Source of the DNA: JBDROU01 sp043809745 [NCBI: bacterium]
GTDB taxonomy: Bacteria; Elusimicrobiota; JBDRMW01
Direction of reading: 5' to 3'
Assembly: GCA_043809745.1 (NCBI GenBank)
Contig: JBDROU010000080.1
Coordinates: forward strand, 52,628 to 116,627
Length of the DNA stretch: 64,000 nt
The notes beneath the pieces are model-generated. The model saw nothing but the letters and a program-made list of their open reading frames with translations, was not told where the DNA came from and searched no databases. Below, in pieces: positions 1-64,000 of this stretch. The position numbers and the translations under genes are program-made. Numbering within the stretch: position 1 is the stretch's first letter; every line of letters begins with the position of its first letter.

Positions 1-1196
1 TCGATGCCCATAGATCTCAACTTCATAAGCGCTATGTGTTCATCTATATCCCTGGGTACCGGATAAACCTTATTCTCAAGCTTCTTTGAATTCTGAACAA
101 TATACTTTGCTGACAACGCTTGATTTGCAAAACTCATATCCATTACGCTTGCAGGATGTCCTTCAGCCGCAGCAAGGTTTATCAGCCTGCCTTCGCCCAG
201 CAGATACACCCTGTTATTATTTTTAAGCGTATATTCATTTACGAAAGGTTTTACAGATTTTACTTTTTTGCTGAGTGATTTCAAACCAGGTATATCAATC
301 TCAACATTAAAATGGCCTGAATTAGCCACAATCGCGCCATCCTTCATTAAAAGGAAGTGCTGTCTGCTGATCACATCAATATCACCTGTAACAGTGACAA
401 AAATATCACCGACAATAGCAGCCTTTTTAATTGACATAACGCCAAAACCATCCATTGTTGCTTCCAGAGCCTTTAACGGATCCACCTCCGTTACTACTAC
501 TCTGGCGCCCATGCCCCTGGCTCTCATAGCCACACCTCTGCCGCACCATCCATATCCGCACACGACAAATGTTTTTCCGGCATAAAGTATATTTGTTGCT
601 CTTAAAATACCATCAAGCGTTGATTGGCCAGTCCCGTACCGGTTATCAAAAAAATGCTTGGTTTGAGCATCATTCACAGCAATTATCGGATATCCCAGAA
701 CTTTATCCCGTTCCATAGCCTTTAATCTGATAACACCCGTCGTTGTTTCTTCGCTGCCGCCAATAATGCGTTTTAATAAACCTCTGTGTTTTTTCAATAT
801 TTCGCTGACCAAATCAGCGCCGTCATCCATGGTAATATGCGGAGCTTGAGAGATTACCTGCTTAAGATGCTTATAGTATGTTTTGTTGTCCTCGCCTTTA
901 ATTGCGAAAACTGATATGCCATAATCCTTAACCAAGGAAGCAGCAACATCATCCTGCGTGCTGAGCGGATTGGAAGCGCACAGATAAACATTAGCACCGC
1001 CGCGCTTCATCGCGATTGCGAGATTTGCCGTTTCACTGGTAACGTGCAAACAACACCCTACGGTTATATTATTCAGCGGTTTTTTCTTTTTAAACTCCTC
1101 TTTAAGCATATTCAACACAGGCATCTCCTTCGCTGCCCATTCAATACGCTGCTTGCCTTCACCGGCTTTTTTTAAATCTTTCACATCATAACGCAT
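1..1196 (-). CDS. ahcY: Adenosylhomocysteinase, 3' end cut by window edge
   Basis: Hydrolyses S-adenosylhomocysteine to adenosine and homocysteine in the cytosol, removing the product inhibitor of methyltransferases. Translating the minus strand from the ATG at 1196 gives an open frame of about 398 codons starting [12 protein letters not shown]. It contains [19 protein letters not shown], the Rossmann glycine loop GYGWCGRG, and near the cut end [13 protein letters not shown], all typical of the family. Only about 20 C-terminal residues appear to be missing, lost to the window edge and not to mutation. An AAGGAG-type ribosome site precedes the ATG. It follows metK by 52 bp, so the pair forms a methyl-cycle module. 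Confidence 0.96.
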
Positions 1197-1248
1197 ATGT
1201 TCTCCTTTATATAAATCTTCTTTTTAATTTTTGAGTTTTGTCTCTGAA

Positions 1249-2421
1249 TTATATCCTTATTTTTTCCTTCTCTTTTATTATATCAACCTTATCCAGTTTT
1301 TCCCAGGTAAAGTCTGAGTCGCTTCTTCCGAAATGACCGTAAGAAGCGGTTTTCCGATAAATTGGTTTTTTTAGATCCAGCTCCTTGATTATAGATTGAG
1401 GTTTTAAATCAAAATGCCTTACTACCAGCTTGCTTATATTATCATCATCTATAACTCCCGTTCCCAAAGTATCCACCATTACTGATACAGGTTCAGCGAC
1501 ACCTATAGCATAAGCTATTTGCAGCATGCATTTTTGCGCGAGACCCGCTGCAACTATATTCTTAGCGATATAGCGCGCCATGTAAGCAGCTGAACGATCT
1601 ACTTTTGTTGGATCCTTACCTGAAAAAGCCCCGCCGCCGTGAGGCGCCATACCTCCGTAAGTATCAACTATGATTTTTCTTCCTGTCATGCCGGTATCAG
1701 ATTGAGGCCCGCCGACAATAAATTTACCGGTTGGATTAATATGGAACTTTATGTTTTTATCCAAAAATTCCTTCGGTATTACAGGCTGTATTACCGCCTC
1801 GATTATTTCGTCTTTAGATTTCTTTGTGATCTTCATACCTGTATCATCAAGTATCTCATCCGTGTGCTGGGAAGATATAACTATAGTATCCACCTTGACA
1901 GGTTTCCCTTCGTTATAATGCACTGAAACCTGAGATTTTCCGTCCGGACCGAGATAACCCAATATATTCTTTTTTCTAACCTCGGCTAATCTAAGCGCTA
2001 GCTTGTGCGCGAGCATAATAGGCAATGGCATCAGCTCTTCTGTTTCATCGCAAGCATAGCCTATCATTAATCCCTGATCACCGGCGCCGCCCGTATCAAC
2101 CCCTTGAGAAATATCCGGAGATTGCCTGCCAATGGCATTCAGCACCGCGCATGTTTCATAATTAAAACCGTATTTAGAATGCGTATAACCTATATCCTTA
2201 ATTACGTTCCTAACTAAATTGCTCGTATCTACGAAAGTGGATGTTGTTATCTCACCTCCGACAATAACCAATCCCATAGTTATAAATGTCTCACAAGCTA
2301 CCCTTCCCTTCGGATCATTCCTTAAAACCTCATCCAGTACCGCGTCTGAAATCTGATCGCATACTTTATCCGGATGTCCTTCTGTAACTGACTCCGACGA
2401 AAAGACGTATTCCTTTGTCAT
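1249..2421 (-). CDS. metK: S-adenosylmethionine synthetase
   Basis: Makes S-adenosylmethionine from methionine and ATP. The 390 residues are a normal full length. Family signatures are present: GHPDK at 15-19, GAGDQG at 112-117 and the P-loop-like GGGAFSGKD at 262-270 followed by KVDRSAAY. The start is ATG with a GGGG-type ribosome site. The 30 bp upstream gap is too short for a SAM riboswitch, so it is probably read from the upstream polysaccharide genes. With ahcY it would supply and recycle the cofactor used by the FkbM and zinc-ribbon methyltransferases and by the radical SAM protein of the locus. Confidence 0.97.
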
Positions 2422-2451
2422 ATACTACCCCTTTCTTTATTGTGAGATCGC

Positions 2452-3489
2452 TCAAAAAGTCGATCTCTCTGTTATTGTTGCTCCATCAAGAATGAAATTG
2501 CTTTCTTTGATATGAACATTACTCCCAACAATACTGTTATTTAATATATTTTTCTTCCCGATTAGAACATTATCCCAAATTATGCAGTTAGTTGCAATCG
2601 TTTCTGGGCCTATTAAAGTATTATTCCCAATTACTGTGTATTCACCCACAATACTTTTTTCTCCTATCCTGCACCCGCTTCCTATTAAACATGGAGCCTT
2701 TAACTTAGCACCCTTTTCAACTACTGTCCCTTTGTCTACCCATACACCGGATTTAATCTTCTTCCCGTGGAAAGCGACCTTCATACTGCCTTCCAGCATC
2801 TTCCATTGTCCTTTACGGTACTCATCCAAATTACCTATATCACACCAGTATGAATCTGTAACATATCCGAATATCCTCTTCCCTCTATTAAGCAACTTCG
2901 GCCAAACTTGATGGCCAAAATCATAGAAACTGTTTTTGGGAATAAATTTAAATATTTCAGGTTCGAACACATAGACACCCGTATTGACTGTATTGGTGAA
3001 AACATCGCTCCAAAACGGTTTTTCTAAAAAATTTTTTATTCTGCTGCTTCTATCTATAACCGTAACCCCGTATTCAAAACGGGCATCAATTTTCTTTAAC
3101 ACCATAGTTGCAAACGATTTCTTGGTTTTGTGAAAATTCAAGACCTTTCTTAAATCAATATCTGTAAGTCCGTCTCCGCTTAAAACAAAAAAAGTACCGC
3201 TAAAATATTTCTCCATTTTTTTTACCGCACCTGCTGTTCCCAAAAGATCTTTCTCATAAGAATAGATTATATTCATCGCAAAAGAAGAACCGTCGCCGAA
3301 ATAGTCGGTTATCATCTTTGGATTTTCATTGACATTAATTATAACATCATTAATGCCGCATCTCTTCGAATTTTCTAAAGTATACTCAAGCACCGGCTTA
3401 TTACCAATAGGAATCATTGGCTTAGGCACTGTATATGTGAGCGGGCGTAACCGAGTCCCTTGTCCTGCTGATAATATAAAAGCTTTCAT
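2452..3489 (-). CDS. Sugar-1-phosphate nucleotidyltransferase with left-handed beta-helix tail (GDP-mannose pyrophosphorylase-like)
   Basis: 345 residues. An N-terminal nucleotidyltransferase domain carries GQGTRLRPLT at 9-18 with PKP at 22-24, and the metal-binding GDGLTD at 105-110. From about residue 240 the hexapeptide repeats form a left-handed beta-helix. Family knowledge: such proteins activate mannose-1-phosphate or glucose-1-phosphate with an NTP. The next gene downstream is a phosphomannomutase/phosphoglucomutase, 10 bp away on the 5' side of the plus strand, which supports mannose or glucose activation. A paralogue lies at 5302-6357. The exact nucleotide and sugar cannot be settled from the sequence. 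Confidence 0.85.
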   Translation of the reverse strand: MKAFILSAGQGTRLRPLTYTVPKPMIPIGNKPVLEYTLENSKRCGINDVIINVNENPKMITDYFGDGSSFAMNIIYSYEKDLLGTAGAVKKMEKYFSGTFFVLSGDGLTDIDLRKVLNFHKTKKSFATMVLKKIDARFEYGVTVIDRSSRIKNFLEKPFWSDVFTNTVNTGVYVFEPEIFKFIPKNSFYDFGHQVWPKLLNRGKRIFGYVTDSYWCDIGNLDEYRKGQWKMLEGSMKVAFHGKKIKSGVWVDKGTVVEKGAKLKAPCLIGSGCRIGEKSIVGEYTVIGNNTLIGPETIATNCIIWDNVLIGKKNILNNSIVGSNVHIKESNFILDGATITERSTF

Positions 3490-3498
3490 AATATTCCC

Positions 3499-4929
3499 TT
3501 ATCTCAATTTACATGAAGCGACAAGTTTTTCTGCCTGGTTTAACAGATTGTTAACCCCGGCGTTGGTTGAATGCTCAGCATAAACCCTCAGTACCGGTTC
3601 AGTCCCTGACATTCTTATAAGAAGCCAGGAATCATCATTCCATACAAACTTAACACCATCAAAATCTTGGATCTGTTTTAATCCCTTTTTAAATAACTTC
3701 TTAGCTGATCTTTTCAAATCATTAAAGGTCCTGTATGGTTCACATAAATACTTCAGATGCAAATCCTTTCTTTTATAAACAGAACTGCCGAATTGTTTAT
3801 GCAGTTCCTCTACCAGCCTTTCGAGCGGTTTGTTTTCCTTTACAATGTATTCTATAACCAAAAGAGCAGCAAAGATACCATCCCTTTCCTCAATATAACC
3901 CTTAAACCCAAGACCGCCGGATTCCTCACCCCCGACAACAACATCCCTTTTGAGCATCTGATCAGAAATATGCTTAAAGCCGATCGGTGTTTCAACAAGC
4001 GCTTTTTCATACTTCCTGGAAATTCTATCAATCAAAAAACTTCCGGAAATTGTTTTTACTATATCTCCATTAAGCTTCTTGTTTTTAAGCATGTGCAGCA
4101 ACAATAGAGCAAAAATCTGATGGGAGTTAATGAAGTTGCCTTTTTTATCCATCAATCCTATTCTATCCGCATCTCCATCAAAAGCTATCCCAAAATCTGC
4201 TCTCTCTTTTTTTATGCTTTCTCTTAGAACTTCCAGGTTTTGCTCAATCGGCTCAGGGTTCACAAAGCCGAACAAAGGATCTCTCTTAGACCTGATAAAG
4301 AAAAATGATATCTTACTCTTCTTTAAAATTGACTCAAACGGATATGAACCGGTTCCATATATTGAATCAACTATTAATTTCATCCCGGCTTTTTTTAGAA
4401 ATCTCAAATCAAGTTTTTTACTTAGAAAAGAAATGTATAAAGGAACCATATCTTTATAAATTATTTTTGACCGGCGCACAGCATCCTGTATGTTTGCAAC
4501 ACCATCTTCGATATATTTTTCGATTTGAGCAGTCTCTTCGCGGCCTGCCGAAACACCATTGTGAGTCCTGATTTTAATCCCGTTGTACATGTAAGGATTA
4601 TGTGACGCCGTTATCATGATGCCCCCCAGCGCCTTTTCATGTTTGATCATAACAGATACCATCGGGGTTGTAATTGGAAATTTTGAGGTAATTACCTTGA
4701 ATCCGGCTTTTGAAAATTCAATTGCCGAGTTCCGGCCGATTTCAGGGCTTAAGAACCTATTATCAAAACCAACTATTATCAAATCTTTTTTGACCTTCTT
4801 TGGTGCCTCGGATTTTTTTAGTTGAAAGTATTTTATTAAGGCGGCTATGGTTCTACTAGCGCTTTTATATGTAAAATCCTTTGCTATAACACCTCTCCAC
4901 CCGTCTGTTCCAAATGTAATCTTATTCAT
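3499..4929 (-). CDS. Phosphomannomutase/phosphoglucomutase
   Basis: 476 residues of the alpha-D-phosphohexomutase family, which interconverts hexose-6-phosphate and hexose-1-phosphate. All four family signatures are visible: TASHNP at 107-112 with the phosphoserine at 109, metal-binding DGDADR at 251-256, the sugar-binding GEESGG at 334-339, and the phosphate-binding RMSGTEP at 439-445. It lies between two nucleotidyltransferases and a phosphomannose-isomerase-type cupin, so a mannose-6-phosphate to GDP-mannose route is likely, though glucose cannot be excluded. The start is ATG with an AGGAG ribosome site. Confidence 0.92.
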   Translation of the reverse strand: MNKITFGTDGWRGVIAKDFTYKSASRTIAALIKYFQLKKSEAPKKVKKDLIIVGFDNRFLSPEIGRNSAIEFSKAGFKVITSKFPITTPMVSVMIKHEKALGGIMITASHNPYMYNGIKIRTHNGVSAGREETAQIEKYIEDGVANIQDAVRRSKIIYKDMVPLYISFLSKKLDLRFLKKAGMKLIVDSIYGTGSYPFESILKKSKISFFFIRSKRDPLFGFVNPEPIEQNLEVLRESIKKERADFGIAFDGDADRIGLMDKKGNFINSHQIFALLLLHMLKNKKLNGDIVKTISGSFLIDRISRKYEKALVETPIGFKHISDQMLKRDVVVGGEESGGLGFKGYIEERDGIFAALLVIEYIVKENKPLERLVEELHKQFGSSVYKRKDLHLKYLCEPYRTFNDLKRSAKKLFKKGLKQIQDFDGVKFVWNDDSWLLIRMSGTEPVLRVYAEHSTNAGVNNLLNQAEKLVASCKLR

Positions 4930-4938
4930 ATAAAACTC

Positions 4939-5295
4939 CTAGCATTTTTTATAGGACTTCCTTCCATAATCATCTTTAACTCTAAAAACATCATCAGGAT
5001 GCGAAGTAGATACCTCAAACAGTGTTACACGATTAAACGGCGCTGATAACCTATGAACAGTGCGTGGAGAAAATATTATACTTTGCCCTGGAGCGAGTAA
5101 AACTTTTTTTCCATTTGCCTCTATAACACACCGCCCCTTAACGCAGTACATTGTTTCGTGTTTGTATTTGTGATACTGCAAACTCAATCTATGCGATTTG
5201 TTAATTATCAAGATCTTTCCTAAGTAGCTCTTATGTTCAGCAAACCAGATTTCTTTTCCCCACGGTTTTTTAACAGTTTTTATTTTTTTCTTCAT
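4939..5295 (-). CDS. Stand-alone type II phosphomannose isomerase-like cupin
   Basis: 118 residues matching the C-terminal cupin domain of the bifunctional ManC/AlgA proteins, here as a separate gene. It begins with the typical KKPWGKEIWFAE stretch (9-20). Likely metal ligands are H42, H46 and E47 plus H81. Family knowledge: this domain isomerises fructose-6-phosphate to mannose-6-phosphate. It sits 9 bp before the mutase gene and 6 bp after the second nucleotidyltransferase gene, so the ManC functions appear to be split over separate genes. Isomerase activity of the isolated domain is inferred, not shown. Confidence 0.82.
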   Translation of the reverse strand: MKKKIKTVKKPWGKEIWFAEHKSYLGKILIINKSHRLSLQYHKYKHETMYCVKGRCVIEANGKKVLLAPGQSIIFSPRTVHRLSAPFNRVTLFEVSTSHPDDVFRVKDDYGRKSYKKC

Positions 5296-5301
5296 AAATT
5301 G

Positions 5302-6357
5302 CTACAACCTGCTGAATTTCTTAATTAAGGTGTTATCTCCCAATACTGCATTTTTACTTATCGATACATTTGACTCAATCTTACAACTATTCCCTATAAC
5401 ACATCCGCTGAGTTTTGAGCCTTCTGCGACTGATACGTTATTTAAGATAACGCAATTTTCTAAAATCACACCCCTTTCAATTTGACACTCTTTTCCTATA
5501 CTAACCCGCCCCTGCAATTGAACGCAGCTGCCTATCTTTGTATTAAAACCAATATGGGCATTAGCATTGTTAACTATACTGTCTCCCAGCACTACATTCT
5601 TGTCCATGTAAATATTTTTACTCTTTTTTTTCCACTTTATATTAAAACGGGTCTTGCGGTCAAGAATATCAAAATGAGCCTGAAGATATTTATCTACGGT
5701 CCCTATATCCATCCAATATCCTGAATAAATAAATCCATTCATGGGGAATCCTAATTCCAATACATTTGGGAAAAGTCCTCTTTCCAATGAGTAATTTTGC
5801 CCCGCAGGTATTAAATCCAACAATTCCGGTTCAAAAACATAAACACCGCTGTTTATAGTATTGCATGTTACTTCATCCCAAGAAGGCTTTTCCAGAAACT
5901 TTTTTACCTTTCCGCTTCTATCCGTTTCTACCAAACCAAATGTTGTCGGATTCTTAACCTTCACAAGCCCGATTGTCAGCATCGAGTTGCGTTTTTCATG
6001 AAAATTTACAATACCCTTTAAATCTATATCTGTAAGAATGTCTCCGTTAAAAACTATTGTTGTTTGGTCTATATGCCTGCAAGCGTTTTTTACAGCGCCT
6101 CCCGTACCCAATGGAACCTTTTCTTCCACATATATAATATTGAGTCCTAAATTCCTGCCCGATTTAAATTCATTCTTAAAATATTTTGGCAGATACGATA
6201 CACAAAAGATAACGTCCTTTATCCCGAATTTTTTCAGCAGCTCCAACTGGTACAAAAGAAAGGGTTTGTTCAAAATCGGGAGCATCGGCTTTGGAGTAGT
6301 ACATGTGAGAGGCCTTAAACGCGTTCCCAATCCTCCGATCAGTATAACAGCTTTCAT
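5302..6357 (-). CDS. Sugar-1-phosphate nucleotidyltransferase with beta-helix tail, second copy
   Basis: 351 residues with GLGTRLRPLT (9-18), TPKP and the metal-binding NGDILTD at 104-110, followed by hexapeptide beta-helix repeats from about residue 240. It is clearly paralogous to the protein at 2452-3489, but the beta-helix half is diverged. The ATG overlaps the TGA of the upstream epimerase gene (ATGA), which indicates translational coupling. It probably makes GDP-mannose or a related NDP-sugar. Having two such enzymes around one mutase suggests two different activated sugars from the same hexose phosphate pool. Confidence 0.85.
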   Translation of the reverse strand: MKAVILIGGLGTRLRPLTCTTPKPMLPILNKPFLLYQLELLKKFGIKDVIFCVSYLPKYFKNEFKSGRNLGLNIIYVEEKVPLGTGGAVKNACRHIDQTTIVFNGDILTDIDLKGIVNFHEKRNSMLTIGLVKVKNPTTFGLVETDRSGKVKKFLEKPSWDEVTCNTINSGVYVFEPELLDLIPAGQNYSLERGLFPNVLELGFPMNGFIYSGYWMDIGTVDKYLQAHFDILDRKTRFNIKWKKKSKNIYMDKNVVLGDSIVNNANAHIGFNTKIGSCVQLQGRVSIGKECQIERGVILENCVILNNVSVAEGSKLSGCVIGNSCKIESNVSISKNAVLGDNTLIKKFSRL

Positions 6358-7283
6358 TGCTGCTTTATCCTTCCTTTGAAATAAGAAATTGTATGGCTTA
6401 ACCCTTTCGCAAAATCAAATTTAGGCTTCCAGTTTAACAGTTTATCTGCTTTTTTTATATCAAGAAAACTCTTGAAAAGCTCTCCCTGTCTGGCTGGTTT
6501 ATAAACTGCGTTGGACTTAAAGCCTCCGGCTTTAGTCATTTCTTTATAAAGCATTTTTACAGAAGCTGCTTTCCCTGTTCCAATATTTATTATTTGATTA
6601 TCGGCACCACTAACAGCTTTTAAGTTTGCTTCCGCAACATCCCCAACGAACACATAATCACGGGTTTGCAATCCATTCCCAAATATATTTACCGGTTTAT
6701 TCAGTATAAAATTTTTGCAGAATATCGCCACCACACCCGCTTCGCCGTGCGGATCCTGCCTTGGGCCAAAAACATTCCCATAACGCAAGATAGTAAACTT
6801 AACGCCGTGAATCGCGCTGTAATACCTCAAATAATATTCCGAAGACAATTTGCTAATTCCATACGGAGATAAAGGATCCGGAGCAGCTTTTTCATTCGGG
6901 GGCTTTTTCCCGCATTCGCCGTATATGGTCCCGCCAGATGAAGAAAATATTACTTTTTTAACCTTAGCGCTTACCGCAGCCTGCATCAAATTTATTAGAC
7001 CAATTATATTCACATCGGCGTCAAATGCTGGATCGCTCACTGATTTTCTAACATCTATCTGCGATGCATGATGGTTTATAATATCAAATGAACCTTGTTT
7101 AATCAACTCCGAAGCTAATTGACTTCTTATATCATACTCAAAAAAATCTGCTTTATTGTTTACATTCTCTTTTTTTCCTGTAGAAAGATTATCTACTATT
7201 GTTACAGAATATCCTTTGCCAATGTATTTATCAACAACATGCGATCCGATAAAACCGGCTCCACCAGTAACCAGAATTTTCAT
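6354..7283 (-). CDS. NAD-dependent nucleotide-sugar epimerase/dehydratase (GalE-like extended SDR)
   Basis: 309 residues, extended short-chain dehydrogenase. The N terminus has the NAD-binding GGAGFIGSH (7-15), and the catalytic pair is Y141 and K145 in SPYGISK. Downstream are RYGNVFGPRQDP and the GNGLQTRDYV substrate loop, usual for UDP-glucose/UDP-GlcNAc 4-epimerase-like proteins. It is coupled by ATGA to the following nucleotidyltransferase gene. The substrate is probably a UDP-hexose or UDP-N-acetylhexosamine, but this family is too broad to assign it from motifs. Confidence 0.85.
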   Translation of the reverse strand: MKILVTGGAGFIGSHVVDKYIGKGYSVTIVDNLSTGKKENVNNKADFFEYDIRSQLASELIKQGSFDIINHHASQIDVRKSVSDPAFDADVNIIGLINLMQAAVSAKVKKVIFSSSGGTIYGECGKKPPNEKAAPDPLSPYGISKLSSEYYLRYYSAIHGVKFTILRYGNVFGPRQDPHGEAGVVAIFCKNFILNKPVNIFGNGLQTRDYVFVGDVAEANLKAVSGADNQIINIGTGKAASVKMLYKEMTKAGGFKSNAVYKPARQGELFKSFLDIKKADKLLNWKPKFDFAKGLSHTISYFKGRIKQQ

Positions 7284-7309
7284 TTTTAATTCTCCAATAC
7301 AGTGTTAAA

Positions 7310-8695
7310 TCAGTATGCCCCTTCGCAGAACAGCACAGTAGGAATTGTTTTTAATAGTATTTTCAAATCAAGTCCAAGCGACCAATTCTCTATATAGTAA
7401 ATGTCCAAACGAATCATATCCTCATAACTAAGCGTTGCCCTGCCGCTAACCTGCCACAAACCGGTTATCCCGGGAAGCACATTAAGCCTTTTTTTGGCAT
7501 AAGAATCATAAGCCTCAGCTTCCCAGATTACTTGAGGACGGGGCCCGATAATACTCATATCACCCTTTAACACATTAATTACCTGCGGCAATTCATCAAG
7601 GCTTGCCTTTCTCAACAATTTCCCTATAAAAGTAATTCTGGGATCTGATTTCATTTTAAAAACCGGACCCTTCCTTTCACTGCGCCCTTTTAAATCCTCA
7701 AGCAAGAGATCTGCATTATATACCATTGATCTAAACTTAAAAAATTTGAACATATTTCCCTTATATCCAACCCTGTTTTGTACATACAAAACACATCCTT
7801 TAGTTTCCAGCTTTATCAGAATAGATATGATCATCAAAGGGAAAAAGAAAACACCCATGAATAATATCGAGCAGCCTACATCAACAATACGTTTTATGAT
7901 CCTGTTTAATCCATATAAGGAAACTGGTTTGATTCTAAGCAAAGGTAAACCGAAAGAACCGTCAATTATCAGCTCCCCCATCCTCAATTCCAGTATGTCA
8001 GGGACGATCCTGAAATCAATTCCGTACCCATCGCATACATTTGATATTTCGGATAACTCATCATGTTTAATTTTTAAGCTGGTTATTATCAACTCCTCAA
8101 TATGCTTTTCACTGCAAAAAACCGTTAATTCATCAATTTTTATGACCTCGTTATGGTAGTAAACTCTATATTTTGGATTATTATTAAAATAACGTTTAAA
8201 TACCTCCGTTGTCTTACCGTTCCCAAGTATCAGTACCCTTCTCGGCCCAAATAACCTATATAACAGGTAAGTATCCATTATTTTGATTAACTGATGAAAC
8301 ATGTAAATTAATAGAAGCGACATCCCCCAGGAAAAAGCGAGCATAAGCCTGGAGTATTCTTCTTCCTTGTAAAGGAAAGTCGCAGCAATTATAATAACAG
8401 TCGCAAGCGTCACAGATTTAAAAACCTGAATAAACTCGTCAAAAGCTCCCACGAGTTGTCTATAATACATACCTGAAAATACAAATATTATAGCCCATAG
8501 AAAACATATCCCTATAACTATATTGTGATACGGCAAGTATTCTGGTATTCCTTTTGTCACAGGGAAAATATCGGCAATCAATGGACTATAAAATCTCAAA
8601 TAATACGCTAAATTAAATGCCATATACACTATTGCCACATCACCCGCAAAAGGAATAATTTTTGATATTATGTTGTATAAGTGTTTTTTTCTCAT
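7310..8695 (-). CDS. Initiating polyprenyl-phosphate sugar-1-phosphate transferase (WbaP/WcaJ type)
   Basis: 461 residues. Four to five hydrophobic N-terminal helices are followed by a soluble CoA-binding-like middle region, one more membrane segment at about 265-290, and a C-terminal bacterial sugar-transferase catalytic domain. That domain contains FKFRSM, DPRITFIGKLLRKASLDELPQ (shortened here as KASLDELPQ), SIIGPRP and LPGITGLWQVSGR, the hallmarks of polyisoprenylphosphate hexose-1-phosphate transferases. It would load the first sugar onto undecaprenyl phosphate at the inner face of the inner membrane and so start the repeat unit. It is the only such initiator in the window. A strong candidate promoter precedes it. 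Confidence 0.93.
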   Translation of the reverse strand: MRKKHLYNIISKIIPFAGDVAIVYMAFNLAYYLRFYSPLIADIFPVTKGIPEYLPYHNIVIGICFLWAIIFVFSGMYYRQLVGAFDEFIQVFKSVTLATVIIIAATFLYKEEEYSRLMLAFSWGMSLLLIYMFHQLIKIMDTYLLYRLFGPRRVLILGNGKTTEVFKRYFNNNPKYRVYYHNEVIKIDELTVFCSEKHIEELIITSLKIKHDELSEISNVCDGYGIDFRIVPDILELRMGELIIDGSFGLPLLRIKPVSLYGLNRIIKRIVDVGCSILFMGVFFFPLMIISILIKLETKGCVLYVQNRVGYKGNMFKFFKFRSMVYNADLLLEDLKGRSERKGPVFKMKSDPRITFIGKLLRKASLDELPQVINVLKGDMSIIGPRPQVIWEAEAYDSYAKKRLNVLPGITGLWQVSGRATLSYEDMIRLDIYYIENWSLGLDLKILLKTIPTVLFCEGAY

Positions 8696-8728
8696 AATTA
8701 TATTTACCGGTCTTTTTATTAGGAAATT

Positions 8729-8756
8729 ATTATATCAAATTTTTATAATAAATCAA
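8729..8756 (-). promoter_or_regulatory. Candidate sigma70-type promoter before the initiating transferase
   Basis: On the minus strand TTGATT (8751-8756), a 16 bp spacer and a perfect TATAAT (8729-8734) lie about 34 bp before the ATG of the sugar-phosphate transferase gene. The 78 bp gap here is one of the larger ones in the run. An internal promoter could keep the last third of the cluster expressed. Confidence 0.5.
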
Positions 8757-8773
8757 CTTAAAGTTATAAGTAT

Positions 8774-9856
8774 TTAAAGTTCTCGATTTATATAATCAAG
8801 TATTTTTGCCTTAAAATTGTCTCTGCTAAACAGAACTGCCTGTTTTCTTAAATTACACTTATCAAATTTAAGTTTTTCAAATCTTTCTATTGCTTCTAAT
8901 AAAGATGCCGTAGTCTGATCATTAAAAAACACACCGGTCTTATTTTCTATTACTGTCTCTAATGCTCCACCCTTCCCAAATGCAATCACCGGTGTACCGC
9001 ATGCCATAGCCTCAAGGGGAACTATCCCAAAATCTTCATTCGCAGCAAATATCAGCGCTTTGGCTTTTGAATAATAAGACCTAAGTTCTTCATTATTTAC
9101 CCATCCAAGAAAATTTATATTGCCTGAAGCCTTCTTTCTCATCTCGTCAAATTTTTGCCCATCACCGATTATTATTAGTTTTTTATCAATTTTATTAAAC
9201 GCATCAATTACGATATCCACCCTTTTATATGATGCAAAAGCTCCTACAAACAAATAATAATCCTGCGCACCCTCATCTTCCATATAATAGAACTGATTAA
9301 CATCAACCGGAGGATAAATTACTTTGGAATCCCTGTTATAAACCCTTTTAATTCGTTCCTGGATATTTATTGATATTGATAGAAATTGATCAACGCTTTT
9401 AGAGGAATTTATATCCCATTTTCTAAGATACTTGAGAAACATTTTCATTACTGCATTTGAAACAGAAAACGATTTTCCGAAATATTCGCCATACAAATCC
9501 CAAATATACCTCATAGGGGTGTAGCAGTAGCAGATATGCTTTACGCCAGGGTTAATCCTTACTCCTTTAGCCACACAATGGCTTGAAGAAAGAATAAGGT
9601 CATAATCCTTAAGATAAAACCTCTCAATTATAACAGGCATAACAGGCAGATAATACCTGTAATATTTTTCCGCTAATGGAAGCTTCTGCAAAAGTGAAGT
9701 TTTAACATTCATTTTTCTTATTATTTCTGAAACTTTATCGGGCAGGTAAAGAAGCGTGAAAAGATCAGCATGCGGAAAGAGTTCGCAAAACACTTCCAGA
9801 CACTTCTCTCCGCCGCGCATTCCTGTCAACCAATCATGCACTATCGCAACTTTCAT
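8774..9856 (-). CDS. Glycosyltransferase family 4 (WbaZ-like)
   Basis: 360 residues, GT-B fold retaining glycosyltransferase. It starts KVAIVHDWLTGMRGGEK, the N-terminal signature of WbaZ/mannosyltransferase-type GT4 proteins. The donor-binding E-x7-E motif is EDFGIVPLE followed by MACGTPVIAFGKGG. It would add a hexose, probably from a GDP- or UDP-sugar, to the lipid-linked oligosaccharide on the cytoplasmic face. The next gene upstream is another GT4, 9 bp away. The exact sugar and linkage are unknown. Confidence 0.88.
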   Translation of the reverse strand: MKVAIVHDWLTGMRGGEKCLEVFCELFPHADLFTLLYLPDKVSEIIRKMNVKTSLLQKLPLAEKYYRYYLPVMPVIIERFYLKDYDLILSSSHCVAKGVRINPGVKHICYCYTPMRYIWDLYGEYFGKSFSVSNAVMKMFLKYLRKWDINSSKSVDQFLSISINIQERIKRVYNRDSKVIYPPVDVNQFYYMEDEGAQDYYLFVGAFASYKRVDIVIDAFNKIDKKLIIIGDGQKFDEMRKKASGNINFLGWVNNEELRSYYSKAKALIFAANEDFGIVPLEAMACGTPVIAFGKGGALETVIENKTGVFFNDQTTASLLEAIERFEKLKFDKCNLRKQAVLFSRDNFKAKILDYINREL

Positions 9857-9865
9857 AAATATATT

Positions 9866-10969
9866 TCAGCTTTCCTGTAAGATTTTACCTAATTGTTCTG
9901 CGGATTTTCTCCAATTGAACTTATCAGTCTGCAAAAAACCCTTTTCCACACATCTATCCCTGAATATTTTATCATTATAAAACTTCATAATCAGTTCCGC
10001 TAGAGACCTATAATCATCCGGTTTTATTGCAGGAGCAGCCTCACCAGCGACTTCCGGAAGTGATGCTGCATCAGATACAACAACCGGTGTGCCGCAAGTC
10101 ATCGCTTCCAAAACAGGAAGACCAAACCCCTCGTACAATGAGGGAAAAAGAAACACCTCTGCAGAAGAATAAACATACGGCATCATCTCATCATCTAAAT
10201 ACCCGATTAAATGAATCCTGTCTTTAAGCGGACCTTTTATAAACTCTTTTTTTAATTGTTTTAACTTCCATCCAGACGGGCCAACACATACCAGATGATG
10301 AGGTATCTTATCCTTTATATGCGAAAAAGCTTTATAAACCGTAGAAAGATTCTTTCTGGGTTCAAAAGAACCAACTGTCAGCAAAAATGGGAATTCTATT
10401 TTTAAGCAACTGCGCAACTTATCATAGGCTATTTTTTTATCTATTCTTTTAATACTGGGATCTATTCCGCCATATACGACTCTTATCTTTTTCTTAGCCC
10501 CGGGAAACACCTCTACTATATCATTAGCTGTAGACTGAGAAATAGCAACAACTGCATCAGCTTTATTTACAGCATGCGGTAATAGAATCTTATTAATTAA
10601 GCGGTTAGAAAAAGACATTGTCTCAGGACATTTATACGCAACCAAATCATAAATTGTTACTACTGATCTGACTGAAGCGGGGAGATTCCAAGGCAGAGTA
10701 TTGAGCGATCCCCAAAAAACATCCAGCTTATCCTTTAAGATTAATTTTGGAAGAACTGAATGAATCCAAATACTGCCGGGCAGCCTGCCGCTGCCTGAAC
10801 GAACAATAATATCTTTGCTGTTATTTTCGGAAATTACCGGTTTATTTGAATATAGAATAAACGTATTATCAGAAGTTAATCTTAAATTATTTAACCAATT
10901 CCTAACAAACATTGATATTCCAGCTGGATACTTTACAGATAACGGTCTGGCATCAATCCCAATTCTCAT
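9866..10969 (-). CDS. Glycosyltransferase family 4 (mannosyltransferase-like)
   Basis: 367 residues, GT-B. The N terminus MRIGIDARPLS with a glycine-rich loop near residue 17, the central VGSFEPRKNL and the C-terminal EGFGLPVLEAMTCGTPVV are typical of GT4 mannosyltransferases such as WbdC-type proteins. The start overlaps the stop of the flippase gene (ATGA), so the two are probably coupled. It likely adds one sugar of the repeat unit before export. Confidence 0.88.
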   Translation of the reverse strand: MRIGIDARPLSVKYPAGISMFVRNWLNNLRLTSDNTFILYSNKPVISENNSKDIIVRSGSGRLPGSIWIHSVLPKLILKDKLDVFWGSLNTLPWNLPASVRSVVTIYDLVAYKCPETMSFSNRLINKILLPHAVNKADAVVAISQSTANDIVEVFPGAKKKIRVVYGGIDPSIKRIDKKIAYDKLRSCLKIEFPFLLTVGSFEPRKNLSTVYKAFSHIKDKIPHHLVCVGPSGWKLKQLKKEFIKGPLKDRIHLIGYLDDEMMPYVYSSAEVFLFPSLYEGFGLPVLEAMTCGTPVVVSDAASLPEVAGEAAPAIKPDDYRSLAELIMKFYNDKIFRDRCVEKGFLQTDKFNWRKSAEQLGKILQES

Positions 10970-12399
10970 ACGTTGCGCTCTTTAAACGATATAATAAACT
11001 CTCTTATTTCCTTAAGATGTATAACTCTTAATGGAATTAAACATCCATAAAATATTAAAAAGCCTGCTAAAATCCCTAATAAATCATATTTGAAATCTAT
11101 AAATACCAGCAAACAACTCATTAAAACTCCCGCCAATACAACCCTAACAAATTTCCACAATACAAGACGGTTTATCACCCACCGTTTCGCAGCTATTGCA
11201 AGAACTAAAAACAATACAACATGCGTCGCAAGAAGCATAATAGAAGATCCCACATAACCAGATACCGGTATCAACAAAATATTGCCGGTAATATTTATAA
11301 GCGTTGCAGCCAAGCTCGAATAACCGATAATCTTCTGCTTATTAGCCGCAATTAGCACAGAAGCAGGTATAGTAAGAGCAAAAAGGAATGGAATCGCGCA
11401 AGCTAAAATGGATAAAGCAGTCTCTCCCCCATCATATTTTGATCCATATAAAAGATTCATAACCCAATCAGCTTTTATTATAAGCGCTATGGACATCGGT
11501 AAACTTAAAATCAACATAAAAGCGCTTGCCTGAGCCGATGCAGCTATAACCCTGTCATCATCTTGAAATACATATCTTGCAAAATACGGCAAAGCTACAT
11601 TTTGAAAAACTGTTGGTATAAATACAAGGGTTTCAAATAACTTAAACGCAGAGTTATATATACCGGTTTCAATATCTCCTTTCATCTTGGACAATAATAT
11701 GGTGTCTATCCGCATATAAATAGTCATAAACACTCCGGATAATGCCAACGGCCACGAATTCTTAATTCTTTTGAGGAAAAAACTCCAGCTGAACTTCACA
11801 TTAAACTTAAAGAAATATTTATTAATGAAATACAACCCGGTTATACTCCCTAAAACCGATGAACCAGCAATAATCATAATAATATTGAATAAAGCCGCAT
11901 TGAAGTAAATTGCGGTAAACCCAATGATATATAATAATGTCCTGTAAATAAGAGTATTCCAAAGTACGAAATGCAACTTCTCATATGCTGTAAAAAGCGC
12001 GTTAGAACCGTCTATAAGAGAATTTGCCACCATCCATATGGAAGCCGCAACTATTATCCTTTTCGTATCAGCGGGAAATGAAATTAATTGCGCAGTTATA
12101 AAAATTAAGATTACAGCCGCAAGCGCGCTGATTAATTTTATGGATAAAAACTTTTCCCAGTATTCATTCGCGATGCTTCTTTCCTTGCCAATGTCCCTAA
12201 CCAATAATGTATGTAATCCAAAATCTGTAAAAATGTAAAAAATGTTTACCAAAGCAAATGATACAGCATATTTACCGAATGCTTCCGCGCCAAATACCCG
12301 CGCGACACATAGCACTAAGACAAGCATACCGATTTTTGAATATAAATCAGAAAATAGTTTTAATCCAAAATTCCCAGCTATTCGGCTGGCGTTTTTCAT
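10966..12399 (-). CDS. wzx: Polysaccharide flippase (Wzx/MATE-type)
   Basis: 477 residues with about 12-14 hydrophobic helices and little soluble sequence, beginning ASRIAGNFGLKLFSDLYSK as in the polysaccharide-export flippases. It would move the undecaprenyl-linked repeat unit from the cytoplasmic to the periplasmic face of the inner membrane. It is the only flippase in the window. Both ends are coupled: its ATG overlaps the stop of the GT2 gene, and its TGA overlaps the start of the GT4 gene. Confidence 0.9.
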   Translation of the reverse strand: MKNASRIAGNFGLKLFSDLYSKIGMLVLVLCVARVFGAEAFGKYAVSFALVNIFYIFTDFGLHTLLVRDIGKERSIANEYWEKFLSIKLISALAAVILIFITAQLISFPADTKRIIVAASIWMVANSLIDGSNALFTAYEKLHFVLWNTLIYRTLLYIIGFTAIYFNAALFNIIMIIAGSSVLGSITGLYFINKYFFKFNVKFSWSFFLKRIKNSWPLALSGVFMTIYMRIDTILLSKMKGDIETGIYNSAFKLFETLVFIPTVFQNVALPYFARYVFQDDDRVIAASAQASAFMLILSLPMSIALIIKADWVMNLLYGSKYDGGETALSILACAIPFLFALTIPASVLIAANKQKIIGYSSLAATLINITGNILLIPVSGYVGSSIMLLATHVVLFLVLAIAAKRWVINRLVLWKFVRVVLAGVLMSCLLVFIDFKYDLLGILAGFLIFYGCLIPLRVIHLKEIREFIISFKERNV

Positions 12400-13280
12400 A
12401 CAACCTCTTTATTACCGTGCAACAAACCTTTAATCATAGATGATATGCCTTTTATTTGAAAATAAACAATATAACGAAACATATCCCGGCACGCAATCAA
12501 CGGAAATATTACAAACTTAAAGAAATAAAAGTTAAGCTTCTTTGCATTTTTATTTACGAGCAATAATCTATTCCTCCAACGAAAAAAAGATGAAAAATAT
12601 GAATACTCACTTCCAGCACTTTGTGAAATTTTATGATCAATAATAAAGTCAGGGTAGTATTGAATTAGATAATTATTTCTTTTTGCTCTTAAACATATAT
12701 CTACATCTTCTAAATACATAAAGTACTTCTCATCAAAATATCCGATAATTTCTAACAACTCGGTTCGTATAAGCATCGCGCATCCGGAAACGAAATCAAC
12801 GCTTGCTTCGTTCTCATACTGGCCCCTATCTTCCTCATTAATGCCCCTGTTGCGGCAAAAACCTCGCCATATAGCTACCTGCCCGCCAGCCGACCAAATC
12901 TTACCGGTTGAATAGCTAATTATTTTCGGCCCCAAAATGCCTATTTTTTTATTTTTATCCATGAAATTCAACAATGCTCTTAAATCCCCGCTTTTAACAG
13001 CAGCATCATTGTTTACGAGGAATATATATCTGGGATTATATTTGCTAATCGAATGTTTAATCGCAATATTATTACCCTTGCAAAAACCACTGTTTGTTGA
13101 ATGAAATATAAAATCCACTTCTCTGAACTCACAAGCAAGTTTTTCAATTGACCTGTCTCTAGAACCATTGTCGAGAAGTACAATCTTTTTCTCCCCATCA
13201 GCATATCTACTTAAGGATATTAAGCATTCTTCCGTTAATAACGTATTTTCATAGTTTATTACAATAAAAACTAATTCCAT
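12396..13280 (-). CDS. Glycosyltransferase family 2 (rhamnosyltransferase-like)
   Basis: 294 residues, GT-A fold inverting enzyme. The N-terminal FIVINYEN, LLDNGSRDRS and FLVNNDA (the DxD-equivalent region) and the later FMYLEDVDICLRAKR are typical of WbbL-like rhamnosyl/galactofuranosyl transferases. A hydrophobic, probably amphipathic C-terminal part may hold it to the membrane. dTDP-rhamnose genes lie in the same window (58-63 kb), so rhamnose is a reasonable donor, but this is inference. Confidence 0.88.
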   Translation of the reverse strand: MELVFIVINYENTLLTEECLISLSRYADGEKKIVLLDNGSRDRSIEKLACEFREVDFIFHSTNSGFCKGNNIAIKHSISKYNPRYIFLVNNDAAVKSGDLRALLNFMDKNKKIGILGPKIISYSTGKIWSAGGQVAIWRGFCRNRGINEEDRGQYENEASVDFVSGCAMLIRTELLEIIGYFDEKYFMYLEDVDICLRAKRNNYLIQYYPDFIIDHKISQSAGSEYSYFSSFFRWRNRLLLVNKNAKKLNFYFFKFVIFPLIACRDMFRYIVYFQIKGISSMIKGLLHGNKEVV

Positions 13281-13286
13281 AAATAC

Positions 13287-14741
13287 TTAAGTCCCTTTTT
13301 GATTTTCTGCATTTTGTGCCCATATAACAGCCACAAGATACCAGAACAATAGCGAGACTTCCAGATTGACTATCTGGTTGCCTATGTTAAAAAGCAAAAG
13401 CATAAAAATAAAAAGCATACTCACAACAAAAGTATAAAACTCTTTTGATTTAATATTTTTAACAGCCTTAATCGCTGTTTTTATAAGGATCCAAACCATA
13501 ATTAAAAATACAAAGATACCCATTTCAGCTGCGATTTGAATGTACAGATTGCAGGCCCCTTCATTTGGCGTATGAAGGTAAAATCTCCCCTTTCTCAGCA
13601 CATCTGGCAAAACCAACAAATACCTTCCTATTCCAGTGCCGCTTAAAGGATTTTCCTTGAATATATATGCTCCCACTTTCCAGTAAGGCAGCCTGTCTTT
13701 ATACAAAAATGAATATGAGAAACCTTCTCTCTGATTTTCAGAATAAAATGTTTCAGCAATTCTTTTCAATCCAGTATTATCTGTAAATGATAGAACTAAA
13801 ATAAATAAAGCGAAAATAAACAGCCCCGCCTTCCGCTTCTCTTTAAATTTTTCAATTAGTTCTTTCCTCTTTTTAAGGAACATCACTAATACCATAAAAA
13901 CTAAGCATACAAGTGCCGATCTTGTGCCTGATTGTATCATAAGAAAAATAAGAGCAAAGATAAGTAAAATCTTCAATTCGCTAAACCGATTTTTTTTACA
14001 GCTTAACCAGTAGGCAATAAGCAGCGGAATGGCGATTATCAAGAAATATGCAAGAGCATTGGGGTCAGAAAATGTTGCATTAATACGAAATTCATTAATA
14101 AACAGCGTTTGATTGACAAAATGCAAATTAAAATATTTCTGTATGATTCCTATTATTATAGCTCCAACTAAACTAATACTCATCCAGGAAATTAGTTTAC
14201 TTTGATTATTGAATCTGCGGATAAAATCGTACAGATAGAGAGTAAAGAAACAACCACTGCTCCATATAACAAAACCAAGGACTATCCAACCATAGGCATG
14301 GGCAAGGTTCACCCTCCTGCCTTCATATAGAATAACAACTTCTTTAGTCCAATTAGGAATCTCGCCAATATATTGCCAAAAAGAGAATATCTCAGATATC
14401 AGCGCACCAACAATTAGAACAAGAAAAACTTTATATAGTGGATGTAAAATAACAGCAAGCTTATTCTTTCTCAGATATGCCTGATATCCAATTAGCCATC
14501 CAATCAGTACTAATATTGTTATAGAAATTATAGGTTTTGAAGACAGAAGATTACTTAGTAATCCCGAGAGCACTAATAGGCAAAATAAGGATTTTAAGCC
14601 GTATTCAGGATTTCGATAAGAAAGAACCCCAAGCGAAATACTCAATGGTATTCCAACCCACAAAACACTGCCCGTAAAACAGCTTATGGCAACAGATTGA
14701 ATAATAAATATGCATAAAAGGAAAAACAAATGAAATTGCAA
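13287..14741 (-). CDS. wzy: O-antigen polymerase/ligase family membrane protein (Wzy or WaaL)
   Basis: 484 residues, mostly hydrophobic, with about 12 helices and a large periplasmic loop near 320-400 holding PYWKVGAYIFKENPLSGTGIGR and HTPNEGACNLYIQ, the region conserved in the Wzy_C/O-antigen ligase superfamily. It would polymerise repeat units or ligate them to an acceptor in the periplasm. The start is a TTG with a GAGGG ribosome site seven bases upstream; no better ATG is in frame. A second protein of this superfamily is at 20161-21486. Confidence 0.85.
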   Translation of the reverse strand: MQFHLFFLLCIFIIQSVAISCFTGSVLWVGIPLSISLGVLSYRNPEYGLKSLFCLLVLSGLLSNLLSSKPIISITILVLIGWLIGYQAYLRKNKLAVILHPLYKVFLVLIVGALISEIFSFWQYIGEIPNWTKEVVILYEGRRVNLAHAYGWIVLGFVIWSSGCFFTLYLYDFIRRFNNQSKLISWMSISLVGAIIIGIIQKYFNLHFVNQTLFINEFRINATFSDPNALAYFLIIAIPLLIAYWLSCKKNRFSELKILLIFALIFLMIQSGTRSALVCLVFMVLVMFLKKRKELIEKFKEKRKAGLFIFALFILVLSFTDNTGLKRIAETFYSENQREGFSYSFLYKDRLPYWKVGAYIFKENPLSGTGIGRYLLVLPDVLRKGRFYLHTPNEGACNLYIQIAAEMGIFVFLIMVWILIKTAIKAVKNIKSKEFYTFVVSMLFIFMLLLFNIGNQIVNLEVSLLFWYLVAVIWAQNAENQKGT

Positions 14742-14808
14742 GATTTCCCTCTTCAGGACACAATCATAATGGAATTTGCTTTAAATAGAATGAATCTATA
14801 TAAAAATA

Positions 14809-15861
14809 TCAGCGCTTTTTCGAACGAGCTTTTTTACTTTCCCGTACTGCAGAAGACATGCCAGGACCAAAACGCGCGGACTTATCTATTCTGTTCCAAT
14901 TATTCTTAAACCAAGAAATAGTTTGCTTTAAACCTTCATTAAATGATGTCTTCGGCTTATATCCCATTAATCTGTTAGCCAGATCAACAGAAGCGCAAAG
15001 CCGTGACTTTGTATCCCACTTTCTTTTTTCTATAAAATAAATCCCTGCTTTATTATTAAGATTCTTATTAATCATTCTCGCAAGATCGATTATCTTTGTC
15101 TCTTTCCCGCTTGCAAGGTTCATCTCTTTTCCGACTGCCTTTTCAAAAAAACCAGCTCTCAGAAGGCCGTCAACAATATCTCCAACAAAAGTAAAATCCC
15201 TGGTTTCGTCGCCGGTACCAGTGATAGGCAGAGGCCGGGATTTCATAGCCCAATATACAAAATTTGGGATTACATTTCGGTACTGACCAGGAATCTCCCC
15301 AGGCCCATAAGAATTAAAGAATCGAGTCTTAACAACCGGCAGATTATAGTGATGGAGAAAGAAGTTGCAGTACAACTCACCAAGCATCTTAGTTATTTGA
15401 TAAGGACTGCTTAAATGCAACGACATAAACTCCTCGCGCAGCGGTAAAGGAGCAGAACTGCCATAGATCGAACATCCTGATGAAGCGTAAATAAAACGTT
15501 TAATTTTAGCCAGTTGCGAGTAGCGCAAAAGTTTTAATGTTCCCATTCCATTTACAGCAAGATCTCTTTCAGGATGATCAACGGAATTCTGGTTAGCAAA
15601 AAAAGCCGCTAAGTGGAAAACATAATCCGGCCCTTCTAAAAAGGCTCTCTTTAATTTTTCCTCATCCAGTATATCACCTTCAGCAAAAAGAATATTTTTG
15701 TTGGAAGGCAGATTCCAAATCTCAGCTGAAGAAAGATCATCCATAACCATCACCATTTTTGCGCCAAGTTCTGATAGCGACTTAACAAGATTACTGCCTA
15801 TAGCGCCAGCTCCACCGGTAACAAGCACCTTCTTATCTTTATAGAATTCCTTATAATCCAT
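14809..15861 (-). CDS. NAD-dependent epimerase/dehydratase (extended SDR) with basic tail
   Basis: 350 residues. The NAD-binding GGAGAIGSN is followed by HLAAFFANQNS, the catalytic YQITK in SSPYQITKMLGE, and the RDFTFVGDIVDG substrate region, as in UDP-glucose 4-epimerase/dTDP-glucose dehydratase-like proteins. The last 12 or so residues are strongly basic (RESKKARSKKR), unlike its SDR paralogues here. A GAGGAAG ribosome site supports the start. Substrate unknown; it lies between a polymerase gene and the WecG/TagA-type transferase gene. Confidence 0.82.
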   Translation of the reverse strand: MDYKEFYKDKKVLVTGGAGAIGSNLVKSLSELGAKMVMVMDDLSSAEIWNLPSNKNILFAEGDILDEEKLKRAFLEGPDYVFHLAAFFANQNSVDHPERDLAVNGMGTLKLLRYSQLAKIKRFIYASSGCSIYGSSAPLPLREEFMSLHLSSPYQITKMLGELYCNFFLHHYNLPVVKTRFFNSYGPGEIPGQYRNVIPNFVYWAMKSRPLPITGTGDETRDFTFVGDIVDGLLRAGFFEKAVGKEMNLASGKETKIIDLARMINKNLNNKAGIYFIEKRKWDTKSRLCASVDLANRLMGYKPKTSFNEGLKQTISWFKNNWNRIDKSARFGPGMSSAVRESKKARSKKR

Positions 15862-15880
15862 TTCTTCCTCCTATTTCATA

Positions 15881-16651
15881 TTATTTAGATTTGACTTGCA
15901 AAATTTTCTTTAATAAATCCTTGAGCACCAGTCCGATAAATATTGCATTTGTAAAAACATACCTCTTCCACAATCTCCTCGGTTCTTGAATAAACCTGAA
16001 AAACCACTCCAATCCAATGGCGCTTACCCACTTTGGCGCTAACTGGCATTTTCCTGCAACAATATCTATCGTGCCGCCAACACCAATATATACTGGAACA
16101 TTGATATTACTAAAATTTTTATTAATAAAACTCTCCTTTAACGGCGAACTCATAGCAGCCAGTAAAATGTCCGGCTTTTTATCTTTTATATCCTGAACTA
16201 TCTTTTCATCTTTCTCGAAATCAAAATACCCGTTATGATAGCCTACGATATTTATTCCCGGGTATTTCTGCCTTAAATTTTTCACCGCGTTATTTAGAAT
16301 TTCATCTTTTGCTCCTAAAATATAAAAGGAATACCCTTTACTTGCCTTTAATTCAAAGAAACGAAATGTTAATTTGGCCGCACTTACTGCTTCCTTAATT
16401 TTATTTCCAAGAAATCTGGCAGCGTAACAACCCACATAGCTGTCAATCATTAACAGATCTGATCTGTTATAAACATCCTTTAATAATTGTTCTTTTTGAG
16501 CGCGAACGATTAACTCCGCTGCTGTTGTAAAGACCAAATGAGGAGTTTTTGATTTAACAAATGACTCAACAGCATCTACAGCTTCATCCAGATTCAAATT
16601 ATTAAAGTTTAATCCTAAAAAATTAATCTTTTCAGCGGCAGAATTTAACAT
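15881..16651 (-). CDS. WecG/TagA/CpsF family glycosyltransferase (GT26)
   Basis: 256 residues. Members usually add N-acetylmannosamine(uronic acid) or another sugar to the first lipid-linked sugar at the membrane. Recognisable elements are VFTTAAELIVRAQ, LLMIDSYVG, FYILGAKDEIL, the conserved IGVGGTIDIVAGK and the C-terminal GLEWFFRFIQEPRRLWKRY, which is characteristic of the family. The usual TxNA motif reads TTAAE, DGxG reads DSYVG and PxQE reads PLKES, so it is a diverged member. Its start overlaps the stop of the upstream fusion oxidoreductase by 7 bp. Confidence 0.88.
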   Translation of the reverse strand: MLNSAAEKINFLGLNFNNLNLDEAVDAVESFVKSKTPHLVFTTAAELIVRAQKEQLLKDVYNRSDLLMIDSYVGCYAARFLGNKIKEAVSAAKLTFRFFELKASKGYSFYILGAKDEILNNAVKNLRQKYPGINIVGYHNGYFDFEKDEKIVQDIKDKKPDILLAAMSSPLKESFINKNFSNINVPVYIGVGGTIDIVAGKCQLAPKWVSAIGLEWFFRFIQEPRRLWKRYVFTNAIFIGLVLKDLLKKILQVKSK

Positions 16652-18807
16652 ATTTGAAATAAATCCTTATTATTTATTTCAACTGGCAAGCAGGTATTAA
16701 TTGACTCTTCAATCTTAAAAGTTATGTACGTAGTCATAGCAATTTCCTTAAATGGTATTAAAGATTTTCCGTCTCCAGTCTTCAAAGAGTCAATATACGA
16801 GTTTAATTCATTCGCGTGTCCAATATCACGGCTGAACAGCCTTTTACTGGCAGATCTCCCCGACCGGCTATAAACGGCCTTATTAAAATTATCAATTGCT
16901 ACTGCGGAATTCTCCCCAAATATCTCTATTCTTTCTCTGGGAAAAGAAGCATCCCCCTCAGTTGAGTAATCAATCATGCCAATTGATCCATCCTTGTACT
17001 TAATTATTAGTGAAACATCATTCCCCGTTTCACTTAGATTAGATGCAGCAGCATAAACCTCCATTGGCGCTGACTGAATAAGAAACTGCAATAAGTCGAC
17101 AAAATGGCAAACTTCACCAATAATCCTTCCGCCGCCTACATATTTGTCTAGTAACCAATGATCCTTGGGCAAGGATCCAGCATTTACCCTATAGTGAACA
17201 TGCAGCGGCCCTATTCGATTAGAAAAAAATGATTTCGCAGTTGTTAGCAAATTAGAAAAACGCCTATTAAAACCTGCCATTAATGAATGTTTATCCTCAT
17301 CATAGATTCTAACAATTTCGCTTAGTTCATCTTTATTAATACATAGCGGTTTCTCTACAAACACACTCTTGCCCTTTTTCAAAGCTTCCACTACCATCTT
17401 TCCATGCAAGTTGTGCCTTGTAGTTATAAAAACTACATCTATTGATTCATCGTTTATTATTTTATAACTATCTGTTGTTGAGTAATTAAAACCAAATTTC
17501 TCCGCAGCGCTTTTTGCATTCAAACCTCTTCCAGCAGCCACCCCGACTAAATTAACGTCATCTCTTCTTCGCAAAGAAGGCAAGAGATATCCTTGCGCAA
17601 AATTACCAGCGCCGAGAAATCCGATATTCAATCCTTTTATTTGTGCTTTTTGTGAAATGGAAACCACTCCCGATTTCACAGGATTCTCATTATAATTAAA
17701 TAAAACACCAAAATAACTTTCTTTCCCGCTGCTTATTAACTTATAAGCATTTTGAGCCTCATTAAGGTTAAATCTATGTGTTATCAAAGGCTTTAGAAGG
17801 ATCTTATTTTTAGCAACAAGCGAAAGAAACTCGGCCATTGTTTCATTAACCGTTTTTGGCATATATCCATAAGGATACCAATGATTTTTATTCTCTTTAT
17901 AATAAAGATCAGCTCCAAAACTCCTGGAAATCATAAAGGTTATCTCTTTTTCATAATACTCCTTCCTTGGGATACATATAGGCATCGCCCCTACCAGTAT
18001 TACCCTTCCTTTATTCTTGACTATTTGACCCGCGACTTCCAACGGCTGACTGGTCTTGCTTGCCGCAGCAACAATAACCGCATCTGCTAAATTTCCGTTC
18101 GTGAAGCTCTTAACTAAAGACAAAACATCATCATTCAGCGGGTTACAACCGTAATCAAGCCCCAAATTCCTGGCTGTCTGAATCTTCTGATTATCAATAT
18201 CAACACCTAATACGGTGCACCCTTTTGATTTGAGTATCTGCATCACCAGCTGTCCAATCAGCCCTAATCCAATAACAACAACGGACTCTCCCTCTTTTAT
18301 CATTGCAGAATCTACAGAATGAAGCGCTATCGAACCTAATCCGGCAAATGATGCCTCATCAAAATCAACATTTTCAGGCACATTGGCAGCATAATCTGGA
18401 AATATAGAGTTGACCTCAGAATGCGCAGCTGATCCTTCACCAACGCAGGCTACCCTATCTCCAACCTTAAAGTTTTTAACTCCTGCACCTCTATCTCTCA
18501 CAATCCCCGCGCAACTATATCCAAGACTAACAGGACTATCAAGCCTGTTCATAGCCTTCTTTATTGTAAAAACGATGCCCTCCTGTTTTATATTTGCAAA
18601 AATTGTTTTCACCAGATCCAGTCTTGTGAAGGCTTTTTCAATTATATTCATCTTTGCAGTTTCTATCTTTGTTCTCTCGGTTCCAGCGCTGATAAGCGAA
18701 GCCTTTGTTTCTACCAACAAACTATTCGGAACTCCTATTGGATCCGGAACTTCCTCTACTTTTAATGCACCTGTCTTATAATTTTGGACAACCTGTTTCA
18801 ATTCCAT
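16645..18807 (-). CDS. Bi-domain oxidoreductase: zinc-type MDR dehydrogenase fused to Gfo/Idh/MocA
   Basis: 720 residues. Residues 1 to about 370 form a medium-chain dehydrogenase with the Rossmann loop GLGLIGQLV; from about 390 a Gfo/Idh/MocA oxidoreductase begins (GFLGAGNFAQGYL) and carries its EKPLCINKDEL active-site motif and a C-terminal GGGRIIGEVCHFVDLLQF. Such fusions occur in polysaccharide clusters and are thought to oxidise/reduce or epimerise a sugar in two steps, but the reaction is not established. The start is ATG with TAGGAG. The 194 bp gap upstream is AT-rich and contains no gene and no convincing promoter. Confidence 0.87.
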   Translation of the reverse strand: MELKQVVQNYKTGALKVEEVPDPIGVPNSLLVETKASLISAGTERTKIETAKMNIIEKAFTRLDLVKTIFANIKQEGIVFTIKKAMNRLDSPVSLGYSCAGIVRDRGAGVKNFKVGDRVACVGEGSAAHSEVNSIFPDYAANVPENVDFDEASFAGLGSIALHSVDSAMIKEGESVVVIGLGLIGQLVMQILKSKGCTVLGVDIDNQKIQTARNLGLDYGCNPLNDDVLSLVKSFTNGNLADAVIVAAASKTSQPLEVAGQIVKNKGRVILVGAMPICIPRKEYYEKEITFMISRSFGADLYYKENKNHWYPYGYMPKTVNETMAEFLSLVAKNKILLKPLITHRFNLNEAQNAYKLISSGKESYFGVLFNYNENPVKSGVVSISQKAQIKGLNIGFLGAGNFAQGYLLPSLRRRDDVNLVGVAAGRGLNAKSAAEKFGFNYSTTDSYKIINDESIDVVFITTRHNLHGKMVVEALKKGKSVFVEKPLCINKDELSEIVRIYDEDKHSLMAGFNRRFSNLLTTAKSFFSNRIGPLHVHYRVNAGSLPKDHWLLDKYVGGGRIIGEVCHFVDLLQFLIQSAPMEVYAAASNLSETGNDVSLIIKYKDGSIGMIDYSTEGDASFPRERIEIFGENSAVAIDNFNKAVYSRSGRSASKRLFSRDIGHANELNSYIDSLKTGDGKSLIPFKEIAMTTYITFKIEESINTCLPVEINNKDLFQIC

Positions 18808-19001
18808 TACTCCTAAAATAAAATTAATAATAAGTTATAATTTTATAATATTATTACTCAAAATGATACTTCTTTTTACACAAATTATAGATCATTTCTA
18901 GGGCTACTAAAATCCCCAGAACCAAGATTTATATGCCATGTTTGATTACCCAGTCTAGTTAAGGTTTTTTCTTAAGAATGATTTTTGCACAGTCTAAAGT
19001 A

Positions 19002-20159
19002 TCAGATTTTATCAAAGACTTCTGCGATCTGGTTTGCCATATTTACAATATTATATTTTGATTTTATTAAAGCCAGATTATTATCTCCGATTTGTTTTCT
19101 TAATTCCGAATTTTTTGCTAAAAAAAGAATCTTCTCCTTCAAATCATCTGGGTCTCCTATTTTAGCAAATAAACCGTTTACACCATCTTTAATAATTTCC
19201 TGAAGCGCCCCTACAGGTGTAACAACTACAGATAATCCTTCCGACATTGCTTCCAGAACAGAAATTGGGAATCCTTCTGAATATGACGGGAGCACGAATA
19301 TATCTGATTTCTTAAGCAATTCGTCTTTTTTATTCCCCGATACTTTTCCATAAAACTTAACTCTTTTACGAAACTGCTCATCCTTAAAATACTCGTTAAT
19401 TTCTTTTTCAATGTCTACGATATCTATTTTATTGGAATTTTGATCATAAAGTATATTTCTTTCTTTATTTATAAAATCACCTGCCGCTATAAAATTTACA
19501 TTTGTTGTTTCAAAAATAATTTTTTCGATTGCTTTTAAAAATAAAACAAATCCTTTGGCAACAGATATATGATTCAAGTAAATAACATTTATATTATGAT
19601 TATCATTTCGATTGCCTTGAATAATAATATCATCATTATAAGATATCCCATTGTATACAACATACAACCTTTCTTCATTTATATGCTTCTTAAAGATATC
19701 CTTTAACCACTCAGCTTGCAATATAACAGCATCAGCTAATTTTATTATTAAACTTATGTATTTCCTGAATATCCATATTTGATTATTATAGAAATTATGA
19801 AAATTGGCTCCATGAAAATGAAGCACTATCTTTTTAAAAAATAATTTGCTGATCAATATTACCAAAGAATCCCTTATAAAACCGGAAACATTTTGCGAGA
19901 GCAGCATATATACAATTCTGGGCCTTTTTATACAAAAAATGAAAATGATCTTAGACATTATAATCCCCAATGAAAATATGGAATGTAATGTGACCTTTCC
20001 TCTTTCTGAATTTTCCTTGTGTATTGTGCTATTTGAAAAACAAATATCAAATTTCTGATTTAATGAATAAGAGTCTAACAATGATTTGCTGACTACTTCT
20101 GTTCCTGCATACGGCGGAGGGGTCGGCACTAAAAAATAGATGCGCTTTTTTGAATGCAT
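19002..20159 (-). CDS. Glycosyltransferase family 4
   Basis: 385 residues, GT-B. The N terminus KKRIYFLVPTPPPYAGTEVVSK holds the glycine/threonine-rich acceptor loop, and the C-terminal domain has SYSEGFPISVLEAMSEGLSVV, with the E-x7-E donor motif. It starts immediately after the upstream polymerase gene's stop (1 bp gap). The coding sequence is especially AT-rich and lysine/asparagine/isoleucine-rich compared with the flanks. Sugar specificity is unknown. Confidence 0.87.
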   Translation of the reverse strand: MHSKKRIYFLVPTPPPYAGTEVVSKSLLDSYSLNQKFDICFSNSTIHKENSERGKVTLHSIFSLGIIMSKIIFIFCIKRPRIVYMLLSQNVSGFIRDSLVILISKLFFKKIVLHFHGANFHNFYNNQIWIFRKYISLIIKLADAVILQAEWLKDIFKKHINEERLYVVYNGISYNDDIIIQGNRNDNHNINVIYLNHISVAKGFVLFLKAIEKIIFETTNVNFIAAGDFINKERNILYDQNSNKIDIVDIEKEINEYFKDEQFRKRVKFYGKVSGNKKDELLKKSDIFVLPSYSEGFPISVLEAMSEGLSVVVTPVGALQEIIKDGVNGLFAKIGDPDDLKEKILFLAKNSELRKQIGDNNLALIKSKYNIVNMANQIAEVFDKI

Positions 20160-20160
20160 A

Positions 20161-21486
20161 TCAGTATTTATTTGTATTAATATCAGATAATTTTCTATTA
20201 ATACGCTCTAGAGAAATCATCAATCCCATGCAGATCCATAAAAATATACCCATAAACGGCCCTTCAAGCACAACCGCAAAAAATGAATTCCCTAACACAA
20301 ATATCACGCATAGCAACAGACCAACATAGTATGCTTTCATTTTATTATCGTTTATATACCTAATCATTCCGATAGATCTTTTTATAAATGCAATTACCAA
20401 AATAATAAATACTGACAATCCAGCAAATCCAGTTCTATGTAAAATACTTAAAAAGGAATTGTGCGGGTCTTGAAACCCTTTACTGTCATCCTTCCAGGAA
20501 CCGCCCCAATCCAATTTTTTTATTGTTTTTGGAATGAATTTGTTCCCAAATCCCCAACCCAAAATAGGTTTCTCTAAAGATTCTTCTATTATATCCTTCC
20601 AAACGAATAACCTCCATCTTGCACTTACAACGGAACCTTTCCCCAGATTGTCATCCGTATTAAGAAGAATTATGCTTAAAACCTCGCTATAAACGCTGTT
20701 TATTAATTTTGGCTTAATTACCCAAAGCAAACATGTAGAGCCCATAATTCCAATTAGACAATAGACTATTATTCTGTTTATTAAAAATTTTGATTTTAAA
20801 TAACTTCTTATTAAAACAATTGCAAAAAAAAGCACTCCACCCATACCTACCCAGGATGCCCTGACTTGCTCCAAAATAAAATAAATTAACTGCAAAAACA
20901 CAACAAGCAGCAGCAACTTTTTATACTTTGTTTTTACCAGTATTATGTAGATTATTTCCATTATAATTGCCAAGCCTAAGTAATAATATTTATAAGCTCC
21001 TATTACACTATTAAAATTTATCATACTATTCAAAACAATTAGCAAAGCAGCTAAAAAAAGGCAATTAAACAAGAAATTGATTTTCTTTTCGCTATTAATT
21101 ATAATAGGAGTAAGAAAATAGAAGATTGAATAGTATATTATTGCGCTCTGCCTTAAAACGAAAACCTTATCATTATAAGCAATTAATCCTCTAAATAAAG
21201 AAATAGCCGCTATAACGTAAAGAACAAATAACCATTTTGTTACGGGATCGAGTTTGAATTTTAATTTTCTAAAAATTCTTCCTTGCTTAAACAAAATAAA
21301 AAGCATAACCATAATAACAAATTCGGTTGTATATAAGGGAATACCGGAAATATTAAATTCAAGATGAGCAAAATTCCTAGAAAAAAGCACTATTCCAAAG
21401 AGATAAGCCGAAAACAATAAGTAATTGACATCTAATTTTAATATGGCTTTTTTATTTTGAGTTGTTTCTTGGGTAAACTTTTGCAT
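20161..21486 (-). CDS. O-antigen ligase/polymerase family membrane protein, second copy
   Basis: 441 residues with about 10-12 membrane helices. The large periplasmic loop carries SARWRLFVWKDIIEES, KPILGWGFG and DPHNSFLSILHRTG, where the histidine is the conserved ligase/polymerase residue. Together with the protein at 13287-14741 this gives two members in one locus, so one may be the Wzy polymerase and the other a WaaL-type ligase. Sequence alone cannot say which. Confidence 0.86.
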   Translation of the reverse strand: MQKFTQETTQNKKAILKLDVNYLLFSAYLFGIVLFSRNFAHLEFNISGIPLYTTEFVIMVMLFILFKQGRIFRKLKFKLDPVTKWLFVLYVIAAISLFRGLIAYNDKVFVLRQSAIIYYSIFYFLTPIIINSEKKINFLFNCLFLAALLIVLNSMINFNSVIGAYKYYYLGLAIIMEIIYIILVKTKYKKLLLLVVFLQLIYFILEQVRASWVGMGGVLFFAIVLIRSYLKSKFLINRIIVYCLIGIMGSTCLLWVIKPKLINSVYSEVLSIILLNTDDNLGKGSVVSARWRLFVWKDIIEESLEKPILGWGFGNKFIPKTIKKLDWGGSWKDDSKGFQDPHNSFLSILHRTGFAGLSVFIILVIAFIKRSIGMIRYINDNKMKAYYVGLLLCVIFVLGNSFFAVVLEGPFMGIFLWICMGLMISLERINRKLSDINTNKY

Positions 21487-21543
21487 TATTCTTAATATGG
21501 TTTATTCTAAACAAATGAATTGAGTCAAAATACTCAGTAGTTT

Positions 21544-22509
21544 TCAAAGCCCTTTTGATAAGATATCGTGAACATGAATCATCCCTATAACTTTTTCTTT
21601 GTTGTCCACAACGGGCATTAATGAAATCGGGCGTTCTCTTTTTTCCATCATTTCCAAAGCGGTTGCCGCCTTTGTTCTTGCATTTATTCTTGAGGGATTT
21701 GGATTCATAATATCCTTAATTTTCATCTTAAATATATTTTTTCCGCTTTCAATTATTTTTCTAATATCATAATCGGTAACAAGACCTTTAAGCTTGCCTT
21801 TTTTATCAGCGACAGAGACAGCACCGGCCATTTTCTCAGTTATAACTGCCAGCATATGTTTGACGGTATCATTAACTTTAACAACGGGATTTTGCTCATC
21901 TTTCCTCATAACATCCCCAACAGTCAAATTTAATCTCTTACCCAATAATCCGCCTGGATGATATAATGCAAAATCCCGCTTTCTAAAGCGTCTCATCTTC
22001 ATGAGAGCCAGAGAAAGAGCATCCCCTATAACCAGAGCTGCTGTAGTAGAATTTGTGGGCGCTAAATTAAATGGACAGGCCTCTCTTTCAACTTTAGTCC
22101 AAAGAACAATAGTCGACTTTTTTGCCAGTGTTGATTCTTTATTTGCAGTTATAGCTATTATCTTCACACCAATTTTTTTTATTGTCAAAAGCACCCCTAA
22201 AAGCTCGCTGCTCTCACCGGATTTACCTAAAGCAATGATAACATCATTCTTTTGCACAATACCTAAATCCCCATGCATACCCTCAGTTGGATGGACATAA
22301 ACGGCAGGAGTACCCGTAGAAACCATTGTGGCGGTTATTTTCTGCGCTATAATACCTGATTTTCCGATGCCTGTCAGTATAATCTTACCCTTACATCTAT
22401 AAATCATTTCAACGGCTTTTTTGTATTCTGAACCTACTGTGTGTAAAAGCCTGCTTATAGTATCATTCTCCTGTTTAATGACCCTCTTTATTTCACCAAC
22501 TATATCCAT
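21544..22509 (-). CDS. kpsF: Arabinose-5-phosphate isomerase (KpsF/GutQ/KdsD)
   Basis: 321 residues. An N-terminal SIS sugar-isomerase domain (about 35-180) contains TGIGKSG and HPTEGMHGDLG, followed by two CBS domains (about 205-321), the standard KdsD/KpsF architecture and length. It converts ribulose-5-phosphate to arabinose-5-phosphate, the first step to Kdo. KdsB is encoded 6 kb away in the same direction, but a KdsA-type synthase and a KdsC phosphatase are not in the window. It has its own good candidate promoter, suggesting separate control from the upstream GT genes. Confidence 0.94.
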   Translation of the reverse strand: MDIVGEIKRVIKQENDTISRLLHTVGSEYKKAVEMIYRCKGKIILTGIGKSGIIAQKITATMVSTGTPAVYVHPTEGMHGDLGIVQKNDVIIALGKSGESSELLGVLLTIKKIGVKIIAITANKESTLAKKSTIVLWTKVEREACPFNLAPTNSTTAALVIGDALSLALMKMRRFRKRDFALYHPGGLLGKRLNLTVGDVMRKDEQNPVVKVNDTVKHMLAVITEKMAGAVSVADKKGKLKGLVTDYDIRKIIESGKNIFKMKIKDIMNPNPSRINARTKAATALEMMEKRERPISLMPVVDNKEKVIGMIHVHDILSKGL

Positions 22510-22542
22510 TATTTTATCTCCGATATCAAAGATTTAAATCTA

Positions 22543-22571
22543 ATTATAAACATTTATTTTTATATTTACAA
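22543..22571 (-). promoter_or_regulatory. Candidate sigma70-type promoter for kpsF
   Basis: On the minus strand TTGTAA (22566-22571), a 17 bp spacer and a perfect TATAAT (22543-22548) end 33 bp before the kpsF ATG. The gap of 123 bp is large for this gene-dense run. Confidence 0.55.
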
Positions 22572-22579
22572 GTAATTTC

Positions 22580-22614
22580 CATAATCGTAAGGAATTGAAG
22601 CATTTGCGATTATG
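22580..22614. repeat. Inverted repeat just upstream of the kpsF promoter
   Basis: Perfect 8 bp arms, CATAATCG (22580-22587) and CGATTATG (22607-22614), are separated by 19 bp. No T-run follows in the minus direction, so it does not look like a Rho-independent terminator. Its position just upstream of the -35 box would suit a regulator-binding site. It may also be chance. Confidence 0.35.
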
Positions 22615-22632
22615 CCTAAAAATAAATATGTT

Positions 22633-23790
22633 TCAGCTAATTCCTTTTTCTTTGCTCAAATTGATATATAATTCTTCTATTTCCCTTATTTCCTTACTTA
22701 AGCTGAAATCTCGTTTTATTTTTTCATGCCCATTATTTCCGTAGTATTGAAGTTTATTCGCATCCTTTAATAAAGCTTTAACAGCTTTGGCTATGGCTTT
22801 AGAATTTTGAGAAGGCACCAAGATACCTGATTTTTCATGTTCTATTACTTCAGGAATACCTCCAACATCCGTAGCAATTACTGCTCTTTTATAATACAAA
22901 GCTTCAAGAAGAATCCTTGGCAAACCTTCCTCTAAAGATGGGATTACCAGTATATCTAATCGAGCAAGCACACTCTTTGTATTATCCACCCATCCTAGAA
23001 ATTTAACTTTATCTTGTAAATTAAGGAAATTAGATTGATTTTTTAATCTGCTCTCTTCCTCGCCCCCTCCTGCAATAATGATGCTTACATGAGGATTTTC
23101 TTTTAGAATATCCGGCACCGCATCCAAAAAATAATTTATGCCTTTCTCCTTACTTAATCTTGAGATCACACCGACAGTTGAAATTTCTTTACTCTCAATT
23201 TCTGAAATTTGGCTTATGTTATCAGACGTATCTATTCCGCTGTGTATGACCTTTGTCTTCATAGTATTAATTTGATTATTCTCTTTCAAATATAAAAATA
23301 ATCCATGCGAAATAACAATCGTCATATCAAACCAACTGCGAACAATTTTGTTGCCGGCAGCATATATAAGCCTTTTTAGAAAACAAACCGGCGGAATTAG
23401 TTTACCTTCAACCGATGATATTAACACGGGAATACCCGCTATTTTTGAAGCCATAGCCCCAATTATATCACTCTGAAGGAAAATGGTGTGCACTACTGAA
23501 ATTTTTAATTTCTTCAAAAATAATGCAAGTTTTAATACTGTAAGTCCTGTGAAATCCATTAAAGAATTCTTTTTAATTAAAATTACCCTATCCAGCAAAT
23601 GCGCATCCAACATTTTTTCGAAATTTTTTCTGAAATCCTCCATAATTTTTGTGTAGCAAATGAAATAGACATCAAATTTGCTTTTATCCAGACTATTCAA
23701 CCAGCTTGCTACATGATAATTAGTTCCTCCGATACCATGCAGACTTGTGCAGATAATAGCAATATTAATTTTATTATTCTCTTGGATCAT
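22633..23790 (-). CDS. Glycosyltransferase family 4
   Basis: 385 residues, GT-B. The N-terminal IAIICTSLHGIGGTNYHV has the glycine loop, the middle has VGVISRLSKEKGINYF, and the C-terminal donor motif is PSLEEGLPRILLEALYYKRAVIATDVGGIPE. It would transfer one sugar to the lipid-linked chain. It is followed by the kpsF promoter region, so the preceding transcript may end or weaken here. Confidence 0.88.
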   Translation of the reverse strand: MIQENNKINIAIICTSLHGIGGTNYHVASWLNSLDKSKFDVYFICYTKIMEDFRKNFEKMLDAHLLDRVILIKKNSLMDFTGLTVLKLALFLKKLKISVVHTIFLQSDIIGAMASKIAGIPVLISSVEGKLIPPVCFLKRLIYAAGNKIVRSWFDMTIVISHGLFLYLKENNQINTMKTKVIHSGIDTSDNISQISEIESKEISTVGVISRLSKEKGINYFLDAVPDILKENPHVSIIIAGGGEEESRLKNQSNFLNLQDKVKFLGWVDNTKSVLARLDILVIPSLEEGLPRILLEALYYKRAVIATDVGGIPEVIEHEKSGILVPSQNSKAIAKAVKALLKDANKLQYYGNNGHEKIKRDFSLSKEIREIEELYINLSKEKGIS

Positions 23791-23829
23791 ATATATTTAT
23801 GCACTACTATATTAAATATCTCAGTTTTA

Positions 23830-25239
23830 TTATTCAAAAAGCACGCTGTAATTGACTTCCGTTTCATTTAGACCCAGTTTATGCTTAATTGCTGCCGAAT
23901 TTACTTCTTTCTGGGAGTTTTCCAGCAGCTTTTCTACAGAAAGCTCAGAATACTCTAATCTCAACGCGCCTTTGATCCCATTTATATCAATATATTCATG
24001 GAAATCATCACATACAAGTTGAATCACCGGTTTTCCTAGTAACATCGCCTCTTCCAGTACTGTTGTACTCATACCAACAACCAAACTGGAGTTTTTTAGA
24101 TCATCGATTAGATTTTCATCTGTAGAAATCTTAATCTCATTATTCTTTTCTTTCTGTTTAAGCCACATTTTGTTTTCCCAGCTATTCATGGCAAACTTGT
24201 GCAATCTGAGCCTTACAAGCAAATCATCCGGCTTATTTGCCATGATATTCCTTAATGCCTTAAACAATATATCATTATCAAATCTTGCAAGGGCTCCGGC
24301 AAATAAAAAATAGCTGCCACCTCCCTTTTCCTGCTGAACATTCTTCCAGCGGACATATCTTGAACTGCAGCCAAATCTGAACTCTGTTCCAGGAAAATAT
24401 GGTCTAAGCATCTTTAATATCTCCTTATTATACACATACATAACGGAAGGCAGCATTAAACCGTGCTCCCTCTCTTCCGGATAAGTGAAATACCATCTCT
24501 TCCCTTCGGTTACTTCTGCATGCTGTACTGTATAGCCAGGTATTTTATGAGTAAAAGCTACTCTCCATATTACGCGGGAATAGAAATGCATCTCATGAAT
24601 CGCGCCTACCTTTTTTATACTGTATTCTTTTATAATCTTCGAAAGTACGTCTTCAAGCAAACTCACCTGCAGCCAATGCAAGCTGAAAACCCATTCTATC
24701 CAGGTTAGGAGCAGCAACACGGCGTCAAATCCATATTTATAATGCTTTATATAAGCCATAAAAACAATCCATACCAGTATAAAATAAATCTTGATTTTCT
24801 TCTTTAACGATATACCATCAGGTATTAATTCATTATGACCGCAGCTCCCATTTGGCCCGAATACCAACAACGCATCATCATCCTCCTTTTTTACATAAGC
24901 CGTAGAATACCCATTATTAATTGCCGGAACTCCACAATTAGAAGCTACAACCAGTAATGTTTCCTTCACATTTCCATACAGCGCATATGCAAATGGACTG
25001 TTATTAAACAGTAGTTTACGCAACCCCTTTATTAAAGAAAAAAACACAGTCAGTAATGCTCGCATTAAAACTTTGATACGATGTTTATTTTTGTAACCTG
25101 TATGCCATAATATGCATACATCAGGGCTTCTTGCGCTTAATGGAGAGGCGAATATTAAAGATATGAATCTGCTATCAACTGATTTGGCAGCAGCTAAAAT
25201 AAATTTTACAGCCAGTTTCTCGATAGAATATTTATCCAT
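23830..25239 (-). CDS. GT-B-like surface carbohydrate biosynthesis protein of unknown specificity
   Basis: 469 residues, not matched by eye to a named enzyme. The C-terminal third has FLFAGALARFDN and VVGMSTTVLEEAMLLGKPVIQ, a motif resembling the donor-site S-S/T-x-x-x-E-A pattern of capsule, CDP-glycerol and polysialyl/Kdo transferase-type GT-B proteins. A hydrophobic stretch near 145-190 may be membrane-associated. It sits between the radical SAM gene and a GT4 gene. A role as transferase of a charged or ulosonic sugar is possible but inferred. Confidence 0.6.
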   Translation of the reverse strand: MDKYSIEKLAVKFILAAAKSVDSRFISLIFASPLSARSPDVCILWHTGYKNKHRIKVLMRALLTVFFSLIKGLRKLLFNNSPFAYALYGNVKETLLVVASNCGVPAINNGYSTAYVKKEDDDALLVFGPNGSCGHNELIPDGISLKKKIKIYFILVWIVFMAYIKHYKYGFDAVLLLLTWIEWVFSLHWLQVSLLEDVLSKIIKEYSIKKVGAIHEMHFYSRVIWRVAFTHKIPGYTVQHAEVTEGKRWYFTYPEEREHGLMLPSVMYVYNKEILKMLRPYFPGTEFRFGCSSRYVRWKNVQQEKGGGSYFLFAGALARFDNDILFKALRNIMANKPDDLLVRLRLHKFAMNSWENKMWLKQKEKNNEIKISTDENLIDDLKNSSLVVGMSTTVLEEAMLLGKPVIQLVCDDFHEYIDINGIKGALRLEYSELSVEKLLENSQKEVNSAAIKHKLGLNETEVNYSVLFE

Positions 25240-25272
25240 AGATTTATTTATTAGAATAAAACGGGATTTACT

Positions 25273-26805
25273 TCAGTTTTTAGCCTTTTGAAAGACAAAA
25301 CGTAATCTGCTCTTCAATGATTGAAGTCGTAATCCTAACCTTAACTTCATACGCACATCCGCCGACAGCGTAATAAAATAAATAATATGAATATGTTTCA
25401 TAATCAAAAGCTTCAATACGGTCGCATAATTTTTTCTCTTTAGGTTGTATGCTATATCTACCCTGTACGATACGTCTTTTACTTTTGCTAAAAACCTCTT
25501 CATCGGCATATCTGTAAGATTGTATTTATAATCTGCATAACCCCCTATATTCATTAAGTACTCCCTAGTATCTGTTATTATCCCTTTTTTTGTGCAGTAA
25601 TCATATAAGGGAGATCCGGGATAAGGAACCGCTAGGGACGCATAGTATTGTTTTGTGTTATGATCCAGACTAATTAAAAAATCTGCAGTTTCGTCCATAG
25701 TTTTACTTGATTCTTTCGGCATACCAAAAACTATGTTTGTTGTACTAGGTATTCCAACCTCACGAATAAGGGAAACCGCTGTGTAATTATCTTGGACCGT
25801 AGTACTTTTGTTCATAATGTTCAGTATGAGCGGGCTACCGGTTTCAATCCCAAAACTTAGTCTCTTCCATCCTGCCTGCTTCATCTTTTCAAGTATCAAT
25901 TTATCAACAACTCCCGGCTTACCTCCTCCTGAAAAAAAGCTGACTTTTAATTTTCTTCTAATTACCTCATCAAGCACTTCATGCAGCCAATGCTTGTCTA
26001 TTATGATTAGATCATCAATCACATAAAAAGTTGTAGCACAGTATTTCTTAATCAGAAATTCAATATAATCAACAATATATTTAGCAGAATGCCTCCTGTG
26101 CTGCCGGTTAAAATGGAAACAAAACGAGCAGTTATAAACGCATCCTCTACTGAATATTATCGAAACAAAACGGTCCTTTTCATCATATTCAAAGTACTCC
26201 TGGCTCAGGATATTCCTGGCCATCTGCTTGAGGTTATTTGAAAAATATTCAAAATCTATTTCGTCATAAGTTAAAAATGGGATGTAATCGAGATTCATTG
26301 GCAGTTCCGGTTTGTTACCGGTATATTTTCCGTTATTGTCCAGAAAGTACAAACCTGGTATTTTTTTTATACTTTCTAGATTTGAAGGATAGTTTTTCAT
26401 AAACTGTTCAATAACCAATTCCCCATCAGACTCTACTATATAATCTACAGGAGCATACTTCTCCCACAAATCTCTTATCGGGTACCCGAGTGATCCTCCT
26501 ACTATTATAGGGATGCCTTTTTTCTTTTCTCGAGTTTCTTTAACCAACTTTTCGCAAAACGGGTATGCAGATACTACGCTACCTAGAGCTAAAATGTCGA
26601 AATTCTTGGATAAAATATAATTTATTGCGGAATTATCGTCATTGCTAAATTTATTCGAGTTGGTGTCAATCAAATACGGAAGATCTAATATCTCAGCTTC
26701 ATGCCCTGTCCTTCTTATTGACTGAGCTATATATAATAAATGGATTGGCGGTATTATATATGTATCACGCAGCGGCCTTAAAGGATTTACCAGTAATACT
26801 TTCAT
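25273..26805 (-). CDS. Radical SAM protein with B12-binding-like N-terminal domain
   Basis: 510 residues. The first ~140 residues look like a cobalamin-binding-type Rossmann domain (KVLLVNPLRPLRD, VGGSLGYPIRDLW), but the canonical DxHxxG lower-ligand motif is not visible. The radical SAM cluster motif is C222-x3-C226-x2-C229 in GCVYNCSFCF, followed by FGIETGSPLILNIMNKS, usual for B12-dependent or MiaB-like radical SAM families. The basic, hydrophobic C terminus is unassigned. It is coupled to the PGDH-like gene (TAATG overlap). It could methylate or rearrange a sugar or its lipid carrier; the substrate is unknown. Confidence 0.83.
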   Translation of the reverse strand: MKVLLVNPLRPLRDTYIIPPIHLLYIAQSIRRTGHEAEILDLPYLIDTNSNKFSNDDNSAINYILSKNFDILALGSVVSAYPFCEKLVKETREKKKGIPIIVGGSLGYPIRDLWEKYAPVDYIVESDGELVIEQFMKNYPSNLESIKKIPGLYFLDNNGKYTGNKPELPMNLDYIPFLTYDEIDFEYFSNNLKQMARNILSQEYFEYDEKDRFVSIIFSRGCVYNCSFCFHFNRQHRRHSAKYIVDYIEFLIKKYCATTFYVIDDLIIIDKHWLHEVLDEVIRRKLKVSFFSGGGKPGVVDKLILEKMKQAGWKRLSFGIETGSPLILNIMNKSTTVQDNYTAVSLIREVGIPSTTNIVFGMPKESSKTMDETADFLISLDHNTKQYYASLAVPYPGSPLYDYCTKKGIITDTREYLMNIGGYADYKYNLTDMPMKRFLAKVKDVSYRVDIAYNLKRKNYATVLKLLIMKHIHIIYFITLSADVRMKLRLGLRLQSLKSRLRFVFQKAKN

Positions 26806-27746
26806 TAATTTGATTCTACTTCTAAATTAAAATATCTCAAAATATTCAGAACAGCTTGGACTTCCATTTCGGTTCTTGATCCTTCTGTTAAAGTGGATAT
26901 ATGAGGAGTTAAAATTACATTTTCAATCTCGCAAAGAGGTCCCTTATACGGTTCTTCACAGAAAACATCCAGCGCTGCCCCGCCAATATGTCCGCTTTTT
27001 AAGGCATTATAGAGCGCAGTCTCATCAAATATTTGGCCGCGGGAAGTATTTACAACAACTGTTCCTTTATTAAATAGAGATATTTCATTCTCTCCTATAA
27101 ATAAGGAATTATTCTTGTCTGTTTTAATATGAAAGCTTATTACGTTTACCTGTCTAACCAACTCATTAAATGGCAATATTGTAATATTCTTATTTTTTGA
27201 CCATTCGATATCCGGATAAGGATCGCATCCATAAACCTTCCCCCCAAGCAAATTGAGTATCTCGGCAACACGCCTACCAATCCTTCCTAAACCGACAATA
27301 CCTATCTTCCTCCCCGCCAACATATGTCCTGGGCGTTTCTTCCATTCTTTAGATTTCAATAATTGCGTATGAACCGTTAGAAGTTTTAATAAATCAAATA
27401 TCATAGCAACAGTCATTTCAGCCACAGGTTGAATTACAGCATCAGGGGTATTGAGTACTTTAATATCCTTCTTGCTAGCAACTTCCAAATCAATATTGTC
27501 TATTCCAACTCCGCAGCGACTGATGCATTTAAGCTTAGGAAGCCGCCCTAAGACCTCCTTATCATAAGGCTCAACACCAGCAATGATGCCATCAGCATCA
27601 GAACCCAACGAAACTATCTCTTCCCTATTTAATCTGTGTTTAAGCTTGTTAAAAACTATCTCAACACCACTATTCTTAATTAACTTCAACGGTTCATTGC
27701 TGTATTCACTAAAAGTTTGGAGTGCAATAAGTACCTTTTTTTTCAT
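26805..27746 (-). CDS. D-3-phosphoglycerate dehydrogenase-like 2-hydroxyacid dehydrogenase
   Basis: 313 residues, about the length of the core dehydrogenase and without the C-terminal ACT regulatory domain of SerA. The NAD loop is GLGRIG (152-157), and the catalytic residues R236 (SRGQ), E265 (CEEP) and H282 (TPHIS) are all present. It would reduce or oxidise a 2-keto/2-hydroxy acid. It overlaps kdsB (ATGA) and the radical SAM gene by one base, so it belongs to the sugar-acid run and need not make serine. Confidence 0.86.
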   Translation of the reverse strand: MKKKVLIALQTFSEYSNEPLKLIKNSGVEIVFNKLKHRLNREEIVSLGSDADGIIAGVEPYDKEVLGRLPKLKCISRCGVGIDNIDLEVASKKDIKVLNTPDAVIQPVAEMTVAMIFDLLKLLTVHTQLLKSKEWKKRPGHMLAGRKIGIVGLGRIGRRVAEILNLLGGKVYGCDPYPDIEWSKNKNITILPFNELVRQVNVISFHIKTDKNNSLFIGENEISLFNKGTVVVNTSRGQIFDETALYNALKSGHIGGAALDVFCEEPYKGPLCEIENVILTPHISTLTEGSRTEMEVQAVLNILRYFNLEVESN

Positions 27747-28513
27747 ATTTTTTTTATTATATCAAAATATTCTTTTTGAATTTTATCATTTTTTAGTATT
27801 CGTTCTATGATTGGGATGTCGTCTTCCCTATCCACCCCAAAAGTTTCCTGAGATACTACTACACCACGAATTTTATATCCGTGTTCCAAAATTCGTAAAA
27901 AATCCACGGATTCAGCAACCTCAAGCGGTGTTTGAGGAAGTTTTGTAAATTGTCGCAAAAAATCACTCTTAAACGCGGAAATCCCTGTCTGCCTATAAGA
28001 ACGAGCCTCGCTTTTAACTCTATAAAACGGTATCGGGGCCCGGGAAAAATATAATATGCTGCTTTCCTGATCTATAACAGCCTTTACTATATCAACATCC
28101 TTTAAATCTTCTCTTTTATCGATTACTGAAAGAAGATTTGTACAAACAACAGAGTCATTACTAATAATCGGTTCTATTAAACCCTTAAATATTGCTGGTA
28201 TAAATAGCGGTTCATCTCCCTGCACAATTACAATAATATCAGCATCAATATTCCTCGCAGCTTCCTCAACCCGCTCAGTACATCTTTCATGAGTATCAGA
28301 GGTCATAATAGCTTCTCCGCCAAACGAGTTTACAATATCCATTATCTCCTGATCGCAAGTGGCCACATACACCTTATCAATAACATCAGACAGCAACACC
28401 CTTCTCCTGACATGCTCTATCATAGGCAAACCCAAAATTTTTGCAAGAGGCTTTCCTGGGAATCGGGATGATCCCATCCTTGCAGGTATAACAGCAGCTA
28501 TCTTTTTCTTCAT
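27743..28513 (-). CDS. kdsB: 3-deoxy-manno-octulosonate cytidylyltransferase (KdsB)
   Basis: 256 residues from the ATG at 28513, which overlaps the TGA of the upstream SDR gene as ATGA; an upstream in-frame start at 28531 lies inside that gene and is less likely. The N-terminal signature IPARMGSSRFPGKPL (9-23) and the later QGDEP, YFSRAPIPFYR and GVDREDD are typical of KdsB. It activates Kdo or a related 3-deoxy-2-ulosonic acid as the CMP-sugar. KpsF is nearby, but the neighbours (HpaI aldolase, transaldolase, SIS) leave open that the substrate is an atypical ulosonic acid. Confidence 0.92.
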   Translation of the reverse strand: MKKKIAAVIPARMGSSRFPGKPLAKILGLPMIEHVRRRVLLSDVIDKVYVATCDQEIMDIVNSFGGEAIMTSDTHERCTERVEEAARNIDADIIVIVQGDEPLFIPAIFKGLIEPIISNDSVVCTNLLSVIDKREDLKDVDIVKAVIDQESSILYFSRAPIPFYRVKSEARSYRQTGISAFKSDFLRQFTKLPQTPLEVAESVDFLRILEHGYKIRGVVVSQETFGVDREDDIPIIERILKNDKIQKEYFDIIKKI

Positions 28514-29274
28514 TGTGGCATAACCCCGCAATCAACATTAATACACTGCCCGGTTATGGCTGAGGCTTTATCACTCGCAAGAAAAAAACATATACGGGCA
28601 ATTTCCTGTACAGTTGGAAGCCTTTGCAGCGCGGTATTCTCATTTACAAATTTCTGCAGATACAAATCAACATTCTTACCCTTAGCAGGAGAGTATTGCT
28701 CATTTAAGGCTTCCATGAGACCAAGTGTTCTCACATAAACAGGACAAACAGCGTTTACCCTGATGCCCCTAGGCCCTAATTCCTTAGCTAAAGATTGTGT
28801 AATTCCATTTACCCCGAACTTTGAAGCGCAATAAACCGAATTATCAGCGCTGCCCCGTTTCCCCGCCAGACTGGATACATTTAATATGCATCCTTTATCC
28901 TTTAAGAGTTTTGCAGCCACCTTGCATCCAAAGAAAACTCCTTTCAAATTCGTATCTATCATATCATTCCAAAAATTCTCATCCACATTTTCGATTGGAC
29001 TCCATTTAGAAAAACCAGCGCAGTTTATATAGACATCAATCTGACCGGTCAGTTCCAAAGCTTTTTCAGCTAACTTTTCGTGACCTGCTTCTTTTCTAAC
29101 ATCCATCTTTTGGAAGCATATCCTTTCCCCCAAAGTTGATTCTAAATTTGTATCCGTCCTGGCTCCAAGAACCACATAATAACCTTGAGAATGAAAATCC
29201 CTGGCAATTCCTTCTCCAATACCTCTATTCCCACCCGTAATAACAACTGTCTTAACTTTTTTGTCATTTTCCAT
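28510..29274 (-). CDS. Short-chain dehydrogenase/reductase (FabG-like), first of a pair
   Basis: 254 residues, classical SDR. The cofactor loop is TGGNRGIG (13-20), and the catalytic residues S134/S135, Y148 and K152 are in the usual VSS and YCASK contexts. The C terminus ITGQCINVDCG is normal. It lies between kdsB (ATGA overlap) and a second SDR gene 20 bp upstream. In a polysaccharide locus it is more likely to reduce a keto-sugar or keto-acid than an acyl-ACP, but the substrate is unknown. Confidence 0.86.
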   Translation of the reverse strand: MENDKKVKTVVITGGNRGIGEGIARDFHSQGYYVVLGARTDTNLESTLGERICFQKMDVRKEAGHEKLAEKALELTGQIDVYINCAGFSKWSPIENVDENFWNDMIDTNLKGVFFGCKVAAKLLKDKGCILNVSSLAGKRGSADNSVYCASKFGVNGITQSLAKELGPRGIRVNAVCPVYVRTLGLMEALNEQYSPAKGKNVDLYLQKFVNENTALQRLPTVQEIARICFFLASDKASAITGQCINVDCGVMPQ

Positions 29275-29294
29275 TTCGCACCTCAGTCAATTTA

Positions 29295-30077
29295 TTAAAT
29301 CGTCATTGCTGTGAACCCGCCGTCAACAGTAATTTCCGCGCCAGTAACAAAACTTGAGGCATCTGAACATAACCAAAGCACGGCGCCAACAAGCTCCTTT
29401 GGTTTACCGTACCGTTTCATTGCTGTATGCCCGAGAATCGCTTTTTCTCTCGCTTTATCAATAAAGTGTTTTTTACTCCACTCTGTAGGAAAAAAGCCGG
29501 GTCTGATAGCGTTTACCCTTACATTTGAAGATGCCCACTCCCTTGCAAGATTTTGAGTCAAATTTCTTACACCTGCCTTTGCAACTGAATATGTAAACGC
29601 TTTTGATAGAGGCGGCCCTGCTGACACCGAAGAAATGTTAATTATAGAACCCTTTTTCCTTTTTAGCATATATTCACCGAACACCTGGCAACCAAGCATC
29701 GTACCGTTCAATTGGACATTTAGTATTGAATTCCACTCTTCAACGGAAATATCCAAAAAAGGTGTTGGGGCGTTAATTCCTGCGCCGTTTATTAAGATAT
29801 CAATATCTCCAAACTTTCTCAACGCATATTTTAGAGCATATTCATGTTGTTTTTTGTCAGTCACATCTAAAGAACATGATTCAGCAATAGCTCCCGCTGA
29901 TTTTATCCTGTCTGCCACTTTCTTTGCTAAACCTAAATTCTTATCTGCCGCTAAAACCTTGATCCCGGCCGATGCCATAGCCACAGCCATATCACTGCAC
30001 AGAAATCCGCCGGCTCCAACCACAACTGCTGTTTTTTCTTTTAAGTTAAACAGCTCTTTCAAATAATCCTTGTTCAT
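29295..30077 (-). CDS. Short-chain dehydrogenase/reductase, second of a pair
   Basis: 260 residues, classical SDR with GAGGFLC as the cofactor loop (21-27), the NGAG motif at 97-100, and YSVAK with Y163 and K167. The C terminus VTGAEITVDGGFTAM is typical of gluconate-5-dehydrogenase/KDG-reductase-like SDRs. The two SDRs differ strongly in sequence, so they probably act on different substrates or steps of the same pathway. Confidence 0.85.
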   Translation of the reverse strand: MNKDYLKELFNLKEKTAVVVGAGGFLCSDMAVAMASAGIKVLAADKNLGLAKKVADRIKSAGAIAESCSLDVTDKKQHEYALKYALRKFGDIDILINGAGINAPTPFLDISVEEWNSILNVQLNGTMLGCQVFGEYMLKRKKGSIINISSVSAGPPLSKAFTYSVAKAGVRNLTQNLAREWASSNVRVNAIRPGFFPTEWSKKHFIDKAREKAILGHTAMKRYGKPKELVGAVLWLCSDASSFVTGAEITVDGGFTAMTI

Positions 30078-30114
30078 TTTTGCCCCTCAAATAAGTAATA
30101 CTTCTTAGAATAAA

Positions 30115-31122
30115 TTAAACATCTCTTGTATTCCCGATATCCTTATCGCTGGCGTACTCCCAATCCAATTTTATTATCGATTGAAACCTCAGCAATCTTA
30201 ACAAACTATTGAACTTTTTATTAAAAATTATACTATTTAGTAACTTATTAGTTTTATGAGACTTAATCCTTTTTATAACTACATCAAAATCTTCCTTTTT
30301 TAGATATCCATGCTCAAAACCTAGAGTCGCAATGTCTACGGCATAATCCATCATGTTGTATACAAGGCACACTATAATGCTTTTAATAATTTTCGAAACC
30401 ACATAGGATTTGTCACCTACTTTCTCAAACTCTTTATACATTACATCTATTTTTTTAAAATATAAACCGTCACCGAAAATCAATTGGCCCTTACCAAAAT
30501 ATTTAGAATATCCATTCCTTTTATTATAAAATCTCCTCAAATCTATTAATTGGAATCCCTGCTTATTCAAAAAAACATCAACATCTCGAAACATAGGCTG
30601 ATCTTTATACATCTCAATAAATTCTACTTCTATCTGCATACCAAACAACTTAGGAAGAGCTTTATCAACCCCACCCTGTAAGATAAACAATTCACTACCC
30701 TGTGTATCAAGTTTAATAAAGTCAATATCTAAAATCTCGTTATTTGAAACTACCACATCCAGACTGCTGACTTTTCGTGAAGGGATCTTTTCCTCTTTTA
30801 TCGTAGAGAATCTCTCAGAGTTAACAAATTTTGACATTAGGTCTATATTCGGCCTTAATACAGACGATTTTCCAGGCTCTTTGCTTATAAAGTACGTTAT
30901 ATCTACGGATTCCCCATATAAAAACAAGTTATAATAATTAATATTTTTGTTATTTTTTAGTTTAACAAACTCTCTCTCATCTGGTTCAAATGCAACTACA
31001 TTAATAACATCGGACAACACCTTCCATTTTTCAGGTATCCCACCCATCGCGCCAACGTCAAAAAATGTCAACGGATATTTTTTATCAATATAATTATTAA
31101 AATATTTCATGACTTTATTCAT
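30115..31122 (-). CDS. FkbM family methyltransferase
   Basis: 335 residues from the ATG at 31122. A GTG 12 bases upstream is part of the GTGAGG ribosome site and is rejected. The FkbM core is visible: FFDVGAMGG near residue 20, VAFEPDEREF, the YNLFLYG region, and IDFIKLDTQGSELFILQGG. Such enzymes O-methylate sugars with SAM. The C-terminal ~120 residues are an extra, basic part of unknown role. Confidence 0.88.
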   Translation of the reverse strand: MNKVMKYFNNYIDKKYPLTFFDVGAMGGIPEKWKVLSDVINVVAFEPDEREFVKLKNNKNINYYNLFLYGESVDITYFISKEPGKSSVLRPNIDLMSKFVNSERFSTIKEEKIPSRKVSSLDVVVSNNEILDIDFIKLDTQGSELFILQGGVDKALPKLFGMQIEVEFIEMYKDQPMFRDVDVFLNKQGFQLIDLRRFYNKRNGYSKYFGKGQLIFGDGLYFKKIDVMYKEFEKVGDKSYVVSKIIKSIIVCLVYNMMDYAVDIATLGFEHGYLKKEDFDVVIKRIKSHKTNKLLNSIIFNKKFNSLLRLLRFQSIIKLDWEYASDKDIGNTRDV

Positions 31123-31149
31123 AAAAGACCTCACTTTTATATTCTTACA

Positions 31150-31788
31150 TCAACTCAAATTATGAATATATTCTTCGATCTCAGTTAAATTATTGAATTT
31201 ATTTATTTTATAATTCTTAAATTTATAATCGCTAATTCTAGCCAAAAAAGGAATTTTTAATTCTTTTGCGGCTTTATAATCTTCTTCGCTATCTCCGATA
31301 AACAGCATCTCCTTAGGTTTAACCTTTTCTTTTCTTAATATCTCCTTAAACATCAACTTTTTCTTAACAGGCGCTCCGTAAATTATTTTGAAATATCTAT
31401 CTAACTTTTTAGCTTTCAGTATAATTTTTAGTTCATCAATCGGGGTCGCCGAAGCTAAATAAAGCTTATACTTCTTTGAAAAAGCTCTCAAAAATTTCAA
31501 AGCTCCCTCAACACACCTGCAGGATATTATTCTTTTTCTTGTTAAATCTGAAAAATCCTTAGCCCATTTTACTGCAAGCTTAGGATCATATCTTCTCTTA
31601 AAGATATGCTCAATAATATATTTAAACTTTTCATGCCTGTTAACAGCGTTATGAGAATAATGATAAGACATAATTTTGCTGTAATATTCAGGGTAAACCT
31701 TGAAAATCCTGGCAAAGGCTTTATGCTTTATTCTATTAGATTCAACTATAACACCATCAAAATCAAGTACAATTATTTTTAAATTCAT
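31150..31788 (-). CDS. HAD-superfamily sugar phosphatase-like hydrolase
   Basis: 212 residues from the ATG at 31788; the TTG one codon upstream is less likely. Motif I is LDFDGVIVES (8-17), motif II is in LYLASATPIDE, motif III lysine follows in VKKKLMF, and motif IV is FIGDSEEDYKAAKEL. An alpha-helical cap lies between motifs I and II, unlike the capless KdsC phosphatase. It could remove phosphate from a sugar-acid phosphate made by the neighbouring enzymes, which is an inference from position. Confidence 0.85.
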   Translation of the reverse strand: MNLKIIVLDFDGVIVESNRIKHKAFARIFKVYPEYYSKIMSYHYSHNAVNRHEKFKYIIEHIFKRRYDPKLAVKWAKDFSDLTRKRIISCRCVEGALKFLRAFSKKYKLYLASATPIDELKIILKAKKLDRYFKIIYGAPVKKKLMFKEILRKEKVKPKEMLFIGDSEEDYKAAKELKIPFLARISDYKFKNYKINKFNNLTEIEEYIHNLS

Positions 31789-31797
31789 CAAAAAATT

Positions 31798-32586
31798 TTA
31801 TTGTTTGTTTTTAGCGATCAGTTGATTCATCTGATCGCTCCACTTCCATAAAAGGAAAACATCAGACGCAAGCACCACAAAAGTATATCCGGACGAGAAC
31901 GCCTCTTTTACATTCTCAATTGTAGGATAAACTAACTGTATTCCGCATGATTTGCCATACTGCTTGCATGAACTGACTATTCTTTCACTTGCTTCTCTTA
32001 CCTTTTGATGCTCTATCTGGCCAGGAATATTCAGCGATCCTGAAAGATCATACGGTCCAATCATCGCACCGTCAATATCATCCTCTTCTAACAGGGAATC
32101 GATATTATCCACACCCTTTATTGACTCAACTTGAATGATAATCGAAGATGATTCGTTCCAGTTATTCACATATTCTTCAAAATCAAAACCATAACCTTGC
32201 GCCCTCGAGATTCCATAACTGCGCGCTCCCTTAGGAGGATATTTACACCAACTAATAATACGTCTAACCTCATCAACCGTATTGACCATAGGCACGATTA
32301 CTCCATCCGCACCCGAATCTAAGAGCCTTTTGATCATCTCCCCATTATGAGAAGCCACTCTTGGCAAACAAAGCTTCCCTCCAGCCTGGCTGGCCGCCAC
32401 TATACGTTGGGACTCCTGCTGGTTAATTGTGCTGTGTTCTATATCTATCCCTATGAAATCAATGGAAATATTAGTAAAAATCTCTGTTATCGAAGGATGC
32501 GCAATAGATGTCCAGCCGGCAAATACCTTTTCTCTGTTCTTGAGTTTGCTTTTTAAATTGCTTCTTCTTTTTATCAGTTTGTTCAT
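31798..32586 (-). CDS. HpcH/HpaI family pyruvate aldolase
   Basis: 262 residues from the ATG at 32586, which has an AAGGAT ribosome site; a longer frame to 32628 would run into the transaldolase gene. The active-site stretch FIGIDIEHS carries the catalytic-type histidine, and the metal ligands appear as E in QVESI and D in GPYDLSGS. Family knowledge: class II enzymes that join or split pyruvate (or hydroxypyruvate) and an aldehyde, giving 3-deoxy-2-keto acids in the synthetic direction. Position between the HAD and transaldolase genes makes an ulosonic-acid role attractive. Confidence 0.9.
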   Translation of the reverse strand: MNKLIKRRSNLKSKLKNREKVFAGWTSIAHPSITEIFTNISIDFIGIDIEHSTINQQESQRIVAASQAGGKLCLPRVASHNGEMIKRLLDSGADGVIVPMVNTVDEVRRIISWCKYPPKGARSYGISRAQGYGFDFEEYVNNWNESSSIIIQVESIKGVDNIDSLLEEDDIDGAMIGPYDLSGSLNIPGQIEHQKVREASERIVSSCKQYGKSCGIQLVYPTIENVKEAFSSGYTFVVLASDVFLLWKWSDQMNQLIAKNKQ

Positions 32587-32590
32587 TTTT

Positions 32591-33292
32591 TTATCCTTCC
32601 TTGGCAAGTTCCTTGGCTTTCTCGGCATCGCGCAGAAACATCTGAACAGTTTCTTTGCTGTAAGGATGAACTATCATGCCTTTTAATAAATCCGGAACAA
32701 CGGTAACGATATCAGCACCGGCTTCCAGCCATTCGATTATATTTAAAACTTCTCTGGTTGATCCTACAATTATTTTCGCCTCTAATTTCTGATAATCCAG
32801 TATTTTCCGCAATTTTCTAATCTCTTCGCACGAATTATAGCCCATATTGTTGACCCTGCCGCCAAATATCGAGACATAGGTAGCTCCAGCCATCGCTGCA
32901 AGCAGACATTGTTGTGCGCTCATCATCGCTGTAGTATTAATCTTTACACCATGCTTTTTAGAAAGTTCATGTACAATCGCAAGATTATCCAGCTCTCCTT
33001 GCGGACCGTGAATTGTTATTTTAACATTTATGTTATCTGCAAGCTTTGAGTACTCTATAGCCTCTTTAAGCATCTCGTCATATACATTTGTCGTAACTTC
33101 AACAGACAAAGGATAAGGTTTAATAATTTTTGCTATTTCTTTCGACCGCTCTTTTACCCCGGCCATCCCGCCTTTTACTCCGTCCTTAAGCAAGATGGTC
33201 GGATTAGTAGTAACACCCCTTATAATCCCCATCTTTATATACTTTTCAATTTCTTTTACGTTTCCTGAATCTAAAAATATTGCCGTAGACAT
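32591..33292 (-). CDS. Transaldolase, fructose-6-phosphate aldolase (MipB/TalC)-like
   Basis: 233 residues, the short class of transaldolases. TTNPTILLK at 28-36 and the Schiff-base lysine K91 in INVKITIHG match the family, and QQCLLAAMAGATYVSIFGGR matches the phosphate-binding part. It would transfer or cleave a dihydroxyacetone unit and so make or use heptulose or ketose intermediates. A good AGGAG precedes the ATG. Next upstream is a phosphoheptose-isomerase-like SIS protein. Confidence 0.9.
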   Translation of the reverse strand: MSTAIFLDSGNVKEIEKYIKMGIIRGVTTNPTILLKDGVKGGMAGVKERSKEIAKIIKPYPLSVEVTTNVYDEMLKEAIEYSKLADNINVKITIHGPQGELDNLAIVHELSKKHGVKINTTAMMSAQQCLLAAMAGATYVSIFGGRVNNMGYNSCEEIRKLRKILDYQKLEAKIIVGSTREVLNIIEWLEAGADIVTVVPDLLKGMIVHPYSKETVQMFLRDAEKAKELAKEG

Positions 33293-33310
33293 TTTAAACT
33301 CCTTTTTTTG

Positions 33311-33907
33311 TTATTTTGTGGATTCCCATTTATTTTCAACCATTTTTAATTTTGGATCAGAAGCTATTAGATGCCATATAATCCCTTGAAACGCTTCAGA
33401 ATGCGGTGTAACAGTTTCCGGATTTACCGTTGGGATTACCAGACACGCATCAGCTACTTTTGCTGTATAACCGCCATCCCTGCCTACAATCCCAACTATA
33501 CGGGCTTTAACAGATTTGGCAAATTCCAATGCCCTGACCAGATTTACGCTGATATTTTTCTCAACATTCCCTCCTCCAACAGAAAAAACAAATATTGCGT
33601 CCTCTTTCCTTAAACGACTCCCTTTCAGCCATTCAGAAAATATTGTATCCCAACCTTCATCATTAGTGCGCGCCATTAGCTCGCTTACATTATCAACAGG
33701 TGAATAAGCTTCAAATCCGGCTAACTTCCTAAAATCGTTAACCGCGTGAGATGCATTCCCAGCGCTGCCGCCCACACCGATAAAGAAGAGCCTCCCATGT
33801 TTATCACGTACATCCTTCAGCAAATCAATAATATTCTGAATATCCTCGATATCGATCTTGCCGATAATTTTTTTTGCTTCATCTAAATATTGCTCTGCAT
33901 AAGACAT
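33311..33907 (-). CDS. SIS-domain phosphosugar isomerase (GmhA-like)
   Basis: 198 residues, a single SIS domain about the length of phosphoheptose isomerase GmhA. The substrate loop is GVGGSAGNASHAVNDF (44-59), close to the GmhA GNGGSAADAQH motif, and a second glycine-rich loop is FSVGGGNVEKNIS. It probably isomerises a ketose phosphate such as sedoheptulose-7-phosphate to the aldose form. The neighbour transaldolase makes a heptose route plausible. A strong GGAGG ribosome site precedes it. Confidence 0.85.
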   Translation of the reverse strand: MSYAEQYLDEAKKIIGKIDIEDIQNIIDLLKDVRDKHGRLFFIGVGGSAGNASHAVNDFRKLAGFEAYSPVDNVSELMARTNDEGWDTIFSEWLKGSRLRKEDAIFVFSVGGGNVEKNISVNLVRALEFAKSVKARIVGIVGRDGGYTAKVADACLVIPTVNPETVTPHSEAFQGIIWHLIASDPKLKMVENKWESTK

Positions 33908-33939
33908 CCCCTGCCTCCTGTTTCATTTTTTAATCTATT

Positions 33940-34962
33940 TTATTTCTTAACCACAATTCTGGCAAAAGAACTCAATCTGTTTATCTGGAGAAATTCCTGA
34001 AAATCCAAGTTCAGCTGCTCGTCCTCAGAATCAATCAAAGTTTTAACGAACCTTGGAATATCAAGTTTTCGGTTTCTTTTATATGCATTTTTAACTATAT
34101 CCAAATCCAGTATCCCAGGCGTACTGTATTCAATTATCTCAAAACCATGCCTCTTGAAGAGTATTTCAAGTCCCTCTCTAGAAAACACATTTATTCGATC
34201 CGGCGGGAATATGCTTTGCGAGTTGCCCCATAAGGTCTGCAAATCAAATCCGCTTATAGAGATTGTCGTAAGAAAGAACAAGCCTCCTTTTACCAGCATC
34301 CGGTTAACTGAACTTAAAAATCCATCAACATCCGCCAGCAGATCCAAGACCTCAAAGGCAGATACCGCATCAACACTTTCTCTTGTACCTTTAATGTCAC
34401 AAGCATTATTAATTATGCTTACAACTTTGCTGCCAGCTTTATTAGAGACTAACTCCTTGTTGTAAAAATATGGACAAACTACGAGTTTATATTTAAATAA
34501 ATTATTTTGCAGCAGATCAGAAACATAACTAGCATCTTTGTTATTGCAATCAGCTATTGTTTGAGCTTTGGGCAAGTATTCCTCAGTAATCGCACCAATC
34601 CACTGCAAACGAGGCCTATAAATCTTTTCTTTTCTCTTCTGTACTGTAGCTTTTGAAAGTGTACTTCTCCAATAGTTAATCGCGGATGATCTTAAGCAGT
34701 ATTCTCTTATATACTCATCCTTGGGATGCTCAGCTATATAAACAGTTTTACAGTTCTGGCATTCGACGTACTTAAAACCAAACTTTTCAAAGGCTGTCAC
34801 ACTTATCTTTTTACGGCAGGCAGGGCAATCCGTTTTAATCAATGTCTTTTTTGTAAAGCTTTTCTTAACATCCCTTTCGGTCAATGCCAAATACTTCTCA
34901 AATATAGCATCAGGTTTGAATTCACTCTGTCTCCCTGTATCATTAAACACCACATTTTTCAT
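33940..34962 (-). CDS. Class I SAM-dependent methyltransferase with N-terminal zinc ribbon
   Basis: 340 residues. Four cysteines, C46 and C49, C68 and C71, form a zinc ribbon near the N terminus, as in sugar C-methyltransferases. The middle holds a weak Rossmann methyltransferase domain with VSAFEVLDLLADVDGFLSSVNRMLVKGG, the usual post-motif region. The glycine-rich motif I is poorly conserved (ADCNNKDASYVSD), so catalytic competence is less certain. It abuts the Gfo/Idh gene with no gap. Confidence 0.75.
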   Translation of the reverse strand: MKNVVFNDTGRQSEFKPDAIFEKYLALTERDVKKSFTKKTLIKTDCPACRKKISVTAFEKFGFKYVECQNCKTVYIAEHPKDEYIREYCLRSSAINYWRSTLSKATVQKRKEKIYRPRLQWIGAITEEYLPKAQTIADCNNKDASYVSDLLQNNLFKYKLVVCPYFYNKELVSNKAGSKVVSIINNACDIKGTRESVDAVSAFEVLDLLADVDGFLSSVNRMLVKGGLFFLTTISISGFDLQTLWGNSQSIFPPDRINVFSREGLEILFKRHGFEIIEYSTPGILDLDIVKNAYKRNRKLDIPRFVKTLIDSEDEQLNLDFQEFLQINRLSSFARIVVKK

Positions 34963-36015
34963 TTATAGTTTCTCCCCATAAATTTTATTATCATCCTTAT
35001 AAGCTTTGTCTACAACTTCCATAACTTTCAGCGCATCCTGAGAATTGCTATTTGTTACTTTTTTACCATTCAATATGCAGTTCGTGAACTCATTCACTTC
35101 CATATCCCAAGACAAATCCTGATCAAAATAAACTACCTCTTCCCTGGGATTCCCAAGCGCAAAAGACTCATCCTCAAATTGTCTCATTCCTATAGTAAGC
35201 ATCTCTCTGCCATAGCTTCCTGTTTTTGACAGCAGTCCGGAAACTATCAGATACGCTTTTTCCAAAAATATCTCTAACTTGAAAGTATGCCTCCAGAGTG
35301 TTGCTGAAGAATGCAAGACGGCTACATTTCCCCTTGCGTTCCTGAGAGAAACAAATGCATTATCTTCCACATCCGTATCCCAGAAAACCTTTGACAGGAA
35401 ACTTTTCACTTCTATAAAATCTCCGCTGAAATACATGAACAAATCCAACATATGAATGCCCTGATCCAGAAGAATCCCTCCGCCTGAAATCTCCTTTTGG
35501 TTGCGCCAGGATTTCAAATAATTTTTTCCGCCGGATTTACCGTAAGTCCCCTTAAGAAAAAGAATCTGCCCCATCTTCTTTCCGTCTACAATCCGTTTTG
35601 CTTCAAGAATACCGGGATGATACCGATGATTAAATCCAAACATCAGTTTTAATGAAGGATTCCTTTCTTCCTCATCCCTAATCATGCATATGTCAGAAAG
35701 ATTCCTGCCCGGAGGTTTCTCACAAAATACATGCCTTCCGCTTTTTAGGAAATCGCAAACTATCCTAGGCGAAAAAGAGTTAGGGGTACAAACAAAAGCA
35801 ACATCTATTTTTGCCTTTAAAGCGTCTTTATAAGAATTGTAGGCACGACACCCTAAAGATTTTTCTTTTGAAAATGCGTTTTTATTTGAGTCATATATAT
35901 ATTGAAGATCTAAATTAGGATTCTCTTCCACAATTTTTTTCCTAATCTTGCCCATATATCCATATCCGATTATTCCTGCTTTTAATTTTACTTTTTTCTT
36001 TAACTTGTCTTTCAT
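34963..36015 (-). CDS. Gfo/Idh/MocA family oxidoreductase
   Basis: 350 residues. The N-terminal nucleotide loop is AGIIGYGYMGKI, the active-site lysine motif is FCEKPPGRNLSD near residues 94-105, and the C-terminal half includes GGGILLDQGIHMLDL. This family oxidises, reduces or epimerises sugars using NAD(P). It probably converts a nucleotide sugar or a free sugar acid of this locus. Substrate unknown. Confidence 0.86.
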   Translation of the reverse strand: MKDKLKKKVKLKAGIIGYGYMGKIRKKIVEENPNLDLQYIYDSNKNAFSKEKSLGCRAYNSYKDALKAKIDVAFVCTPNSFSPRIVCDFLKSGRHVFCEKPPGRNLSDICMIRDEEERNPSLKLMFGFNHRYHPGILEAKRIVDGKKMGQILFLKGTYGKSGGKNYLKSWRNQKEISGGGILLDQGIHMLDLFMYFSGDFIEVKSFLSKVFWDTDVEDNAFVSLRNARGNVAVLHSSATLWRHTFKLEIFLEKAYLIVSGLLSKTGSYGREMLTIGMRQFEDESFALGNPREEVVYFDQDLSWDMEVNEFTNCILNGKKVTNSNSQDALKVMEVVDKAYKDDNKIYGEKL

Positions 36016-36135
36016 TCTTTCATACCCTTAAAATTAGACTTTTACTGCATCCAGCTCAAACACTTTATTCTATTTAATTTTTAACAAAAATCATAATGTT
36101 CTTTTTCACACAATGAGCATATTCTCTTCATTCGC

Positions 36136-36735
36136 TTAATCCGGTCTTCTTGAGATTACCTTAGCCGGCACACCGCCGACAATTGTAAAGGGCTCCACAT
36201 CCTTTGTTACAACCGCACCAGCACCTACTATAGCACCCCGCCCTATCTTTACATTGCACAGGATAACCGCATTTGAACCGATCCACACATCATCTTCTAC
36301 AACAATCTTTCCAATCTTATGCGGCTGATATTGCATCGGAATATCTCTTCTAGTGTATCCGTGGTTATTGGTCCTGAAAACCACATTCGGGGCTATCATA
36401 ACATACTTACCTATATAAATCTGACCGCCACCGTCGGCGTTGATCATAACATTCATATTCATGGCGGAGTAATCCCCGATTTCTATCCGCTCGCCACCTA
36501 CGCCATCTGCATATAAAGATGCCCTGTACCCAAGAACTACATTGTCACCCAATACAATATTTGCCGGATCTCTTATATAGCATCCTTCACAAATACTCAA
36601 TTTCTTACCGCAACTAATAAAACGGTTTCTGTAATACATACCGCGCAGCCTGAACCCTATCCCGCCTGGTAACCAACGCAGAAAAGCAATAAACCAAAAA
36701 TTAAATTCTACAAATACTTTCTTAAAAATATTCAT
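36136..36735 (-). CDS. Acyltransferase of the left-handed beta-helix (CatB/WbbJ) family
   Basis: 199 residues of hexapeptide repeats. The catalytic histidine lies in NNHGYTRRDIPM, and the end of the coil, VIGSNAVI-like repeats and the closing TIVGGVPAKVI, are typical of O-acetyltransferases such as WbbJ/MaA. It would O-acetylate a sugar of the polymer. It overlaps the upstream GT2 gene by one base (TAATG). Confidence 0.88.
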   Translation of the reverse strand: MNIFKKVFVEFNFWFIAFLRWLPGGIGFRLRGMYYRNRFISCGKKLSICEGCYIRDPANIVLGDNVVLGYRASLYADGVGGERIEIGDYSAMNMNVMINADGGGQIYIGKYVMIAPNVVFRTNNHGYTRRDIPMQYQPHKIGKIVVEDDVWIGSNAVILCNVKIGRGAIVGAGAVVTKDVEPFTIVGGVPAKVISRRPD

Positions 36736-37730
36736 TATGATCTCCTAATATTTTTCCCGGCGCACGCTTTCTTAATTTTATTTTTCGCATCCTTAAAGTA
36801 ATACCAAATATTCTCCATCAGAGAAAACCGGAAAAAAGCGGCAAAATAAACAAATAATATTTTTGGCGAATTAAGATGCTTCTTAAATAATTTACGAGCT
36901 TCTTTTAATTTTCCTTCCATCCACAAGGATTTACCAGCCAGGTAATCCACCTTCAATCTATAAAATTTAATTTCTTTTTTATATATAACATTAAAGTCCG
37001 GCTGCAATTTATGAAATCCATCAACTGTCTCATCAATCTCTCTAGGGACATAATAACAATGCCTCTTGCTCACAGATGCTCTATGTACCCTGTAGCAGGC
37101 TAATGGTTTATCAATATAATCACATTTCCAGTAATATGCCACTCTAAGAAAAAATTCAAAATCAGGACATATATGAAAAGCCCCTTTGAACTTTTCCTTA
37201 TTTGAATCAAAAGCTTCTTTTCTAAGAACAATCGTAGGCATACAGAAGGTGGAATCAAAATATTTAAATGCGTACGGAAATATTCTGCCTCTAGGTGTCC
37301 TGCCATTAGGTTTAAGATACAACGAATCAGCTACACTTCCGTCCTGATAGAATATCACAGCATCGCTGAAGACCAATCCGACTTCTTTGTCCTTTTCAAA
37401 AATCGGAATTTGCAGTTCTAATTTATCTTTCATCCATATATCGTCTGTGTCCAGAAATGCGATATATTTACCGTTCACATTTTCTGATGCATGATTCCTG
37501 GCCTGCCCAAGAGGAACCTTTTCTTCACTTCTAAAATATTTGAGTTTTTCATCGTAACTATTGGCTATTTTAGGGCTATCATCTACAGAACCGTTATCCC
37601 AAAATATTATCTCCCAATCAGTGAAGGTTTGCGCATAAATACTGTCGATTGCTTCACGCAAATATTTTTCACTATTGAGACAATTCATAATTATGCTTAC
37701 TTCTGGCTTTTTTAGTTCCTTGTTACTCAA
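36735..37730 (-). CDS. Glycosyltransferase family 2
   Basis: 331 residues, GT-A. VSIIMNCLNSEKYLREAI, WDNGSVDDS and FLDTDDIWM (the DxD region) are clear in the first 110 residues. The start is a TTG with an AAGGG ribosome site; the next in-frame ATG would remove the first beta strand. The C-terminal ~100 residues are basic and may contact the membrane. Acceptor and donor are unknown. Confidence 0.88.
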   Translation of the reverse strand: MSNKELKKPEVSIIMNCLNSEKYLREAIDSIYAQTFTDWEIIFWDNGSVDDSPKIANSYDEKLKYFRSEEKVPLGQARNHASENVNGKYIAFLDTDDIWMKDKLELQIPIFEKDKEVGLVFSDAVIFYQDGSVADSLYLKPNGRTPRGRIFPYAFKYFDSTFCMPTIVLRKEAFDSNKEKFKGAFHICPDFEFFLRVAYYWKCDYIDKPLACYRVHRASVSKRHCYYVPREIDETVDGFHKLQPDFNVIYKKEIKFYRLKVDYLAGKSLWMEGKLKEARKLFKKHLNSPKILFVYFAAFFRFSLMENIWYYFKDAKNKIKKACAGKNIRRS

Positions 37731-37825
37731 TTCAATACCCTTTAATTAAAAACAACAAAATATTTTCGGTCGCTTATGTTCTTAAAATACCATTGCAAAA
37801 AACAACAATACTATAATTTAAGAAA

Positions 37826-39082
37826 CTATTTATTTAGGAAATACCTACCGTCAATAATTTTCTTGCCTGCTAACAAATCTTTCTTCTGTTTGAACTCCGG
37901 CCAAGCTGTTGCAATTAAGATAACTGAACAACTCTTTGATAATTCTTCAAAAGAATCTGCATAATCTATTGGAAGTTTGTATGTATTTTTAAATATTTCA
38001 ACAGCCATAGGATCATATGCAATTATATTCCTTCGATCATTTTTAATCAATAACTCTATAATCTGTTTTGCCGGAGTGTCGCGTATATCATCACTCTCAG
38101 GCTTAAAAGAAAGCCCCGCTATTCCTATTTTTTCATCGGCTTTAGAAGCATTGACAACTTTTTGAACAATAAATTCTTTAACATGATTGTTTGTATTCAA
38201 CACCGAATCAAGCATCGCGGTTTCACAGCCTTTATCATTTGCGGCGGATTTTATTGCAAGCACATCTTTAGGAAGACAGTATCCCCCAAAGCCGCAACCC
38301 GGATAAGCGTAACTTGTCATAGCAGCAGGATTCCCGAACCATCTCTTATCATCATGCAGCGAAGCGAAAGCATTTATGACATCAATATCTCCAAACTTAT
38401 CAGCTATCATAGACATCTCATTTGAGAAACTGATAAGATTCGCAAGAAATGAATTTGAAAGATATTTCATGAACTCAGCTGTATTAAGCGATACCCGGTA
38501 GGTCTTTCCTCCGAATGACTTATATATCTCCTGCAGAACATCGCCGCTTTTCTTATCATACTCACCAATCACAATCCTGTCAGGCTTTAAGAAATCTTCC
38601 CAAGCATATCCCTCTCTTAGAAATTCCGGATTACTAACTATCCCGATTTGCTTACCCAAAACAAAACCTTCCTGTTTTATACATTCAGCTATTACGTTCT
38701 TTGCGGTAGATGGCGGAACTGTTGATTTTATTGTTATAACCTTGAATTTATCTTTTTTTATAAATTTAAGCGAATCCCTTACAGCTGTTTTTATTATATC
38801 AACATTTGCTTCCCCGTTCGGTCCGACTGGAGTCCCAACACAATAAAATATTACTTCAGAATCCCTAAGGGCAGACTCAAGTGTATCGCAAAGACAAAAA
38901 TTATCATCTGCATAGGTGCGCAGATACTCATACAAATATGGTTCATGAAACGGAATTTCACCTTTCTTAATATCATTAACTTTCTTTCTGTCAATATCAT
39001 ACCCAAACACCTTAAATCCCTTATGCGCAAATCCTAATGCTGTTGTGAGCCCTACAAAACCAAGCCCGATAACTGTAATCAA
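37826..39082 (-). CDS. UDP-glucose/GDP-mannose dehydrogenase family protein
   Basis: 418 residues. It has the NAD loop GLGFVGLTT, the middle STVPPSTAK and NPEFLREG, and the catalytic cysteine in GFGGYCLPKD, where the usual serine of FGGSCFPKD is tyrosine. It oxidises a hexose nucleotide to a uronic acid. The start is a TTG with GGAAG upstream. It is adjacent to a UDP-glucuronate-decarboxylase-like gene, so a UDP-glucuronate to UDP-pentose route is plausible. It is distinct from the Ugd at 56966-58261. Confidence 0.9.
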   Translation of the reverse strand: MITVIGLGFVGLTTALGFAHKGFKVFGYDIDRKKVNDIKKGEIPFHEPYLYEYLRTYADDNFCLCDTLESALRDSEVIFYCVGTPVGPNGEANVDIIKTAVRDSLKFIKKDKFKVITIKSTVPPSTAKNVIAECIKQEGFVLGKQIGIVSNPEFLREGYAWEDFLKPDRIVIGEYDKKSGDVLQEIYKSFGGKTYRVSLNTAEFMKYLSNSFLANLISFSNEMSMIADKFGDIDVINAFASLHDDKRWFGNPAAMTSYAYPGCGFGGYCLPKDVLAIKSAANDKGCETAMLDSVLNTNNHVKEFIVQKVVNASKADEKIGIAGLSFKPESDDIRDTPAKQIIELLIKNDRRNIIAYDPMAVEIFKNTYKLPIDYADSFEELSKSCSVILIATAWPEFKQKKDLLAGKKIIDGRYFLNK

Positions 39083-39083
39083 T

Positions 39084-40163
39084 TTATTCTTCTTCCTTTA
39101 AAAATGTAATAAAACGTTTAACCCCTTCTTCTACTTCAATCTTAGGGTTATATCCTAATTTAGAAACAGCTTTTGATATGTCAGGACATCTTCTAAAAGG
39201 ATTATGTGTAAGATATTCCACATCTTTTGACTTTCTAAAAATGATTTTTATATTATATCCGAATAAATCCTTTGCGGCATCGCTATATATCTCGGCAAGC
39301 CTCTGCACATTAATTTCAGGTTTTGCTATCCCAATATTAAAATAGTCAAATTTTCCATAAGTTAAAACCTTTAAATAGCCTACTATAGCATCAGCAACAT
39401 AGCAGAAGGTTCTTGTCGGATTACCATCGGAATGTATATAGATATCTTTATTATTAAGCACACACTTAGCAAAATCCGCGGGAACTCTCATATCGTTAAT
39501 GCTCATCCCGGGCCCATAATTGTTGAATGGCCTCACAATAGAAATCGGCATTTTGTATTTGTTTGCGAATATATATGATATTGTCTCCCCAAATCTTTTT
39601 GCTTCATCATAACAAGCGCGCGGCCCCATGCACGAAACATTCCCCCTATACTCTTCTGAAGTAGGTATATTACCTTCGGTTGGGTCTCCATATACCTCAC
39701 TGCTCGAGAAAAATAAGAAACCTTTAATTTCAGAGTCTTTATAATAATCAATAAGCCTTCTTAAACCCCATATGTTTGCATCTATGGTTTCCACAGGATA
39801 TTTTCTGTAGAATGTAGGAGAAGCGATGGAAGCCATATGTAAAATGTAATCAACATCTTTAGAATCCTTTAGCTGGCTGATATCATCCTTTGAAATATCA
39901 AAACTATATATTTTAACATTACTGTAACTTCCTTCAATTTTCTCTATCCATTCAGGTTTTCCTAGCAGGAAAGTATCCAATAATATAAGTGAATCAATTT
40001 TTAACCCATCTTCTATTAAATTAACAAAGAAATGAGTGATATAATATCCTAGAAAACCCGCACACCCGGTAATCATTATTTTTTTATTTTCAAATTGAGT
40101 AATTTTCTCGAAATTTGCGACTATATATTCTATATCTTCTTGTTTAATTCTTTTCTTTACCAT
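39084..40163 (-). CDS. NAD-dependent epimerase/dehydratase (UDP-glucuronate decarboxylase-like)
   Basis: 359 residues. After a ~25-residue N-terminal extension the NAD loop is ITGCAGFLGYY, and the catalytic region is GPRACYDEAKRFGE, closely resembling that of UDP-xylose synthases. RTFCYVADA and FNIGIAKPEINV continue the family pattern. It would decarboxylate UDP-glucuronate to UDP-xylose or a 4-keto pentose. It follows the dehydrogenase gene by 1 bp on the map and precedes RfbF. Confidence 0.85.
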   Translation of the reverse strand: MVKKRIKQEDIEYIVANFEKITQFENKKIMITGCAGFLGYYITHFFVNLIEDGLKIDSLILLDTFLLGKPEWIEKIEGSYSNVKIYSFDISKDDISQLKDSKDVDYILHMASIASPTFYRKYPVETIDANIWGLRRLIDYYKDSEIKGFLFFSSSEVYGDPTEGNIPTSEEYRGNVSCMGPRACYDEAKRFGETISYIFANKYKMPISIVRPFNNYGPGMSINDMRVPADFAKCVLNNKDIYIHSDGNPTRTFCYVADAIVGYLKVLTYGKFDYFNIGIAKPEINVQRLAEIYSDAAKDLFGYNIKIIFRKSKDVEYLTHNPFRRCPDISKAVSKLGYNPKIEVEEGVKRFITFLKEEE

Positions 40164-40185
40164 ATTACATGCCTCTTGATAAAAT

Positions 40186-40962
40186 TTACTTCCAAACCTT
40201 CCATGGAGAGCTACCTGAGGTCCATAACCTTTCTAATTCCTTCTTATCCCTCAAAGTATCCATGCATTTCCAGAAACCATCATGTTTATAAGCAGTCAGT
40301 TCACCATCTTTTGCCAAATTTTCAAGCGGTTCACCCTCAAGCATTATTTCATCACCTGATATATAATCGAAAATTTTCTTTTCAAATACAAAAAATCCAC
40401 CATTTATCCATCCGAGGCTTATATTTGGCTTTTCCTTAAATGAAACAACTTCTTCTCCTTTAAATTGAATCTCCCCGAACCTGGCCGTAGGCTTTACTGC
40501 TGTAATTGTAGCAATCTTTCCCCTAGACTTATGATAAGCAATAAGTTTATTTATATCAATATCTCCTACCCCGTCACCGTAAGTAAGCATAAATGTTTGA
40601 TCGCCTTTAAGTTTATCTCTTAATCTATATAACCTGCCGCCTGTCATAGTCCCTTCTCCAGTATCAATTATATCCGCAATCCAGTTATTAGGATGCTGTC
40701 TTATAGGAAGCATCTGTTTAGCATTAAAGATCAATGCAAGATCCTCATCTAAATCAAAACATTCTTTTATAAAATATTCCTTAATTTTTTCTCCTTTATA
40801 ACCGGTTGCAAGCAGAAATTCATTAAAACCAAATGAGCTATAGTTTTTCATAATGTGCCATAAAATCGGTTTATCACCTATTTCAATTAACGGTTTTGGC
40901 CTGTTATACGTTTCTTCGCTTAATCTGGTTCCATACCCGCCACATAATATAACGGTTTTCAT
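40186..40962 (-). CDS. rfbF: Glucose-1-phosphate cytidylyltransferase
   Basis: 258 residues of the RfbF family, which makes CDP-glucose from CTP and glucose-1-phosphate. The N-terminal VILCGGYGTRLSEET with RPKPLIEIG, the LTYGDGVGDIDI metal site, and the C-terminal WKCMDTLRDK motif are specific for this family. The usual partners for CDP-3,6-dideoxyhexoses (a clear RfbG dehydratase and RfbH) are not recognisable in the window, although SDR genes adjoin on both sides. The fate of CDP-glucose is unclear. Confidence 0.93.
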   Translation of the reverse strand: MKTVILCGGYGTRLSEETYNRPKPLIEIGDKPILWHIMKNYSSFGFNEFLLATGYKGEKIKEYFIKECFDLDEDLALIFNAKQMLPIRQHPNNWIADIIDTGEGTMTGGRLYRLRDKLKGDQTFMLTYGDGVGDIDINKLIAYHKSRGKIATITAVKPTARFGEIQFKGEEVVSFKEKPNISLGWINGGFFVFEKKIFDYISGDEIMLEGEPLENLAKDGELTAYKHDGFWKCMDTLRDKKELERLWTSGSSPWKVWK

Positions 40963-40976
40963 TCCATTTATCCCCT

Positions 40977-41918
40977 TTAAGTTCTATTATTTTTATAATA
41001 ATCTATAGTTTGGATTAATCCCTCATGAAAAGACACACTAGGTGTCCAATGTAATATATCAGCAGCTAATTTGATATCAGCATACAACTCCATCGCTTCG
41101 CCCTTTCTGTATTTATGTGCACCCCAGATTGGATTACCGCCACCGACCAAATCTATAACCTTATTTATAACACTCTTAATTGTAACAGGCGCGCCTGAGG
41201 CGATATTTATAATATGCCCCTTTGTTTCACTATTTAACGCGGCTTTTATCATCCCTTCTATAACATCATCAATATAACAGAAATCCCTCTTTTGGCTGCC
41301 TTCTGAAGTTTTGAATTCTTCATTGCGCAAGCAGGCTCTTATTATCTGAGGGAGAAACCTCGTAACCCCCTGTCCAGGACCATATGGAAGGAATAATCTG
41401 ATAACCACACCAGGAAAGTTTTCAGTTGTTGAGAGCATCTGTATAAAATGAGTTGCCGCAACCTTGCCTAAAGAATATGAAGAGATTGGCTTTTCTCTAT
41501 CTGTCTCTTTCTGAGGAGCAGGTGTATTTCCGTATTCATCACTGCTCCCGATCTGCACAAAACACTTTAATGTATCTTTAGGAACATTGCTTACAAGGTT
41601 AAGAAGTCCTATAAAATGGGATTCTATTGCCTTCCTGCCCCCGGCAAAATAGGAAGAATGGTCTATATAACCACTGACATTGAAAACATAGTCAAATTGA
41701 TGCTGCGAAAGCAGCAGTTTTAAGGCCCTGCTGTCACAAAGGTCTATATCGAAATACTTGATGCCTTTCCATTTAAGATATACTAATGCATCATGTTCTG
41801 GAAAACCAATGCAGGTTATCCGAGAAGTGTCTTTTAAACATCTATCCACAAGATGCCTTCCGATAAAACCGGTGCTTCCTGCAATCAAAATCCTATCTGT
41901 ATTTTGAAAAGATACCAT
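40977..41918 (-). CDS. NAD-dependent epimerase/reductase (extended SDR)
   Basis: 313 residues. NAD loop IAGSTGFIGRH, catalytic SSYSLGK (YxxxK), then RLFLPYGPGQG and KRDFCYIDDVIEG. The pattern resembles CDP-abequose/paratose/tyvelose-type reductases and dTDP-sugar epimerases, and its place next to rfbF makes a CDP-sugar substrate possible. The N-terminal half is only weakly similar to GalE-type proteins. Substrate unknown. Confidence 0.82.
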   Translation of the reverse strand: MVSFQNTDRILIAGSTGFIGRHLVDRCLKDTSRITCIGFPEHDALVYLKWKGIKYFDIDLCDSRALKLLLSQHQFDYVFNVSGYIDHSSYFAGGRKAIESHFIGLLNLVSNVPKDTLKCFVQIGSSDEYGNTPAPQKETDREKPISSYSLGKVAATHFIQMLSTTENFPGVVIRLFLPYGPGQGVTRFLPQIIRACLRNEEFKTSEGSQKRDFCYIDDVIEGMIKAALNSETKGHIINIASGAPVTIKSVINKVIDLVGGGNPIWGAHKYRKGEAMELYADIKLAADILHWTPSVSFHEGLIQTIDYYKNNRT

Positions 41919-41952
41919 TAGTATTCTCTATTCAAAGATTTTCTGAGTCTTG

Positions 41953-43002
41953 TTATCTTTGAATTTTAACGTTATGATGCTTCAATAAATTTTCCACATC
42001 AATCTTAGTAAACTGTGAAGCATCGCCTTTTACGCTATGCTTTAATGCAGACAAGCCAACTGCAAAATCAACTGTTTGCTGAAAATCATTTTTATAAGCC
42101 GTAAGACCGAAAAGAATTCCAGCCAGATAAGTATCCCCGGTTCCTATCCTGTCAACTATATTGGTTACTCTCATTTCGACACCTTTATAACATTCAATTT
42201 TCCTGCCTCTTTTTACATATAAAATTCCGCTCCATCCATTCTCACTGGCTGAAATTGGTGTTCTCAAACTAACAGCAAGAAATGAAAGCCTTTTCAAACG
42301 TTTAAAACAAGTACCAGCTATTTCATTTAATGTTTCTATATCACAAGTATCTTCCTTGGCTATGCCCAAAGCATCAAAATAATCCGATTCATTCCCTGAA
42401 ATCAGCTCAGCATTTGAGCACAAATCCCACATAACTTTATGAATTGCGGCCTTTTTCTTTTTGACCCACTCCCATAATTTGCTTCTAAAATTAAGGTCAA
42501 TAGATAAATTTATGCCGGCCTTCTTCTTGCTGAATAATTTCTTCAAAACATCATAAGAAGATTTTGAAACAGCAGCTGATATGCCGCTTGTATGTATCCA
42601 GGAGGCATTCGTAAAGATTTTTTTCCATTGATAATCGGTAAATGAACTTTCAGCAAAAGCTGAATGTTTCCGATCGTATAATACCTGTGAAGCTCTTGGA
42701 CCTGCACCTGCTTCAGTCCAATACACCCCGACCCTGTCTCCGCCGAATACTATATTTGATGTGTCAACAGAATAGCTTTTTAGATACCTTAAAATCTTCT
42801 CAGTTAGCACACCTTCCGGAAGCTTTGTTACAAAACTGCAGGGATACCCCAGCTGGGAAAGCGCAATAGCAACGTTAGATTCACTTCCTCCAGGTTCAAT
42901 AATAAAATCATTAGCCTGAGCAATCTTCTCCCCTCTTACAGAAGGGGTAATCCTTAACATAATTTCGCCAAAGGTTACTATTCTTTTCTTAATTTCAATC
43001 AT
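41953..43002 (-). CDS. PfkB-family carbohydrate kinase (2-dehydro-3-deoxygluconokinase-like)
   Basis: 349 residues, ribokinase fold. The N-terminal signature is GGSESNVAIALSQLG (38-52), the anion-hole/catalytic motif is DRIGTGDTYLAGIL near residue 290, and the N terminus VTFGEIMLRITP resembles KdgK. KdgK phosphorylates 2-keto-3-deoxygluconate. It directly follows the fused aldolase gene at 43012-44748, so it may phosphorylate a 3-deoxy-2-keto sugar acid. A GAGG ribosome site lies 8 bases before the ATG. Confidence 0.85.
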   Translation of the reverse strand: MIEIKKRIVTFGEIMLRITPSVRGEKIAQANDFIIEPGGSESNVAIALSQLGYPCSFVTKLPEGVLTEKILRYLKSYSVDTSNIVFGGDRVGVYWTEAGAGPRASQVLYDRKHSAFAESSFTDYQWKKIFTNASWIHTSGISAAVSKSSYDVLKKLFSKKKAGINLSIDLNFRSKLWEWVKKKKAAIHKVMWDLCSNAELISGNESDYFDALGIAKEDTCDIETLNEIAGTCFKRLKRLSFLAVSLRTPISASENGWSGILYVKRGRKIECYKGVEMRVTNIVDRIGTGDTYLAGILFGLTAYKNDFQQTVDFAVGLSALKHSVKGDASQFTKIDVENLLKHHNVKIQR

Positions 43003-43011
43003 TATTGCACC

Positions 43012-44748
43012 TCAAATATAATTTTTTATTCCCTTATAAAACTCCCCATAACTTGTTGGAGTAACTATATTAATGCCGTCTTTCCCATTATCCACAAGAT
43101 AACTATTTATTTGCTTTATAAATTTTTCATTCAACTTATGCATTATCACCATAAGTTCTCTGTCCTCTATCTCATATTTTTCCTTATAAAATAAGAGATC
43201 CCCTTTAGCATCGATGTTAAGATAACCATCCATTCCGGCAGCAAATATTTTGTCAGCGCCCATCACAGCCGCAACACCCATTAAAAGAACGGACACAGTT
43301 CTACAGTTGCACTGTATTACTCCATCAATTATTGAAAAGTCGTTATTCAGAGTATCCAGGTAATGTATTTTCTCATAGGATTTATTTGTATATTCACTAA
43401 TCATCTTATCTGATATATATTCTCCAATAAGTAATGAAGATTCCTTGTTAACAGAATCGATGTATTCCTCAAACCTGCGCTCATTTCTAAACGCATGATA
43501 TTTAGGAACAAACATCCCTCCTAAATAGTTCGCTCCCATCACAATAGGTTTAAATTTTTCAATAAACTGACTTATTTGATCGCGGTATTGAACCAAACTG
43601 GGCCCATTTCCTAATATGAGAAATGTCTCTCCTTTATGCCTATTAATATAAGGAACAATTTTTTTGGCAGGTTTCTTTTCTTGAGCTGTACTATTTATTT
43701 CATAAGAACTTGGTGCGCTTAATTTGCATTCTCCCAAAATTCCTTGGTTTATTATCTCATCAAGTAATTTCTCAGAATAACCTACAGGATTTTTTTTATT
43801 AATACAATCCATGGCTCTCCATATATCTTCCATAGTGTATTCTCTAAAACTGATAAGCTTCTGAATATAACTTGGGTGGCATTTGAACAACCCAGAAAGC
43901 ATGTAAGGCAGCTGATAACCCCAGTTTATATTCCTATGCATATCAAGGAAGTATTTATCAATACAATTTAACACAGGTATTACATTAAACTTTTCCGGCA
44001 TCTTATCATGCAGATATGCCAGAATAATCTCAGTCGGGAGATTTCCTGCCCCCCTACCCATCCCGTAAATAGAGCTGTCAATAATATGAGCTCCGCATTT
44101 TATTGCCTCTATTGAGTTTGCAAAAGCCATTTGAAGTCCGTTATGCGGATGGAATCCAATCTTTACTCCGGATTTTAATTTCAAAAGCGGGGACAATAAT
44201 CCTTCTATTTGATCAGGGAGTATTGATCCATAACTGTCAGCAACATAGGCAAAATCCGCTTGAGAGTCAATTAACATCTCAGCGAACTCTTTTCGCTCAT
44301 CCTTAGTATATCCGGAATAACCCATTGCCTGAAGCGATGTTTCATAACCTTTCGCTTTTACATCACTCAACAAGTTAAGGGCATTTTTTATATCTTTTTT
44401 GTGGGCAGCTATCCTAAAAAGACTCACCCTGCTCTCCGACTTTGGCGGCAAATCCTCTAAATCAATTTTACCATAATCCCCCATAATCGCAATTTTCGGG
44501 CCGTTTATCCCGCTGCAAACTTCATTAATATTTTCTTCGCTTGAGAATCGCCACAAACCGTACTTCTTAGGATCAAAATACTTTTCTGTGCCTCTGTAGC
44601 CTATTTCGAAATAATCCACGCCGGCATTTGACAACGAGCGGAATACTTCTCTAACAAATTTTTTCTCAAAATCCCACTCATTGAGATATCCGCCATCTCT
44701 AATAGTGCAATCAAGCACGGCTACATTTATTCCTTTCTTCGAAACCAT
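43012..44748 (-). CDS. HMGL-type (DmpG-like) aldolase fused to a C-terminal GNGPSL domain (DUF115/GT42-like)
   Basis: 578 residues from the ATG at 44748 (GGAG ribosome site; a GTG two codons upstream is rejected). Residues ~5-345 form a pyruvate-type DRE-TIM barrel: LDCTIRDGG (12-20) with the metal D13 and catalytic R17, and HPHNG at 200-204. Then a short linker is followed by ~370-578, which begins FLILGNGPSL (377-386) and has CRTVSVLLMGVAAVMGADKIFAAGMDGY, reminiscent of the DUF115/MptE-like and GT42 sialyltransferase families. The first half would make or split a 2-keto acid from pyruvate; the second may bind a nucleotide sugar. Function of the fusion is unknown. Confidence 0.75.
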   Translation of the reverse strand: MVSKKGINVAVLDCTIRDGGYLNEWDFEKKFVREVFRSLSNAGVDYFEIGYRGTEKYFDPKKYGLWRFSSEENINEVCSGINGPKIAIMGDYGKIDLEDLPPKSESRVSLFRIAAHKKDIKNALNLLSDVKAKGYETSLQAMGYSGYTKDERKEFAEMLIDSQADFAYVADSYGSILPDQIEGLLSPLLKLKSGVKIGFHPHNGLQMAFANSIEAIKCGAHIIDSSIYGMGRGAGNLPTEIILAYLHDKMPEKFNVIPVLNCIDKYFLDMHRNINWGYQLPYMLSGLFKCHPSYIQKLISFREYTMEDIWRAMDCINKKNPVGYSEKLLDEIINQGILGECKLSAPSSYEINSTAQEKKPAKKIVPYINRHKGETFLILGNGPSLVQYRDQISQFIEKFKPIVMGANYLGGMFVPKYHAFRNERRFEEYIDSVNKESSLLIGEYISDKMISEYTNKSYEKIHYLDTLNNDFSIIDGVIQCNCRTVSVLLMGVAAVMGADKIFAAGMDGYLNIDAKGDLLFYKEKYEIEDRELMVIMHKLNEKFIKQINSYLVDNGKDGINIVTPTSYGEFYKGIKNYI

Positions 44749-44767
44749 AAACACTCCTTAAGCAGCT

Positions 44768-45430
44768 TTATTTAGATCTCAATTTACTTGAAATCATAAG
44801 TTCTGCAATACTAAAATCATCTAAAGTATCTATATCATGCCCCTCAAAATCATCAACGATCTTTATATAAGAATTAGAATCCACTCTTTGGTTCTTTTTT
44901 AAAAAAAGATCCCTCGTAAAAACATATAAACCGGATTGTTCAACAACTATTGGCAGAATATCCTGCGTTCTTGGGATAGGTTTATCTAAGGAATAGTTGA
45001 GAGGTTTATCATTATACCAAGCAAATTTCTTTATTTCAATCGCAGCAAATGCGGAACTGTACTTGCCTGATGATACTTTCTCTACACACTCAGCAACCGT
45101 TTCCGGCTTTATAAATGGCGCAGTAATATGCAAGAGAACTATAATATCAGCATTGTCCCTTTTTAAAAACTCATTCACAAAATCCTGTACAGTAGCTTCT
45201 TGAGTATCGAGTCTAACAGGTCTTTCTACATACTTGTACTTTAAACCATCTTCTATATGGGAACAAATTGAAGGTTCAGATGCAAAGATGATTGTTTCAT
45301 TAATACTTGAAACAGAATTTAGCGCTTTTATACAGTAATTCACCAAAGGAGATCCCCCAAGCAATTTAATATTCTTTAAAGGGAGCCTTTCACTATTAAG
45401 CTTTGACGGAACAAAACCAACTATCCTCAT
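44768..45430 (-). CDS. CMP-sugar synthetase, acylneuraminate cytidylyltransferase (NeuA)-like
   Basis: 220 residues. The N terminus VGFVPSKLNSERLPLKNIK is a variant of the cytidylyltransferase signature, followed by LHITAPFI (the LxxTSPL region) and the C-terminal EGHDIDTLDDF with the metal aspartates. These fit NeuA/PseF-type enzymes, which activate a nonulosonic acid as the CMP-sugar. It lies directly upstream of the fused aldolase gene and in the same run as PseB, PseC and NeuB-like genes. Its actual substrate could be a Pse-type sugar or a product of the fused aldolase. Confidence 0.83.
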   Translation of the reverse strand: MRIVGFVPSKLNSERLPLKNIKLLGGSPLVNYCIKALNSVSSINETIIFASEPSICSHIEDGLKYKYVERPVRLDTQEATVQDFVNEFLKRDNADIIVLLHITAPFIKPETVAECVEKVSSGKYSSAFAAIEIKKFAWYNDKPLNYSLDKPIPRTQDILPIVVEQSGLYVFTRDLFLKKNQRVDSNSYIKIVDDFEGHDIDTLDDFSIAELMISSKLRSK

Positions 45431-45486
45431 TCTCGATTTTTACTCCCAGTAACTATAAGATCTTTTGAAAGCGGCGTTATAGTGTA

Positions 45487-47397
45487 TTAAATATCTTCAA
45501 AAAAGCTCAAAAAATTCTTGTAATAATTTTTTTCGTACCGATATCTGCCAACATCCATCTCGTTTTTCTGTTTTAATTTAATACTATCTCTAATAAAATT
45601 TACAGCATTTTTTAAATTATTGGGATCATTTACATAACAAACTGGAAATATATTTTTAGATTCGCTGTTTTCAAAAACTCCTGTACCGAAATGATTATAT
45701 CTTTTCCACTTATCATAAAGCAATACAGGGATTTTATTAATAAGCGCTTCATCAATAGCGGTCGAAGAATAACTGATCAAAAGATCTGCGGCTGAAAGCA
45801 CATCAGCAAATTGCCCTTTTCTGCTTATGATACATTTTTTTAATCTGGGTAAAAAAGACTTAAATTCATTATTATCAAGAATAAAACCGGGATGAAGCCT
45901 TAGAATAAGCTTTGCGTCAGATAATTCATCGACAACTCTAATTACATCAGACAAACTGTTAAAGAATTCATCAAAAGTTTCTACAAACTGATATCTTTCA
46001 GACATCCTGTTTTTGTGAGTGGTAGCATGCAAAATGACAAATTCATTATCAGAAAATCCTAGCGCTTTTCTGGCCTTTTTCCTGTCATCAAGATTAATAT
46101 TTGCAAATATTAATGGCCCTGTTATAATTTCATTGCTTTTAATATCTGCATATTTGTTCTTGAAATAATGAAGATGCTCTTCTTGTATTGGCGTGCTGAG
46201 GGCAATGTCAGTGAAATCACCCAGCATAAACAGTTTGCCTATATTAAACAGTTCAATTTCATGATACTCATCTACTGGAACCGGATGCGCCCCATGAGAA
46301 ACAAACAGAGATTTTCTTCCAGTTACCCTGGCAAGCTCACCAGCAACTGCAAATAGATTCTGCCCGTTAAATGTAACAACTGCGCTTTTTTTTATTGTCT
46401 TCAGAGCATATCCTATGTTATATGACAATTCCAGCAGCCATACCATATGGTTCTTTAAACCACAATTAACCTTATTAGCAAAAATATCATTATATTCAAT
46501 TCCCTTGTATTTACATAATTCTGTGTCTGATACGCCTAATATTCTGTCAACTTCTTTAGTAATTTTAATCTTTTCATCTTCATCTACCCCAAACTCTATG
46601 TTATTAGGATTAAAAACATAAAACTGATAAATATTTTCATTGAACATACTCTTTGCAAATGTCCAAACATTATACAAAAACATCTTCCAAAAACTTATCT
46701 TGTCGCTCATTGCCGCAAACGTTATTCCCGAATACCGTGATTTTACATCTTTAACTACCTTCCCAAACATAGCACCTGGCACAGGTGTAAATACTACTTT
46801 CTTTCCCTTAAGAAAAAAAATAAGCAATCTGGTAAATAATTTTCTTATATTGGTTGATTTACTGATTATACCGCTGTCACGCAAATCATTCTCATTAGCA
46901 GAAGCAATATCTACAAATTTTAAGTTATGCAACTTCGAGAATCTCTCTACCAGTAATCCCAGATAACTCTCTTTATTATCCAAGAGTCTGGAGTTGTAAT
47001 ATCTTGAGTATTTTGGCGAATAAAACTCAACTGCTTTGTTTCTTTTAACAACATTGTCCAAGATTTCTATAATTTTAATTATATAATTCGTATAAGTCCT
47101 TGCAAAAGTATTAAATTCAGTGTTATAGCAATTTTTCAATCCATTGCTATCAGTGAATGTAAATTCGCTCCTCAGTCTTAACATAACTTTCTCAGATTCA
47201 ACTATTGTATTTTTTTGAGAATCATTATTAAAATATTGAAGGGTATCCTCGTATTTTATATTACTAAGATTTAAATAAGCCTGAAGTTTTGATTCTAACG
47301 CTATAATTTTAAAATCTTTTATGCTCAAATTCTCTTTTTCAATGAGTTGAGAAAAAACTTTAAAATCCTCTACAAACTCCATTATGACAACTTTCAT
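45487..47397 (-). CDS. Large GT-B-like capsule/surface polysaccharide protein, specificity unknown
   Basis: 636 residues without a clear named match. The C-terminal third has LRLHPGF, then LISYSSTAIDEALINKIPVLLYD near 550, a GT-B donor-site pattern shared with polysialyl, Kdo and CDP-glycerol transferase families; the middle has LFVSHGAHPVPV. The first ~200 residues look like a separate helical region. It lies between the class III aminotransferase and NeuA-like genes, so transfer of the CMP-activated sugar is possible, but only by position. Confidence 0.6.
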   Translation of the reverse strand: MKVVIMEFVEDFKVFSQLIEKENLSIKDFKIIALESKLQAYLNLSNIKYEDTLQYFNNDSQKNTIVESEKVMLRLRSEFTFTDSNGLKNCYNTEFNTFARTYTNYIIKIIEILDNVVKRNKAVEFYSPKYSRYYNSRLLDNKESYLGLLVERFSKLHNLKFVDIASANENDLRDSGIISKSTNIRKLFTRLLIFFLKGKKVVFTPVPGAMFGKVVKDVKSRYSGITFAAMSDKISFWKMFLYNVWTFAKSMFNENIYQFYVFNPNNIEFGVDEDEKIKITKEVDRILGVSDTELCKYKGIEYNDIFANKVNCGLKNHMVWLLELSYNIGYALKTIKKSAVVTFNGQNLFAVAGELARVTGRKSLFVSHGAHPVPVDEYHEIELFNIGKLFMLGDFTDIALSTPIQEEHLHYFKNKYADIKSNEIITGPLIFANINLDDRKKARKALGFSDNEFVILHATTHKNRMSERYQFVETFDEFFNSLSDVIRVVDELSDAKLILRLHPGFILDNNEFKSFLPRLKKCIISRKGQFADVLSAADLLISYSSTAIDEALINKIPVLLYDKWKRYNHFGTGVFENSESKNIFPVCYVNDPNNLKNAVNFIRDSIKLKQKNEMDVGRYRYEKNYYKNFLSFFEDI

Positions 47398-47617
47398 CTA
47401 TGCCCTCGCTATAGCCTGATTGCTTCTATGGAATATACTTTGCCACGTGATTTCTTGTCCATTATTATTATGTAAACTTGCCCATCTTGATTTATCCAAT
47501 CATTAAATACCTGATATCGAAATAAATATCGAGTTAAATGTCAAATACCAATTCTTTTGATTCCCTCAGTAAATATAAAAATATTCATTAAATTTAATTT
47601 TTCTCTATTCACTTTCT
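47398..47617. other. Longest gap between minus-strand genes, 220 bp
   Basis: No convincing small gene or terminator is visible. The minus strand holds a perfect -35 hexamer TTGACA (47540-47545) but no good -10 at proper spacing. Two copies of TCGATAT lie 13 bp apart (47514-47520 and 47527-47533) on the minus strand just downstream of it, and could be a weak operator or chance. Confidence 0.3.
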
Positions 47618-48928
47618 TTACATTAGCCTCTTGAATCCTGAATAACACACATCCCCAATTAAACACTTTTCAGGTTCGCCGTTTCTTATTGCTTTTGAGA
47701 TAAAACTGAAGGAATCATCTACCGCATTTAAATATCCTTTCACATGATGCTTTTTATGAGCATATGAAGCATAGAAGGCTGTAGTTGCCAGGAATCCTTT
47801 TTCAAGCATCAATTGAGTAAATAGGGTTTTTAGAACTAAAGAATTTTCATACTTAAAAACGAAATGCCCTAGAGGATCTATTCCACTAACTTCAATATTT
47901 ATTCCATGTTTTAGAGCTAAGGATTTCCAACCGTTCATTATCTCTTTGCCAACTGATATAAGATGTTTTGAAACATTTAACTTTTTCATTTTTTTCATTG
48001 AAGCCAACGCAGCAACAGGCCCAATTCTCTCAGTCCAGTTTGTACTGCTGATAAATGTATCCCGCGCAATCTTCATTATTTTTCTCTTCCCAATGATTGC
48101 AGCCATCGGAAACCCATTGCTTATTCCTTTAGCAAATACCGCTATATCCGGCTTCAACCCAAAAAGCAAATGAGCCCCACCCAAGTTTAAACGGAAACCT
48201 GCCGATATTTCATCTACTATCAATACTATATTTTGTTCTTTCAGCACTTTATTCAAAGTCTGTATAAATTCTTTCTCCGGTAAGATGTTCCGTACAGACT
48301 CAACTATAACAGCCCCTATTTTGCCTTTGAATCTATTTAAAAGTTTTAAAAATCCTTTTGTATCGTTATACTTAAACGGAAAAGCGGTTCCTTTCAAGTG
48401 ATTTGAAACTCCTAATGGGCTCAAACCCGGCAACAGATGCCCGTCCAATGCTTTAGACGAAGTTAAATTCGCTGAAAGATACCAGTCATGCCAACCATGA
48501 TACCCACAAAACAAAATTAAATCCTTTTTAGAAAAAGCTCTGGCAATTCTAACTGCAATTGTCATCGCCTCCCCACCGCTTCTTGCAAATCTTGCCATAT
48601 GTGCCCATTTGTGAAGGTCTATTAAATACTCAGCAAGTTCGATATCCTCTTTAGTATTTAATGTCGATGCTGTTGCTTTATCAATACAAGCTTTAACAAC
48701 TTTATTTACATCTTTATCAGCATATCCAAGTATACATGTCCCAATCCCCATATAAGACATATCAATATATTTTTTCCCATCCAGATCCCATATCTCACAA
48801 CCTTTTGCTTTTTCATAAAAGGCCGGCCAAACACCTGGAAGGAATAACTCCGGTCTTTTTGAGAACAGTTGTGTTCCACCGGGAATCAATTTCTTAGCCC
48901 TTTTATAATATGCTTGTGTCTTATTCAT
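47618..48928 (-). CDS. Class III aminotransferase (glutamate-1-semialdehyde aminomutase-like)
   Basis: 436 residues, PLP enzyme. FARSGGEAMTIAVRIAR, the aspartate in LIVDEISAGFR and the Schiff-base lysine in VFAKGISNGFPM are all as expected. It would transfer an amino group to a keto-sugar or keto-acid aldehyde, or move it within one. Family members in nonulosonic and amino-sugar loci act on carbohydrate-derived substrates. It stands between NeuB-like and the GT-B protein and is unusual for a standard pseudaminate pathway, which needs only the PseC aminotransferase. Confidence 0.85.
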   Translation of the reverse strand: MNKTQAYYKRAKKLIPGGTQLFSKRPELFLPGVWPAFYEKAKGCEIWDLDGKKYIDMSYMGIGTCILGYADKDVNKVVKACIDKATASTLNTKEDIELAEYLIDLHKWAHMARFARSGGEAMTIAVRIARAFSKKDLILFCGYHGWHDWYLSANLTSSKALDGHLLPGLSPLGVSNHLKGTAFPFKYNDTKGFLKLLNRFKGKIGAVIVESVRNILPEKEFIQTLNKVLKEQNIVLIVDEISAGFRLNLGGAHLLFGLKPDIAVFAKGISNGFPMAAIIGKRKIMKIARDTFISSTNWTERIGPVAALASMKKMKKLNVSKHLISVGKEIMNGWKSLALKHGINIEVSGIDPLGHFVFKYENSLVLKTLFTQLMLEKGFLATTAFYASYAHKKHHVKGYLNAVDDSFSFISKAIRNGEPEKCLIGDVCYSGFKRLM

Positions 48929-48984
48929 TTTGCTAAAAATTGGTTAGAATTACTTTTTCTTGATTTTAATCCCGCTTCGTTTTA

Positions 48985-49034
48985 CCTGTAATGCCTCCTG
49001 AAGAACTTTACTCATATACTTATATCATTACAGG
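48985..49034. repeat. Inverted repeat between the NeuB-like and aminotransferase genes
   Basis: Perfect 9 bp arms CCTGTAATG (48985-48993) and CATTACAGG (49026-49034) are separated by 32 bp, just after the NeuB-like stop codon. The loop is long and no U-run follows, so it is not a typical terminator. It may be a weak attenuation or protein site, or coincidental. Confidence 0.3.
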
Positions 49035-49036
49035 CA

Positions 49037-50011
49037 TCATTTGAGATCATTTGTCTTTATAGAGCTATTTCTGCTTATATGTCTTAATGTTTTTTTTCCT
49101 ATTACATTTGATAGTGAAAATATCGCGTCTTTATCATTTGCTCTCTTTAATGTCACACTGTTTTGTGTAATAATATCACCTTTTTTAATATCTTTTATCG
49201 AACACACCGCTCTTTTAACTTTTGCTTTGTATTCATTTTCCCGCCTTGTGAGTTTCCATTCCTTTTTTCCAAGAGACTTGTATACCTCTTTTACAGCATA
49301 CACCCATTGTTGAAACTCCTCCGGTATTAAAGCAGACACATAATCCTCCACACGGGCTGCCCTGCTTAAAGTCAAATGCTTCTCAATACAGCAAGCACCA
49401 AGACCCATCGCAACAAAGGAAGGGTATGCTTGTAAAATTGAATCACCGGCAGTATGATCTTGAAAACCTACCGGCTTTTTAAATAGATTCTTTAATATAT
49501 TGATTCTATTTAAATTATTTTCCGAAATTTCAGTAGGCTCTGCTTGAAAACCAACCATAAGTGTAACATCACACTTATCAAATATTGATAATGCAGTCTC
49601 AATTTCCTTTAAATCGCTCCCGCCCGTAGAAAGAAAAACCTTCTTTCTCGTCTTAGCAACGTATTTAAGCAGATAAATATTATTGATATCTGTTGAATGT
49701 ATCTTGTATCCGTCCAATCCGCAGAGTTCTAATTTTTTCAGAGAATCAATACCATAAATATCAGAATAAAACTCCCTTCCTTTTTTGTGAACCTCTTTGA
49801 CAGCATTTTTCCAAATATCAAAAGACAATTCCAGACTTTTAAAAAGCGAATAATAAGCGTAATCAGGCAGAGCAAGCTCATCTGCATAGAAAATCTGAAA
49901 CTTAATTGCGTCAGCTCCTGAATAAACGAATGCTTTCAAATATAATTCGACCAGCTTTTTACTGCCTTCAAAGCCCTGGGCAATTTCAGCAATTATAAAA
50001 GGATTTTTCAT
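49037..50011 (-). CDS. NeuB-family nonulosonic acid synthase (PseI-like) with SAF domain
   Basis: 324 residues. The TIM-barrel domain has AEIAQGFEG near residue 8-16, GADAIKFQ (32-39), and the two metal histidines in FQDHT and IEKHLT. The C-terminal antifreeze-like SAF domain begins near RRENEYKAKVKR. It would condense PEP with a 6-deoxy-diamino- or N-acetyl-hexose to give a nonulosonic acid. The EIGxNHxG-type motif is changed: the conserved His position is F14, so it is a diverged member. Next genes are PseC and PseB. Confidence 0.86.
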   Translation of the reverse strand: MKNPFIIAEIAQGFEGSKKLVELYLKAFVYSGADAIKFQIFYADELALPDYAYYSLFKSLELSFDIWKNAVKEVHKKGREFYSDIYGIDSLKKLELCGLDGYKIHSTDINNIYLLKYVAKTRKKVFLSTGGSDLKEIETALSIFDKCDVTLMVGFQAEPTEISENNLNRINILKNLFKKPVGFQDHTAGDSILQAYPSFVAMGLGACCIEKHLTLSRAARVEDYVSALIPEEFQQWVYAVKEVYKSLGKKEWKLTRRENEYKAKVKRAVCSIKDIKKGDIITQNSVTLKRANDKDAIFSLSNVIGKKTLRHISRNSSIKTNDLK

Positions 50012-50027
50012 ATTGTCTCCTGTATCT

Positions 50028-51215
50028 CTAACTGCCTAAAGATTCAAATACCTTATATGTAATCTTTACTATTCTTTGAACATCTTTTTTTGACATGCCT
50101 GGAAAAACTGGCAAAGATATTACACGCTTATATATATTCTCAGCTATAGGATAATTTCCAGCTTTATACCCAAATTTATTTTGATAGAATGGCTGCAGAT
50201 GAATTGGGATGTAATGAATCTGAACACCCAATCCATTAGATCTCATATTATTAAATATTAATTTTCTTTTATTTATATATTTTTCCTTTAATTTTATCGG
50301 GTATAAGTGGTACGACGATTTTACATTTTCTCTTTCTACAGGGATATCAAAAAAATGATTGCCTATAAAAGCATCTTGGTATGATTTTGCTATTTTTCGC
50401 CTAAGATCTAAAAATCTGCTGCACTTCTTTAATTGGGATATGCCCAGAGCAGATTGAAAATCCGTTATTCTATAATTAAATCCAATACTTTGCATCTCAT
50501 AATACCACCCGCAGTCCTTCATGTCCTTATTAATTAATGAATTACTTTCTTTTGTGATTCCATGATTTCTGACAAGTAATAGTTTTTTATAATGCTCCTT
50601 ATTATTTGTAAGTATCGCGCCGCCTTCCCCTGTGGTTATATGTTTTACAGGATGAAAACTAAAAATGGTCATGTCCGAATATGCGCATGAACCTATCTTT
50701 GTGCCTTTAAAAGTCGCTCCTAAGGCATGAGCAGCATCTTCAATAACAAAGCAATCATGAGCGTCGGCAATCTTTTTTATTATATCTAATTCACATGGAT
50801 GGCCCGCGTAATGTACGGGTATTATTGCCTTTATTTTTGTTTTGTTGCTTGATCTGTGTTTAAACAGTAATTCTCTTATTTTATCTGGATCGATATTAAA
50901 AGTGTCCGGCTGAATGTCAGAGAATAGAGGATTCCCTCCACAATACAATACGCAGTTCGCGGAAGCTGCAAAAGAAAATGGAGAGGTAATCGCATAATCA
51001 TCTTTTTCTATTTCTGCAGCAATACATGCACAATGCAAGGCAGCCGTTCCATTTGCAACCACCACAGCGTACTTAGCACCGGTAAACTTACATAAGTCCG
51101 CCTCAAACTCATTTATCTTAGGCCCTTGTGTAATCCAATTAGATGAAAGAACCTTCAACATCTCTTTGATATCTTTTTTGTCTATGCTTTGGCGGCTGTA
51201 TGGTATGTTTTTCAT
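50028..51215 (-). CDS. pseC: UDP-4-amino-4,6-dideoxy-sugar aminotransferase (PseC-like)
   Basis: 395 residues, DegT/DnrJ/EryC1 family. The N terminus IPYSRQSIDKKDI and SNWITQGPKINEFE are near-diagnostic for PseC. The PLP lysine is K191 in FSFHPVKHITTGEGG, and VHYAGHP and EDAAHALGA complete the fold. It aminates the 4-keto sugar made by PseB. It follows pseB by 39 bp. Confidence 0.92.
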   Translation of the reverse strand: MKNIPYSRQSIDKKDIKEMLKVLSSNWITQGPKINEFEADLCKFTGAKYAVVVANGTAALHCACIAAEIEKDDYAITSPFSFAASANCVLYCGGNPLFSDIQPDTFNIDPDKIRELLFKHRSSNKTKIKAIIPVHYAGHPCELDIIKKIADAHDCFVIEDAAHALGATFKGTKIGSCAYSDMTIFSFHPVKHITTGEGGAILTNNKEHYKKLLLVRNHGITKESNSLINKDMKDCGWYYEMQSIGFNYRITDFQSALGISQLKKCSRFLDLRRKIAKSYQDAFIGNHFFDIPVERENVKSSYHLYPIKLKEKYINKRKLIFNNMRSNGLGVQIHYIPIHLQPFYQNKFGYKAGNYPIAENIYKRVISLPVFPGMSKKDVQRIVKITYKVFESLGS

Positions 51216-51254
51216 AGAATATATTTGCGATATATGTTTTAGAAAAATAAATTT

Positions 51255-52250
51255 CTAAGCAAAATTTTTAATTATACTCTTCAAATTTTCAAAAGTTAAC
51301 CATTTATCATTTGTATCACTTTTATAAACAAAATGCTCTTGAACATCTTCGAAATCTTTATACTTCTCGTGAAGTATATGTGTGCCCAGAAACTGCGGCA
51401 TTATGACAAATAGATTATTAAATATCTTCGTTTTTCTTGATTCATCTTCAGAAATCAAACTTTCATGCAGCTTTTCTCCTGGACGTATCCCTATATTTTT
51501 AATAATACACTGTGGTTCAATTGCCTTTGCCAAATCTAGAATCTTCATAGATGGTATTTTTGGCACAAACACCTCTCCTCCAACTGATTCATTCAGCGCA
51601 TTTAACACAAGATCCACACCTTCCTCTAATGTAATCCAGAAACGAGTCATCCTTTCATCAGTTATAGGAAATTCCTTAATACCGCGTTTCTTAAAACTAA
51701 TAAAAAGAGGAATTACACTTCCGCGTGATCCGACAACATTCCCATACCTGACAATGGAAAATTTAACCTTTCCGCCACCGTAAGCATTGCCTGCAACAAA
51801 CAATTTTTCAGCAACTAATTTTGTTGCCCCGTATAGATTCACCGGATTCACAGCCTTATCAGTAGACAGAGCAATTACTTTTTTTACTTTAGAATTTATG
51901 GCTGCGTCAATTATGCAATCTGCACCATTAACATTTGTTTTCACAGCCTCCGAAGGATTGTATTCCAAAGCAGGAACTTGTTTTAGTGCTGCAGCATGAA
52001 TTACATAATCAACCCCGTCAAAAGCCCTGTACAGCCTATTCTTATCCCTTACATCCCCAAGAAAAAATCTGATTGGAAATTTATTTTCCGGAAACAGCTT
52101 TGACATCTCATACTGTTTAAACTCATCACGACTGAAAATAATAAGTTTCTCAGGTTTAAACTTTTTTAAAACAATCTCAGTAAACTTCTTGCCAAATGAT
52201 CCTGTCCCGCCTGTTATTAGTATTACCTTTCCATCCAGTAACAATCCCAT
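51255..52250 (-). CDS. pseB: UDP-N-acetylglucosamine 4,6-dehydratase (inverting), PseB/FlaA1 type
   Basis: 331 residues. NAD loop GGTGSFGKKF (14-23), SRDEFKQYEM as in PseB, the catalytic triad region TDKA (T130-D131-K132) and YGATK (Y140, K144). It removes water from UDP-GlcNAc with inversion at C5, the first step of pseudaminic-acid-type sugars. It directly follows wzz, with 57 bp between. Confidence 0.92.
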   Translation of the reverse strand: MGLLLDGKVILITGGTGSFGKKFTEIVLKKFKPEKLIIFSRDEFKQYEMSKLFPENKFPIRFFLGDVRDKNRLYRAFDGVDYVIHAAALKQVPALEYNPSEAVKTNVNGADCIIDAAINSKVKKVIALSTDKAVNPVNLYGATKLVAEKLFVAGNAYGGGKVKFSIVRYGNVVGSRGSVIPLFISFKKRGIKEFPITDERMTRFWITLEEGVDLVLNALNESVGGEVFVPKIPSMKILDLAKAIEPQCIIKNIGIRPGEKLHESLISEDESRKTKIFNNLFVIMPQFLGTHILHEKYKDFEDVQEHFVYKSDTNDKWLTFENLKSIIKNFA

Positions 52251-52307
52251 AATAATTCTCCAATATTAATGATTTATAAATCTTAAATGTTAGGTTTTTA
52301 GATTCCT

Positions 52308-53135
52308 CTATATTGACCTAGATCTATTGTATATATTCTGAAAATAATCAACTACAAAGGCTAACACGATTCCTATAAATACTGCTAACCAAAAATGTTT
52401 AAATATTATTTTTTTCTTATTTTCATAATAAGGTCTTTTTGGCACTTCTGGCGGTTCCAGAACCCTAAAATTTACTATACTCAGCAGCTGTGACTTCAAA
52501 TTTATTTTCTTTTCCTGAAGATCGTAATATTCCTTCATATGCTGAGCATAAACATTGTTAAGCAAAATAGATTTATAAATCGGTTCAGGTGTAAACTTCT
52601 TTTCCTTTGCAAAAGCAATTACTTCCTTTTTTAACTCCTTTATGCTGCTATTTGAATTCTTAAGCGCCTCCTCATTAATAGAGATTCTCTCATTAAGTAT
52701 ACTTGTTGCAATAGCAAAACGGCCTTCTGAGTATTCACTATATTGTTCTATTAACATCTTGGCAATATCTGTGATTCGGACTGGATCCGTACCCCTAACT
52801 TGAATTCTAAAATAAAAATCACTAATTATTTCAATTGTTACAAAATCCTTAAACTCCTGTAATGTATATTCTGCCTTATATTTCTCATTAAATCTATCCT
52901 TAACCGCTCCCATAATATCAACACTGTTAATAATTATTGGAATTTGATTAGGCATAAATAAAGTTCCCCCTACTATACCAGTTTGCACTACCGCCGTTGT
53001 TGCATAGACGTCTGCTAAATTTATTACTTTATTGATCCCTATTCCAAGTGCAATAGCAACCGAAATGATAATCAGGTAAAACTTTCTTTTGATTACATTA
53101 AGATAATTCATTAAATCAATCTCATTTTCTTCCAT
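52308..53135 (-). CDS. wzz: Chain-length determinant protein (Wzz)
   Basis: 275 residues, polysaccharide co-polymerase of the inner membrane. One membrane helix near 17-32 (FYLIIISVAIALGIGI) and one near 246-263 flank a periplasmic, partly coiled-coil domain; the stretch PPEVPKRPYY before the second helix is the usual proline-rich motif. There is no cytoplasmic kinase domain, so it is of the Wzz, not Wzc, type. It starts one base after the regulator stop, so the two are co-transcribed. Confidence 0.92.
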   Translation of the reverse strand: MEENEIDLMNYLNVIKRKFYLIIISVAIALGIGINKVINLADVYATTAVVQTGIVGGTLFMPNQIPIIINSVDIMGAVKDRFNEKYKAEYTLQEFKDFVTIEIISDFYFRIQVRGTDPVRITDIAKMLIEQYSEYSEGRFAIATSILNERISINEEALKNSNSSIKELKKEVIAFAKEKKFTPEPIYKSILLNNVYAQHMKEYYDLQEKKINLKSQLLSIVNFRVLEPPEVPKRPYYENKKKIIFKHFWLAVFIGIVLAFVVDYFQNIYNRSRSI

Positions 53136-53711
53136 TTAACCCCCATAATAAAATATTTGATTCATATAATTTGGTAGAATTTCCAGCATATTAACAGTTT
53201 TTCTGAAATTTACCGAATTAGAACGGTTTTTATGCGTTATTAATGCTACAGATTTGAAATATTTTGACGAATCAGACTTGTTCTCATGAGTATAGGTAAT
53301 ATCGCTTTTGTATAGATCACGCAATACAAGCTCCGTAATTTCTGCTAACTCATTCTTCCCTATAATGATAAAACTTTTTTCCCCATTTGAATACTCATTT
53401 TCTATTATCTTTTTTACAGCGGTTTTAATCGACCGGATTGAATCAATTGTTCTTAAAAAGTAGTTGTAAGACTTCCTTGTTTTTTCCAGGAACCCTTTTG
53501 GTGTAAGCATATATTTAACTTTTTTTTTATCCAGCTGCTTTGTTTTAACATATCCCATCTTTACAAGACGTTTGATTATTATATTAGTTAAACCCAAAGA
53601 ATATCCAAGTTTTACCGACATATCTCTCTGACTATGCTTAGTGTTCTGCGCTATATAATTTACAAATTCCAGCTCTTTATCTGTAAGTCCGTTTTCTGTA
53701 TACCTAGCCAT
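53136..53711 (-). CDS. MarR-like winged-helix regulator of EPS type with extra C-terminal domain
   Basis: 191 residues. Residues ~8-80 form a winged helix-turn-helix: KELEFVNYIAQN, the recognition helix around SQRDMSVKLGYSLGLTNIIIKRL and the wing VKYMLTPKG, matching the EPS-associated MarR-like family. Residues ~110-180 start SFIIIGKNELAEITELVL and look like a small Rossmann-type domain, perhaps for sensing a nucleotide sugar; this is inference. It is the first gene after a strong promoter with a palindromic operator and would be autoregulated. Wzz is next. Confidence 0.82.
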   Translation of the reverse strand: MARYTENGLTDKELEFVNYIAQNTKHSQRDMSVKLGYSLGLTNIIIKRLVKMGYVKTKQLDKKKVKYMLTPKGFLEKTRKSYNYFLRTIDSIRSIKTAVKKIIENEYSNGEKSFIIIGKNELAEITELVLRDLYKSDITYTHENKSDSSKYFKSVALITHKNRSNSVNFRKTVNMLEILPNYMNQIFYYGG

Positions 53712-53737
53712 TAAAAATCCTAAGGAAAAGATTAAAT

Positions 53738-53756
53738 CTGTTCATTCTTTGAACAG
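53738..53756. promoter_or_regulatory. Perfect palindromic operator, overlapping the -10 box
   Basis: CTGTTCA (53738-53744), 5 bp and TGAACAG (53750-53756) form perfect 7 bp arms. It ends 27 bp before the regulator ATG and overlaps the last two bases of the -10 hexamer. This is the usual place for a repressor operator and the best candidate binding site for the adjacent winged-helix protein. Confidence 0.65.
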
Positions 53757-53783
53757 TGTATTAAATACCCGCCTGTAAGTCAA
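53755..53783 (-). promoter_or_regulatory. Candidate promoter of the regulator-wzz-pseB operon
   Basis: On the minus strand TTGACT (53778-53783), a 17 bp spacer and TACACT (53755-53760) lie 43 bp before the regulator ATG. Transcription from here could cover the regulator, wzz and the nonulosonic-acid genes, and perhaps the whole downstream run. Confidence 0.6.
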
Positions 53784-53838
53784 TATTAATATGTGTGTTT
53801 TTGACGCAAATATTACTATGCATAAGCTAGGTTCTGCT

Positions 53839-54921
53839 TTACTCTTCTATTTGATTATATACTTCGCATATTTCTTTAGCGGTAGACTGCCAATTGAAAT
53901 CCTTTATCCGTTCGAATCCCTTTTTGCGCAGCTCATGACGTTTTTGCGGATTTTCCAACAAGTCTTCTATAGCTTCTGCAATTCCGTTAATGTTTTTTTC
54001 ATCAATATAAATAGCAGCTCCTCCGGTTATCTCTTTTAAAGAGCCTTTTTCTGAACATATTACCGGCACACCGCACGCCATCGCTTCTAATACAGGCAGC
54101 CCGAATCCTTCATACAATGAAGGGAACAAAAACAAAGTTGCAAAGTTATAAATCGCTGGAAGGTCCTCTTTAGCAACTTTACCAATAAAATGTATTTTTT
54201 CTGAAGTATTTGCTTTTATGTACCATTCAGGCAGAAAATTATTGCCTGCAAGCACTATATGATATTCGCTTCCTGTTTTTTTTTGAAATTTCTGAAAGCT
54301 CTTTATTAATCTGGGAATATTTTTTATTAATCTAATATTCCCCACATACAAACAATATTTTTTGGGCAGGTTATACTTTTCAAGTATATAGATTTTCTCA
54401 TTTCTAACAGTATCTGTATATTGCTGAAACTCGCTTGATACGGCATAATAGATTACTTTAATTTTGGAAGGATTTGCATTGAGAACACGGATAATATCCT
54501 CCCTTGTCTGAGTTGAATTAGTTATTATGAAATCAGCTTTTTTCACCACTCTGTTAAAAAAATATTTTGCGTAGTAATACGCTAATTTGTTTGGCAAATA
54601 TTCTGGGAACAAAAGATGGATAATATCATGTATATGCACAATCATTTTTTTTCCGCTAAAGATTGGTATGTTATAATGCGGTAAGTGCAGCAGCTGTATC
54701 CCTCCACGCTTTGAAACAACCGGCCAATATATTTGCTCGGAAACCGTGTAAATTCTTTTATTAAACGGAATTACTTTGTAAGGATAATGACACAGAAGAG
54801 CCGGATCGCCGAAAAGGACAAACTCATGATTTGAAGTTCGTGGAAGCAGCTCCAAGAAATTATTTATAAAAGTTCCTATGCCTGAATGGTTTATCATTCG
54901 CGCATCAAATCCAATTCGCAT
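53839..54921 (-). CDS. Glycosyltransferase family 4 (mannosyltransferase-like)
   Basis: 360 residues, GT-B. MRIGFDARMINHSGIGTF, YVGNIRLIKNIPRLIK and the donor motif YEGFGLPVLEAMACGVPVI are close to the mannosyltransferase GT4 at 9866-10969. It is the last gene before the regulator promoter, separated from it by 128 bp. Confidence 0.89.
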   Translation of the reverse strand: MRIGFDARMINHSGIGTFINNFLELLPRTSNHEFVLFGDPALLCHYPYKVIPFNKRIYTVSEQIYWPVVSKRGGIQLLHLPHYNIPIFSGKKMIVHIHDIIHLLFPEYLPNKLAYYYAKYFFNRVVKKADFIITNSTQTREDIIRVLNANPSKIKVIYYAVSSEFQQYTDTVRNEKIYILEKYNLPKKYCLYVGNIRLIKNIPRLIKSFQKFQKKTGSEYHIVLAGNNFLPEWYIKANTSEKIHFIGKVAKEDLPAIYNFATLFLFPSLYEGFGLPVLEAMACGVPVICSEKGSLKEITGGAAIYIDEKNINGIAEAIEDLLENPQKRHELRKKGFERIKDFNWQSTAKEICEVYNQIEE

Positions 54922-55007
54922 AAAAAATCAGTTAACCTTTCATTTGGAATACAAAAAAGATATGTTATCTTGGAGATTTTCTGCCAGTCTGCTAAAATGC
55001 CGAACCT

Positions 55008-55175
55008 TTACTGCTCAGTATATTCCTCAGCTTCTTCTATCAGCATCACAGGAATATCGTTTTTTACTGGGTAAAAAATCTTGCATTTACGGCAAATTAT
55101 CTTGTCTTGTTTGTAATTCACATCACCTTTGCATTTTGGACAGCACAAAACATCCAATAACTCTTTTTTTAACAT
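55008..55175 (-). CDS. Trm112/UPF0434-like zinc-ribbon mini-protein
   Basis: 55 residues, [18 protein letters not shown] at the start, with two CxxC knuckles (C12/C15 and C28/C31) and the conserved [10 protein letters not shown] end of the YcaR/Trm112 family. A GGGAG ribosome site precedes the ATG, and the gene starts 2 bp after the stop of the GT2 gene. In this family Trm112 supports methyltransferases; short homologues also often accompany glycosyltransferases, so its role here is unclear. Confidence 0.85.
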
Positions 55176-55177
55176 TT

Positions 55178-56017
55178 TTACTCCCTCTCAAAAGACAAGA
55201 AACCGCTCGTTGCTATTATCTCAAAATTATCCTTTATCGCAGCGGCGTTGGTTAAAGAACTTTCTTTATCATTTGCTTTTTTGAATATATTCGGCTTAAC
55301 TATTTGGAACTTTGCCAATCTATATAAACATGCTGTTATTATACAATTAATACCGTAAGTTATTGAACGTAAAAAATTTATTGATGATGCTTCTGGAAAG
55401 TATTTTGTTGGACAGCTGACCTCGCCGATCTTATAATTGTAAAATAATACCTGAGCCAGCATCTCATTATCGAATACAAAATCGTTGGAATTTTGAATTA
55501 TTGGGAGCTCTGCTAATACTTTAGAGTCGAATGCCCTGTAACCAGTATGATACTCGCTTAATTTGGCATTTAACAAAATATTCTCAAGAAATGTCAGGAA
55601 TCTGTTGCTTATATACTTATATAACGGCATTCCTCCGCTTAGAGCCATATTCCCTAAAATTCTGGAACCTATCATAGCGTCATATATCCCGTAAGCTATC
55701 GGAGCAACCATGCTCAGTACTAATTTCGGTTCATACTGATAATCCGGATGGATCATAACAACCACATCAGCTCCGCTTTTTAGTGCGGCCCAATAGCAAG
55801 TTTTTTGATTCGCACCGTAACCCATATTTCGTTTATGACGTATTATCTCGTTTATGCCAAGTTTTTTAGCAACAGCGATCGAATTGTCATTGCTTCTGTC
55901 ATCCACATAAATGAAAACATCTATTAACTCTTTAGGAATATTAGAATATGTCGCTTCCAGCGTATTCCCGCAATTATATCCGGGAAGAACCACAGCTATT
56001 TTTTTACCGTTAAGCAT
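55178..56017 (-). CDS. Glycosyltransferase family 2, DPM1-like
   Basis: 279 residues from the ATG at 56017; a TTG six codons upstream is rejected. [23 protein letters not shown], and the HPDYQYEP metal region mark a polyprenyl-phosphate glucosyl/mannosyltransferase-like GT2. The later [15 protein letters not shown] stretch ([10 protein letters not shown]) is usual for DPM1-like bacterial enzymes. It overlaps the upstream decarboxylase gene by 8 bp. It probably transfers a sugar to a polyprenyl phosphate or to the growing chain. Confidence 0.86.
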
Positions 56018-56939
56018 TTTCTCTAAACCACCCAATCGTTTTCTTTAAACCTTCTTCTAAACTAACCTTCGGTTTCCACTTCAACCGAGCTAAAGCTAAA
56101 TCAATATTCGGACATCTTACTCTTGGATCATCAACCGGCAATTTTTTGTATACTATCCTGCTGCTGCTTTTAGTCAGCTTTTTTACAATACTCGCCAAGT
56201 AGTTAATTGTAACTTCATCAGGATTCCCGATGTTTACCGGCTTATTTATATTTGACAGCAATAATTTATGTATGCCGTCAACCATATCGCTTATATAGCA
56301 TAAACTGCGCGTCTGATTCCCTTCGCCGAATACAGTAATCGGTTTTTCCGCAAGGGATTGGTTTATAAAAGCAGGCACCGCTCTGCCGTCAAACTTGCGC
56401 ATACGCTCTCCAAAAGTATTAAAAATTCTGATTATTCTTACATCAACATTGTGATAACGGTGATAAGCCATCGTCAGCGCTTCTGCGAATCTCTTGGCTT
56501 CATCATAAACACCTCTTGGGCCTATAGGATTTACATTTCCCCAATAAGATTCATCCTGCGGGTTAATCAACGGATCACCGTAAACCTCGCTTGTAGAAGC
56601 CAGCATAAAAACAGCTTTCTTTTTCTTGGCTAATCCAAGCGCTTTGTGCGTGCCAAGGGCTCCTACTTTAAGCGTAGGAATAGGCATTTTGAGGTAATCA
56701 ACAGGACTTGCCGGAGAAGCAAAGTGTAAAACAGCATCCAATGCTCCTTCTATTTTTATATAATTTACCACATTGTATTTTTTAAACTTGAATTTTCTAT
56801 TTTTTAACAAGTGCGCAATATTTTTTTTACTGCCTGTAGAAAAATTATCCATGCAGATAACATTATGACCTTCATTTATAAGCTTATCACATAAATGCGA
56901 TCCAATAAAACCAGCTCCGCCGGTAACCAATACTCTCAC
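56010..56939 (-). CDS. UDP-glucuronate decarboxylase (UDP-xylose synthase)
   Basis: 309 residues. NAD loop GGAGFIGSH (7-15), [26 protein letters not shown] and FNTFGERM are characteristic of UXS enzymes, which convert UDP-glucuronate to UDP-xylose. The start is a GTG with a GGGGAG ribosome site 8 bases upstream. Its donor, UDP-glucuronate, would come from the adjacent Ugd. Confidence 0.9.
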
Positions 56940-56965
56940 CTTAAAGCTCCCCTTTAATTATGGCG

Positions 56966-58261
56966 CTATCTGCCAATACCTTTATATATGAATCCTAACT
57001 TTTTCATGCTTTTAGGTTCAAATATGTTTCTGCCGTCAAGCAGAACAGGCGTTTTCATTATTTTTTTAATCTTTTTAATATCCATCTTTTTAAATTCATC
57101 CCATTCGGTTATCAACAGCAAACAATCGCAGTCTGCCGCGCACTCATATATATTTTTGCAGTATTCTATTTCAGGAAAAATTATCTTAACCTTATCCATG
57201 CATACAGGATCATATACCTTTATCCGTGCTCCCAGATCAAGAATTTTCTTTATAATCTCAAGCGCGGGCGCGTTTCTCAAATCGTCGGTATCCGGTTTGA
57301 ACGACAAACCTAAAACACCTACCGTCTTTTCCTTTAAATTCCAAATTGTCTCCTCTAAAACTGTCATAAAATGCTTTTTTTGATTTTCATTAACATTCTT
57401 GACAGCCTGCAGTATCTTGAAATCATATCCTAACTTCTTTGAAATCCAGTAAAAAGCCGATACATCTTTTGGGAAGCATGAACCCCCGTAACCTACACCT
57501 GCGTTTAAGAAAGAAGGATTAATACGCTTATCAAGACCCATACCAACCGCAACCTTTTTAACATCAGCGCCTACTCTTTCGCAAATATTAGCGACTGAAT
57601 TTATAAAAGATATCTTTGTAGCTAAAAATGAGTTAGATGCATGTTTAATAATCTCCGCACTCTTTATATCCGTAATAATCAATGGAGCCTTGATCGGCCG
57701 ATACAGCTCCTTCATTATTTTTTCGGCTTTTTTAGTTTTTACCCCAATTACAATCCTATCCGGCTTAAGAAAATCATTAATTGCGCATCCTTCTCTTAAA
57801 AATTCCGGGTTTGAAACAACATCGAATTGAACATTTTTCGTTATGCTTCTTTTTATAGTAGTTTCAACCCAAGACCCGGTTTCAACTGGCACTGTTGATT
57901 TTTCCACGATTATCTTATAACTTTTCATTGATAACGCTATCTCACGAGCAACAGTTTCTACAAACGACAGATCAGCAGAACCATCTTCACGGGGAGGAGT
58001 ATTTACCGCTATAAATATTATATCAGCCTGCGACACACCTTCTTTAATACTGGTAGAAAATGACAGGCGGCCTCTGCGCGAGTTTTTCTCAACTATTTTT
58101 TTTAAACCGGGTTCATAGATCGGGATAATCGATTTTTTGAGCTGGTTGATCTTTTCCGTATTGTTATCTATACATAATACTTTATGTCCTATTTCTGCTA
58201 AGCAGCTCCCTGTAACAAGCCCGACATATCCTGTTCCAACTATAGCGACTTTTTTAGCCAT
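56966..58261 (-). CDS. ugd: UDP-glucose 6-dehydrogenase
   Basis: 431 residues if the second of two adjacent ATGs is used; this gives a better ribosome-site spacing than the first (58264). NAD loop GTGYVGLVTG, VEKSTVPVETG, NPEFLREG and the catalytic GYGGSCFPKD with the nucleophilic cysteine are canonical. It oxidises UDP-glucose to UDP-glucuronate. It is followed by UDP-xylose synthase, a matching pair, as in the second pair at 37826-40163. Confidence 0.94.
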   Translation of the reverse strand: MAKKVAIVGTGYVGLVTGSCLAEIGHKVLCIDNNTEKINQLKKSIIPIYEPGLKKIVEKNSRRGRLSFSTSIKEGVSQADIIFIAVNTPPREDGSADLSFVETVAREIALSMKSYKIIVEKSTVPVETGSWVETTIKRSITKNVQFDVVSNPEFLREGCAINDFLKPDRIVIGVKTKKAEKIMKELYRPIKAPLIITDIKSAEIIKHASNSFLATKISFINSVANICERVGADVKKVAVGMGLDKRINPSFLNAGVGYGGSCFPKDVSAFYWISKKLGYDFKILQAVKNVNENQKKHFMTVLEETIWNLKEKTVGVLGLSFKPDTDDLRNAPALEIIKKILDLGARIKVYDPVCMDKVKIIFPEIEYCKNIYECAADCDCLLLITEWDEFKKMDIKKIKKIMKTPVLLDGRNIFEPKSMKKLGFIYKGIGR

Positions 58262-58270
58262 CATATCCCC

Positions 58271-59158
58271 TTAAATAAGAATCCTATCCATGTTTTTTAT
58301 ATATGTTTTTAAAGCTTCCTTCCAATGCGGCAAGGGATCAAATCCCTCTAACTTGTAACAATAATTCTCCAAAGTAGAATTTTTTGGGCGGGGAGCAGCG
58401 AGATCTAAGCTGCTCAATTTTGATCTAGATATTTCACCCTTCACAGGCGAGTTGATTAATTTTTTCATTTCCTTGCCAAACTCGTATCTTGAGCAGGATC
58501 CTGAATTGGTCAAATGATATACACCAAATTTTTTTGTTCGTATTAATTTTGAAACAGCAAAAGCCAAATGAGGTGTATATGTAGGAGAACCAACCAAATC
58601 TTCCGCTGCGGCATATTTCCCACCTTTAACCAGTGATTCATACATACTCTGCGCAAAATTATTTCTTTTTTCACCGAACAGCCATGCTGATCTAATAATG
58701 AAATATTTTTGCAAAAACTGTTTTACGTAGTTTTCGCCCCATAATTTGCTCTTTCCGTATTCTGACTTAGGGTTGGTATTATCGTCTTCCCTGTAAGGTA
58801 TATTTTTGCTGCCGTCAAACACATAATCGGTTGAAATATAAACAAATCCGGAATCAAACCGGCTGGCGGCAATCACCATATTCCTGGTACCAAGCCCATT
58901 TACCAAATATGCTTTATCTTTATTACTCTCGCATCCGTCAACATCAGTATAAGCAGCCGCATGAATTATTAAATCAGGATTTTCTTTTGAAACTACCTGG
59001 TAAGTGGTTTCTGAATTTGTAAAATCAAGATTTACGAATTTCCCGCTAAAATTAAAACTGGGTTCTTTTATGTCTACTCCTACTATTTCTTCTTCACTAA
59101 GATTTTGAACCAAATCATACCCAAACATACCGGAAATACCTGTAATAACTATTTTCAC
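58271..59158 (-). CDS. rmlD: dTDP-4-dehydrorhamnose reductase (RmlD)
   Basis: 295 residues. GISGMFGYDL, HAAAYTDVDGCE, the STDYVFDG motif and YGKSKLWGE (catalytic YxxxK) are classic RmlD signatures. It makes dTDP-L-rhamnose. The start is a GTG inside a GTGA overlap with the TGA of rmlB, so it is translationally coupled. Confidence 0.93.
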   Translation of the reverse strand: MKIVITGISGMFGYDLVQNLSEEEIVGVDIKEPSFNFSGKFVNLDFTNSETTYQVVSKENPDLIIHAAAYTDVDGCESNKDKAYLVNGLGTRNMVIAASRFDSGFVYISTDYVFDGSKNIPYREDDNTNPKSEYGKSKLWGENYVKQFLQKYFIIRSAWLFGEKRNNFAQSMYESLVKGGKYAAAEDLVGSPTYTPHLAFAVSKLIRTKKFGVYHLTNSGSCSRYEFGKEMKKLINSPVKGEISRSKLSSLDLAAPRPKNSTLENYCYKLEGFDPLPHWKEALKTYIKNMDRILI

Positions 59159-60252
59159 GCTTTTACTCCGTACTGCTTTTTATAGTACTTCTTAAACTCA
59201 ATATTTGATTTAATGCTTTTCCACCAATATGCATTTTCATTGTACCATTTTATGGTTTCATTCAAGGCATCATCGAAGTTAATATGCGGTTTCCAGTTAG
59301 TTTCTTTAAACATTTTACTGGAATCAATGCTGTATCTTTTGTCATGCCCCGGCCTGTCTTTTATAAATTTAATCATATCTTTATGACTATTGCTTAATTT
59401 TTGAAGTATTCTCTGAGCTAAATCAATATTTGAACAAGCATGTCCTCCGCCCAGATTGTATATCTCCCCAGTTTTACCCTTATTTAAGATCTGATACAAT
59501 CCATCACAGGTATCTCTCACAAATAACCACTCTCTTACATTCTTTCCATCGCCATAAATAGGCAGCGGCATGCCGGATATTGCGTTAGTAATGAATAATG
59601 GAATAACTTTTTCCGGATATTGCCATGGTCCAAAATTGTTTGAAGGCCTTACTATAATTGGTTTATATCCGTAAGTTTTTATGATAGATCGAATTATTAA
59701 ATCCGCTGAAGCTTTTGTGGCTGAATACGGATTATTTGGCAGAAGCAAAGATTCTTCCTTAAAAGAACCGGAGATTATTGAGCCGTAAACCTCATCTGTT
59801 GAAATATGTATAAATCTATGAATACTGTTTTTTCTAGCAAAATCAATTAGATTATAAAGTCCAAGTATGTTGCTTTTTATAAATCCTTTCGCATCAATTA
59901 TTGAACGATCAACATGAGTTTCAGCCGCAAAATTTACTACCGCATCGATATCAGCCGGCAGTTTCCTGTAAAGTGAAGCATCCACTATATCGCCGTGTAT
60001 AAATTTATATCTTTTTTTATCTTGTTTGCTTAATTTATTGAACTTAACGTTTAAATTTAACCATTTGCTACTTGAATATGTATTCCAGTTATCCACATTG
60101 TAAATGATCTCTATATTTTTTCTCTTATCTAAAATATACTGAATAAAATTTGAGCCGATAAATCCTAACCCTCCAGTTACAAGTATTTTTTTTAATTGTT
60201 TGTTCCCAGAATAAGGACTCAAGGGTTTTTGATTATATTGATTTTTATTCAT
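59155..60252 (-). CDS. rmlB: dTDP-glucose 4,6-dehydratase (RmlB)
   Basis: 365 residues from the ATG at 60252, directly after the stop of the upstream epimerase; a 31-residue longer frame overlapping that gene is rejected. LVTGGLGFIGSN, NFAAETHVDRSI, STDEVYGS, NPYSATKASADL and RPSNNFGPWQYPEKV are diagnostic. It makes the 4-keto-6-deoxy intermediate of rhamnose. Together with RmlA, RmlD and the RmlC-like protein it gives a complete dTDP-rhamnose set. Confidence 0.93.
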   Translation of the reverse strand: MNKNQYNQKPLSPYSGNKQLKKILVTGGLGFIGSNFIQYILDKRKNIEIIYNVDNWNTYSSSKWLNLNVKFNKLSKQDKKRYKFIHGDIVDASLYRKLPADIDAVVNFAAETHVDRSIIDAKGFIKSNILGLYNLIDFARKNSIHRFIHISTDEVYGSIISGSFKEESLLLPNNPYSATKASADLIIRSIIKTYGYKPIIVRPSNNFGPWQYPEKVIPLFITNAISGMPLPIYGDGKNVREWLFVRDTCDGLYQILNKGKTGEIYNLGGGHACSNIDLAQRILQKLSNSHKDMIKFIKDRPGHDKRYSIDSSKMFKETNWKPHINFDDALNETIKWYNENAYWWKSIKSNIEFKKYYKKQYGVKA

Positions 60253-60253
60253 G

Positions 60254-61204
60254 CTAAAATTTACACTTAGCGCTTTGCTTACTAACAAAATACTCCCAAG
60301 TCTTTCTAACACCTTCCTTAAAATGAACAACCGGTTTGTAACCAAGCATTTTTTTTGCTTTTACAATTGATGCATATGTCTTTCTAACATCGCCAGCCCT
60401 GGCAGGTGTATGATGCCTTTTAATATTTTCTTCAGCAAATGATTCCAGAATTTCAACTATCTTAATTATTGAATGTGACTCGCTGCAGGCGATATTAAAG
60501 ACCTCACCCGAAACGTTTCTAGCTGTCATGGCCAGTATATTTGCTGAAATTACATTTTCGACATAAGAAAAGTCCCTTGATTGCAGACCATTCCCATGAA
60601 CTTCAACAGCCTTTCCCATCATAACAGCTTGAATAAATTTTGGCAGCACGGCCGCATATTTTGATTCAGGATTTTGCCTGGGACCTATTACGTTAAAATA
60701 CCTCAAACACACCGTTTCTAAGCCAAATGTCTTTGAAAAAACTTGAGCATAATGTTCACCGGCAAGCTTTGAAACGGCGTAAGGAGAAAGCGGCCGAGGA
60801 ATATCTGTTTCTTTTTGAGGGAACTTCTCAGACGCTCCGTAAACCGAGGATGAAGAAGCATAAACTATTCGCTTCACTTTTTTTCTTCTGCACGCCACCA
60901 AAAGCTTGAGTGTTCCTCCGACATTAACGTCATTGGAAGAAAGTGGATCGTCAATCGAACGGGGGACCGAACGCAGCGCTGCTTGATGCAGCACATATTG
61001 AACCTTATTAAGAGCTTTGTTAAGGTGAGATTCGTTCCTGATATCCCCTTTGATTAGTTTTATTTTGGAGATAAACGGTTTGATATACTCATGCTTACCG
61101 GTTGAAAAATTATCCAAAACTACCACTTGATCTCCCCTTCTTACAAGCGATTCAACAATATTTGATCCAATAAATCCTGCGCCGCCTGTAACTAATATCT
61201 TCAC
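60254..61204 (-). CDS. NAD-dependent 4-epimerase (WbpP/GalE-like)
   Basis: 316 residues from the GTG at 61204, which has GGAG eight bases upstream; a GTG three codons earlier is rejected. [37 protein letters not shown] and YFNVIGPRQ fit UDP-N-acetylglucosamine/UDP-glucose 4-epimerases of the WbpP type. It may interconvert UDP-GlcNAc and UDP-GalNAc or the uronic forms. It ends one base before rmlB. Confidence 0.88.
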   Translation of the reverse strand: MKILVTGGAGFIGSNIVESLVRRGDQVVVLDNFSTGKHEYIKPFISKIKLIKGDIRNESHLNKALNKVQYVLHQAALRSVPRSIDDPLSSNDVNVGGTLKLLVACRRKKVKRIVYASSSSVYGASEKFPQKETDIPRPLSPYAVSKLAGEHYAQVFSKTFGLETVCLRYFNVIGPRQNPESKYAAVLPKFIQAVMMGKAVEVHGNGLQSRDFSYVENVISANILAMTARNVSGEVFNIACSESHSIIKIVEILESFAEENIKRHHTPARAGDVRKTYASIVKAKKMLGYKPVVHFKEGVRKTWEYFVSKQSAKCKF

Positions 61205-61245
61205 TTTGAACACTCCTTTAAAATTATTCTCTATTCAGAACTCTC

Positions 61246-61707
61246 TTACCCCCCCGTAACTCCATCTCCCCAAAAATAACCGATACCGGGATCATTAAAA
61301 GCCGCTCGAAACTCATCTGGAGCTTTATAATCATAAAGCTGTGTAGGGACATTAAACACAATGGATTCCGGTTCTGCCATCCCTAAAAATCCGTGAAATA
61401 CAAATGGAGGTATTTGGATAAGCATTGGATTTTCTTCTCCTGCTACTATCTCCATAATTTCTTTAAATGTTTTTGAATCTGAACGAGAATCATATAAAAC
61501 GACTTTTACTTTTGTTAAAACACATAAGAAGCTATCCGTCTGTTGTTTATGATAATGCCAGGCTTTAGCAATTTTTGGTTTTGCAGTTGTCATATACACC
61601 TGGCCAAACTTTTTAAACTCCGGCCAATCACTTCTAAAAAGTTCCATCAACCTGCCGCGATAATCAACAATACTCTTTAATTTTCTTATCTTAACACCTT
61701 CAATCAT
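61246..61707 (-). CDS. rmlC: dTDP-4-dehydrorhamnose 3,5-epimerase-like cupin (RmlC-like)
   Basis: 153 residues, shorter than classical RmlC (about 180). The start MIEGVKIRKLKSIVDYRGRLMEL, AWHYHKQQTD and PPFVFHGF correspond to RmlC family motifs, with H and D positions for the sugar. It is the only RmlC candidate among the rml genes and so probably does the 3,5-epimerisation, but the short form may be a 3-epimerase-type relative. Confidence 0.8.
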   Translation of the reverse strand: MIEGVKIRKLKSIVDYRGRLMELFRSDWPEFKKFGQVYMTTAKPKIAKAWHYHKQQTDSFLCVLTKVKVVLYDSRSDSKTFKEIMEIVAGEENPMLIQIPPFVFHGFLGMAEPESIVFNVPTQLYDYKAPDEFRAAFNDPGIGYFWGDGVTGG

Positions 61708-61744
61708 CAGTTAACTCTTTCTAAATAAATTCTGCAGGAGATCT

Positions 61745-62806
61745 CTACAGCACTTCCACCTGAGAACTGTCTCCTACCATTATCCTATATGCCGCTGGTT
61801 TTTGTACATTTTTACTTATTCTTACATTCTGGCCGATCAGAGAGCCCTCAATTCTCTTTATATCCCTGATACTCGAGTCTTGGAGTACTATAGAGTTTTC
61901 CAGTTCACTTCCTTCAATCTTGATATTACGGTACAACGATGTAAAAGGCCCGATATAGGAGTCAATAATAATGCATCCCTCTCCTATTACCGCCGGTCCG
62001 CGTATATGCGAGCCCTTAATGCAGGCTCCCAATTCAACTATTACTTTTCCTTCAATCCTAGAGGCATCATCCACTTCTCCTTTAATAAGAGGGTTTACTG
62101 TATCAAGAAAAAGACGGTTTGCTTCAATGATATCTTCCAATTTCCCTGTATCTTTCCACCATCCATCAACCTTGTATGAATCTACCTTATATTTGTTGTC
62201 AATCAGATACTGAATAGCATCGGTTATCTCCAACTCCCCTCTTTTGGAAGGTTTTATAGAGTTAACAGCTTTGAATATATTTTTGTCAAATAAATAAACT
62301 CCCACTAAAGCAAGATCAGACTTTGGTTTTTTCGGCTTCTCAACCAGTTTAACCACTTTTTTTCCGGAAAGTTCAGCTACACCGAAATCCTGCGCATTCT
62401 TCACTTTTGCAAGCAGAATTTGAGCGTTGGGAGAGTTGCTCTTAAAATCGTCTACGACTGATTTTATTCCGTTTTTAAGCAGATTATCTCCGAGAAACAT
62501 CAAGAAGGGTTCTTCAGCAATATAATCTTCAGCAATTTTCACAGCGTGCGCTAAACCCAGCGGAGCTTCCTGCTCAATAAACGTAGCTTTAATACCCCAC
62601 CTGCTTCCATCCCCTACCGCAGAAATAATTTCATTTCCGTTATCACCAATAATAAATCCTATATCAGTAATCCCAGCCTCTTTTATAGCCTCAATTCCGT
62701 AAAAAAGGATTGGTTTATTCGCAACAGGAATAAGCTGTTTTGCAGACGTATGGGTTATCGGCCTTAATCTGCTTCCCTTTCCTCCGGCTAAGACTAGCGC
62801 TTTCAT
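61745..62806 (-). CDS. rmlA: Glucose-1-phosphate thymidylyltransferase, long form (RmlA)
   Basis: 353 residues from the ATG at 62806, which overlaps the stop of the upstream gene (TAATG); a TTG start at 62827 is rejected. LAGGKGSRLRPIT, SAKQLIPVANKP and MFLGDNLL mark the RmlA family, and a C-terminal beta-helix with hexapeptides (about 240-353) marks the long, archaeal-like form. It makes dTDP-glucose. Confidence 0.92.
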   Translation of the reverse strand: MKALVLAGGKGSRLRPITHTSAKQLIPVANKPILFYGIEAIKEAGITDIGFIIGDNGNEIISAVGDGSRWGIKATFIEQEAPLGLAHAVKIAEDYIAEEPFLMFLGDNLLKNGIKSVVDDFKSNSPNAQILLAKVKNAQDFGVAELSGKKVVKLVEKPKKPKSDLALVGVYLFDKNIFKAVNSIKPSKRGELEITDAIQYLIDNKYKVDSYKVDGWWKDTGKLEDIIEANRLFLDTVNPLIKGEVDDASRIEGKVIVELGACIKGSHIRGPAVIGEGCIIIDSYIGPFTSLYRNIKIEGSELENSIVLQDSSIRDIKRIEGSLIGQNVRISKNVQKPAAYRIMVGDSSQVEVL

Positions 62807-63765
62807 TATTGAATCCGCCCTCTCCAATAATCAAGTAAATCCTTCAATGTTTGCTCAAAACTAATCTTTGGTTTCCAACCTGTTATTTTAGAAAATTTCG
62901 TATTATCCCCTAACAATATGGGGACGTCTGAAGGTCTTAATCGTTTTGGATCTTCTTTGATTTTTATTTTAACGGTGGACATTCTTAGAAGCATATCCAG
63001 AACCTCTTGAATCGAAAATGCTTTCCCTGAACATATATTATACACTTCCCCGGGCAGACACTTTTCAGTCGCCAGCCAATATGCGTCTACCATATCCCTG
63101 ACATCGGTAAAATCCCTTTTTGCAGTAAGATTACCAACAAATATAACCGGGTCCTTTTTTTTATTTTCAATCAAAACAATCTGTTTTGCAAAATCTGAAG
63201 ATACAAATACATCTCCTCGTCTCGGGCCTGTATGATTAAATCCTCTGGTTATAATAACATTGAGGCCATAACTCTTAAAATACTGAAAACCAAGCATCTC
63301 CTGCCCCACCTTGCTTACAGCATACGGGCTTAACGGCCTTAACGGATTTGTTTCCTTTATTGGCACCTCATTTTCGTAAACCAAACCGTATTCCTCCGAA
63401 GAACCAGCTATCTGTATTACCGGATTTATTCCTATTTCTCTCACGGCTTCAAATATATTAAGCTGTCCGATCATATTCGTAGTAATTGTCTCGGCTGGAG
63501 CATGCCAAGAAGTAGGCACAAATGATTGGGCAGCCAAATGGAATATCTTATCCGGTCTAATCTTTTCAATCGCCTTCTTAACGCTCGATGAATCCCTCAG
63601 ATCGCACTCTGTCAGATCTATTTTATTCATGGGAATTTGATCTAAATTCTCCTTCTTGCTCCTCCAGCGCTCAATCCCAAAAATCTCAATACCTTTCTTT
63701 TTCTGAATATACTCCACCATATGACTGCCTACAAAACCCGTTATTCCTGTAATTAATACTTTCAA
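62806..63765 (-). CDS. GDP-4-keto-6-deoxymannose reductase/GDP-mannose 4,6-dehydratase family protein
   Basis: 319 residues, the first gene of the minus-strand run. ITGITGFVGSH, the SSEEYG motif, SPYAVSKVGQEM, and RGFNHTGPRRG with VGNLTAKRDFTDVRD are shared by Rmd and Gmd; the length and the loop after the NAD site fit Rmd-like proteins better. It would make a GDP-6-deoxyhexose such as D-rhamnose, using GDP-mannose from the genes at 2.4-6.4 kb. The start is TTG with GGGGG eight bases before it. Confidence 0.87.
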   Translation of the reverse strand: MKVLITGITGFVGSHMVEYIQKKKGIEIFGIERWRSKKENLDQIPMNKIDLTECDLRDSSSVKKAIEKIRPDKIFHLAAQSFVPTSWHAPAETITTNMIGQLNIFEAVREIGINPVIQIAGSSEEYGLVYENEVPIKETNPLRPLSPYAVSKVGQEMLGFQYFKSYGLNVIITRGFNHTGPRRGDVFVSSDFAKQIVLIENKKKDPVIFVGNLTAKRDFTDVRDMVDAYWLATEKCLPGEVYNICSGKAFSIQEVLDMLLRMSTVKIKIKEDPKRLRPSDVPILLGDNTKFSKITGWKPKISFEQTLKDLLDYWRGRIQ

Positions 63766-63826
63766 TTGTGCTACCCCCTAAATATTTGTTTGTTTTTCAA
63801 TAAATTATTAAACTAAAATTTATCAT

Positions 63827-63856
63827 ATTATAACAAATTGTACAATAAGATTTTAA
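63827..63856 (-). promoter_or_regulatory. Candidate promoter for the whole minus-strand run
   Basis: Minus strand TTAAAA (63851-63856), 18 bp, then a perfect TATAAT (63827-63832), 62 bp before the first TTG start. The surrounding 196 bp gap (63766-63961) is very AT-rich. Confidence 0.4.
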
Positions 63857-63910
63857 ACCGCGAATTGCCTCACATTAAATGTTACCGAGGCATGGTAAAA
63901 AAACATATCG

Positions 63911-63939
63911 TTGACTCATAAATAATGTTACCCTAAGAT
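63911..63939 (+). promoter_or_regulatory. Candidate promoter of the plus-strand gene
   Basis: TTGACT (63911-63916), a 17 bp spacer and TAAGAT (63934-63939), 22 bp before the ATG. Direction is opposite to all other genes. Confidence 0.5.
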
Positions 63940-63961
63940 TTACACTAAAGGGGGTAATATT

Positions 63962-64000
63962 ATGGGCCCAAAATCAAAAAAAGATTATCTAGAAGCCATT
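63962..64000 (+). CDS. Start of a gene cut by the window edge, possibly an IS transposase
   Basis: Only 13 codons are present: MGPKSKKDYLEAI. A GGGGG ribosome site lies at 63950-63954. The N terminus resembles DDE/integrase-type transposases that begin with a basic MxPKxKKxYLEAI-like stretch. With so few residues this remains a tentative call. It is divergent from the polysaccharide genes. Confidence 0.4.
   Translation, partial: MGPKSKKDYLEAI

What the first reader, a model, noticed from the sequence alone, without database searches (positions are those of the whole stretch)
27743..33907. Possible pyruvate-aldolase route to a CMP-activated ulosonic acid
SIS isomerase, transaldolase, HpaI aldolase, HAD phosphatase, FkbM methyltransferase, two SDRs, KdsB and, overlapping it, a PGDH-like reductase (to 27746 on its 5' side) form a tight co-directional run. 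Usual Kdo synthesis needs KdsA and a KdsC phosphatase, neither of which is seen. An HpaI aldolase can in principle build a 3-deoxy-2-keto acid from pyruvate and an aldose, which the KdsB homologue could then activate. Gene identities are well supported; the pathway is a hypothesis.
Basis: partly seen in the sequence, partly recalled or inferred. Interest (0 to 1): 0.75.

Follow-up and report, generated by a model that had tools for sequence, protein, structure and literature searches.

The report
Aldolase-based CMP-sugar-acid gene module
This window carries a conserved gene set, shared by distantly related bacteria and archaea, that probably builds an unusual acidic surface sugar with a pyruvate-type aldolase instead of the usual phosphoenolpyruvate enzyme and then charges it with CMP; if true it is an unrecognised way of making sialic-acid-like sugars.

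Summary
In detail: all named genes lie on the minus strand where stated. The conserved set is wider: two upstream genes (Gfo/Idh oxidoreductase, methyltransferase) belong to it; FkbM is a local insertion. The same ten genes, in the same order at 42-78% identity, occur in two archaeal genomes, and rearranged or incomplete in SAR324, Bdellovibrionota and Myxococcota-type genomes. In a tree of 62 HpaI proteins, 27 of 33 members of one supported clade have a KdsB/NeuA-type cytidylyltransferase within 8 kb, against 2 of 29 outside; 27 of 33 against 3 of 29 have a PGDH-like gene. None of nine archaeal carriers has a KdsA match; two also lack NeuB. HpaI-linked KdsBs form their own group and lack motifs that canonical KdsBs share: in 294 archaeal genomes, KdsB-type genes without HpaI or PGDH nearby (5 of 5) keep LEQLR, those with either (6 of 6) do not.

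Best reading: an HpaI-type aldolase replaces KdsA/NeuB in making a CMP-activated ulosonic acid, probably not Kdo. The sugar, the 2-oxo-acid donor and the PGDH step are unknown; nothing was tested biochemically; the window's own genome is not held.

The parts
34963..36015 (-).
   Evidence: Pfam; present in 9 of 9 loci of this type, in L003 and L030 some 8-9 kb upstream and cut by the edge of the stretch
33940..34962 (-). class I SAM methyltransferase with N-terminal Cys motifs
   Evidence: Pfam Methyltransf_23; beside Gfo/Idh in 9 of 9 loci of this type
33311..33907 (-). SIS-domain protein, presumed ketose/aldose-phosphate isomerase
   Evidence: Pfam SIS_2; GmhA model far below cut-off; 5 of 9 loci
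32591..33292 (-). small transaldolase; VKITI lysine motif and Phe in S.FGGR (transaldolase-like rather than FSA-like, marker recalled)
   Evidence: 5 of 9 loci, one of them divergent and on the opposite strand
31798..32628 (-). class II HpcH/HpaI-type aldolase, proposed condensing enzyme
   Evidence: 56-64% identity to copies in L001-L004, L027, L028, L030
31150..31791 (-). HAD phosphatase-like protein (DFDGV and GDSEED motifs), proposed phosphatase
   Evidence: 6 of 9 loci
30115..31134 (-). FkbM methyltransferase, local insertion, not part of the conserved set
   Evidence: no counterpart at this place in the other cassettes
29295..30077 (-). short-chain dehydrogenase SDR2 (best model D-mannonate oxidoreductase, below cut-off)
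   Evidence: 8 of 9 loci
28510..29274 (-). short-chain dehydrogenase SDR1
   Evidence: 7 of 9 loci
27743..28531 (-). KdsB-type CMP-ulosonate synthetase with altered motifs (ATCD / RQTGIS / VDFLR)
   Evidence: 8 of 9 loci, in L001 about 20 kb away on the same contig
26805..27746 (-). PGDH-like D-2-hydroxyacid dehydrogenase without SerA's RSRT arginines
   Evidence: 8 of 9 loci
23830..25239 (-). candidate glycosyltransferase, distant member of an unannotated GT-B family found near many HpaI modules
   Evidence: profile hit E 5.7e-9, 31 bits; relative in L002 modelled as GT-B; own model poor

Best explanation
The genes from 36015 down to 26805 are one variant of a widespread module that makes a CMP-activated ulosonic acid without a PEP-dependent synthase. 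Proposed steps: transaldolase (and SIS) shape a phosphorylated aldose; the HpaI-type class II aldolase adds a 2-oxo acid (pyruvate or a relative) to it, giving a 2-keto sugar acid; the HAD protein removes a phosphate; the two SDRs, the Gfo/Idh protein, the PGDH-like protein and the methyltransferase adjust the carbon chain; the KdsB homologue transfers CMP to C2; a GT-B enzyme puts the sugar on a surface polysaccharide. Shown here by sequence comparison: the genes, their conservation as a set, the tie of this HpaI clade to CMP-transferases, the missing KdsA (and in two cases NeuB) in some carriers, and the separate KdsB group. Inferred: the direction of the aldolase, its substrates, the order of steps, the product, and the roles of PGDH, Gfo/Idh and the methyltransferase.
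For: (1) Conserved cassette: the same ten genes in the same order in L002 (archaeal MAG) and L027 (genome G053 of the same phylum, contig 2,174,862 bases), rearranged or incomplete in L004, L001, L003, L028, L030. (2) HpaI tree of 62 sequences: clade of 33 (support 98/97) with a cytidylyltransferase within 8 kb in 27, PGDH only in 4, neither in 2; of the 29 outside, 2 have a cytidylyltransferase, 2 only PGDH, 25 neither. In 14 of 64 loci the two genes are same-strand neighbours within 60 bases. (3) The top-ranked of 734 plasmid records with a match (15 listed), from a cultured Acuticoccus, is an operon HpaI - acylneuraminate cytidylyltransferase - phosphoglycerate dehydrogenase - HAD - oxidoreductase; three other annotated plasmid loci opened look catabolic or transport-related. 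(4) KdsA over cut-off in 2 of 16 carrier genomes, no match in the 9 archaeal ones; NeuB absent from G036 and G104, whose only strong PF02348 gene lies near the HpaI. (5) HpaI catalytic D, H, R, E, D kept. (6) None of 21 KdsB-type proteins with HpaI within 10 kb has LEQLR or H.G.Y; 8 of 10 without have LEQLR; tree split 96/95. (7) The SAR324 and Bdellovibrionota genomes hold a canonical KdsA and KdsB as well as the cassette KdsB.
Against: No enzyme was assayed, and aldol reactions are reversible. Six of the 33 clade members have no cytidylyltransferase within 8 kb (L001, L040, L091, L096, L097, L098; L091 is on a short contig, L001 has one 20 kb away, L040's genome has one about 10 kb away). 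Transaldolase and SIS are both absent near three of nine cassettes (L003, L028, L030). 14 of 16 carriers also have NeuB, so a NeuB product could in principle feed the CMP-transferase in those. Two HpaI-linked KdsBs (L103, L154) group nearer canonical KdsB. The PGDH-like enzyme fits no obvious place in the scheme. The window's genome is not held. The neighbour-detection profiles were built from a subset of the same loci, though HpaI loci were chosen by HpaI similarity alone. The out-of-clade HpaI sample comes only from the SAR324 and Bdellovibrionota searches and plasmids: in the archaeal and L003 phyla only hits at E <= 1e-50 were looked at.
Confidence: 0.68

Rival explanations
1. The KdsB homologue is a second copy (as KpsU is in capsule clusters) that activates ordinary Kdo made by KdsA elsewhere, and the aldolase and other genes make a different sugar of the same polysaccharide.
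For: A KdsD/KpsF-like isomerase is in the window; SAR324 and Bdellovibrionota carriers have KdsA; the KdsB scores above the KdsB cut-off.
Against: Nine archaeal carriers have no KdsA match. Motifs kept by canonical KdsBs are lost, and HpaI-linked KdsBs form their own group. No KdsD-like match was seen in the other cassette loci annotated with the window's proteins.
Confidence: 0.12
2. Catabolic or salvage module: HpaI cleaves a 2-keto-3-deoxy sugar acid in the degradative direction, as GarL and RhmA do.
For: Characterised relatives GarL and RhmA are degradative (family names; function recalled); aldol reactions are reversible.
Against: Below the cut-offs of the degradative families; set among polysaccharide genes and, in its clade, near cytidylyltransferases, which have no place in such a route.
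Confidence: 0.07
3. The cytidylyltransferase activates something that is not an ulosonic acid (for example a branched or reduced acid made by the PGDH-like enzyme), and the aldolase makes only one part of it.
For: PGDH-like enzymes interconvert 2-oxo and 2-hydroxy acids; the gene lies within 8 kb of 27 of 33 HpaIs of the clade.
Against: Two different subfamilies of CMP-ulosonate synthetase (KdsB-like and NeuA/PseF-like) pair with the same HpaI clade, as expected if what they share is a 2-ulosonic acid.
Confidence: 0.1

Closest known systems
Kdo pathway (KdsD-KdsA-KdsC-KdsB)
   Same: Ends in a KdsB-type cytidylyltransferase; aldose phosphate plus a C3 unit, then phosphatase, then CMP transfer
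   Different: HpaI-type aldolase and no KdsA in the cassette; HAD far below the KdsC cut-off; KdsB motifs changed; extra reductases and a methyltransferase
Nonulosonic acid pathways (NeuB/NeuA, PseI/PseF, LegI/LegF)
   Same: CMP-transferase near the C-C bond-forming enzyme; part of the HpaI loci use a NeuA/PseF-like transferase
   Different: PEP-dependent NeuB replaced by HpaI; G036 and G104 have no NeuB match at all
E. coli GarL, RhmA/YfaU and HpaI (class II pyruvate aldolases)
   Same: Fold family and catalytic residues; such enzymes can run in the synthetic direction in vitro with pyruvate, some with hydroxypyruvate, and small hydroxyaldehydes including erythrose (PMC7610986, PMC8560999; passages read)
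   Different: Separate clade, biosynthetic neighbourhood, below family cut-offs
Lincosamide octose start (LmbR transaldolase, LmbN isomerase)
   Same: Transaldolase plus SIS isomerase to make a long-chain aldose phosphate (mechanism recalled; LmbR listed as transaldolase in PMC12945683, passages read)
   Different: There the octose is GDP-activated; here an aldolase and a CMP-transferase follow

Membership tests
Canonical Kdo pathway | KdsA (Kdo-8-P synthase) in the genome | tested here: not met
   Over cut-off in 2 of 16 genomes with such HpaI genes, no match in 9 of 9 archaeal ones; not testable for the window's own genome
Canonical Kdo pathway | KdsC phosphatase in the set | tested here: not met
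   Window HAD scores 19.7 against a cut-off of 106.95 bits
Canonical Kdo pathway | KdsB with the motifs shared by canonical KdsBs in the Kdo-binding half | tested here: not met
   RQTGIS/VDFLR in the window instead of RHLGIY/LEQLR of E. coli; that these columns touch Kdo is inferred from PMC3149649 (passages read), which assigns Kdo binding to the C-terminal domain
KdsB protein family (TIGR00466) | score above curated cut-off | tested here: met
   167.9 against 155.2 bits
NeuB-type nonulosonic acid pathway | NeuB-family synthase in the cassette | tested here: not met
   None in the window cassette; no NeuB match in G036 and G104; a separate NeuB lies at 49037-50011 of the window
Class II HpcH/HpaI aldolases | catalytic D/H, R, E, D | tested here: met
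   D, H, R, E, D present in the window
Class II HpcH/HpaI aldolases | metal-dependent aldol activity | not testable with these tools
   needs an assay
Degradative HpaI/GarL/RhmA equivalogs | score above curated cut-offs | tested here: not met
   136.5 of 368.8; 128.5 of 406.75; 125.4 of 441 bits
3-phosphoglycerate dehydrogenase (SerA) | RSRT arginines (phosphate side, recalled) | tested here: not met
   Neither Arg kept in 27 of 27 module PGDHs; the Thr is Glu in 26 and Asp in 1
Phosphoheptose isomerase GmhA | score above curated cut-off | tested here: not met
   50 of 209.45 bits
GT-B glycosyltransferases (unannotated family near the module) | GT-B fold | tested here: met
   For the L002 relative only: pLDDT 86.6, Z about 14 to GT-B enzymes over residues 197-608; the window member's model is too poor

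The most novel reading that the evidence does not exclude
A PEP-independent class of CMP-ulosonate pathways is shared by archaea and bacteria, in which HpaI-type aldolases do the job of KdsA and NeuB. The dedicated D-2-hydroxyacid dehydrogenase supplies a hydroxylated 2-oxo acid such as hydroxypyruvate as nucleophile, so that the products are full (not 3-deoxy) ulosonic acids.
Probability: 0.15. Interest if true: 0.88.

Novelty: new variant of a known kind. Interest (0 to 1): 0.72.

Why it matters
The CMP-activated ulosonic acids whose biosynthesis I know of (Kdo, sialic, legionaminic, pseudaminic; recalled) get their three-carbon end from PEP. An aldolase-built class, present in archaea without KdsA and in some without NeuB, would widen the known chemistry of surface sugars, give an annotation rule (HpaI near a CMP-transferase and PGDH; KdsB without LEQLR) that could correct 'Kdo' annotations, especially in archaea, and offer tractable enzymes for making rare sugar acids. 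It is directly testable with a handful of purified proteins.

Tried and rejected
A sequence marker (Tyr in GPYD of HpaI) looked diagnostic at first; over 64 loci it was not: of 50 with Tyr/Phe at that column 30 have a cytidylyltransferase nearby, of 14 with other residues none. The tree clade is the better marker. A scan of viral contigs with the HpaI protein found no relative. A phage search with the transaldolase matched 502 records, all under 60% identity, mostly cyanophages and Listeria phages among the names shown; not followed. Full-text searches for a described pathway showed none among the titles and abstract beginnings listed (searches list only part of their hits); the library lacks most subscription journals. 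Structure prediction of the window's own candidate glycosyltransferase failed (pLDDT 54.5); its PDB matches carry no weight. The structure matches of the L002 model are generic GT-B enzymes and UDP-GlcNAc 2-epimerases and do not show that CMP-sugars are the donors. An invariant His, with Pro in 90% or more, recalls the HP motif that PMC10148158 (passages read) reports for beta-Kdo and some CMP-sialic acid transferases; its specificity was not tested. TIGR01362 rings weakly (117-132 bits, cut-off 314) in G003, G330 and G334; I read these as other members of the superfamily but did not verify it. Two HpaI rows shorter than 235 aa (L101, with a cytidylyltransferase; L127, without) were dropped from the tree. 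Of the 82 HpaI places outside G001 and G004 were opened with wider flanks (all 17 Bdellovibrionota places, 23 of 65 SAR324 places, mostly the best of each genome); about 7 kb of flank was the norm and several contigs end sooner. Whether PGDH acts before or after the aldolase could not be decided. Against the hydroxypyruvate idea: the review PMC7610986 (passages read) says that only 19 of 571 screened class II aldolases took hydroxypyruvate.


Full report
What is in the window. The 64 kb window is a polysaccharide/glycan biosynthesis island (35.9% G+C) whose recognised genes lie on the minus strand. Reading 5' to 3' on the minus strand the run is: hexapeptide acetyltransferase 36136-36735, Gfo/Idh 34963-36015, methyltransferase 33940-34962, SIS 33311-33907, transaldolase 32591-33292, HpaI 31798-32628, HAD 31150-31791, FkbM 30115-31134, SDR2 29295-30077, SDR1 28510-29274, KdsB 27743-28531, PGDH-like 26805-27746, then a radical-SAM/B12 protein and a 469-aa protein without a Pfam family above cut-off. 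No whole genome is held for the window, so whether kdsA and kdsC lie elsewhere in this organism cannot be answered here.

The set is conserved. The single genome-collection scan, with the HpaI protein, gave four loci, 60-64% identical (best segment) over nearly the whole query: a SAR324 MAG, a Methanomicrobiaceae archaeon MAG, a deltaproteobacterial MAG and a Bdellovibrionaceae MAG. The archaeal locus L002 carries Gfo/Idh - methyltransferase - SIS - transaldolase - HpaI - HAD - SDR2 - SDR1 - KdsB - PGDH in the window's order at 42-70% identity (methyltransferase 42, HAD 47, PGDH 51, the rest 60-70), without FkbM. A second genome of that phylum, G053, has the same ten genes in the same order at 50-78% identity (L027), on a contig of 2,174,862 bases in a genome of 2.2 Mb, so a binning error is an unlikely explanation. 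L004 has nine of the ten in a different order, with a divergent transaldolase nearby on the other strand; L001 has Gfo/Idh - methyltransferase - transaldolase - HpaI - HAD, with a 58%-identical KdsB about 20 kb further on the same contig; L003 and L028 have HpaI - SDR2 - SDR1 - KdsB - PGDH (L028 with one extra methyltransferase gene between the SDRs), and L030 the same with HAD after HpaI. In the nine loci of the window-type HpaI subclade (window, L001 with L134, L002, L003, L004, L027, L028, L030, L091), at the thresholds: HpaI 9, Gfo/Idh 9, methyltransferase 9, KdsB 8, SDR2 8, PGDH 8, SDR1 7, HAD 6, SIS 5, transaldolase 5. In L003 and L030 the Gfo/Idh-methyltransferase pair lies some 8-9 kb upstream. 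The one locus without KdsB (L091) is an 8.6-kb contig.

A wider module. Searching 294 genomes of the archaeal phylum, 46 of the phylum of L003, 52 of that of L001 and 240 of that of L004 with the HpaI alignment showed more distant HpaI relatives; in the first two only hits at E <= 1e-50 were taken. Opening their surroundings showed that many sit near a cytidylyltransferase, either KdsB-like or NeuA/PseF-like, a PGDH-like gene and often a HAD gene, an epimerase or a PF04199 'cyclase'. A maximum-likelihood tree of 62 HpaI proteins (64 loci less two short rows) has a clade of 33 with support 98/97: 27 have a cytidylyltransferase within 8 kb, 4 have only PGDH, 2 have neither. Of the 29 outside, 2 have a cytidylyltransferase (L103, L120), 2 only PGDH, 25 neither. 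PGDH, with or without the transferase, is near 27 of 33 and 3 of 29. In 14 of 64 loci the HpaI and cytidylyltransferase genes are same-strand neighbours within 60 bases. The top-ranked of 734 plasmid records with an HpaI-like match (15 listed), from Acuticoccus (pure culture, seawater), is an operon HpaI - acylneuraminate cytidylyltransferase - phosphoglycerate dehydrogenase - HAD - oxidoreductase. Three other annotated plasmid loci opened as comparison (Haloterrigena, E. coli yfaU, Nitratireductor) lie among transport and catabolic genes by my reading of their annotation; a fourth (Microvirga) has no annotation.

No usual condensing enzyme. In 16 genomes with HpaI genes of this kind (both score classes), KdsA exceeds its cut-off in two (G001 SAR324, G004 Bdellovibrionota), rings weakly in three (G003, G330, G334) and has no match in the nine archaeal genomes. 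NeuB is present in 14 of 16, but not in G036 and G104, whose only strong PF02348 hits (97.5 and 92.5 bits; the others at most 30.4) are the genes near the HpaI. G036 is nearly one contig (2,494,162 bases of 2.5 Mb). In these two genomes the HpaI is the only candidate I found for building a CMP-transferable ulosonic acid. KdsC exceeds its cut-off in 2 of the 13 carriers searched (G001, G226), which is neutral.

The KdsB is of a separate kind. Aligned with E. coli KdsB and the second, canonical KdsBs of G001 and G004, the HpaI-linked KdsBs mostly differ at the same places: ATD to ATC, SGTER/TGTDR to forms such as RCTDR, RHLGIY to forms without the His and Tyr, LEQLR to [IV]D..R or near it. None of 21 KdsB-type proteins with HpaI within 10 kb has LEQLR or H.G.Y; of the 10 without, 8 have LEQLR, and the other two are L134 (its HpaI is 20 kb away) and L152 (PGDH nearby). 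A tree puts 21 cassette-type KdsBs (these two included, L103 and L154 not) on one side of a 96/95 branch. L103 and L154 are a third kind, linked to HpaI but nearer canonical KdsB. The reverse search in the same 294 archaeal genomes found 11 KdsB-type genes: five with HpaI beside or near them, one with PGDH only, five with neither; all of the last five keep LEQLR, none of the first six do. PMC3149649 (passages read) assigns Kdo binding to the C-terminal domain, where two of these changes lie; that these columns touch the sugar is my inference. So the product is probably not Kdo.

What the other enzymes say. The HpaI keeps the class II catalytic residues. A review (PMC7610986, passages read) reports that HpcH/HpaI aldolases take pyruvate as nucleophile, hydroxypyruvate in 19 of 571 enzymes screened, and small hydroxyaldehydes including erythrose as acceptors; PMC8560999 (passages read) shows an Acinetobacter HpaI condensing pyruvate with D-glyceraldehyde. 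The transaldolase is nearest a 'probable transaldolase' (PDB 3s0c, 122 bits; E. coli-type FSA 1l6w 53 bits) and has Phe where FSA has Tyr (marker recalled). The PGDH-like proteins keep the catalytic Arg, Glu and His (roles recalled), but in 27 of 27 both arginines of SerA's RSRT are lost and the Thr is Glu (26) or Asp (1); I infer that their substrate is not 3-phosphoglycerate. PGDH would then be a dedicated 2-hydroxyacid dehydrogenase of unknown substrate; it may make the 2-oxo acid used by HpaI or act on the product. The SIS protein is not a recognisable GmhA, so its isomerase role is presumed.

A candidate glycosyltransferase. An unannotated family of about 470-650 aa occurs in 17 of the 47 loci scanned: 16 that carry HpaI (window 23830-25239 at E 5.7e-9, L001, L002, L027, L028, L036, L037, L038, L040, L091, L100, L103, L108, L109, L120, L154) and L153, which does not; the window and L103 matches are weak (31 and 28 bits). 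The L002 member is predicted with good confidence (pLDDT 86.6), and its residues 197-608 match GT-B glycosyltransferases and UDP-GlcNAc 2-epimerases (Z about 14). A conserved His-Pro recalls the HP motif that PMC10148158 (passages read) reports for beta-Kdo and some CMP-sialic acid transferases. It is a candidate for the enzyme that uses the CMP-sugar; donor specificity is untested.

Verdict. I rate the general mechanism at 0.68. The kind is known (CMP-ulosonate biosynthesis); the condensing enzyme and the gene set make it a new variant. Seven full-text searches showed no description of it among the titles and abstract beginnings listed.

Noticed in passing
21544-22509: KdsD/KpsF-like arabinose-5-phosphate isomerase (SIS plus two CBS domains) 4-5 kb downstream of the cassette; suggests that the organism may also make ordinary Kdo.
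   Followed up: partly
44768-52250: A second, NeuB-based set: NeuA-like cytidylyltransferase, a 636-aa possible glycosyltransferase, a glutamate-semialdehyde-aminomutase-like aminotransferase, NeuB, DegT aminotransferase and a PseB-like dehydratase (some names by eye); probably a separate nonulosonic acid.
   Followed up: partly
41953-44754: PfkB-family sugar kinase next to a protein with an HMGL-like (DRE-TIM) domain and a weak MptE-like C-terminal match; an unusual pair in a polysaccharide island.
   Followed up: no
L031 and L003 (both G003 contig C72); L029 and L028 (both G334 contig C8): Two different HpaI/cytidylyltransferase modules about 25-28 kb apart on the same contig, one KdsB-linked and one NeuA-linked.
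   Followed up: partly
L032:6470-7162 and relatives in nine other loci: A PF04199 'cyclase' (arylformamidase-like) family recurs in HpaI modules, 7 of 10 of them NeuA-linked; role unknown.
   Followed up: partly
L155:7416-8801, L156:8013-9212, L157:7977-9170: Archaeal KdsB-type ORFs of about 400-460 aa with canonical LEQLR and KHIGLY motifs and no HpaI or PGDH nearby; the extra length may be another domain. Whether these genomes have KdsA was not searched.
   Followed up: no
L103 and L154: A third kind of HpaI-linked KdsB (ATDS, NEYLR) with a more distant HpaI and a member of the same unannotated GT-B family; perhaps an independent pairing.
   Followed up: no
L028:13889-15418: Fused PfkB kinase and cytidylyltransferase-like protein (HldE-like layout) directly after PGDH.
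   Followed up: no
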